From: Bathymodiolus brooksi
Lineage: Eukaryota > Mollusca > Bivalvia > Mytilida > Modiolidae
DNA: 64,000 nt
NCBI GenBank assembly: GCA_963680875.1
Contig: OY804579.1
Span: 55,504,036-55,568,035 of the forward strand
Reading direction: 5' to 3'
Position numbers and translations under genes: made by a program. Positions within the stretch are counted from its first letter, which is position 1. Each line of letters starts with the position of its first letter. The notes under the pieces were generated by a model. It did not search any database, had not been told where the DNA came from, and saw nothing but the letters and a program-made list of their open reading frames with translations. Positions 1 through 64,000 of the stretch are shown in pieces.

Positions 1-3000
1 GAACAATCACTTCTCATCTTAACTGAACTCACTGAATACAAAACGAACAATCACCTCTCATCTTAACTGAACTCACTGAATACAAAACGAACAATCACCT
101 CTCATCTTAACTGAACTCACTGAATACAAAACGAACAATCACCTCTCATCTTAACTGAACTCACTGAATACAAAACGAACAATCACCTCTCATCTTAACT
201 GAACTCACTGAATACAAAACAAACAATCACCTCTCATCTTAACTGAACTCACTGAATACAAAACGAACAATCACCTCTCATCTTAACTGAACTCACTGAA
301 TACAAAACTAACAATCACCTCTCATCTTAACTGAACTCACTGAATACAAAACTAACAATCACCTCTCATCTTAAATGAACTCACTGAATACAAAACGAAC
401 AATCACCTCTCATCTTAACTGAACTCACTGAATAAAAAAAACCAATCACCTCTCATCTTAACTGAACTCACTGAACAATCACCTCTCATCTTAACTGAAC
501 TCACTGAACAATCACCTCTCATCTTAACTGAACTCACTGAACAATCACCTCTCATCTTAACTGAACTCACTGAACAATCACCTCTCATCTTAACTGAACT
601 CACTGAACAATCACCTCTCATCTTAACTGAACTCACTGAACAATCACCTCTCATCTTAACTAAACTCACTGAACAATCACCTCTCATCTTAACTGAACTC
701 ACTGAACAATCACCTCTCATCTTAACTGAACTCACTGAACAATCACCTCTCATCTTAACTGAACTCACTGAACAATCACCTCTCATCTTAACTGAGCTCA
801 CTGAACAATCACCTCTCATCTTAACTGAGCTCACTGAACAATCATCTCTCATCTTAACTGAACTCACTGAACAATCATCTCTCATCTTAACTGAACTCAC
901 TGAACAATCATCTCTCATCTTAACTGAACTCACTGAACAATCACTTCTCATCTTAACTGAACTCACTGAACAATCACCTCTCATCTTAACTGAACTCACT
1001 GAGCAATCACCTCTCATCTTAACTGAACTCACTGAACAATCACCTCTCATCTTAACTGAACTCACTGAACAATCACCTCTCATCTTAACTGAACTCACTG
1101 AACAATCATCTCTCATCTTAACTGAACTCACTGAACAATCATCTCTCATCTTAACTGAACTCACTGAACAATCACCTCTCATCTTATCTGAACTCACTGA
1201 ACAATCACCTCTCATCTTAACTGAACTCACTGAACAATCACCTCTCATCTTAACTGAACTCACTGAACAATCACCTCTCATCTTAACTGAACTCACTGAA
1301 CAATCACCTCTTATCTTAACTGAACTCACTGAACAATCACCTCTCATCTTAACTGAACTCACTGAACAATCACCTCTCATCTTAACTGAACTCACTGAAC
1401 AATCACCTCTCATCTTAACTGAACTCACTGAACAATCACCTCTCATCTTAACTGAACTCACTGAACAATCACCTCTCATCTTAACTGAACTCACTGAACA
1501 ATCACCTCTCATCTTAACTGAACTCACTGAACAATCACCTCTTATCTTAACTGAACTCACTGAACAATCACCTCTCATCTTAACTGAACTCACTGAACAA
1601 TCATCTCTCATCTTAACTGAACTCACTGAACAATCATCTCTCATCTTAACTGAACTCACTGAACAATCACCTCTCATCTTAACTGAACTCACTGAACAAT
1701 CACCTCTCATCTTAACTGAACTCACTGAACAATCACCTCTCATCTTAACTGAACTCACTGAACAATCACCTCTCATCTTAACTGAGCTCACTGAACAATC
1801 ACCTCTCATCTTAACTGAACTCACTGAACAATCACCTCTCATCTTAACTGAACTCACTGAACAATCACCTCTCATCTTAACTAAACTCACTGAACAATCA
1901 CCTCTCATCTTAACTGAACTCACTGAACAATCACCTCTCATCTTAACTGAACTCACTGAACAATCACCTCTCATCTTAACTGAACTCACTGAACAATCAC
2001 CTCTCATCTTAACTGAGCTCACTGAACAATCACCTCTCATCTTAACTGAGCTCACTGAACAATCATCTCTCATCTTAACTGAACTCACTGAACAATCACT
2101 TCTCATCTTAACTGAACTCACTGAACAATCATCTCTCATCTTAACTGAACTCACTGAACAATCACTTCTCATCTTAACTGAACTCACTGAACAATCACCT
2201 CTCATCTTAACTGAACTCACTGAGCAATCACCTCTCATCTTAACTGAACTCACTGAACAATCACCTCTCATCTTAACTGAACTCACTGAACAATCACCTC
2301 TCATCTTAACTGAACTCACTGAACAATCATCTCTCATCTTAACTGAACTCACTGAACAATCATCTCTCATCTTAACTGAACTCACTGAACAATCACCTCT
2401 CATCTTAACTGAACTCACTGAACAATCACCTCTCATCTTAACTGAACTCACTGAACAATCACCTCTCATCTTAACTGAACTCACTGAATACAAAACTAAC
2501 AATCACCTCTCATCTTAACTGAACTCACTGAATACAAAACTAACAATCACCTCTCATCTTAACTGAACTCACTGAATACAAAACAAACAATCACCTCTCA
2601 TCTTAACTGAACTCACTGAATACAAAACGAACAATCACCTCTCATCTTAACTGAACTCACTGAATACAAAACGAACAATCACCTCTCATCTTAACTGAAC
2701 TCACTGAATACAAAACGAACAATCACCTCTCATCTTAACTGAACTCACTGAATACAAAACGAACAATCACCTCTCATCTTAACTGAACTTACTGAATACA
2801 AAACGAACAATCACCTCTCATCTTAACTGAACTCACTGAATACAAAACGAACAATCACCTCTCATCTTAACTGAACTCACTGAATACAAAACGAACAATC
2901 ACCTCTCATCTTAACTGAACTCACTGAATACAAAATGAACAATCACCTCTCATCTTAACTGAACTCACTGAATACAAAACAAACAATCACCTCTCATCTT

Positions 3001-6000
3001 AACTGAACTCACTGAATACAAAACGAACAATCACCTCTCATCTTAACTGAACTCACTGAATACAAAACGAACAATCACCTCTCATCTTAACTGAAATCAC
3101 TGAATACAAAACGAACAATCACCTCTCATCTTAACTGAACTCACTGAATACAAAACGAACAATCACCTCTCATCTTAACTGAACTCACTGAATACAAAAC
3201 GAACAATCACCTCTCATCTTAACTGAACTCACTTAACTCACTGAATACAAAACGAACAATCACCTCTCATCTTAACTGAACTTACTGAATACAAAATTAA
3301 CAATCACCTCTCATCTTAACTGAACTCACTGAATACAAAACGAACAATCACCTCTCATCTTAACTGAACTCACTGAATACAAAACGAACAATCACCTCTC
3401 ATCTTAACTGAACTCACTGAATACAAAAAAACAATCACCTCTCATCTTAACTGAACTCACTGAATACAAAACGAACAATCACCTCTCATCTTAACTGAAC
3501 TCACTGAATACAAAACGAACAATCACCTCTCATCTTAACTGAACTCACTGAATACAAAACGAACAATCACCTCTCATCTTAACTGAACTCACTGAATACA
3601 AAACGAACAATCACTTCTCATCTTAACTGAACTCACTGAATACAAAACGAACAATCACCTCTCATCTTAACTGAACTCACTGAATACAAAACGAACAATC
3701 ACCTCTCATCTTAACTGAACTCACTGAATACAAAACGAACAATCACCTCTCATCTTAACTGAACTCACTGAATACAAAACGAACAATCACCTCTCATCTT
3801 GACTGAACTCACTGAATACAAAACGAACAATCACCTCTCATCTTAACTGAACTCACTGAATACAAAACGAACAATCACCTCTCATCTTAACTGAACTCAC
3901 TGAATACAAAACGAACAATCACCTCTCATCTTAACTGAACTCACTGAATACAAAACGAACAATCACCTCTCATCTTAACTGAACTCACTGAATACAAAAC
4001 AAACAATCACCTCTCATCTTAACTGAACTCACTGAATACAAAACGAACAATCACCTCTCATCTTAACTGAACTCACTGAATACAAAACTAACAATCACCT
4101 CTCATCTTAACTGAACTCACTGAATACAAAACTAACAATCACCTCTCATCTTAAATGAACTCACTGAATACAAAACGAACAATCACCTCTCATCTTAACT
4201 GAACTCACTGAATAAAAAAAACAATCACCTCTCATCTTAACTGAACTCACTGAACAATCACCTCTCATCTTAACTGAACTCACTGAACAATCACCTCTCA
4301 TCTTAACTGAACTCACTGAACAATCACCTCTCATCTTAACTGAACTCACTGAACAATCACCTCTCATCTTAACTGAACTCACTGAACAATCACCTCTCAT
4401 CTTAACTGAACTCACTGAACAATCACCTCTCATCTTAACTAAACTCACTGAACAATCACCTCTCATCTTAACTGAACTCACTGAACAATCACCTCTCATC
4501 TTAACTGAACTCACTGAACAATCACCTCTCATCTTAACTGAACTCACTGAACAATCACCTCTCATCTTAACTGAGCTCACTGAACAATCACCTCTCATCT
4601 TAACTGAGCTCACTGAACAATCATCTCTCATCTTAACTGAACTCACTGAACAATCATCTCTCATCTTAACTGAACTCACTGAACAATCATCTCTCATCTT
4701 AACTGAACTCACTGAACAATCACTTCTCATCTTAACTGAACTCACTGAACAATCACCTCTCATCTTAACTGAACTCACTGAGCAATCACCTCTCATCTTA
4801 ACTGAACTCACTGAACAATCACCTCTCATCTTAACTGAACTCACTGAACAATCACCTCTCATCTTAACTGAACTCACTGAACAATCATCTCTCATCTTAA
4901 CTGAACTCACTGAACAATCATCTCTCATCTTAACTGAACTCACTGAACAATCACCTCTCATCTTAACTGAACTCACTGAACAATCACCTCTCATCTTAAC
5001 TGAACTCACTGAACAATCACCTCTCATCTTAACTGAACTCACTGAACAATCACCTCTCATCTTAACTGAACTCACTGAACAATCACCTCTCATCTTAACT
5101 GAACTCACTGAACAATCACCTCTCATCTTAACTGAACTCACTGAACAATCACCTCTCATCTTAACTGAACTCACTGAACAATCACCTCTCATCTTAACTG
5201 AACTCACTGAACAATCACCTCTCATCTTAACTGAACTCACTGAACAATCACCTCTCATCTTAACTGAACTCACTGAACAATCACCTCTCATCTTAACTGA
5301 ACTCACTGAACAATCACCTCTTATCTTAACTGAACTCACTGAACAATCACCTCTCATCTTAACTGAACTCACTGAACAATCATCTCTCATCTTAACTGAA
5401 CTCACTGAACAATCATCTCTCATCTTAACTGAACTCACTGAACAATCACCTCTCATCTTAACTGAACTCACTGAACAATCACCTCTCATCTTAACTGAAC
5501 TCACTGAACAATCACCTCTCATCTTAACTGAACTCACTGAACAATCACCTCTCATCTTAACTGAACTCACTGAACAATCACCTCTCATCTTAACTGAACT
5601 CACTGAACAATCACCTCTCATCTTAACTGAACTCACTGAACAATCACCTCTCATCTTAACTAAACTCACTGAACAATCACCTCTCATCTTAACTGAACTC
5701 ACTGAACAATCACCTCTCATCTTAACTGAACTCACTGAACAATCACCTCTTATCTTAACTGAACTCACTGAACAATCACCTCTCATCTTAACTGAGCTCA
5801 CTGAACAATCACCTCTCATCTTAACTGAGCTCACTGAACAATCATCTCTCATCGTAACTGAACTCACTGAACAATCACTTCTCATCTTAACTGAACTCAC
5901 TGAACAATCATCTCTCATCTTAACTGAACTCACTGAACAATCACTTCTCATCTTAACTGAACTCACTGAACAATCACCTCTCATCTTAACTGAACTCACT

Positions 6001-6310
6001 GAGCAATCACCTCTCATCTTAACTGAACTCACTGAACAATCACCTCTCATCTTAACTGAACTCACTGAACAATCACCTCTCATCTTAACTGAACTCACTG
6101 AACAATCATCTCTCATCTTAACTGAACTCACTGAACAATCATCTCTCATCTTAACTGAACTCACTGAACAATCACCTCTCATCTTAATTGAACTCACTGA
6201 ACAATCACCTCTCATCTTAACTGAACTCACTGAACAATCACCTCTCATCTTAACTGAACTCACTGAATACAAAACAAACAATCACCTCTCATCTTAGCTG
6301 AACTTACTGA
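1..6310. repeat. Satellite array of 33-bp and 44-bp units with 3.78-kb higher-order period
   Basis: The stretch is one tandem array. The core unit (AACAATCACCTCTCATCTTA then ACTGAACTCACTG) is 33 bp. In about half of the array it carries an extra 11 bp (AATACAAAACG) and becomes 44 bp. Blocks of 33-mers lie at about 440-2,490 and 4,220-6,270. Blocks of 44-mers lie at 1-440, 2,490-4,220 and the last units. Rare variants (an AAATGAAC unit, then a unit ending in an A-run) sit at 361-440 and again at 4,141-4,220, exactly 3,780 bp apart, so the whole 33+44 block is itself repeated. The left edge of the window cuts the array. Long minus-strand frames (415-2502 and 4161-6281) exist only because 33 is divisible by 3. 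Confidence 0.97.
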
Positions 6311-6976
6311 ATACAAAAAAGATCACAACATATGACGTTGGAAATCAGTATTTTTTGCTATAGAAAATTACTTATCTGTTATAACAACAGGTTGTTAATC
6401 AACTAATTTAGTAATTTGTCAGTAAAACTAAAACTAAAACTAAGGCCAATTTTCCTCAAGCATCTTTATAACCTTATCCAATTTTCGCTATCCTGTTTAG
6501 ACCCGGTTTGGTTTGCTTGCTCCAAAAGACTTAGATTAATTGACTCTTTTTGACTATGAGTGTAGTTGATGAAGATGATTCTAGAAACGCATCTTGCACA
6601 TCAAATTAGATGTCCACTTTTTAAATTTATTTCAATTATAATTTTTTATATGGTACCATCAAGGATTGGTATAGTAGACTACTACCATATAAATCCTTGG
6701 TACCATCAAATATTGTTAAACATTATCATCTTTTTCTTTGTAATTCGAATAAGAATAGAAATAATAATTTTTATTTTTACACCTGATATCAATGCTCTCT
6801 GGAGCATAAAAAACATTACAAATACGGTTTAAATATTAGACACAAAACAGTACAATAAATAACAGTGTTGGTAGTAGAGTTGTCGAACTTGAGTTAATAC
6901 ACTACATGAACCGAGGCTTTTACTGTATATTTTTACAATCCAGACGAAAGTGACTTTGGAAATTATTTAAAAAAAG
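6311..6976 (+). promoter_or_regulatory. Upstream region and 5' UTR of galactokinase copy A
   Basis: This is the AT-rich spacer between the satellite and the galactokinase start codon. The open frame at 6566-6832 has no recognisable protein and low-complexity composition. No clear TATA box or initiator could be assigned. The core promoter and transcription start presumably lie here, because the start codon follows directly with an A-rich leader (AAAAAAG before ATG). Confidence 0.4.
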
Positions 6977-17510
<10,534 letters not shown>

Positions 17511-18912
17511 TGATTTATACTGCAGGAATTTCATTAGTTGAAATTACTGTATCAAAAGTATGCTAAATATACCAAAAAGAATGCTGGATTATTGAGTGGT
17601 TATATTCAGTGTTTGTTGTGGGGAGCATTTATTATATAATTTAAAATGGTTAAAAATGTTGAATCTCATTATAAATACCCATTGATGAATCTCAGACTAG
17701 ACAAATTTACTCATTATATGGAAATTACTATTAAATAAAAGAGGGAATTCAAATACATGTATTTGTTTTAATTTGGTTATGATTAATATATCACATTATT
17801 TAAACCTTATCTTGAAAACAACAACATCATGATATAAAAGGGAATAGCTAGGTATATGATTTGTTAGGCTCGTTGTTGATTGGTCAGTTGAAAATATGAC
17901 CTGACGTGACCCTATACAGGATATCCAACAAACAAGTAATTTTATTTAGGTTGGCTTTATAATATATGTGCATGTTTTAAAATGGATATACATGTGATCA
18001 TAAATAAGTTTGTCAGGTTGGTACGTGATCCAGTGTACATATCGTGTACACGGCCTATGGTATATCGACAATACCATCAATAAGAGTAATAACAAAATTA
18101 CTGAACACTGAGCAATCTTCCAAAGGGAAAGGCAAAACTCGTAAGTCAACAAACAGACAAAATCAGTCAACAACTGGAAAACTGGGAAGACCGCAATGGT
18201 CCTGACTTGGTACAGGCATTTCCAAACAAATGGTGGGTTGAATCAGATTTTACGGTGCCAAACCTCCCACTTCCCTTACTGTTAAAAGGTTCCGGTTGTC
18301 ACTATAACAGCATTTTTAACAATACTAGGACAAATTAGGTATAATAGTAGTCAACGCAGTACTTTATGAAAATCCATTGTTTATTATCGTCTCTGCAGAA
18401 CGGTTTAACTAAACGGTCATCTTCTTACACAATTTGATTTCAAATGAGATGTTGAATGATGACATGTCTAAACCACTATTACTTAATCCTTATCTTTATA
18501 CATTTTCCATATTTACTTTATGAAAATCCATCGTTTATTATCGTTTCTGCAGAGACAGAATATTTTTCGACAAGATCTTGGTATCGGAATATAAACTTTT
18601 TAAGAGATCGAATAAGGCGAATCTTTTTATAGCCCTGGTCCAGTAGCCTGTTCCTCAGATAAAGATGACGTTTCAAGAAATCAGAATAATTGCTACTGGC
18701 CCTTGCATAACGAATCAATCTTTTCCATTCTGTTCTTATCAGTCCATATTGGTATAGCCAGGGTCTTACTTAAGTTAATGGGACCAATTGCACACAACTG
18801 GGCCCCACACTTAAGGACCCTCCCGCTGGAGTTATATACTATCGGATGTTCAAGTACACACAACATCACACTGCAGGTTTTACAGAGAACAATTGGGCCC
18901 CGCACCTCATAA
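17511..18912. other. 3' flank of copy A and spacer before the 57-bp satellite
   Basis: It contains a possible AATAAA at 17734-17739. At about 18,100-18,185 is a segment resembling bivalve dispersed repeats. At 18,360-18,410 and 18,515-18,555 lies a short direct repeat (TATGAAAATCCAT, GTTTATTATCG). A retroelement-like fragment is at 18518-18718. No host gene was recognised. Confidence 0.5.
18518..18718 (-). pseudogene. Possible retroelement RT-ORF C-terminal fragment
   Basis: The minus-strand frame reads MIRYARASSNYSDFLKRHLY then LRNRLLDQGYKKIRLIRSLK and KFIFRYQDLVEKY. This pattern resembles the C-terminal extension of reverse-transcriptase-like ORFs widespread in invertebrate genomes. No catalytic RT motif is in the fragment, so the assignment is by resemblance only and could be wrong. 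Confidence 0.35.
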
Positions 18913-21900
18913 GGCCGGCCCTATGTATAGTTCTCATTTACACAACTGTATTCTAGCATACATGGTACAGGCCGGCCCTAGGTACAGTTCTCATTTACAC
19001 AACTGTCTTCTAGCATGCATGGTACAGGCCGGCCCTAGGTATAGTTCTCATATACACAACGGTATTCTAGCATGCATGGTACAAGCCGGCCCTAGGTATA
19101 GTTCTCATTTACACAACGGTATTCTAGCATGCATGGTACAGGCCGGCCCTAGGTATAGTTCTCATTTACACAACGGTATTCTAGCATGCATGGTACAGGC
19201 CCGCCCTAGGTATAGTTCTCATTTACACAACGGTATCCTAGCATACATGGTACAGGCCGGCACTAGGTATAGTTCTCATTTACACAACTGTATTCTAGCA
19301 TGCATGGTACAGGCCGGCCCTAGGTATAGTTCTCATTTACACAACTATATCCTAGCATAGATTGTACAGGCCGGCCCTAGGTAAAGTTCTCATTTACACA
19401 ACTGTATTCTAGCATGCATGGTACAGGCCGGCTCTAGGTATAGTTCTCATTTACACAACTGTATTCTAGCATACATGGTACAGGCCGGCACTAGGTATAG
19501 TTCTCATTTACACAACTGTATTCTAGCATACATGGTACAGGCCGGCACTAGGTATAGTTCTCATTTACACAACTATATGTTAGCATAGATGGTACAGGCC
19601 GGCACTAGGTATAGTTCTCATATACACAACTGTATTCTAGCATAGATAGTACAGGCCGGCACTAGGTATAGTTCTCATATACACAGCTGTATTCTAGCAT
19701 ACATGGTACAGGCCGGCACTAGGTATAGTTCTCATTTACACAACGGTATTCTAGCATGCATGGTCCAGGCCGGCACTAGGTATAGTTCTCATTTACACAA
19801 CTATATTCTAGCATACATGGTACAGGCCGGCCCTAGGTATAGTTCTCATTTACACAACTATATTCTAGCATAGATGGTACAGGCCGGCACTATGTATAGT
19901 TCTCATATACACAACTGTATTCTAGCATGCATGATACAGGCCGGCACTAGGTATAGTTCTCATTTACACAACGGTATTCTAGCATACATGGTACAGGCCG
20001 GCCCTAGGTATAGTTCTCATTTACACAACGGTATTCTAGCATGCATGGTACAGGCCGGCCCTAGGTATAGTTCTCATTTACACAACTATTCTAGCATGCA
20101 TGGTACAAGCCGGCCCTAGGTATAGTTCTCATTTACACAACTATATTCTAGCATGCATGGTACAGGCCGGCACTAGGTATAGTTCTCATTTACACAACTG
20201 TATTCTAGCATAGATGGTACAGGCTGGCACTAGGTATAGTTCTCATATACACAACTGTATTCTAGCATGCATGGTACAGGCCGGCACTAGGCATAGTTCT
20301 CATTTACACAACTGTATTCTAGCATAGATGGTACAGGCCGGCCCTAGGTATAGTTCTCATTTACACAACTGTATTCTAGCATGCATGGTACAGGGCGGCC
20401 CTAGGAATAGTTCTCATTTACACAACTGTATTCTAGCATGCATGGTACAGGCCCGCCCTAGGTATAGTTCTCATTTACACAACGGTATTCTAGCATGCAT
20501 GGTACAGTCCGGCCCTAGGTATAGTTCTCATATACACAACTGTATTCTAGGATGCATGGTACAGGCCGGCACTAGGTATAGTTCTCATTTACACAACTGT
20601 ATTCTAGCATGCATGGTACAAGCCGGCCCTAGGTATAGTTCTCATATACACAACGGTATTCTAGCATGCATGGTACATGCCGGTCCTAGGTATAGTTCTC
20701 ATATACACAACTGTATTCTAGCATACATGGTACAGGCCGGCCCTAGGTATAGTTCTCATTTACACAACTGTATTCTAGCATAGATGGTACAGGCCGGCCC
20801 TAGGTATAGTTCTCATTTACACAACTGTATTCTAGCATGCATGGTACAAGCCGGCCCTAGGTATAGTTCTCATATACACAACGGTATTCTAGCATACATG
20901 GTACAGGCCGGCCCTAGGTATAGTTCTCATTTACACAACTGTATTCTAGCATGCATGGTACAGGCCGGCCCTAGGTATAGTTCTCATTTACACAACTGTA
21001 TTCTAACATACATGGTACAGGCCGGCCCTAGGTATAGTTCTCATTTACACAACTGTATTCTAGTATACATGGTATAGGCCGGCCCTAGGTATAGTTATCA
21101 TTTACACAACTGTATTCTAGCATGCATGGTACAGGCCGGCCCTAGGTATAGTTCTCATTTACACAACTGTATTCTAGCATGCATGGTACAGGCCGGCCCT
21201 AGGTATAGTTCTCATTTACACAACTATTCTAGCATGCATGGTACAGGCCGGCACTAGGTATAGTTCTCATTTACACAACTGTATTCTAGTATACATGGTA
21301 TAGGCCGGCCCTAGGTATAGTTCTCATTTACACAACCGTATTCTAGCATGCATGGTACAGGCCGGCCCTAGGTATAGTTCTCATTTACACAACTATTCTA
21401 GCATGCATGGTACAGGCCGGCACTAGGTATAGTTCTCATTTACACAACTGTATTCTAGCATGCATGGTACAGGCCGGCACTAGGTATAGTTCTTATTTAC
21501 ACAACTGTATTCTAGCATAGATGGTACAGGCCGGTACTAGGTATAGTTCTCATTTACACAACTATATTCTAGCATAGATGGTACAGGCCGGCACTAGGTA
21601 TAGTTCTCATTTACACAACTGTATTCTAGTATATATGGTACAGACCGGCCCTAGGTATAGTTCTCATTTACACAACTGTATTCTAGCATGCATGGTACAG
21701 GCCGGCCCTAGGTATAGTTCTCATTTACACAACGGTATTCTAGCATGCATGGTACAGGCCGGCCCTAGGTATAGTTCTCATTTACACAACTGTATTCTAG
21801 CATACATGGTACAGGCCGGCACTAGGTATAGTTCTCATTTACACAACTGTATTCTAGCATGCATGGTACAGGCCGGCACTAGGTATAGTTCTCATTTACA

Positions 21901-22860
21901 CAACTGTATTCTAGCATGCATGGTACAGGCCGGCACTAGGTATAGTTCTTATTTACACAACTGTATTCTAGCATAGATGGTACAGGCCGGTACTAGGTAT
22001 AGTTCTCATTTACACAACTGTATTCTAGCATAGATGGTACAGGCCGGCACTAGGTATAGTTCTCATTTACACAACTGTATTCTAGCATACATGGTACAGG
22101 CCGGCCCTAGGTATATTTCTCATTTACACAACGGTATTTTAGCATGCATGGTACAGGGCGGCCCTAGGTATAGTTCTCATTTACACAACGGTATTCTAGC
22201 ATACATGGTACAGGCCGGCACTAGGTATAGTTCTCATTTACACAACTGTATTCTAGCATGCATGGTCCAGGCCGGCACTAGGTATAGTTCTCATTTACAC
22301 AACTGTATTCTAGCATAGATGGTACAGGCCGGTACTAGGTATAGTTCTCTTTTACACAACTGTATTCTAGCATACATGGTACAGGCCGGCCCTAGGTAAA
22401 GTTCTCATTTACACAACTGTATTCTAGCATAGCTGGTACAGGCCGGCACTAGGTATAGTTCTCATTTACACAACTGTATTCTAGCATGCATGGTACAGGC
22501 CGGCCCTAGGTATAGTTCTCATTTACACAACTGTATTCTAGCATACATGATACAGGCCGGTACTAGGTATAGTTCTCATTTACACAACTGTATTCTAGTA
22601 TACATGGTACAGGCCGGCACTAGGTATAGTTCTCATTTACACAACTGTATTCTAGCATACATGGTACAGGCCGGCCCTAGCATGCATGGTACAGACCGGC
22701 ACTAGATATAGTTCTCATTTACACAACTGTATTCTAGCATACATGGTACAGGCCGGCTCTAGGTATAGTTCTCATTTACACAACTGTATTTAAGCATGGA
22801 TGGTACAGGCCGGCCCTATGTATAGTTCTCATTTATACAACTATATTCTAGCATACATGA
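18913..22860. repeat. 57-bp satellite, about 69 units, rich in short palindromes
   Basis: The unit runs GGCCGGCCCTAGGTATAGTT, CTCATTTACACAACTGTATT, CTAGCATGCATGGTACA. Each unit packs several palindromes: GGCCGGCC, CCTAGG, GCATGC. Variants recur across the array: GGCCGGCCC against GGCCGGCAC, GCATGC against GCATAC or GCATAG, CATTTAC against CATATAC. Because 57 is divisible by 3, long plus-strand frames appear (19-residue repeat MVQAGPRYSSHLHNCILAC), but units with a CATAG variant put stops in frame and no host-like protein is seen. A few units are shortened by 3-4 bp or more. Confidence 0.96.
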
Positions 22861-23052
22861 TATTTGTAACGACATGCAGCAGGGCTATAACTAATTACAA
22901 TGTTGGTTTATATAACTAGGAAACCTGTGTTAATGTAAATAAGAAAATGTGAAAAATATTCATAAATATTTGAATTTACCACTGGTTATCATTTTATATG
23001 ATAAAACAAATTTAATAAAAGTTCAATTACTTGTTTTAATTACACTTAAGTA

Positions 23053-24117
23053 CAATATTTGGTTAAAAGCTCAGCACATTTCTGGTAGTCTTAATAAAAT
23101 TGCTGATTCTTTATCTCGATGTAATTGGCAGCTTTTCAGAGAACTGGCTCAAGAAGCAGACAAACACCAGACAACAATTCCCAGCCATCTTTGGAGGAAT
23201 ATAAATATTGAAGCAGACCGTTTGATTACACATTCAATGGCGGCTAACACATGGAAAACTTACAAAACTGCAGTAGATTCCATAAATGAATTTCGACACA
23301 TTTATGCACTAAGTAATTCATGGTCAATTCCGCTCGATGAAATAATTAATTATATTGCATACTTGTCTTACACGGGATTATCATCCTCAACAATATCTAC
23401 TTACATATCGGGTATTAGTTACGCCATTAAATACGAGGTCTGACGGACTCAACAAATTCATTTCTTGTTACAAAAATGTTAGAAGGTCTTAGGAGAAAGA
23501 GTCGTAGATATACAGATTTAAGGGCTCCTGTCAATTTAGGCTTACTGCATAAGCTTATTAGAGCACTTCTAATAACATGCAGTTCAAATTACGAGGCTCG
23601 TTTATTTGCTTCAGCGTTTAGTTTATTATTTTTCGCGTTATTAAGGGTAGGAGAAATCACAACAGACAGTAAGTCAGTTCCAGGATGTCATACAATTTAT
23701 TTTGAAAATGTTAGTTTTCTTGACGAAGAATTATATTTAAAAATTGTGAGTTCTAAAGCCGACTAAAGACAAAATTCTATCACATTGGTTCTTTCCCCGC
23801 AAAATACAGATGTATGTCCAGTTAAACTATTACGTGAATACTTGAAGGTACGATTTCCTGCTCGCGGCTGTGTCCTTTATTTTTACATTTTGATGATTCC
23901 GTTCTGACAAGATATCAATTCAACTCTGTGTTACAAAAAGCTTTGAAATTCTGCGACGTGACTGACCATATTAGATCTCATTCGTTCAGAATCGGGGGTG
24001 CAACTGAACTAACTAGAATCGGGGTACCAGATAGTGATATTTAAAGTTGGGGTCGTTGGTCTTCTGGGGCATATTTATCTTATATTCGTCTGGATTTTGG
24101 AGTTATTAGTGTTTAAA
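23053..24117 (+). pseudogene. RNase H tail plus tyrosine recombinase, broken
   Basis: In an intact element this protein would cut and rejoin DNA to insert a circular cDNA intermediate. The R-H-R-Y catalytic set can be traced (R in LLRVGE, H and R in HSFR, Y in AYLSY), but only across three reading frames. The two in-frame TAA codons stand where CAA fits the family pattern (ADQRQ, DIQSW), consistent with C-to-T decay. Confidence 0.7.
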
Positions 24118-24183
24118 GGTGTAATATGCTTTAGTTGACAAAGTTTCATTGTTTTATATGTAGGTGTTCAACACGTATGGGTT

Positions 24184-24660
24184 ATGGGATCTTCGATTGT
24201 GTATTGGGCGGGCAGACGGACTGACGTAAGATCAGGGGGCCCCAACCTTGGATTACAGATAACAGGTTATACGTTACACTGGCTTGGCAAACGAGGAATG
24301 CGATGGAAAGAGGTGATACCTACTTTTGACGAATATTTGTTAACTCGCCCACAACCGCAAATTTTATTGATTCAATTGGGGTCGAATGATCTCGCAATTT
24401 TAAAAAGTAAAGAATTGATTGAATTGATCAGACTCGACGTTCTTCATTTGCATGCTTTGTTTCCTGAAATAATTTTAATTTGGAGCGAAATATTACCTAG
24501 ACGTTACTGGCACTTTGCTGACAATTAGGTGTTGCTAGAAAATACGCGGAAACGTACTAACACAGCAGTTAAAAGCATTTTCTTGTTCACACTGTTAAGT
24601 TTACACAGGGGAACTTTCGCTACTGCTGTCACCAGCGGAACACCTACCTGCCACTAAATA
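24184..24660 (+). pseudogene. SGNH/GDSL-hydrolase-like ORF of the retroelement, C-terminally degraded
   Basis: The 114-residue frame starts just before the nucleophile block (MGSSIVYW) and contains GSNDL. It stops at 24526-24528 (TAG). Downstream sequence in other frames (VARKYAET and so on) looks like the rest of the domain, so the terminal block with the catalytic Asp-His is not intact. Ngaro-type elements are known to carry such an ORF; its role is unclear. Confidence 0.6.
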
Positions 24661-24936
24661 TAAAAATTCGGCGGTTTGTATCATCATCTTGCCAGGCCTC
24701 GTTTTTTGCATTTCCTGAACCCATTTTATATCCAAAATGATTTTAGTTTTCATTCCTACTGAAATCTTTTATTAATTACCTACCCATTATCGTGACGTTC
24801 GTTTTATCTTCTTAAATAACCCTATAATAACTGGCAACTTAGAAAGATAACGTCTTGTCAAACAATCTCATTTTACTATTGTATATCATTTGACCTCTCA
24901 ATTGACCCCAGTAAAATAAATAAGATATGGATGAAC
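24661..24936 (+). promoter_or_regulatory. Upstream region and 5' UTR of galactokinase copy B
   Basis: This is the short spacer between the dead retroelement and the copy B start codon. No clear core-promoter element was found. The promoter sequence therefore differs from that of copy A, so the copies may be expressed differently (inference). Confidence 0.35.
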
Positions 24937-25098
24937 ATGGCTAATCGTATTGTGGATATTAAAGAATTGATACAGCAAGCAAAAGAATCGTTTAAGTTGA
25001 AGTTTGGACAGCTACCTGACAAATGTGCATGTGCACCTGGGAGAGTCAACCTGATAGGGGAACACACAGATTACAATGACGGATATGTTCTTCCCATG
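24937..25098 (+). CDS. GALK1: Galactokinase copy B, exon 1 (residues 1-54)
   Basis: The exon ends CCC ATG|gtaggt in phase 0 and contains the sugar-binding signature [15 protein letters not shown]. Its last 39 nt plus the first 17 nt of the intron are the seed of the minisatellite that follows. Confidence 0.94.
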
Positions 25099-28000
25099 GT
25101 AGGTTAGTATTAGGAGAACGCATGTATTACATTGACAGATATGTTCTCCCCATGATAGGTTAGTAATAAGAGAACACATGCATCACAATGACGGATATGT
25201 TCTCCCCATGATAGGTTAGTAATAAGTGAACACATGTATCGCGATGACGGATATGTTCTTCCCATGGTAGGTTAGTAATAAGTGAACACATGTATCGCGA
25301 TGACGGATATGTTCTTCCCATGGCAGGTTAGTAATAAGAGAACACATGCATCACAATGACGGATATGTTCTCCTCATGGTAGGTTAGTAATAAGAGAACA
25401 CATGCATCACAATGACGGATATGTTCTCTCCATGGTAGGTTAGTAATAAGAGAACGCATGCATCACAATGACGGATATGTTCTCTCCATGGTAGGTTAGT
25501 ATTAGAAGAACGCATGTATTACAATGACGGGCATGTTCTCCTCATGATAGGTTAGTAATAAGAGGACACATGTATCACAATGATGGATATGTTCTCCCCA
25601 TGGTAGGTTAGTAATAAGAGAACACATGCATCACAATGACGGATATGTTCTCCCCATGGTAGGTTAGTATTAGAAGAACGCATGTATTACAATGACGGGC
25701 ATGTTCTCCTCATGGTAGGTTAGTAATAAGAGAACACATGCATCACAATGATGGATATGTCCTCCATGGTAGGTTAGTAATAAAGGTTAGTAATAAGAGA
25801 ACACATGTATCACGATGACGGATATGTTTTCCCCATGGTAGGTTAGTAATAAGAGAACACACAGATTACAATGACGGATATGTTCTCCCCATGGTAGGTT
25901 AGGAAGAAGAGAACACAAGTATCACGATGACAGATATGTTCTCCCCATGGTAGGGTAGTAATAAGAGAACACATGCATCACAATGATGGATATGTCCTCC
26001 ATGGTAGGTTAGTAATAAAGGTTAGTAATAAGAGAACACATGTATCACGATGACGGATATGTTTCCCCATGGTAGGTTAGTAATAAGAGAACACACAGAT
26101 TACAATGACGGATATGTTCTCCCCATGGTAGGTTAGTAATAAGAGAACACATGTATCACAATGACGGATATGTTCTTCCCTATGGTAGATTTGTAAGAAG
26201 AGAACACATGTATCACAATGACGGATATGTTCTCACCATGGTAGGTTTGTAAGAAGAGAACACATGTATCACAATGACGGATATGTTCTCACCATGGTAG
26301 GTTTGTAAGAAGAAAACACATGTATCACAATGACGGATATGTTCTTCCCCATGGTAGATTAGTAAGAAAAGAACACATGTATCATAATGACGGATATGTT
26401 CTCACCATGCTAGGCTAGTATTAGGAGAACTCTTGTATTATAATGGTATGTACGCACTACAACTTGTGCCTTCGTGGAAGTTACATAAATACAAACTGAC
26501 TGCATGATTGCAATGTGTTAATGAAATAACATGGAATCATAATGAAGAATATTTTCTACTAATGATTAAGAGATCGACCATTTAACTTTTTTGGAGGGAA
26601 TTTCTGTTTTCCTCCCTAGTCAGGGAAAAAATTCACGCGAAACAAATCAAATTATCTCTTTTTTAGACATGAACATTCAGTAATTTTCTTTCCAAATAAT
26701 GCTAAACATTTCTCCTTGAAAGTCGCATCTTCCAGACCAATTAATTTGTATCTTTTTTCAGACCCCCCACCCCCAAAGTTAAATGGTTGTTCCCAAAACA
26801 TACAAGAGAAATAAGTTACAATGTAGGATCAGAGTGAATATGTTCAATTGTGATGGCCATCATGTGTTTACTATTGAAGCACACATTTGTAATGGAGGGG
26901 CCGTCGTTGTCGTGGTCCTGTGGTAGATTAAAGCTACATATGCAATCAGTGCCTATCACCACTGAAGTTGTGAGTTCGAATCCCGTTCAATCGAGGTGTA
27001 CTCGATACAACATAATGAGATAAAGTTTGTCGGTGACTTGCAACAGGTCGGTGGTTTTCTCCGGTTTCCTCCACCAATACAACTGACCGCCATGATATAA
27101 CTGAAATATTATTGAAAGTGACGTTGAACACCATAAAACCTCCCATTTGTAAAGGACAACACATTGATCATTCGTGTGTTTTTTAGTTCAATTTAAGGAG
27201 AAGATTTTAAAAACATTTTACAGTTCAATGCTGAATTTTGTCCTAGCATCCATTATATATTTTAGTTCACCAGAAATGCACAATCTGTGGAAAGGTCCTG
27301 CAAAGAACATTTTATTTACAATGTGCTTAATAAAATATGTAACTGTCCATCAAATCAAAATGTTCAATTTCTGATCTAAACAAAACTAATAAGAACATTT
27401 TGTGAAAGAGAACATCGAATGAAACTCTTTCAAAGCTTAGTTTATTGGTTTTAAAAGAGACAACTTTACATACAATAGACGAACGAAATGTGATATAACG
27501 TACATGCCAATATTCAATTATGGCACAGGCACTAGACACTTTGATTACACATTGATATTTTTTTCTACCATTGACTGTATGTATTTTTATTGGTTTAGTG
27601 TCTAGTGCCTGTGAATATGCCTGTGAATATGCCCTTTAATATTACTTATTCTACAGACATTTGTCTGTAGAGTTTTAGACTGGCTGGTATCATAATCTTT
27701 ATATTCCCATCCAGATGACGGCGGATAAGGATAACAAAAAGACAGACTGTGCTAAAACAAATGACAAACAAGTGACACTGAAGATTCTTTTTTATGTTCC
27801 TTTTACCTTCAGGCAATTCAGTTGATGACAGTAGTTGTTGGCAGAAAAACAGATTCTGGTGTGTGTAAAGTCTTAACCTGTGCTGATGTAGGGAAAGCAA
27901 ATTATGTGGAGTTTCCAACACCAACAAAATTATGTCCCCTTGTCCCCGGAGATATACACTGGGCAAACTATGTAATGGGCGTAATAAAGCATTATGTTGG

Positions 28001-31000
28001 TAATTGGACATTTGTTTCTGTTAAATCTTTATTCTACTTCTGTTAGCAATGGATTTACATGTAATTTGACTGAGTAAGTTTCAATCTTTGTATCATTAAG
28101 AAATTTATAAAACTGATAAACAGAACTAAAGAGAAAAGACCTATTCCTATATGCAGAGTACTAAAGAGAATTGGTATATTCTTTTAAACAGAGAACTAAA
28201 GAGAATAGATTTATTATTTATTTTTTTATGCAGAGAACTACTAAAACAATCTTATTAAATAAAAAAAATAAAAAATATTCCACATTAGTTTTCTAAACAT
28301 GACACCAAAGCCATGTATGTTTCCTATTAAAGAATAAAGATACTATAGTCAAAGATGAATTCCAGGTCAAGTATGTTCATTCGATGCAGTGATTGTATCT
28401 TCTGTACCATTTGGAGGTGGTGTTTCCAGTTCAGCCTCGCTACAAGTAGCAGTGTATACATTCCTGGACGAATTAACCAACCAACAGCATGACAAAATAT
28501 CAAAACAAGACAAGGCACGACTATGTATGGAGGCAGAACATGAATTTATAGGTCTACCAGATGGTATCATGGACCAACTTATATCACTGACGGCCAAGTC
28601 AGATCACGCCCTTCTACTGGACTGTAGGTAAACCACCCTTATTTGTAAATAAACGTTAGAGAATACCGAAGGGACAATCAAAAATGAACAATCCAGAGAA
28701 ACTGGCAAAATAAGGTACACAAGACAAAGAAAAACAAAACAAAAATACAACAATGTGGTGGACACCAATATACCCAAACAAACACAAATAACGTAAATAA
28801 GACACGAGCCCTCATACAAACAACTGGAGGCAAAGACGAACCGAACATCGTTTATATGCAGAAATCGTATCGAACACCACAACGCGGAAATCAGAACGTA
28901 AAGACAGATAATATGTAATGTATTCATAAAAATAAGTAATGATCAATGTAAGTGAGAGATATAGAGAATACGTTTTCATTTCTTATATTCTTATTAGTGT
29001 TGATACATTAACCCACGTGTAATTTGTGAACTTTTTTTACTACATGCTTAAAAATAAGTCTGATTGGTTATAACTGTTCATAGCCTGGGAAGCATTAAGT
29101 TTGCTATGTAATGTGTGTCACATTGCTAGAGCCATTTGTAAGTACGTGTGCAAAATGCTATCGAGTATTTATTAATTATGATCATATGGCTTCAGTTGAT
29201 AATCTCCTAAAATATCATATTTGCTCTATGAAAAAATCTTGAATTCTTATTGCAATCAAATATCTGGACGTTTTTGTAATCTTTTTGCCTCCTCTCGAAT
29301 AGTTTGTTTTAACCTATATATAATAGGTCACTGGAAAGTAAGGAGATACCTATGACAGACCAGTCTATCTCCATTTTGTTGACAAATTCCAACATATCAC
29401 ACAACCTTATTCACACAGAATATCCTAAGCGTACAAGCCAATGTAAAGAAGCAGCTAAACTTCTAGGAGTCGACAGTTTACGTGATGTCACAAGGAAGAG
29501 CCTGGAAGGTATGATGACAGATAGTATTGGGAGTAGTAATGTGTGTTCAGTTTTAGTCAACCTAAAAACCTAGGGCGGCCAAAAGGGAATCCCAAAAATA
29601 GCGGGAAAACCCTAAAACTAAAAATAGAAAACCCCGCCCACCGATTCGACGTCATAATAAGGTGTGTTATATAATCCGATTAAAGGTATGCATCGCATTG
29701 CGACATATTTAGACCAATGAAAAATAGGAACAGGATTATATTACCTAATAAGGTTGCAAATACCCTTGTACTCAAATCCGTTTAAGGACATGTTATTTGC
29801 TTATCCGGATTGATGACGATGCATACGTTTGCAGTGCATTGTCTCATTTTTCGACTAACAATAGTTTTGCATATATAAAGCAGGACATATTATTTTAGTT
29901 TTGTTAGTTATCAAACACATGCCTAAAAATGTTAGAATGTGATTTAATTTTCATAAATCTAAACATCAATATTATAATGTCAAATTATTACAATATGAAT
30001 TATTTTGAATTAATCTAACGAGATTAAGTTGTCAAAAAAGAATTAACTTCGGAAAATTATACTCTCGGGGATTAAGTTGTAAAAAGAAAAAGAAAAAAAA
30101 GAGATTAATGTTGAATGACATATACAACCCTGCACACACATCCGCTTAAGGACAAACCGCTTGCTTATCCGGATTATGACGATGCATACGTGTGCAGCGC
30201 ATTGCGTCATATTTCGACCAATGAAAGTTCTGTCGGTGTGTATGTTCGATGAGAGTGGGGAGATAACTCAATGTGTATGTTCAAAGGGAAGTAATTATAC
30301 GCTTCCAGTATGGTTAAGCGTATTCGAAGGGAAGTAACTCTGAGCATAACACAACGACACGATTTCGTTGGTATCATTTATTACGTATAATACATTCTAT
30401 AATAAAGACACGGCAATGCTTGACAATATACAATAGTCGTTTTAACACGATTTCGTCCGTTTATTAAGTACAATGCATTCTATAATGGGAACATTTACCA
30501 ATAGTACGGGAACGATTCTAGAAAAAGACGCGTACTTTCCGAGTTTAATGGACCGACATACCTCACGGCTGATATTTTGCAAAATGATGAAGTATACATT
30601 ATATTATCATTTAAGCCCTGTCGTAGAATTTTCCCATGGTGCATTTTTTTGTTAGAGCTCTTGAAAGTGAAATTTCGTAGATTTTTCAAATTACAACTTC
30701 AATTACAAAAAGGCTGTAAGAACATTAAACAAAGTAAATTGTTGACACAAAAAAGTTATTGTCAGAATTTTCAAAAAACAAGCAAACATTTTAACATAGA
30801 AGATTTAGCATCTGACGGATAGCTAAATAATTATTGAGCATTTCTCGGAAGAATATGAAAGCTTTTTCCGATTGCAGTACCTGTCAATGTGAATATAATT
30901 TAATGAATTACGCGTAGATAGTTTTAAGGTGAATAAATTTGTATATTTATCAGTTCTTTCACACTCTATAATTACAAATCACTCAAAAAGGTACAAATTT

Positions 31001-34000
31001 AACCTTAAAACAGCCATTTTTCGAAACCACTGACTCATTAAATTTATGGACGTTTTCGTTCTCGTTACTTTCCCCTGTATTAATTTCACCCTTATTCATG
31101 ACAATATACGTGTCGTGAAGTCTTGTTTTGACATTATCGTTCGAATACGTTTGTTAAATACATAAATCATTGTTCATTGTTGAGTTTAAAAGTGTTTTGT
31201 GCAAGTTCTTTTTTTTAAATGTATGGGGTTTTTTAAGTGTGTTTTACTTTGTTTGTTTTGGTGGTTTAGTTAGAATTTTAGTACCGATCGGAATAGACAT
31301 GAAATGTTCCGGAAAAAGTTTCGTCCTGTATATATAGTCCTGAACACTTGAAAGTTTTATATTGTTGTTTAAATTTGTTTTATGATATACCTTATTTTTG
31401 TTTTGTGTTGAATTTAAGATTGTTTTGTACCAGTTTTTATTCCGATGTGGTCATTTTAATTTGTTACTTATTGCCAATCAGACTATATCTGATTCGTTCT
31501 TGGAAATGTGTAGTCCCGTAAAGTTTGCTCACTCACTATCGAAAAAGAGTCGAACGGTCAGCAGTTGGGAATTATGCACTCGAATTATCCTCCAGTCTAT
31601 GTTTGTCAATCAACAAATGGTTAAAAGAAACAGTAATGGGCGGATCGTGATTAAATCTTCTGATAATGATGTTTTACTGCTTTCTCTCCACTTCTATTCC
31701 AAAATGACCAATTTGATATCGACGAGCTTTGGTTTCAAACGGGTAGCATAACGTCAGTAAAAGACGGTCGGCGATTTATACCAGTGCATGACCTATATAA
31801 CTCACTTGGAGCTGAAATGGCAAACATTTTACCAGTAGCTCACTCCCTTACTGGGTGCGACACAACGTCATCCTTTTTTTGGTATTGGCAAGAAGACAGT
31901 TTATAAAATTCTAAAACAAAATACAACAAAATACCAAACTTTGACAAATCTAGCTAGTTCTGATGTTGATACACGAGTTGAAGCAGGCAGGCTGTTGGTA
32001 GCTGATCTGTATGACCAAAAGGTAGTGCTAAGTCTGTTCACAGAGATCTAAATAAACTCGGGGTAAAATTAGCTTTGTCAAAAGATTCCTCTCCTGTCAA
32101 ACTTCCTCCATCTGAAGCAGCATTTAGACAACACATACTTCGTGTTGCATTCCAAGTGTATGTATGGACACATGCTAATGAAGCTAAACCACCGCCTAGG
32201 TCACCTTTAGAGTATGGATGGAGAAATGAGAACAAATACTTAATGCCAAAGTACGTTGAAGGACCCATGACGTTTGACTTCTTGCAAGACCTTGTATGTA
32301 TGTGTAAATGCAAGTTCATTTGCAGCAAGAATTGTGTTTGCGTTGAACAAAATTTATCGTGTACGAGCATCTGCGGTTGTCAAGGAAATGAAGAATGTAG
32401 AAATCAGCTCTCACACCAATTGCCAGTAGCTGACAATTTGGGAAATGACGAGGATTGTCCAAGCGACATCTAAAGCAGATACCTGAATGAAAAAAGAAAA
32501 AAAAAGAAACCTGCCATTGGTCTCAGACCTTGACGCGGTTGGTGGGCTTTCAACTAACAAGAGACCTCTGTAAAAGGCATAGTATACTTTTTACCATTGT
32601 AGTTATACTCTTTTATTAAAAGTAAATCAATTGTTGTCCTACTTTTAGGTTGGTGTGGTAGAGTTTAGACTTCATACACCCCGTTATTTCTCGTAAGATT
32701 TTTATGAAACTTTCCAGAAAATATCTTCATATACTATATTTTTCTATGATTAAGCTCCATTTGTAATTTCTGTATTTTCTTTTTCAATTTTGATGCACAC
32801 ATTTTGAAAATACATTTTTTGTACTTCCCGACGGCAGGGGCATATATCAGTAACCTTTACCCGATATTTTCAAACAAAAAAGAAATTATTTGATCAAAAA
32901 CATAACACTACATAATGCCAGCATTTCTTAATTGTAATAGTAAACTGTTTTCAAGGAAAATATCCATTATATAAAAAAATTGCCATTTTCGACATTTTCC
33001 ACAAATTACTTTTAACCCCAATATTGCAAAAACTGCACCATAGTGGAACTCTACGACAGGGCTTCATCGAAGCACCTCGGTAATATCTTTTAAATAAGAC
33101 CAAAAGTAGCCGTGAGGTATTCCGGTCCATTAAAATTTCGATTTTTACTTGATTTTTCCTCCACTACAAGACAATGCACGACAAAATACAATTATAACAG
33201 TTCGATTGTTTATTAAGTTCAATACATTCTATCATAAAGACAATTACAATGCATGACAATATACAATGTTAACAGTTAGATCTTAAAATTTTGTCCTCGT
33301 TTCCTTTTATATCAACGGTGGAAAAGTCTTTCACTATGTCCGGCAGCTCCATTCCTCGATGTCTCCGTTTGAAGGAGTACAGGCAATACAGTCCGCAGGT
33401 ATCGGTGTCGTCGGGTTGGATTTGAGATGAACAGTAGTAATATTGCGGTCCGTTGACGATCAGGACGTTGTCGAAACGGCGGNNNNNNNNNNNNNNNNNN
33501 NNNNNNNNNNNNNNNNNNNNNNNNNNNNNNNNNNNNNNNNNNNNNNNNNNNNNNNNNNNNNNNNNNNNNNNNNNNNNNNNNNNNNNNNNNNNNNNNNNNN
33601 NNNNNNNNNNNNNNNNNNNNNNNNNNNNNNNNNNNNNNNNNNNNNNNNNNNNNNNNNNNNNNNNNNNNNNNNNNNNNNNNNNAGTGCATAGGTCGTCATT
33701 TTGTTATATATATATATAGTGTATGTGGTCTTTAGTTACAAAAGCGAATAGTTTTTCTTCATAATCTTCATATAATTTTCTGATTTAAGATTTTTTTTAA
33801 ATCACGATTTAAACACAAATTTTAATTTAAATATGACAAACTACAATGTAATTATACCATGTTTGAATTTAATTTCAAGAATACAAGACTGTGTTTAAAT
33901 CGTGAAAAGTTGAAACTATAAATCAAACATTTATATGAAGATCATGACTAAAAACTTCAAGACAGTTTGCTTTTGTCAGCGAAAATTGCTGCAAAATTGG

Positions 34001-37000
34001 TCAAGAAATGACCTCTGTATATTTGGGAAAAAATGTGGTTTTACATGAAATACGAGATATAGGGAAAAAATCGTAGGTGACGAACAATTACTGTGTACCA
34101 TTAATGCCAGTAATGTCTTTGTCATGTTGTAAAATAAATTACATTGGAAACTTGCTGTCCAACAGGTACATCTTTTTACTTGTATATTACATGTTGACAA
34201 ACCTTTTGTTTTTCTATTTTTTTTAAGACAAACAGAACCAGCTAGATGACGTATTATACAAACGTACACGACATGTTGTTACAGAAATCACAAGAACAAG
34301 AGAGGCTGCTGAGGCATTATCTAGAAGAGATTATACAACATTTGGAAGACTCATGGTTGAAAGTCACATTTCATTAAGGTTTATATGCAAATATGTAGGA
34401 CTATCCTGAAATATTTTTAACTAGACTCCGCTGTCTATACTAGCAACTTTGTCAGAATGATACTAAAGCGAATTGTCGCCTGTTCCATAATTTATAATAT
34501 TTTTAGATATCAATACATACAAATTAAATAATTATGAGATGGCTGGATTGGTGGTTAAAAATTAGGTATAATATTTTCCCTCTCCATCAATACATTTAAC
34601 CCTAGAAGGATATTTTCCCTCTCCATCAATACATTTAACCCTAGAAGGATATTTTCCCTCTCCATCAATACATTTAACCCTAGAAGGATATTTTCCCTCT
34701 CCATCAATACATTTAACCCTAGAAGGAACCAAAGTGACAGACACTTATATTGTAAGGATCTATTTCCATTATTAAACTGTTATCAATACAGGTAATATTT
34801 GTAAGAAGAAAATTTGAAGATACCAAAGAGGTAATCAGAAGCCGTAAATTGAAGAAGGGCAGACAATACCGGTACAATGGCCGACACAGAAAGGACAAAA
34901 GGTCAAACAATGATCGACAAAGCATTACATATAAATCTCGAGATTGAGCAACACGAATCTTTAGCATCTTATTTTATTTTATTGCAAGTGATCAAAATAT
35001 TAATTTTCATTTCTTATGTACATTAAGGATGTGCGTAAATTCAATGGACATAAGCAGTAACATAATATTTTTGTTGTATTTTGTCCAATTGAAACAGAAA
35101 TAGTCCTCAAACCATTATTGTCATGTCCGGTGATTGACTATTTATCACATCTTGTTCCTTGTAACCAGAATGTCCCTAAACTACTTCACATCGGCATTGC
35201 TGTAAATAGTCCAATCTGATTGAAATCAGATTTCACTTGCTCCCCCTTTTCTGATATGTAAATACACAAATGGACATGTAGTCGTGTTCCTTATTATCTA
35301 GTATCGCAAATCGCAAGTTAAATATCTATCGTATCAAATCTTAAATGATTTTTTTTATTTTGTAGAGATGATTATAATGTATCATGTGATGAGCTAGATG
35401 AACTAATGGAAGCAGCATTAGAATGTGACGGTGTGTATGGTTCCAGGATGACTGGAGGAGGGTTTGGTGGATGTACTGTAACTCTGGTTAAAACAAGTTG
35501 TGTCGATAAAGCTATTCAATCCATAATGGTAAACCTAAGAAAAACGCAGATATTTAATTTAGTGCGCACGACGCGTTTGTTACTAGTATAGCCTTCATCA
35601 GACATTGTCAAAGTCAAACGACTGGTAATCCAAATGATTTGACCTCCATGGTGCTGCGATCTTATGGTAGTTGCATCTAGGCATGCATTCATTGACTATC
35701 ACCAATTAAGTTGGTGAGATCTTTATCTGATAACGTTGTCAGCAGTTCGGTCTATTTCCCCAGTAACCACCAAGATACTACTGATATTATTGCTGAACAT
35801 GGCGTTAAACACAAATAACCCAACATAACTCTAAGATTTCCCTCTTTTTTATGATTAAATGTTTTCATTCATGGTAACAACACGAGTTGTTTCCCTTTAG
35901 CTACAATTGCTCTTGACTGAATGTTTTATTAAAAGTCTAACGGAAACGGGTTTCTTTCTGTACTTCAATGGATTGTGTTGTAATATGAAACAGGTGCTTA
36001 CCTGTAGTGCCAGCGAAGCAAAATCCACATTTAAATCATGTAAATCCTTGGGATGATTGAACTAGAAATTTTATTTACTTCTGTGTACATTTTGGAGTGT
36101 ACTGTAGTACAATGTAAGGATGCTCTTTCCATCTATTGAAACAGGCACGGCCATGAATGTTCGCGAATCTGAAAATTATCTGCCAATTTCACGCTCATTC
36201 AGTGCATCAAAATAGTGTCGAGATTTTTTGGGCCGAGATATATTGGGGACGACTTTTTTTTTAGGGCCGAAATATATCGAGGACGACTGTTTTTAGGGCC
36301 GAATCTAGTCTCATTCAATCGAACTCTCGTGATCTCGTGATCTCGCCGCCGCCATATTGTACGCGTGTCTCCAAGGATACAGGAAGTAGTTCTTATGAAC
36401 GAAAGATTTTTAGGCCATCAGTATATTTTTTTTCTCTCTCGATATTTCTAGCATAAGTGCCAGCTTTGCTGGCATAATAGCGAGCATCACAAGATGCGAG
36501 CTAAACAGCAACATGTGTGTAAGGAGATGAATCAATACATTTTGTATATACGATCAATATCAACCGGAAATGGATTCTAAGTTTCAGCATAGAATGGACA
36601 ATCGGAGTGAAGTACAGGAAATAGCCTTTTAATTTGAATAAAAAATAACTATCCAGTTTAAAAAAAAAAAAAAAAAAATTAGAAATCAAACCGTACAGCT
36701 TCTTTACATGAAACGATTAATTTATTTTAGACCTTCTTGTTTCGCCCCTAAAGAACGGTCGGCCCTATAAAAAAGTCGTCCCCCATATATCTCGGCCCTA
36801 AAAAAAGTCGTCCCCGATATATCTCGACCCAAAAAATCTCCTTTGCAATAGAATTAACTGGGTAAGTCGAATTGAAGAACAAAGAAAAATATTCAAGAAT
36901 AATGAAGAAAAGCCGGAACCCAAAGCTACTATTTGTACATGTTCGGAGTTCGGTAATTTTGTTATTACCCTTATGTACATGTCTATGCGTAGATGCGATG

Positions 37001-39127
37001 CTCGCCTGTAGGCTGTGCCTAATCCATATTATCTCATATTTGGTATGGTCAAGACGTTTGGGCATTTCATAGTTGGAGTTATCTTTCATTTGGCTTAATA
37101 TGATAAATTGTGAACTCCGGTCGGTTGTAATCCGGAGTCTGATTTGTATGTTATGTAACTTGTTATGTTGGAGCGGTTAAAATAGATTATTTGTGAACAG
37201 ACGTGATTTTCATTGTGTCAATTATTATTTCAAGATATTTATGATGACTGCGGCTCGGCAGCATTACAGTGTAAGTATTATACCATCTGGTTTAGTCCTT
37301 AACAAGGCGGAAAAGGACTTGTCACAAGTAGGGGTTGTTTCTCCAAATCTATGTGAAAAAGAAGTTGGACCAAACCCAGCAACTCTACCACCAGAATGTT
37401 GTTTGCCAGTGATGTTGGTAATAAAAGAAATCACGCAGCAGTGACATGATAATACTCTGGAAAGGACTTAAAGATACAACACACTGAAAGTCTCAAAAAC
37501 AGATGAGCTTTTCTCAAGTCATTAGTTTGTGTGGTGAGGCAAATTGGACTGTAGTTTGTGCTCTTACTACCGATTTTCCAGGGCAATCCGATGTTGTTGG
37601 ACTAGCAACATGATTCACACCTCTGTACTATAAGTTCAAAATCTTTCATGGAAATATGATCTTAAGAAAAGCTCGTACCATTTCGAGAATGATAACATTA
37701 TAGTCATGGATGATGTGTTCAATTGTTGGGATCAGTATGACGATTTTGAAAGTATACCTTAGTATTTTAGAAAATCCGTAATTGGTTTGTCCCCATGTCA
37801 AATACACTCTTTAATTTAAGTCCATATGAACACTGCGTTGTTCGTAATCGAGTGATGTCCTTTCTACCATGGCAATCGACAAACCTCGAATAAATCCACT
37901 GTCCTAATGTATTCGAACAAATGTTTTGATTTGTAGACCGATGTTTGCCAATTTCCATTCTTGTGCCTGTTCATATGTTTGGTTGAGGCTACAACAGAGA
38001 AACATTGTATATTCCACACTGGTGTTGGCTACAGATATCATGGGATGGAGTCCCGGGTGGACATTGAAGATTCCACGATGGAAATAAACGTTAGAGAATA
38101 CCGAAGGGGCAATCAAAAATGGGCAATCCATAGTTACAATTATTATTATTTTGAAAATTAAGATTGTTAAATGTTAAATAATCCATATGACATTGTTATG
38201 ACAAATGGACAATGTTAGGATGTGCAATAGATATTAATCTTGGTGACTATTAACCCTCTTCATAGATACACAATCACCTGCAACTATACACCTAGATATG
38301 CTCTATAGAAATGCTTTACACATCTACGATTCTAGCTATTACGTTGGAATTTATATATTAAAAAATCACGTGAAAACACTTGTGTTAAGATTCTTTTAAA
38401 TATTCACAATATTCAACAAATACCGATAAGAGTTTACAACCAAAGTCATTTTAAAAGTGGTGTTTAAGAGGTATGTGTTATTTCATGGTTATATATGGGT
38501 TTAAAAACTCCACTTTCAACAATATGTCAGTTATATCGTGGCAGTCAGTTTTAATAGGAGTACCACCCAGAGAAAACTACCGAACTGCTACAAGTCATTA
38601 ACAAACCATAACGTTACACATTTAAAATAAACTTGTTTTCATCATGATATAACTGCAAAATTGCTGAGTTGGCGTTAAACAACAATCACTCATTCACTCA
38701 TAATGTTACATCGTTTGCACCTCGCAACTGCCGGTAATCGAACTCACAACTTTTCGTGATACAAACAAATTATGTAGTTTATTGCATAGGTAGTTCCGAG
38801 GTGAATCCAACTACCATACGATCACATACACTACGGCCCCTATGGTTTAAAAAAAATGTTAATAGTAAAATAAGTTAATACTTTAATCATGAAGTTTTAC
38901 GGTGATGGTAAAAAATTCCACCAACATCATACAAGACCAACCAACTGCCCTGCCTTACCAAAATACAAAGAAGATAACGAGAGAAGCTGAGTATATGACC
39001 TAGTAAACGGACAAGTGACTGTTATACTAGTTAAACGACTATGCTTTATTTCCAGGACAAGTACTCGGGGGATGCTACTTTTTACATCTGTAAACCATCT
39101 GATGGTGCAAGAGGAATTCAACTATAA
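24937..39127 (+). CDS. GALK1: Galactokinase (GALK1-like), copy B, complete, 7 exons, 392 aa
   Basis: Second galactokinase, head-to-tail with copy A. CDS joins 24937-25098, 27813-27999, 28366-28627, 29327-29508, 34228-34378, 35366-35528 and 39056-39127. Exon lengths (162, 187, 262, 182, 151, 163, 72) and all phases match copy A except for one codon lost in each of exons 3 and 7. An in-frame ATG at 24931 would add two residues; 24937 was chosen for its A at -3 and G at +4 and for length identity with copy A. Motifs: [23 protein letters not shown] (131-141), catalytic D186 in GLPDGIMDQ, and [11 protein letters not shown]. The loop before the catalytic Asp reads LPDG where copy A and human read MPCG. 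There are no inactivating changes. Possible poly(A) signal AATAAA at 39266. The introns are heavily invaded by repeats. Confidence 0.95.
25060..26430 (+). repeat. 56-bp minisatellite made of the exon 1/intron 1 junction of galactokinase copy B
   Basis: The unit is exonic sequence for [13 protein letters not shown] (GAACACACAGATTACAATGA then CGGATATGTTCTCCCCATG) followed by the splice donor and 11 more intron bases (GTAGGTTAGTAATAAGA). About 24 copies follow the real exon. Most keep ATG|GTAGGTTAGTAATAAGAG, so each carries a donor-like site. Most copies differ from the exon at CACACAGATTAC (CACATGCATCAC or CACATGTATCAC), but units near 25,856 and 26,085 have the exonic form. A block of about 235 bp is duplicated within the array (25741 and 25976 in register). 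56 is not a multiple of 3 and units contain TAATAA, so the array cannot extend the protein. Confidence 0.93.
26895..27150 (+). mobile_element. tRNA-like-headed SINE, second family, plus orientation
   Basis: The head contains GTCGTGGTCCTGTGGTAG and the B-box-like GAGTTCGAATCCC. The body has GGTCGGTGGTTTTCTCCGG and CCTCCACCAATACAACTG. The tail has CATGATATAACTGAAATATT and GACGTTGAACACCAT. It is the plus-strand counterpart of the element at 10338. Confidence 0.78.
27524..27613. repeat. 17-bp perfect inverted repeat around a 56-nt spacer
   Basis: CACAGGCACTAGACACT (27524-27540) is the exact reverse complement of 27597-27613. It may be a very short MITE or the stem of a hairpin in the pre-mRNA of copy B. 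Confidence 0.7.
27813..27999 (+). CDS. GALK1: Galactokinase copy B, exon 2 (residues 55-117)
   Basis: The exon lies between CTTCAG| and G|gtaatt, 187 nt. It encodes [20 protein letters not shown] to [13 protein letters not shown]. It is clearly the homologue of copy A exon 2 but substantially diverged, so the duplication is not recent. Confidence 0.94.
28000..28365 (+). repeat. Short degenerate tandem repeat in copy B intron 2
   Basis: At about 28,120-28,245 a unit of about 50 bp beginning AACTAAAGAGAA and ending TATGCAGAG occurs about three times with drift. The rest of the 366-bp intron is AT-rich. Confidence 0.5.
28366..28627 (+). CDS. GALK1: Galactokinase copy B, exon 3 (residues 117-204)
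   Basis: The exon lies between TTCCAG| and AG|gtaaac, 262 nt. It holds [11 protein letters not shown] and catalytic D186 in GLPDGIMDQ. It is one codon shorter than in copy A, in the variable loop after FLDEL. Confidence 0.94.
28651..28780 (-). repeat. Dispersed bivalve-type repeat fragment
   Basis: AAATAAACGTTAGAGAATAC followed by CGAAGGGACAATCAAAAATG also occurs at 38079-38130. It resembles a dispersed repeat common in bivalve transcripts and genomes. It lies in copy B intron 3. Confidence 0.5.
29327..29508 (+). CDS. GALK1: Galactokinase copy B, exon 4 (residues 204-265)
   Basis: The exon lies between AATAG| and G|gtatga, 182 nt. It encodes [20 protein letters not shown] then [15 protein letters not shown], aligned with copy A exon 4. 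Confidence 0.93.
29776..30222. repeat. Two diverged direct copies of an about 85-bp segment
   Basis: AAATCCGTTTAAGGACATG to CATTGTCTCATTTTTCGAC (from 29776) recurs as CATCCGCTTAAGGACAAAC to GCATTGCGTCATATTTCGAC (from 30138), sharing GCTTATCCGGATT and GACGATGCATACG. A weaker third match is near 29,680-29,720. Confidence 0.6.
30358..30500. repeat. About 85-bp tandem repeat, left part
   Basis: The unit contains ACGATTTCGT, TTTATTAAGTACAAT, CATTCTATAATAAAGACA and TGACAATATACAAT. One and a half units are visible here. The same unit continues at 33,170-33,275 beyond the inserted inverted-repeat element. Confidence 0.65.
30544..33134. mobile_element. 2.6-kb element with about 105-bp terminal inverted repeats
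   Basis: The left arm (30544-30650) contains TTTAATGGACC, ATACCTCACGGCT and AAGCCCTGTCGTAGA. The right arm (about 33,028-33,134) contains these in reverse complement, TCTACGACAGGGCTT, AGCCGTGAGGTAT and GGTCCATTAAA. Between them lies a broken gene of a family expanded in marine invertebrates (31,400-32,473). This is the structure of a DNA transposon or a captured-gene element. No transposase of a named superfamily was recognised. Confidence 0.6.
31400..32473 (+). pseudogene. Broken copy of a repetitive gene family ([14 protein letters not shown] proteins, Cys-rich C-terminus)
   Basis: Across several frames the translation includes [20 protein letters not shown], then [13 protein letters not shown] at about 31,838, then [20 protein letters not shown] and [19 protein letters not shown]. 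It ends in a Cys-rich tail ([31 protein letters not shown]) with a stop at 32471-32473. Such proteins recur as multicopy uncharacterised genes in cnidarians and molluscs and look transposon-associated. Frame changes near 31,690, 31,880 and 32,020 break the ORF; 32,075-32,473 stays open. Function is unknown; a nuclease-like N-terminal domain is a guess. Confidence 0.55.
33170..33275. repeat. About 85-bp tandem repeat, right part
   Basis: GTTTATTAAGTTCAATACAT then TCTATCATAAAGACA and ATGCATGACAATATACAAT match the array at 30,358-30,500 in the same orientation. The array thus flanks the inverted-repeat element on both sides. Confidence 0.6.
33269..33482 (-). pseudogene. C-terminal fragment of a C5/C48-like cysteine protease of a mobile element
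   Basis: On the minus strand a 70-residue open frame leaves the gap and ends at TAA (33269-33271). It contains [20 protein letters not shown] then [14 protein letters not shown]. The pattern Q, then about six residues, then T/S-CG-yCly, then R..G....IV..F, is the C-terminal active-site block (Gln and nucleophilic Cys) of adenain- and ULP1-like proteases. Polinton/Maverick elements and several other transposons encode such proteases. GC content is clearly above that of its surroundings. The N-terminal half with the catalytic His lies in or beyond the gap, so completeness cannot be judged. Confidence 0.5.
33483..33682. other. Assembly gap, 200 N
   Basis: Exactly 200 N, probably a fixed-size placeholder. 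The true length is unknown. It lies inside intron 4 of copy B, beside the protease fragment. Confidence 0.98.
34228..34378 (+). CDS. GALK1: Galactokinase copy B, exon 5 (residues 265-315)
   Basis: The exon lies between TTTAAG| and AG|gtttat, 151 nt as in copy A. It encodes [20 protein letters not shown] and [12 protein letters not shown]. The donor GTTTAT is weaker than the donors of the other exons. Confidence 0.92.
34379..35365 (+). other. Intron 5 of copy B
   Basis: It holds a four-copy 39-bp repeat (34571-34726). At about 35,210-35,265 is a single end of the MITE family seen at 39321 and 41945 (CAATCTGATTGAAATCAGAT, CTTGCTCCCCCTTTTCTGAT). The rest is AT-rich. Confidence 0.6.
34571..34726. 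repeat. 39-bp tandem repeat, exactly 4 copies
   Basis: ATATTTTCCCTCTCCATCAA then TACATTTAACCCTAGAAGG, four identical units totalling 156 bp. Identity points to recent expansion. Confidence 0.96.
35366..35528 (+). CDS. GALK1: Galactokinase copy B, exon 6 (residues 315-369)
   Basis: The exon lies between TTGTAG| and ATG|gtaaac, 163 nt. It contains [20 protein letters not shown] and the glycine motif [17 protein letters not shown]. Confidence 0.95.
36220..36840. mobile_element. 621-bp foldback element with internally duplicated arms
   Basis: The left arm begins GAGATTTTTTGGG (36220-36232) and the right arm ends CCCAAAAAATCTC (36828-36840). Each arm of about 87 bp contains a tandem pair of the motif GGCCGAGATATAT.GGGGACGACTTTTTT, so the pairing can slip by one motif. 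The interior (36,307-36,753) has no coding signal. No target-site duplication is evident. Confidence 0.75.
38515..38845 (-). mobile_element. Second-family SINE (-) interrupted by a 5'-truncated SINE tail (+)
   Basis: The outer element shows the reverse of the body and a head ending in CTACGGCCCCTA, as in the copy at 10338. At about 38,620-38,700 a plus-strand tail of the first family interrupts it (CATGATATAACTGCAAAATT, GGCGTTAAACAACAATCACT). CATAACGTTACA on the left and CATAATGTTACA on the right look like the duplicated target of the inner insertion. Confidence 0.65.
39056..39127 (+). CDS. GALK1: Galactokinase copy B, exon 7 (residues 370-392, stop TAA)
   Basis: The exon lies after TTTCCAG|. 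It encodes [20 protein letters not shown] then IQL and stop, 72 nt. A possible AATAAA poly(A) signal is at 39266-39271, 139 bp downstream. Confidence 0.94.
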   Translation, partial: DKYSGDATFYICKPSDGARGIQL

Positions 39128-39320
39128 ACCAAAAAGAATATTTCGACGCCAAATCCGGTGTTCCTAGCGTTTGTTAACTATGAATTGTAAAACCACATTG
39201 ATCTGTTATGTCTTATTAATGTCATTAGCATATACATATACATGTAGAAGCAAGAACTTGATACCAATAAAATGGAGTTAAATCAATTAACCGTGATCTC
39301 TTATAATGTATAAATTATTC

Positions 39321-39515
39321 CAGTCTGATTAAAATCTGACATTTCACTTGCTCTATCAAAATCTGACATCTTGTTAACAAGAGCAAGTGAGATGTCAGAT
39401 TGTTAACAAGAGCAAGTGAGATGTCAGATTTTAATCATCTCACTTTGCTTTTGTTTATAAATTTGCTCTTGTTTATAAACAAGAGCAAGTGAGAGGTCAG
39501 ATTTTAATCAGACTG
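39321..39515. mobile_element. 195-bp MITE with perfect 20-bp terminal inverted repeats
   Basis: The termini CAGTCTGATTAAAATCTGAC (39321-39340) and its exact reverse complement (39496-39515) extend imperfectly inward with ACTTGCTC blocks. An internal tandem of a segment of about 33 bp (GAGCAAGTGAGATGTCAGAT) suggests slippage. It lies just downstream of copy B's poly(A) signal. Related ends are at 41945-42294 and 35210. Confidence 0.8.
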
Positions 39516-39931
39516 AAATTAATCGTCTATAAAAGTTGTTTTCTCACTTGATATACAGCTCATTTAGATATTGCATGTTAAATACAGATCATACATAATG
39601 CATTTATGACCTGAAACACATACATTTGTATATATTTAAAATCCATTTGCGAAGCTCATTAACCACACTCGATTCATTGAATTTTTCTCTCATTTTCTGT
39701 CATTAATACCGAACCATTGCATGTTTGTCTATATAGAAGCATATCAACCTGTAATTATGATGATATAAATAACAATGTAGATCTACATACAGTATACAAT
39801 GATCTACCACTTGCATTAACTTTGGATTCACTGTTGTATCATCCAAAGCTTTGTGAATATTTATCAACCTACATCTGTTACAAATAAGTATTTCATGATC
39901 TTCATAAATGTTTTGGCTGGTTACGCTCAGG

Positions 39932-41000
39932 CAGTGGCGTAGGAAGGAATTGTTAAAGGTGCAAGCACGGAGGGTTTGGGTGGTGTCCTCCAGGGTAGAT
40001 AGCAGGAAAATATATTTAAAACTACTTTTAATATCCTTTAATTATGCCAATGGATGTTTACATACAATCAAATCAAAAGCATTTTTTTCTTTTTCTGGCA
40101 TTATCAAGCTTGTCTACAACTGCATCCAATGGAAGTTGAATGTCTCTGTGAATATGTAGCAATGCCAAGGCCGATAGTCTTTCATGTCACATTGTTGCGC
40201 GTAAATGTGTCTTTACACGTATCAATTTGCTAAAACATCTTTCGGCTGTTGCTGTAGAGGATAGCATTGTAAGCAGAATATTCAATATATATATATTCGG
40301 ATACAAGGTTTTGTTTACAGGTTCCAAGGATGGAATGGTTTTACCTGATCTGTGGGATATAATTCACATGTTTTACCTGATCTGTGTGATATAATTCACA
40401 CCTTGCTTTCCATCTTTTTACTTCAAGGGTAAACTCTTCCAGAGTTTGCAGATCTGCCCTATTAGCATCATAAATATGCTATTCATTCTCCTGTTTGGTT
40501 TGTTTAAATTGATCGGTATGCCAGAAATTGATCTTCGTTTTTACCAAACGGTCCCTTAACTCGTTTAACAAGTGATTTAGGACCTAGTAATCCTTGGTGT
40601 ATGCTACCTGTGGATTGGCACGATTTCGTCGTCTACCGGGCTGTCCTCTGGTTAGACGAGACAACACTAATTACTCCGCTAAATCTACAGCTTCATGATA
40701 TAAAATGTTGTAAACACTAATGTCATTTCTATCAGTCTTAATATGTCGAATCTAGGCTTGACTCCCAGACTCTATCATATCACATGAGATGCTATTCTAC
40801 ATTGCTGTAATCGCAACAACAGCTTGCAAAATGTGACTGCAAACCACTAGTGGCGAAATAAATTTCAAATCACAAAATGACAGATAAATGGACGCTTGAT
40901 CTGTCGTCACCATTGGTTTGTAAATACTCTTGGCCACTATGATATGAAGTGTGACCTTATTATTATTTTTTGCTGATTTGTTTGTGCACGCAAGTGCGTT
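39932..41000 (-). pseudogene. hAT-superfamily transposase remnant
   Basis: On the minus strand two diagnostic pieces can be read. RGQPGRRRNRANPQ (about 40,617-40,655) resembles the basic linker of ZMYM/TTF-type hAT transposases. STATAERCFSKLIRVKTHLR (about 40,190-40,250), followed by ERLSALALLHIHRD, is the C-terminal dimerisation block. Several stops and frame changes break it. At the left edge, CAGTGGCGTAGGAAGG (39932-39947) looks like a hAT terminal inverted repeat; the matching right end was not found. Confidence 0.6.
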
Positions 41001-41299
41001 GCTGTGTCAATGGTAGCTACGCTATTGTCACGTGTCGAATTCATATGCCAACTTTTTTCATACATTGACCTACACCTCGCAATTGACAATGAGGGCCGGT
41101 TAAAAACGAAGCTTAACGACAAAATAGATTATTTCAATTTTCCCATTGTGAACTTTCCATTTATATGTACATTGTAACAACATTCCAGCAGCATCTGCAA
41201 AGCTGTACGGTTAACCGCTATGTCACAAATGACCACGGATATGTTTGTCGTAATCACATTCCAATCCTTTCCTCATTTATGACTTATCATCGGGTGTGT

Positions 41300-41460
41300 A
41301 ACAAGAGTAATACGACGGGTGCCATGTGTGACGCAGGAACTGCTTATCCTTCCGGAGCATCTGAGTTCACCCCGGTTTTTAGTGGGGTTCGTGTAGCTCG
41401 ATCTTTATTTGTCTGCGTAGTGTTTTGTAGATTATTGTTTATCCTTTTTCTTTTAGGTTA
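41300..41460 (+). repeat. Dispersed bivalve-type repeat
   Basis: It contains GGGTGCCATGTGTGACGCAG, TTATCCTTCCGGAGCATCTG and TTTTTAGTGGGGTTCGTGT. I recognise this block as a very common dispersed repeat of bivalves, especially mussels, often seen in UTRs. That is recalled knowledge and could not be checked here. Confidence 0.5.
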
Positions 41461-41944
41461 GGTTAGGTTAGGTCATCTGTGGACGCTGGCTCTCCGCCAC
41501 TATATTCACCTCTACTTCTTCCTTGATACAACTTATTTCGGTGTGGTTTCCGGTGTTTTCCTTGTTTTGGATGCTGGCTTTGTACTCAAATTTTACATCT
41601 TGGTGTTCCCAGTATTTATCGAGCTTGATTTCAAATTGTCTTACATCCTTTGCATCAATTACTGAGTATTCCATAAATCAACGATTCTGTTGGTGAAAGA
41701 AAATTTCCTTAAATTTATTTTGCAGAATTTCTTCTTGATTTTCTTACTATGGTCATTGTATTGTCTGCTCTTCTTCGATTTGCGGCTTCTAGGTATCTTC
41801 AAACTTGTTTTCCTCTTGAAATCGATTGTTAGCCATAAAAGCTGCCGACATACAATGTATATCTGTTTTGTCGATTATTAAATACATTTGCATATTGATA
41901 TTAGATCATGGTAATGTGTGACAAATGTTATTACACATATCCAT

Positions 41945-42294
41945 CAATCTGATTAAAATAAGATCTCTTACTTGCTTCTCTTTACCGATATGTCGTGGCG
42001 TTGGAGATCTGAGGAAACCCCAATACGGGTCACATGCGCATGATGACCCTATGTACCATTCAATGAAAATGGCGATTGCGATACTATGAAAGTGTTACTA
42101 AACTGCTTTGTATGTTACGAGTAATCCGATTGGCCGGGAAAGGTCATAACCGTATTGATCATATCATTATATATTCATGACATAAGGTGACTAACACGTG
42201 ACCGTAATGGGATTTCCTCAGATCTCCAATGCCGTGACATATCAGTAAAGTGGAGTAACGGAAGTAAGGGAGAGATCGGATTTTAACCAGATTG
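41945..42294. mobile_element. 350-bp MITE with about 100-bp terminal inverted repeats
   Basis: The left arm (41945-42045) reads CAATCTGATTAAAATAAGAT, CCGATATGTCGTGGCGTTGG, AGATCTGAGGAAACCCCAAT. The right arm (about 42,200-42,294) is its diverged reverse complement. The ends match the family at 39321. No coding capacity. Confidence 0.8.
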
Positions 42295-44056
42295 CAGCAT
42301 TAGACAACGGGTTAATCTCCATGTGTGTAGTGTCGGAATCACACAACTGTACAAACTATGCTTACTTCGAATGTCTCCTCTGTTCTTACTCCTTATTGTT
42401 GCGTGCTTAAACGGAGAAGTAGATAATTCTAATTCTATTGCATTTTGCATAACCCGACCGTGGACCGAACAGCAGATCTTCCACATTCAAGCTTTGTCAC
42501 AAAATTCATTGTTGTAATCTTGTCGAATTACTGTGAACACGGAAAGTCACGTTGGCTAAGGTTCCCATTTAGACACCATTATTGATAACAATCCGGTTCC
42601 TGTGAAAGTTGGAGGGACAACTAACCAGTTATATCCCAGATCTTGGTATAAATTCGACGTAAACACGGTCCATCCTTCAAATAGCGGACATTGTGCCATG
42701 TATCCACATCTCCCAAATACACTTGTTTTAAAGTCTAGATATTCCAGCAGCACCAATGTATGGAGTTTACTTTTCACAATTTGTTTGTCACATGCTTGCT
42801 ATATTTAAACTTTGGAGTTATCCTGTTTATTGCTCCTAAACACTTTTTTATTATTTGGTTTTCCAATATTTCGATATTGAGCGTACCTGATGAAGGTCAT
42901 TCCAGAAAAGCGTCGTACGCACTAAATTTGATATCTACGTTTTTATTTCTTGATATGAGGGTAGACTTGAGGATACACAACTTGTCCTCTGTATTAATTA
43001 ACCATTGACAAAAAGTTGATATTCCTAAAACAGATACTTCAAATCATTAGTATTCTGTTAATATTTATGGTAAGGAAACGAAGACAGCGATCATTTACCA
43101 CATACTGAAATGGAGGTTCACTGTCACTTGTAGTTCAATTGAGACATCCAGAACCAGCATCTCTAAAATTCAGTGAAAATCCTATCATATTTGGACATCA
43201 GTGACTTAAACATCATATTGAAATTTTAGACCCACCCGGAAATTTTAATCATACCATATTGAAATTTTAACGAGCTCAGAAATAATAAATAGTAACTCGC
43301 TTTAGCTTCATACTGAAAAGTAAACCCACTCAGAAATTGCTATATGAACTCGGTACAACTCTAAACCACTCGGAAATCACAAACATAAATCAGTACAAGG
43401 TCATACTGAAACTTGACTCCACTCAAAATTACAAATAGAAACACCAACACACAGCATCCATTTTATTTTTCAAAGTGTTCAACCTTTACAAAAACGGTTT
43501 TGAGCAAACATTAAGTATTTTGATGACAACATAGTAACAAGTAAAGACAATAATAAATAAGTAGACATTTGAATGATTTTTAATTAAACAAGCACTATGC
43601 ATTTAATTAACATTGATTCATCACACAGGTGCAAATACTGACGGGTAAAATGACTATAATTTAGTAAATATATATCACAGTTGTGGCTCTCTATGTACAA
43701 AGCATCTGATGCTGGCCTAAATATTCCCTAGAAATATACTTTAGCTTTAGAGGTGCAAACCGGTCTTAACAGACTGGCACGATATGAAAAAAGATAGAGA
43801 TTGGAAGTAACCTATTATGCAAAAGAGACAGAACAGAAAACATAACAATTGACTGACATATACATATAACAAATTGCTTATCAAAAGGTTCTGACATATA
43901 TCACAGTATCTGGTTACAATTAATACTGATTTCTCCACAGAAATTACAAACTTGTCCTTTCGAAGGTGTTTTGAAAGTATTACTGACATTTTTTTTTATC
44001 ATAGATAAGGTCCGATATTTCTTTTTAATACTATTTTGATTACTGTTTATCATTTC
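42295..44056. other. 3' intergenic region between galactokinase B and tektin-3 (convergent)
   Basis: No gene recognised. It contains the dispersed repeat block at 42870-42960 in minus orientation. At about 43,190-43,445 is a degenerate repeat of 40-60 bp with recurring CATATTGAAATTTTA, CCCACTC and GGAAATT. A possible minus-strand poly(A) signal for tektin-3 (ATTAAA) is at 44024-44029. Frames at 42323-42808 look like chance ORFs. Confidence 0.45.
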
Positions 44057-52582
<8,526 letters not shown>

Positions 52583-52700
52583 TGTTTTCTTTTTTCAAAA
52601 TCTGTACCAACATTACTTTTTAAAAGAATTCCCAAAATGCAACACTGATTGTGGGCGGCGCCAACTACCAAGGTAGACAATTTGTAAACAATATAACAAT
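52583..52700. promoter_or_regulatory. Probable bidirectional promoter, tektin-3 (-) and NUBP1 (+)
   Basis: Only 118 bp separate the two start codons. The interval contains a GC box GGGCGG (52653-52658), a GGCGCC palindrome, and CTACC-AA-GGTAG (52665-52676), an imperfect palindrome keeping the core of the RFX X-box found at ciliary genes. No TATA box is seen in either direction. 5' UTRs must be very short or overlap. Confidence 0.55.
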
Positions 52701-52731
52701 ATGGCGGATGTTCCGTCTGATGCACCACAAC
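52701..52731 (+). CDS. NUBP1: NUBP1 exon 1 (residues 1-11)
   Basis: ATGGCGGATGTTCC reads [10 protein letters not shown] and ends C|gtgagt in phase 1. It matches the short acidic N-terminus of NUBP1 (MEEVPHDCPG in human). Confidence 0.85.
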
Positions 52732-55471
52732 GTGAGTGTGACTTTAAAAGTTTAATTTGAATATAGTAAATGTTCTGTAAACATTTGTTAGGTTTCCATG
52801 TTATCTTTTTATTTCTATTTACGTATACTATTTCTCAATTCATATATTTAACACTGTTAATTCAGATTGCTTACCTTTCGTCGTTTCGGACTCGGTGTTA
52901 CCTGAACAAATTGCGTCGAATTAAATCTCGTGTACCTTAGAAACACCTTTCATACCCCACTGATCATTATTGATCTACATGTCGTCATTACCTAACATAG
53001 TCGTTAATGCCTTAATAACGACTACACGAAATCAGTTATTTATAACACATTGTCAATTGACATAGGATAGATTATTAGATAGCGTTATAACGAATTACAA
53101 AATATTACTATTACTAGTATTAGTCTTATTAAGAAATAGGGGGTGGGGTGGTACATTGTACATATAAAAATTCACAGGTATGCAAGAGGTAGACAGAAAT
53201 AAATGTTTGACATTGAATAGATGTCATTTAGGCTATTATGAATAAAAAAAAAACCAGTATAAATCAGATCAGACAGCTTTAAAACTATTTACTAAATTTT
53301 GGAAGGCTAAATTTGTTCTGATTTTCTTTACCAGAAGTGTCCCCACTTCTCTCTGTGAGCTCTCTGAAAGAGAAGTCACATCTCCCACTAATTTGAAAGT
53401 AGTGAAAGCCATGTATGCACTGCTGCATGTCATGTATGATATAATATTATATGTGTTTATCTTATGACTTTAGCTACATTTTTTGTCCATATTGAATAAT
53501 TTTGAATTAAACTTATTGCTTTAAGATCTAGACCTGTAGATGGGATATGAGGTCTTTGAACTTAGAATTTTTGAGTTTGAGGTCCAAATGGCTTTCAAAA
53601 GGGGCCATACATGTATGATAAATGTGTGACATTATAACTCAATGTCAATCCTAGGCCTGTGACGAAAGTTGTTGAATCATACTATCTGTTGTCGATATTT
53701 AGGTTCATATAATTGTTAAGAACTTTTTGTATGTAGTTTTGAATAACTTCATCAAAATTAACTAATAATTTCATGAAACGTGGACAGAAGCTTCTTTTTA
53801 CAAGTATAAATTTGAAAATACATTTTGTACTTTTCTTATTTTTACCCCTATTATGATAGAGATTTTTTCCCTTTTTTTTGCAAATTGTACTACATGTAGA
53901 CTGACCATGATATTTAGTTTTTTTAACTGAATAACATCAAATTGCCATATAATTTCATGAATTTTTAATAGAAACTACGTTGAGCTCTTAATATTGAACC
54001 TACATGTACCTGGGTATATATAAATCTGTTTTGTCGACAGCATTAGCTACTAGTTTTAAAATGCATTTTGATACATTGTACATGTATGATATATTGTTGA
54101 CTTCAGATTGCCCAGGGACACAAAGTGAAAGTGCTGGAAAAGTTGAAGCATGCGCAGGATGTCCAAACCAGACAATCTGTGCCAGCAGTAAACCAAAAGG
54201 GCCTGATAAAGGTAATACATGTACATGTTCTCTGAATTTTATGTTTATTTTATGATGGCAAACTGGAAAGCTTGAGTACCTGGTAGAATAAGTTAAGAGA
54301 CTTATTTTTGATGGGGTGTAAATATTATTTTGAGAATAGAATTTTTAACCTCTTCATCTTTTTGTACAGGTTGTATCATTTAAAAGTTTTAAGTCACTGC
54401 AAGTCCATGTATAGAATATTACTAGTTTATTTATAATTTGTGACAGGGATATCTTTGAGGAAACATATATGCTGCTTAAAGTCTTCATCTATTTTGCAAT
54501 AAACCTCTTTGATCTCCATCTAAACATACCATAAATAATGGAGCCCTTTCTGACTAATATCAGCAGTCTTCGCGATGAACACAGGTCCTCCGACCCAAGA
54601 CGAGTAAAACTTTGTTTGGACCAGTAAATTTTTCAGTTTTTATTTAGAACTATATAAAATAAATTCAAGAATTTGATGTGGAACAGTAAATTCAAATTTT
54701 CATTTCGAGGACTGTATCAGTACTCTCATTTTCATTACTGTACATAATGTGTGATACAAAACAGATGATTTTTGCATGCATATATAGGTACTATATTTTG
54801 TCGTTTTGTAGACTCGATTGAGTAGATAGTAATATACATACTGTCATATACAATCTTATGTACGGCTAAAATATGTTTGCCATTGCATTGTTTTCAAATG
54901 TAGATAGAGTTGGTTGGCATGTTTTTTTTAAAGAGATTATTTTTTGGCTTGGAAAATGTAAAAGTAAGCTCCTGACAACACGTTTTAAAAGCCAAGAGAA
55001 AACAGAAAACAAATTGGCAATGATCACAATTTTATTTCAAATTAGTAAGGACTGTTGATGTCTTGTTTGTTCTTCAGACTGGTTCCTAATATCTATTCCA
55101 TGTAAAAAGTAAAGAAAGAAAGAAAAATAATAAAAAAATATCTCAAATTAGATTAGTTCTTAAATCTGTCAATGGTCTTATTGCTAAATGGAAAGAGAAC
55201 CAAATTACCTGATTTTTTTTAATATTAAAATGTAATGGTTCGTCGGTTGATTGGAAACAAACATAATTTTTTTGGCCTAATTTGAAATTGCAAAAACTCT
55301 TGATGTACAATAAAAATAACATGTATTTCAATTTCAGATGTTGAAGAAATTAAAAACCGTTTATCCAATGTCAAACATAAAGTAATAATATTGTCTGGAA
55401 AAGGTGGTGTAGGGAAAAGTACATTTACAGCTCATTTAGCTCACGGACTAGCATCAGAGCAGGAAAAACAG
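52701..55471 (+). CDS. NUBP1: NUBP1/NBP35-like Fe-S scaffold P-loop NTPase, 5' part (3 exons, residues 1-90)
   Basis: Cytosolic Mrp/NBP35-type ATPase that, in the family, forms with NUBP2 the scaffold on which 4Fe-4S clusters are built before transfer to cytosolic and nuclear proteins. Exons 52701-52731, 54107-54211 and 55338-55471 join in frame to 90 residues. The N-terminal cluster motif is complete, C12-X13-C26-X2-C29-X5-C35, with the spacing of NUBP1/NBP35. A deviant Walker [10 protein letters not shown] follows at 66-74, in [20 protein letters not shown]. Exon 3 ends CAG|gtatgt in phase 0. The next exon (the IDICGPS block in the family) was not found in the 8.5 kb left, so intron 3 is long or the gene is broken by misassembly. 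No defects in the visible part. Confidence 0.92.
52732..54106 (+). other. NUBP1 intron 1
   Basis: 1.4 kb of AT-rich sequence. Nothing recognisable. Confidence 0.6.
54107..54211 (+). CDS. NUBP1: NUBP1 exon 2 (residues 11-46), 4Fe-4S cysteines
   Basis: The exon lies between CTTCAG| and G|gtaata, 105 nt. It encodes [20 protein letters not shown] then [15 protein letters not shown], holding all four N-terminal cluster cysteines. Confidence 0.93.
54212..55337 (+). other. NUBP1 intron 2
   Basis: 1.1 kb. It holds one copy of a 151-bp MITE-like repeat (54564-54714) and otherwise AT-rich sequence. Confidence 0.55.
54564..54714. mobile_element. Short MITE-like repeat, copy 1
   Basis: It begins CAGTCTTCGCGATGAACACA and ends TTTCGAGGACTG. 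It is about 85 percent identical by eye to 59319-59471. The ends form a short inverted repeat (CAGTCCTC/GAGGACTG in the better copy). Confidence 0.65.
55338..55471 (+). CDS. NUBP1: NUBP1 exon 3 (residues 46-90), P-loop
   Basis: The exon lies between ATTTCAG| and CAG|gtatgt, 134 nt. It encodes [20 protein letters not shown] then [20 protein letters not shown] then QEKQ. Confidence 0.95.
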
Positions 55472-57552
55472 GTATGTCTTAGTCTATGTCAACAAAGTAT
55501 AGCTCACTTTTATTGCTTGTTTAGATTTAGACCAAGGTCTGACATGAGGGCAAGAAAAACAGGTACATGTATGTCAGTGAAATATTGCTTATCGTATTTT
55601 GGGTAATATACATGTAGGTAAAATGATTTTACATTAAAAAGCTGCTGTTATCATTTATAAGCATATGCAAGAAAGGGCAGAAATGCCAGTTAAACATATA
55701 TAATTATAAAATTCAGCACTTTTACAGCTCCTTGAGTCCATGGAATGGAAGGTACCTTTCAGTTATTTTTTTTTAGCTCATGGTCTGACATTAAAATAAA
55801 GCTCAAAGTAGTGATGAAATGGTATCGATGCAGGAAAATTAGATACATCAAAATATAGCTTACATTAGGATTGAGGAGGCATTCCAAATGAAAGATTTAT
55901 GATATTAAACAAGCTGTAAATCTGCAGTCATTTATTTGCCACTCAAAGGAAAGAATAATGTGTATATTTTAAAAACATAGTACCTCATACATGTACTATG
56001 AATAAATTTGCACCTAAAAATAATTTTATAGGTCTATTGCTAAAACTATGGATGAACAGGTTATATTATACGAGATATATTTAGAAAAGAAAAATTACTG
56101 CTGTCAATACAGTATTTCTTTTTCTTTGTTAAATGAAAGAATTGGTATATTATGTAGCTTCTACACAATAGAACAGGTAAATGTCTAAATCAGTGTGCAC
56201 GATGATATGCACAAAATAATTATAGAGTTAATGCATATGGTATGAATTCAATGGAGATAATATAGGATTTAAAATACTGTAAAGCACTTCAAGTCTTGCT
56301 TTAAGACGTAAACATACTTGTCATTCAAATGTTGCTAAGTTATTTGTTTTACTTTCAACTTTTTAGTTGATTAAATTAAGATACATATTTTATATAAAGT
56401 TACAAATGAATTTAAGATGCATATATAAAGTTACAAATGATTTGTAGTTGAGTTTTCAAAATTATCATTTAGTGGACCTGATTTGATTAATAATTTGGGT
56501 GGGGAGGCCTGGGCACTTTGACATTTGGTGGTGGTCATGGAGAAATGTTGTTCCATTCTCTTCTCAAACTTTGACAATTGATTATTATTAGGAATGTGCT
56601 GTATTACTGTATAATAGTACTTAGCTTATTAAGTTTTATTCAACTTTTTGTCATCACATTCTGTTAGCTGAACTTCAAATGGCCATAGAAACTAAAATTG
56701 GCTGAAGTTCAAAATTAGTGTTGCCGAGTTGTCAAACATTAATACTTTGTTTTCTGTGAAATTTGTGTGATTTTGATGATTTCAATGATTATGCAAATTA
56801 ATTATATATATGTTGACAATAATTATGTTAAAATCTGGATTCTTTCCCCAACAGAATTGAGTTTATAAAAGATAATACTAAGTTTGGCATGGAAAGTCTG
56901 TTAATAGTTTTCTTTCAAAATTTGCATCACTATGACAACCATATCCTTTATCAAAAATGAATACCATTGTCATTGATTACATGACTGTAAATTTATATCT
57001 TCATCCAACTGAGAGTAATATTCCTGTTATAACAGCTGAAGCAGATGAGAGATTATTGTTTAATATGCCACATGTTTTATAGAATTTTGCTCAATTTATA
57101 TATTTTTTTTAATTATCTTATAATCTTAATGTACTCAGTAAATTTGATTCAAAGCACACTGCAAATTTTGTAATTGAAATTTGCATTTCATAGTAAATCC
57201 AGGGTTAAAAAAAAAAGGGGGGGGGGAGGGCATAACATAGATTTTCAATATTTATGATATTAATATAATTTTATAGACAGAAATAAGATGTAAAATATTA
57301 TAGTGTAATCAGTTTCAATATATCAGAATATATGTACATGTAACCTGGTCTTTGATTATATAATTTTTTGTACATGCAAGAGGCTTTAGAGGGGTAGAAA
57401 TGTGAGGTTTGTGGATCAATTCTATCTTGTTCTGTATCGAATACAAATTAATTTTATATTCTTAGACAAGGTATGTATATTCTGTTAATCCTGCAGCATT
57501 GAATCCATCAAAATTGAATAAAAACAGTCAATTTTCAGTAGAAGACGCAGCC

Positions 57553-57575
57553 ATGTCAAAAAACGACGAAACACC
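57553..57575 (+). other. Possible first coding exon of another gene
   Basis: GACGCAGCCATGTCAAAAAA has a good initiation context. The frame MSKNDETP runs straight into CC|GTAAGT, a consensus donor. The region just upstream is less AT-rich than its surroundings. No product can be named; the rest would lie to the right or be nested in the NUBP1 intron. Confidence 0.25.
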
Positions 57576-57716
57576 GTAAGTGAAATTCCAAGGTTTCATA
57601 TTGTGATACCATATAGTAAAAAGTGATACAGGTTTTGTATATACTGTCTTGATCAGTGACTGTTTTAAATATTAATACAGTCAATGTATTTCAGGTTTTA
57701 TAGAGTAACCAGTTTA

Positions 57717-57890
57717 GTCACACCTGTTTTATGTGACCTTCCATTGGAACATTGAAATATGGTCACATAACACAGGTGGTTGCTTAATACAGATTAATTA
57801 ATATAAAATGCACTGCAAAGGGAAATAGAATTGAAGGTCATCTATACAAGTAATTGCTTAATAGAGGTGGTAACTAAAGCAGGTTTGACT
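57717..57890. mobile_element. Decayed MITE, relative of 47140-47410
   Basis: AGTCACACCTGT at the left and GCAGGTTTGACT at the right are imperfect inverted ends. Internal CATAACACAGGTGGTTGCTT and AATAGAGGTGG blocks resemble the 47140 element (TTATAAGG, AGGTGACC). Confidence 0.45.
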
Positions 57891-59318
57891 CACTGCACTT
57901 TAAATTTGTTCTGCTTTGTTCTTTTAATGATTTTTCTCAAATTTTAAGTAAAATGAACTTAAAATTAAACTTTTAGTGTAGTTATAAGTTATAGAATTGA
58001 AGTGTTTATATTGATTTAAAAACATGGGGTTTAACTGCTGTCTCGATGGTCAAGTTTTTATCCCTTTTTACATGTTAGATATATTTATTGATGTGAAATA
58101 TTTTCTATTAAAGATATTTTTCACAATGCTATAAAAGATAATCTGGTTAATCAGTTTCATTAATTTCTCCTACACTAAACATTAGCTGTTATAGTGGATT
58201 AAATGGATTTTATAGGTGATAATTATCAGGTATTATCTTAGGCGCTATTTGTATAGTTTCTACTGGTAAACATAAGTTCGTGATTGGGATGTAGTATTAG
58301 TAAAGTACTTGAATTTCCCCTTAAATCATAGAGATGTGTTCAAATATTTATACCATGTTTTATCAGTTAAGATTTTCAACAGACAATAGTTGATTTATTG
58401 ACCCAGGGTAGATAATCAATATCATTATTGACGAAAAATTGTTCTTAATTGATCAATTAACTGGTGAACAAGCAGTAAAACCAGCCGCTGTCTAAAAGAA
58501 ATTTATCGTGTCTTTAAAAAAAAACGATGGTGTGCATTTGATTTTATTCTGAACAATTTGTGGAAGTTAATATTTAATTGTTAAAATAAAATGAAAGGTG
58601 AGATGATGAAAAGAAATGGAATGAAGATCAATTGACGGACTTGTCATTTCACTATAAGAACAAGAGAATCAACTTACCACTTGTGATCAAACAGTGTAAA
58701 GTGACAGCCACCTACATCTACCTTTAAAACTCTAACGTCCGGTATACCCTATCAACAATACTTAGTACCATGACAACATTCTACCCATAAGGCAGTTGTC
58801 CCAATAAACTAATCCATAGGTAAAACGACATTGAATTCAGTATTGTTAGGAGTTGATTGCTTCAGTGCTCATTTAAAGCTGTAACGGTTTATGTTTCAAT
58901 TCTTTTGAAGTTCAGTATTTAAACTAACTGTTTAGATTAAGAAAATTTTATTATATATATATCTATTATTTTGCTTTTCAATTAATTTGAATTCAAATAT
59001 AAATTGCTATCTTAAAAATGATTGTCTTATTAATTTTATACCATTACAGAGTTGTACTTTTATGGAAGGATTTTTAAAACGCATGAAAATGGATTAGGAT
59101 TTACTTTCCGTTTATATTGATTTTTATGAATGAATGACTGCTGAAAATCTTTTATTAAATCTTAAAAGCTTATTAACTAGATTTGGATTTGAAGAAATTT
59201 TAGGAATTGAAACAGGTTTTAAAATGATGGGGTCAGTTAATTTTCAAATTAATTGTCCTTAATGTTGGACAGAATAAATATCTAATTCAATTACAAAATT
59301 ATATTTGCTGGTCTGTTT

Positions 59319-59471
59319 CAGTCCTCACGATAAGCACAGGTTCTCTCGGCCCAAGACCAGTAAAACTTTGTTCAGACCAGTAAATTTTTCAGTTTTTTTC
59401 AAGAACTATATAAAAATAAATTCAAGAATTTGATTCGGACCAGTAAATTCAAATTTTCGTTTTGAGGACTG
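59319..59471. mobile_element. Short MITE-like repeat, copy 2
   Basis: CAGTCCTCACGATAAGCACA to TTTTGAGGACTG, with 8-bp inverted ends CAGTCCTC/GAGGACTG. It shares the internal ACCAGTAAATTTTTCAGTTT and AAATTCAAGAATTTGAT blocks with 54564-54714. Confidence 0.7.
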
Positions 59472-59636
59472 CTGTTTGACTGTAGACTGGTCAAGGGAGA
59501 AATTTCCGGGACTATAATGCATTGATAGTTCCTAAATTGACTCCTACTAAAAATTCAGTATTTTTATTCTGCTCTCGTAACTTGTTTACTAGTTATATTT
59601 TTTCTCCAAATGCATGTTTTCTCAATATTCTCCAAT

Positions 59637-59920
59637 TGCATCGGTGGTGTAATAGTTAGTGTGCTCGCCTTGAGTGTGGTAGATCATGGGTTCAAATTCC
59701 GGGTCAAACCAAAACTATGAAATTGTTATTTGTTGCTTCTCCGATAAGCATGCAGCACAATGTGTATGAATGGAGCAACATGTCTATCCATGGACTGTTG
59801 TTTCAGTAAGCTAGCACTATAAAAATTCAACTAAGTGTGTTGGTCTAGTATACAGTGGACTTCATCATCATCTCATTGAAAATTAACTTGTTCTTGCCAT
59901 CATATAGCTGAAAAATCAGC
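59637..59920 (+). mobile_element. tRNA-derived SINE, first family
   Basis: The head is TGCATCGGTGGTGTAATAGT with a degraded B box (GGGTTCAAATTCC). The body block CTAAGTGTGTTGGTCTAGTA is shared with the copies at 9002 and 62438. The tail is truncated after ATATAGCTGAAAAATC. Confidence 0.75.
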
Positions 59921-60104
59921 ATATATTTCATGCATAATCAGTATTAGAAAAAGTTTAACAATTTATAAAAAAAAGTTATACAGAAATGAGGGACAACTGG
60001 GACCACAGATTTGACCACTATTAGGAAAGTATGGAGGGTTGGGTAGGGAAAAATTTACCAGATACCCTTTTGTAGTGGCTGCAATACTCTTGCTCTTTTA
60101 TGGG

Positions 60105-60380
60105 CCCGGGTGGCTCAATGAGTTATGTCGTTGGATCTAACAGCTCATACAAGCCTATCACCAATACAGTGTGGGTTTGCACCCAGCTTTGTAAATTACA
60201 AAAAAAGGTGCACTCGACTCGCAGCCGCAAGTGATAAAGTTTACCAGTTGCTTGCCGAGGGTCGGTGGTTCTCTCCGGGTACTCCGGCTTCCTCCACCAC
60301 TAAAACTGGTCGCCATGATATAGCTGAAATATTGCTGAAAGTGGCGTTAAACACAAAATTCAAAAAATTCATTCATTCAT
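60105..60380 (+). mobile_element. tRNA-like-headed SINE, second family, with distinct head
   Basis: It begins GGCCCGGGTGGCTCAATGAG and has GGTCGGTGGTTCTCTCCGGG, CTTCCTCCACCACTAAAACT and the tail CATGATATAGCTGAAATATT plus GGCGTTAAACAC, ending in (ATTC)n. The 5' head differs from that at 26895, suggesting a subfamily. Confidence 0.75.
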
Positions 60381-61585
60381 TCTTGCTCTTTTAAATCAAA
60401 TCTACAAAAGGGGTCTGTAATGTGCAAGGAGTGTGTCCCAAACACTTCATCCACTATAGTACATGGTCAGGCTTTCCGTCTCATTACCTGACACCCCCCC
60501 TCTTTGAGAGGGCATCCTCTATCTACCATCTGGTGACATACTGGGTAGCTCTGTAAGTTGAGATTTGGATATAATGACAACTTTACTGGTTGTTCATTCA
60601 TATATAATTTTTGTATATGTTCCTTTTGGAGAAAGTAGTGTCCTGTAAGATTGTAATACATGTATAGCATTATTTTCTGCATTGAGATCTTTTTGATTGC
60701 ACCATTTTTGTTGTTTTTGCAGTTGTTGATTAAAATGGACCTTAAATGAATGGGTTTGTTACCATTTTTCCTTCTTTGTATCAAGTTAATCATGATGTTA
60801 TTTCTTTGGAGAAAATTGGATGAGATGTGGAAATAGCCATAAATAATTGATAGAAACATAAGTTTATCATCCTATGAAATGTTTATCAAACCTAACAGTG
60901 CATTAACTGTGAAATTAGAAATCTTTATTAGGTATAAACTGGAATGTTTGTTTTTATATTATATTGTGAAGGAGTTGAAAAGTTATGTATCGATTTGACA
61001 AAGAGGAAATCGGTTAAGCACTCCTATTTTATGCAGTCATTGAAAGTTTATTTATTTAATACTGATAATTTATAAGTTAACTTACTTTTTGATTTAATGA
61101 AGAACTAAAATCATTTTTTATGTAACATAAATTATACATATATTGGGCAGTCATGTAAGGACAATATTTTAATTTCATTTTTATGTATGACACATTTATA
61201 AAGATTATACAAATGCATATAATAATCTTAAATAATAAGTCTGTATTTGTTTGAATATAAAATTTGTTTAGCACAAAATTAGTTAACAATAATAGCAGTA
61301 AATTAAGACTCCCAGACGAAGTGGGAGATTTAAAGTTTTTGTACAATAATTTCGTTCTTTCTTTTTAAAATTGTATTCATTTGAAATAATAACTTTTGCT
61401 TCAGATTTTGCATTTAAAATTAAGGCTTTTATATTCAAAAGTAATTTCTATTTTACTATATGTAACATCTAGATAGATTTATAATTTGTAGACAATTTGA
61501 TTTGTTCTTTTAATCAACTCCCTTGACTTGATTTTCTTATTTAACACAATAATACTAAGGTAGTAATATCAAAATACAGTCAAGC

Positions 61586-62424
61586 TTGTATAAAGAGGTC
61601 AAATGTAATTCTAACCTATAAACATCATACAAGTAAACATTATTTTACAAGAGTCGGATGACATATACCCTTTTTTCACTTGTATAAAGAGGTCAAATAT
61701 AATTCTAACCTATAAACATCATACAAGTAAACATTATTTTACAAGAGTCGGATGACATATACCCTTTTTTCACTTGTATAAAGAGGTCAAATGTAACTCT
61801 AACCTATAAACATCATACAAGTAAACATTATTTTACAAGAGTCGGATGACATATACCCTTTTTTCACTTGTATAAAGAGGTCAAATGTAACTCTAACCTA
61901 TAAACATCATACAAGTAAACATTATTTTACAAGAGTCGGATGACATATACCCTTTTTTCACTTGTATAAAGAGGTCAAATGTAACTCTAACCTATAAACA
62001 TCATACAAGTAAACATTATTTTACAAGAGTCGGATGACATATACCCTTTTTTCACTTGTATAAAGAGGTCAAATGTAACTCTAACCTATAAACATCATAC
62101 AAGTAAACATTATTTTACAAGAGTCGGATGACATATCCTTTTTTCACTTGTATAAAGAGGTCAAATATAATTCTAACCTATAAACATCATACAAGTAAAC
62201 ATTATTTTACAAGAGTCGGATGACATATACCCTTTTTTCACTTGTATAAAGAGGTCAAATGTAACTCTAACCTATAAACATCATACAAGTAAACATTATT
62301 TTACAAGAGTCGGATGACATATACCCTTTTTTCACTTGTATAAAGAGGTCAAATGTAACTCTAACCTATAAACATCATACAAGGAAACATTATTTTACAA
62401 GAGTCTGATGACATATACTATTTT
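61586..62424. repeat. 94-bp tandem repeat, 9 copies
   Basis: The unit begins TTGTATAAAGAGGTCAAATG and ends ATATACCCTTTTTTCAC. Starts at 61586, 61680, 61774, 61868, 61962 and 62056 are exactly 94 bp apart, then one unit is 2 bp short. Copies are nearly identical (mainly AATTCT against AACTCT). The array is preceded by ACAGTCAAGCTTG, similar to the CAGTCAAACCTG MITE end, and is followed at once by a SINE. Confidence 0.95.
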
Positions 62425-62437
62425 TCAAATCTACAAA

Positions 62438-62758
62438 CCGCATCGGTGGTGTAATTGTTAGCGTGCTCACCTTGTGTATGGGATTGGGTCAAACCAAAGA
62501 CTATAACATTGTTATTTGTTGCTTCTCCGCTAAGAAAGAGCAAAGACTGGTTGGCTCGGAATTAGGATAATGTGTCCGAGTGGGGAGGAGACATGTCCAT
62601 CTGCAGAATGTTGTTTCAGTGAGCTAACACTGAAAATCCAACTAAGCGTGTTGGTCTAGTACAAAGCGGACCTCATCTCATTAAAAATTGATTTGTTCTT
62701 GCCATAATATACCTGAAAAATTGCTGAGTTGGCATTGAACAACAATCACTTACACTCA
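62438..62758 (+). mobile_element. tRNA-derived SINE, first family, flanked by 14-bp duplication
   Basis: Head GCATCGGTGGTGTAATTGTT, with part of the B-box region deleted. It has body and tail as in the copy at 9002 (GAAAAATTGCTGAGTTGGCA). The flanks TTCAAATCTACAAA (62424-62437) and TTCAAATATACAAA (62759-62772) form a 14-bp direct repeat with one mismatch. Confidence 0.8.
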
Positions 62759-62772
62759 TTCAAATATACAAA

Positions 62773-63010
62773 GGGGACTTGGTGGACGAGGGGTTAAGTC
62801 ATTCATTTTTGACCACCTGCCTAACACCGCTGACGTGGGTTCAAGCCCTATTATACACGTTAAATGTTAAGATTTCCAGATGCCTACTAAAGACTAGGGT
62901 TTTGTCAGTCAGTTCATTGTAACTTATATCCTCAGTAAATCTTAACTAGTCATGATACAGCTGAAAAATTGCTGAAAGTGACGATAAACACCATTCACCA
63001 ACCAACCAAC
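62773..63010 (+). mobile_element. SINE-like element with different head
   Basis: It begins GGGGACTTGGTGGACGAGGG, has a B-box-like GTGGGTTCAAGCCC and ends in CATGATACAGCTGAAAAATT then (CAAC)n. The head is tRNA-like but different from both other families. Confidence 0.55.
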
Positions 63011-63034
63011 CAAAGGTACAACTTGCTATTCTTT

Positions 63035-63150
63035 AATAATAAAAACGTAGATATTTATAATTTAGTGCACACAACGTGTTTCTAGAATAACCTTCATAAG
63101 GTATGCTCAAAGTCAAAAGGTAATGAAAACCCAAATAGTTTAAAATCTTC
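63035..63150 (+). repeat. Dispersed repeat block, third copy in the window
   Basis: AAACGTAGATATTTATAATT, AACCTTCATAAGG and CTCAAAGTCAAAAGG align with 35535-35640 (+) and with the reverse complement of 42870-42960. Nature unknown. Confidence 0.55.
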
Positions 63151-63267
63151 TGGAGCAAGAAAACCAACAGGCCTAAACAGAATAGCCAAAATCAGCTAAA
63201 GTCACCTATAGGTATATAATGTGTATGCCTGAGGGAGGAGATCTTTGGTTTTCAAGGGTAGGGGGTA

Positions 63268-63445
63268 GGGTCATGGTGTTTAACACCACAATCAGTTATA
63301 TCGTGGCGGTCAGTTTTATTGATGGAGGAAACCGAAGTACCCTTAGAAAACCACTGACCTGTCGCAAGTCACTGACAAACTTTATCACATAATGTTGTAT
63401 TGAGTACACCTTGCCTGAGGCAGATTCGAGCTCACAATGTTAGTT
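63268..63445 (-). mobile_element. tRNA-like-headed SINE, second family, minus orientation, 5'-truncated
   Basis: Its plus-strand reading begins TGGTGTTTAACACCACAATC and passes through the usual body (GTCAGTTTTATTGATGGAGG, ACCACTGACCTGTCGCAAG) to GATTCGAGCTCACAATG. It lacks the outer head. Confidence 0.7.
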
Positions 63446-64000
63446 AGTTTTAAATGAAATATGTAGCTCAACTTAAATTAAAAATGTTTCCAGTCAATAC
63501 CAAATAATGTTACTGTATTACTGATAATGATTATAAATACAGTTTGTTTCCTAGATGCAAAGGTATAAAACTGATCAAATTTCATTAATTGTATTGTTTA
63601 CTTTCAATTAACGGCCAATTATGTTTTAACGTGTATGTAAGTGTCCCTTGCATGTCACTATATTGTTCTAATGGACTCTATTCTCCCTTAATTATATACA
63701 TAAAACCCAGGAATAATGGTAAATTAATTTACAGGTAGTGTAATTAAACACACCTGTATTGTATTGATTATATACTAATTAAAGACCCCAGGTCATTTCA
63801 GTCATGCATTTTTTACAGTTAAGCTGTATAATTCTATGGAGTTGTTTTATTATTAATGACCAATAATGAATAATGAAAAACCTTGAAATTGTTATAGGCT
63901 TGAAAATGCCATACAAGTAATTCCCTTTTGTACATGTTCTAATAGTGATTTTTTTTCAAATGTTACAAATAATAATTAAACTTGTATTGTTAAGACTTCA

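What the first reader, a model, noticed from the sequence alone, without database searches (positions are those of the whole stretch)
25060..26430. A minisatellite grown from a gene's own exon/intron junction, carrying about 20 decoy splice donors
Seen directly: the last 39 nt of galactokinase copy B exon 1 plus the first 17 nt of intron 1 are repeated about 24 times straight after the real junction. Most units keep ATG|GTAGGTTAGT. Copy A has nothing similar. If transcribed, the pre-mRNA offers the spliceosome a long series of near-identical donors. Use of any downstream donor would add sequence with TAATAA stops, so donor choice could tune the amount of functional enzyme, and array length could vary between individuals. 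Regulation is inference; the junction origin is visible.
Basis: partly seen in the sequence, partly recalled or inferred. Interest (0 to 1): 0.75.

Follow-up and report, generated by a model that had tools for sequence, protein, structure and literature searches.

The report
Minisatellite built from a splice junction
In a mussel galactokinase gene, the 56 bases spanning the end of the first exon and the start of the first intron have been copied 23 more times in a row, so a transcript would carry a long row of look-alike splice sites; tandem arrays are very common in the sampled genome, so this one is most likely a tolerated accident rather than a control device.

Summary
Galactokinase copy B of a mytilid mussel has an intact seven-exon reading frame (392 aa). 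Its real junction (exon 1 ends 25098, donor 25099) is followed by 23 further copies of one 56-bp unit (39 nt of exon, 17 nt of intron), ending near 26445. All 23 keep ATG, 18 keep GT, 12 keep ATG|GTAGGTTAGT exactly. An overlapping donor four bases on leaves 22 of 23 with at least one GT donor. A donor in any of the 23 copies would give M54-V-G-stop, so decoy use can only spoil the message. One search of the own genome found the junction array only here.

The regulatory reading lacks support: the donor 9-mer is matched or exceeded in conservation by 11 of the 47 other windows, and its +1 G is lost in 4 of 23. In 20 sampled 10-kb stretches, 21.7% of bases lie in tandem arrays, so an array across a junction is not surprising. 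Best reading: a passenger minisatellite with leaky, non-productive splicing (no RNA data). Closest precedent: the human IFI6 minisatellite, whose repeat donors are used; here the unit is out of frame and carries stops. Units also hold AG|GT, as in intron gain by tandem duplication.

The parts
24937..25098 (+). Coding exon 1 of galactokinase copy B; its last 39 nt (25060-25098, encoding [13 protein letters not shown]) are the exonic part of the repeat unit
   Evidence: tblastn, Pfam PF10509 and the gene model
25099..25115 (+). Real splice donor of intron 1 (ATG|GTAGGT) and the 17 intron bases that form the rest of the unit; an overlapping second donor-like site TAG|GTTAGT starts at 25103 (its use would shift the frame, stop after 73 aa)
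   Evidence: Gene model, donor scores, read-through
25060..26445 (+). 56-bp minisatellite: the real junction unit plus 23 further junction units; ends in a degenerate partial copy
   Evidence: TRF and unit parsing
25155..26410 (+). 23 copied junctions at 25155, 25211, 25267, 25323, 25379, 25435, 25491, 25547, 25603, 25659, 25715, 25769, 25838, 25894, 25950, 26004, 26072, 26128, 26185, 26241, 26297, 26354, 26410; 18 have GT
25659..26185 (+). Block duplication inside the array: 25659-25950 against 25894-26185, 92.5% over 293 aligned columns
   Evidence: blastn
27813..27999 (+). Exon 2 of copy B; acceptor AG at 27811-27812
28366..39127 (+). Exons 3-7 of copy B (28366-28627, 29327-29508, 34228-34378, 35366-35528, 39056-39127); open reading frame of 392 aa, GT-AG at every intron
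6977..7138 (+). Exon 1 of galactokinase copy A, same intron position, donor ATG|GTAAGT at 7139, no array (control)

Best explanation
A 56-bp segment spanning the exon 1/intron 1 junction of an intact galactokinase paralogue was tandemly duplicated and then grew by slippage or unequal exchange, as minisatellites seem to do widely in this genome. The pre-mRNA would carry 23 junction copies after the real donor, most with a usable-looking donor. The real donor is probably used often enough for the gene to work; some transcripts use a copy, stop at M54-V-G-stop and are lost. The array is a tolerated passenger with a leak, not a regulated device. Shown: junction origin, copy number, donor content, stops, array-rich sampled genome. 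Inferred: transcription, which donors are used, decay of the wrong transcripts, neutrality.
For: Exon-derived unit, 23 extra copies, 18 of 23 with GT. The exonic part encodes a conserved signature, fixing the direction of copying. The donor 9-mer is not unusually conserved: 12 of 48 windows, itself included, do as well, and +1 G is lost in 4 of 23. Nested block copies and identical units (u13=u17, u21=u22) fit slippage or unequal exchange. A 301-bp query over the junction gave 21 matches, all at this locus (that search scored one candidate place and may skip common words). 27 arrays in 200 kb sampled, 21.7% of bases; the window is alike at 21.3%. With random seeding, 0.22 of the window's 14 arrays would be expected to span a galactokinase junction. 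Copy B is intact and groups with Mytilus edulis and M. trossulus proteins at 100/100, so it has been kept as a gene and is presumably spliced correctly at least in part.
Against: No RNA evidence either way. 15 of 23 copies score the same 7.84 as the real donor, so the donor itself gives no reason to prefer the first. By local folding the real donor is less accessible (0.003) than 20 of 23 copies, which reach 0.113. The donor 9-mer matches the real junction at 0.957, against 0.827 for the other exon columns and 0.771 for the other intron columns; the array has fixed changes at 7 of 56 columns, none in the donor. That could mean retention, though 11 of the other 47 windows do as well. Three of the first four copies lost GT (AT, AT, GC) against 2 of the other 19 (P = 0.021), which could mean selection against near decoys; the test was chosen after seeing the data, two of the three may share one mutation, and all three keep the overlapping GTTAGT.
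Confidence: 0.6

Rival explanations
1. A tunable non-productive splicing switch: copied donors sink a share of pre-mRNA into truncated transcripts, and repeat number or splicing factors set galactokinase B output.
For: A donor in any of the 23 copies, primary or overlapping, gives M54-V-G-stop, with the stop 47 to 1,306 nt before the exon 1/2 junction. 17 donors scoring 7.8 or more in the array (real one included) against 31 in the other 62.6 kb. 20 of 23 copies are predicted more accessible than the real donor. [quoted passage not shown]
Against: Donor columns not unusually conserved; 5 of 23 lost GT; no RNA data; arrays are very common in the sampled genome.
Confidence: 0.14
2. Proto-introns inside an intron: units hold AG|GT, so array segments can be removed stepwise (recursive or nested splicing) before or with intron 1, leaving a normal mRNA.
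For: Of 23 unit-to-unit intervals 20 start with GT, and all 23 end in AG and are preceded by AG. The unit AG scores a median 1.67, reached by 9% of 2,921 other AGs; 2 of the 12 real acceptors of copies A and B score lower. A TGAC or TGAT branch-like motif lies about 23 nt before the AG (by eye). Joining the real donor to a unit AG would regenerate ATG|GTTAGT (score 5.6).
Against: Weak acceptors: 10 of 12 real ones score higher, and 18 of 236 other AG|GT sites in the window do as well. 56 nt is short for a metazoan intron (recalled). No RNA data.
Confidence: 0.1
3. Copy B is crippled: the copied donors take nearly all splicing and the gene makes little enzyme, with copy A doing the work.
For: Searching with B (8,000 candidates scored) listed nothing closer than 73% (M. 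edulis), whereas A has two unnamed 98% matches on contigs of 1.4-1.5 kb that look like transcripts. B seems to evolve faster: 73% to M. edulis, against 85.5% for A to M. galloprovincialis.
Against: Seven exons, splice dinucleotides and the galactokinase alignment are intact. Absence from that database may only mean low or tissue-limited expression.
Confidence: 0.13
4. Assembly artefact.
For: The only gap in the window is exactly 200 N (33483-33682), so the assembly is scaffolded.
Against: No gap in the array; units differ from one another (mean identity 0.865) with nested block structure; it lies on a 133.5-Mb contig.
Confidence: 0.03

Closest known systems
IFI6 (6-16, G1P3) minisatellite, human (Turri, Cuin, Porter 1995, Nucleic Acids Res 23:1854; title seen in reference lists; paper not held)
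   Same: A minisatellite whose units provide splice donors
   Different: There downstream repeat donors are used and give isoforms (passage in PMC4526556; the 12-bp in-frame unit is recalled). Here the unit is 56 bp, not a multiple of three and carries stops, so use of a copy is non-productive.
[quoted passage not shown] ATP2A1, potato RdRp, fission yeast SPOG_01682 and SOCG_00815; passages of PMC4974935, and PMC3629103)
   Same: Tandem units with a proto-splice site (AGGT; for the fission yeast genes PMC3629103 itself says AGGC), so that unit-to-unit intervals can run donor to acceptor
   Different: Here the array lies inside an existing intron and copies a real exon/intron junction; no new intron is shown
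Recursive splicing ratchet points (abstract and passages of PMC8605326)
   Same: Juxtaposed AG|GT in an intron
   Different: Known ratchet points are abundant in long fly introns; here the intron is 2.7 kb with 19 of 23 copies holding AGGT in series and weak acceptors
Ordinary intronic minisatellites, such as those polymorphic in Sparus aurata growth hormone introns (passages of PMC3045353)
   Same: Tandem array in a first intron, likely to vary in length
   Different: Here the unit includes coding sequence and a donor

Membership tests
Minisatellite | Head-to-tail copies of a unit of some 10-100 bp | tested here: met
IFI6-type donor minisatellite | Array starts at an exon end and units carry donors | tested here: met
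   18 of 23 copies with GT
IFI6-type donor minisatellite | Downstream repeat donors used in mRNA | not testable with these tools
   No RNA reads available
IFI6-type donor minisatellite | Donor choice yields coding isoforms | tested here: not met
   A donor in any of the 23 copies gives M54-V-G-stop
Intron gain by tandem duplication | AG|GT in the units giving GT-AG intervals | tested here: met
   20 of 23 intervals GT to AG; 19 of 23 copies hold AGGT
Intron gain by tandem duplication | A new intron is spliced out between units | not testable with these tools
   No RNA reads available
Recursive splicing ratchet point | Acceptor directly abutting a donor | tested here: inconclusive
   Acceptor median 1.67, overlapping donor mostly 6.36
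Recursive splicing ratchet point | Splicing intermediates at the site | not testable with these tools
   No nascent RNA data
Galactokinase (GALK1 type) | Complete ORF with signature and full-length alignment to solved galactokinases | tested here: met
   roles of single residues are recalled

The most novel reading that the evidence does not exclude
Junction-derived arrays are a recurring product of this array-rich genome. This one then acts as a length-dependent sink of pre-mRNA into non-productive transcripts, so that minisatellite length polymorphism sets the expression of a metabolic paralogue, and the same units can act as proto-introns.
Probability: 0.1. Interest if true: 0.75.

Novelty: new variant of a known kind. 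Interest (0 to 1): 0.4.

Why it matters
It is a natural experiment in splice-site choice: one gene offers the spliceosome some twenty near-identical donors at 56-nt spacing, only the first of them productive. Measuring which are used would test how cap proximity, first-come commitment and exon length decide between equal donors. It also shows what a genome with about a fifth of its sampled sequence in tandem arrays may have to tolerate in its genes.

Tried and rejected
Mobile-element origin: a 27-nt stretch of the unit has no exact match in viral contigs (that collection may leave out records of this genome). The junction with its 5' flank (301 bp) matched only this locus in the own genome, 21 of 21 matches. 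The 13-mer ATGGTAGGTTAGT occurs 28 times in 2.0 Gb, 13 of them here; the control (pattern read backwards) occurs 168 times, so the 13-mer is not enriched genome-wide. Of the 15 other sites, 7 were fetched and each holds it once, both strands counted (one search had counted one strand only). RNA structure: the real donor's accessibility is 0.003 against a median 0.015 for 1,496 other GTs, 20 of 23 copies are more accessible than it, and fold z-scores are -0.65 and -1.07; no stable structure to build on. Rfam: 0 matches in the window at gathering scores. Selection to keep donors: not seen beyond other windows. In arrays compared, 3 of 36 (this one included) have at least 0.4 strong donors per unit on one strand, so repeated donors alone are not rare; the junction origin is what stands out. 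Planned base rate from exon loci of a large family (PF00069) in the own genome: not completed. Limits: donor and acceptor matrices and the U1 5' end were recalled, human-like, and used only for ranking. The 1,700-2,400 junction-spanning arrays that random seeding would give genome-wide rest on assumed junction numbers. The 20 stretches are evenly spaced on four contigs (C1, C3, C4, C5), not random.

Full report
What is there. Galactokinase copy B has seven coding exons (24937-25098, 27813-27999, 28366-28627, 29327-29508, 34228-34378, 35366-35528, 39056-39127), each intron GT-AG, reading 392 aa (this is the first of 4 models that the script allowed, the others being 2-4 aa shorter at two acceptors). 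It aligns over residues 6-389 with solved galactokinases such as 6q8z and 1wuu (human by recall). Copy A (6977-17510) has the same intron positions and reads 394 aa. In a 20-row tree B groups with Mytilus edulis and M. trossulus proteins (100/100) and A with two unnamed records; a wider set with M. galloprovincialis has 96/93. A is 85.5% identical to M. galloprovincialis and 98% to two unnamed records. The window thus comes from a mytilid mussel, probably not Mytilus itself (inference). The assembly has 2.0 Gb in 136 contigs. A search for the galactokinase signature (PF10509) found four places: the two in the window, and two on contig C3 some 2.6 kb apart that may be one more distant gene.

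The array. Directly after the real junction, 23 more copies of a 56-bp unit follow: 39 nt matching the end of exon 1, then 17 nt matching the start of intron 1. Spacing is 56 bp, with 54 and 57 twice each and 68 and 69 once each. All 23 keep ATG before the junction; 18 have GT, 1 GC, 3 AT, 1 CT; 12 keep the exact 13-mer; 19 keep AGGT; 22 have GT at the primary or the overlapping donor. The exonic part encodes [13 protein letters not shown] within the PF10509 match, so the array comes from the exon and not the reverse. Copies are on average 0.836 identical to the real junction and 0.865 to each other; two pairs are identical over the unit, and 25659-25950 repeats as 25894-26185 at 92.5%. Two copies (donors 25894 and 26128) match the exon end at 38 of 39 positions, the 15 others that were scored at 31-34 (6 of 23 copies, with shifted spacing, were left out). 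That mosaic fits exchange with the exon or retention of an old state.

What it could do. With recalled human-like weights the real donor and 15 of 23 copies score 7.84; the overlapping TAG|GTTAGT scores 6.36. The real donor ranks second of copy B's six donors, after exon 4; copy A's exon 1 donor scores 10.38. Donors of 7.8 or more number 17 in 1.39 kb of array (the real one included) against 31 in the remaining 62.6 kb. A donor in any copy reads M54-V-G-stop because TAG follows the real junction at once; the stop lies 47 nt before the exon 1/2 junction for the first copy and more for the rest. The one exception is the overlapping site at the real junction (25103), which shifts the frame and stops after 73 aa. 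So the copies cannot make useful isoforms. Which donor wins cannot be told from sequence: SRSF1 and hnRNP A1 are described as favouring intron-proximal and intron-distal donors respectively (passage of PMC5585400), and the real donor here is the most distal. Local folding predicts 20 of 23 copies to be more accessible than the real donor, though all values are low (0.000-0.113). This counts against an easy win for the real donor.

Proto-introns. [quoted passage not shown] The acceptor signal is modest: median 1.67, with 10 of 12 real acceptors of copies A and B scoring higher. This is anatomy without RNA evidence.

Selection or passenger. The donor 9-mer has mean consensus frequency 0.957 against 0.919 elsewhere; 12 of 48 contiguous windows, itself included, do as well, and +1 G is its weakest column (0.83) (11 of 48, which kept a gap column). 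Against this, the donor 9-mer stayed closer to the real junction (0.957) than the other exon (0.827) and intron (0.771) columns, because the 7 columns with a fixed change all lie outside it. Three of the first four copies lost GT (P = 0.021, chosen after the fact). On balance I see no clear sign of a maintained device.

Base rate. Under one rule (period 12 or more, 3 or more copies, score 100 or more), 20 sampled 10-kb stretches hold 27 arrays in 15 stretches, 21.7% of bases; the window holds 9 arrays, 21.3%. With 14 arrays by a looser count, random seeding predicts 0.22 arrays across the 24 galactokinase junctions of this window. A junction-derived array is therefore not surprising here. In the window, 1 of 14 arrays touches a galactokinase coding exon; exons of other genes were not mapped. 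That it persists in an intact gene is the interesting part.

Known precedents. The human IFI6 minisatellite provides splice donors (original not read). Here the unit is out of frame with stops, so this is a non-productive variant. The listings of my paper searches showed no non-productive junction array; the library holds open-licence papers only and I read passages, so this shows little.

Verdict. Interest is moderate.

Noticed in passing
L020-L039 (20 sampled 10-kb stretches of the own genome): 27 tandem arrays in 15 of 20 stretches, 21.7% of bases; two stretches (L029, L038) are arrays end to end.
   Followed up: partly
1-6318: A 44-bp array of about 140 units gives long open frames on the minus strand (695 and 706 aa) because three units make 132 bp.
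   Followed up: no
26896-27137 and 10349-10599: A repeat of about 250 bp in intron 1 of copy B and, inverted, in intron 2 of copy A, 79% identical over 260 columns; looks like a short interspersed element (recalled look, not tested).
   Followed up: no
22949-23443: An open frame with a phage-integrase-like N-terminal domain (PF02899, 22.4 bits against a cut-off of 22.3) upstream of copy B, perhaps the remnant of a tyrosine-recombinase element.
   Followed up: no
25855-25893 and 26089-26127: Two array copies match the real exon end at 38 of 39 positions, while the 15 others scored match at 31-34, suggesting exchange between exon and array.
   Followed up: partly
L021:9138-10000 and L039:865-1309: Two other arrays carry 0.86 and 0.83 strong donor-like sites per unit on one strand; whether they lie in genes is unknown.
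   Followed up: no
P0008 (Mytilus trossulus copy B relative): Its predicted isoform X2 (344 aa) lacks most of the stretch encoded by exon 4 of copy B (by eye), so splicing of this paralogue may vary in other mussels.
   Followed up: no
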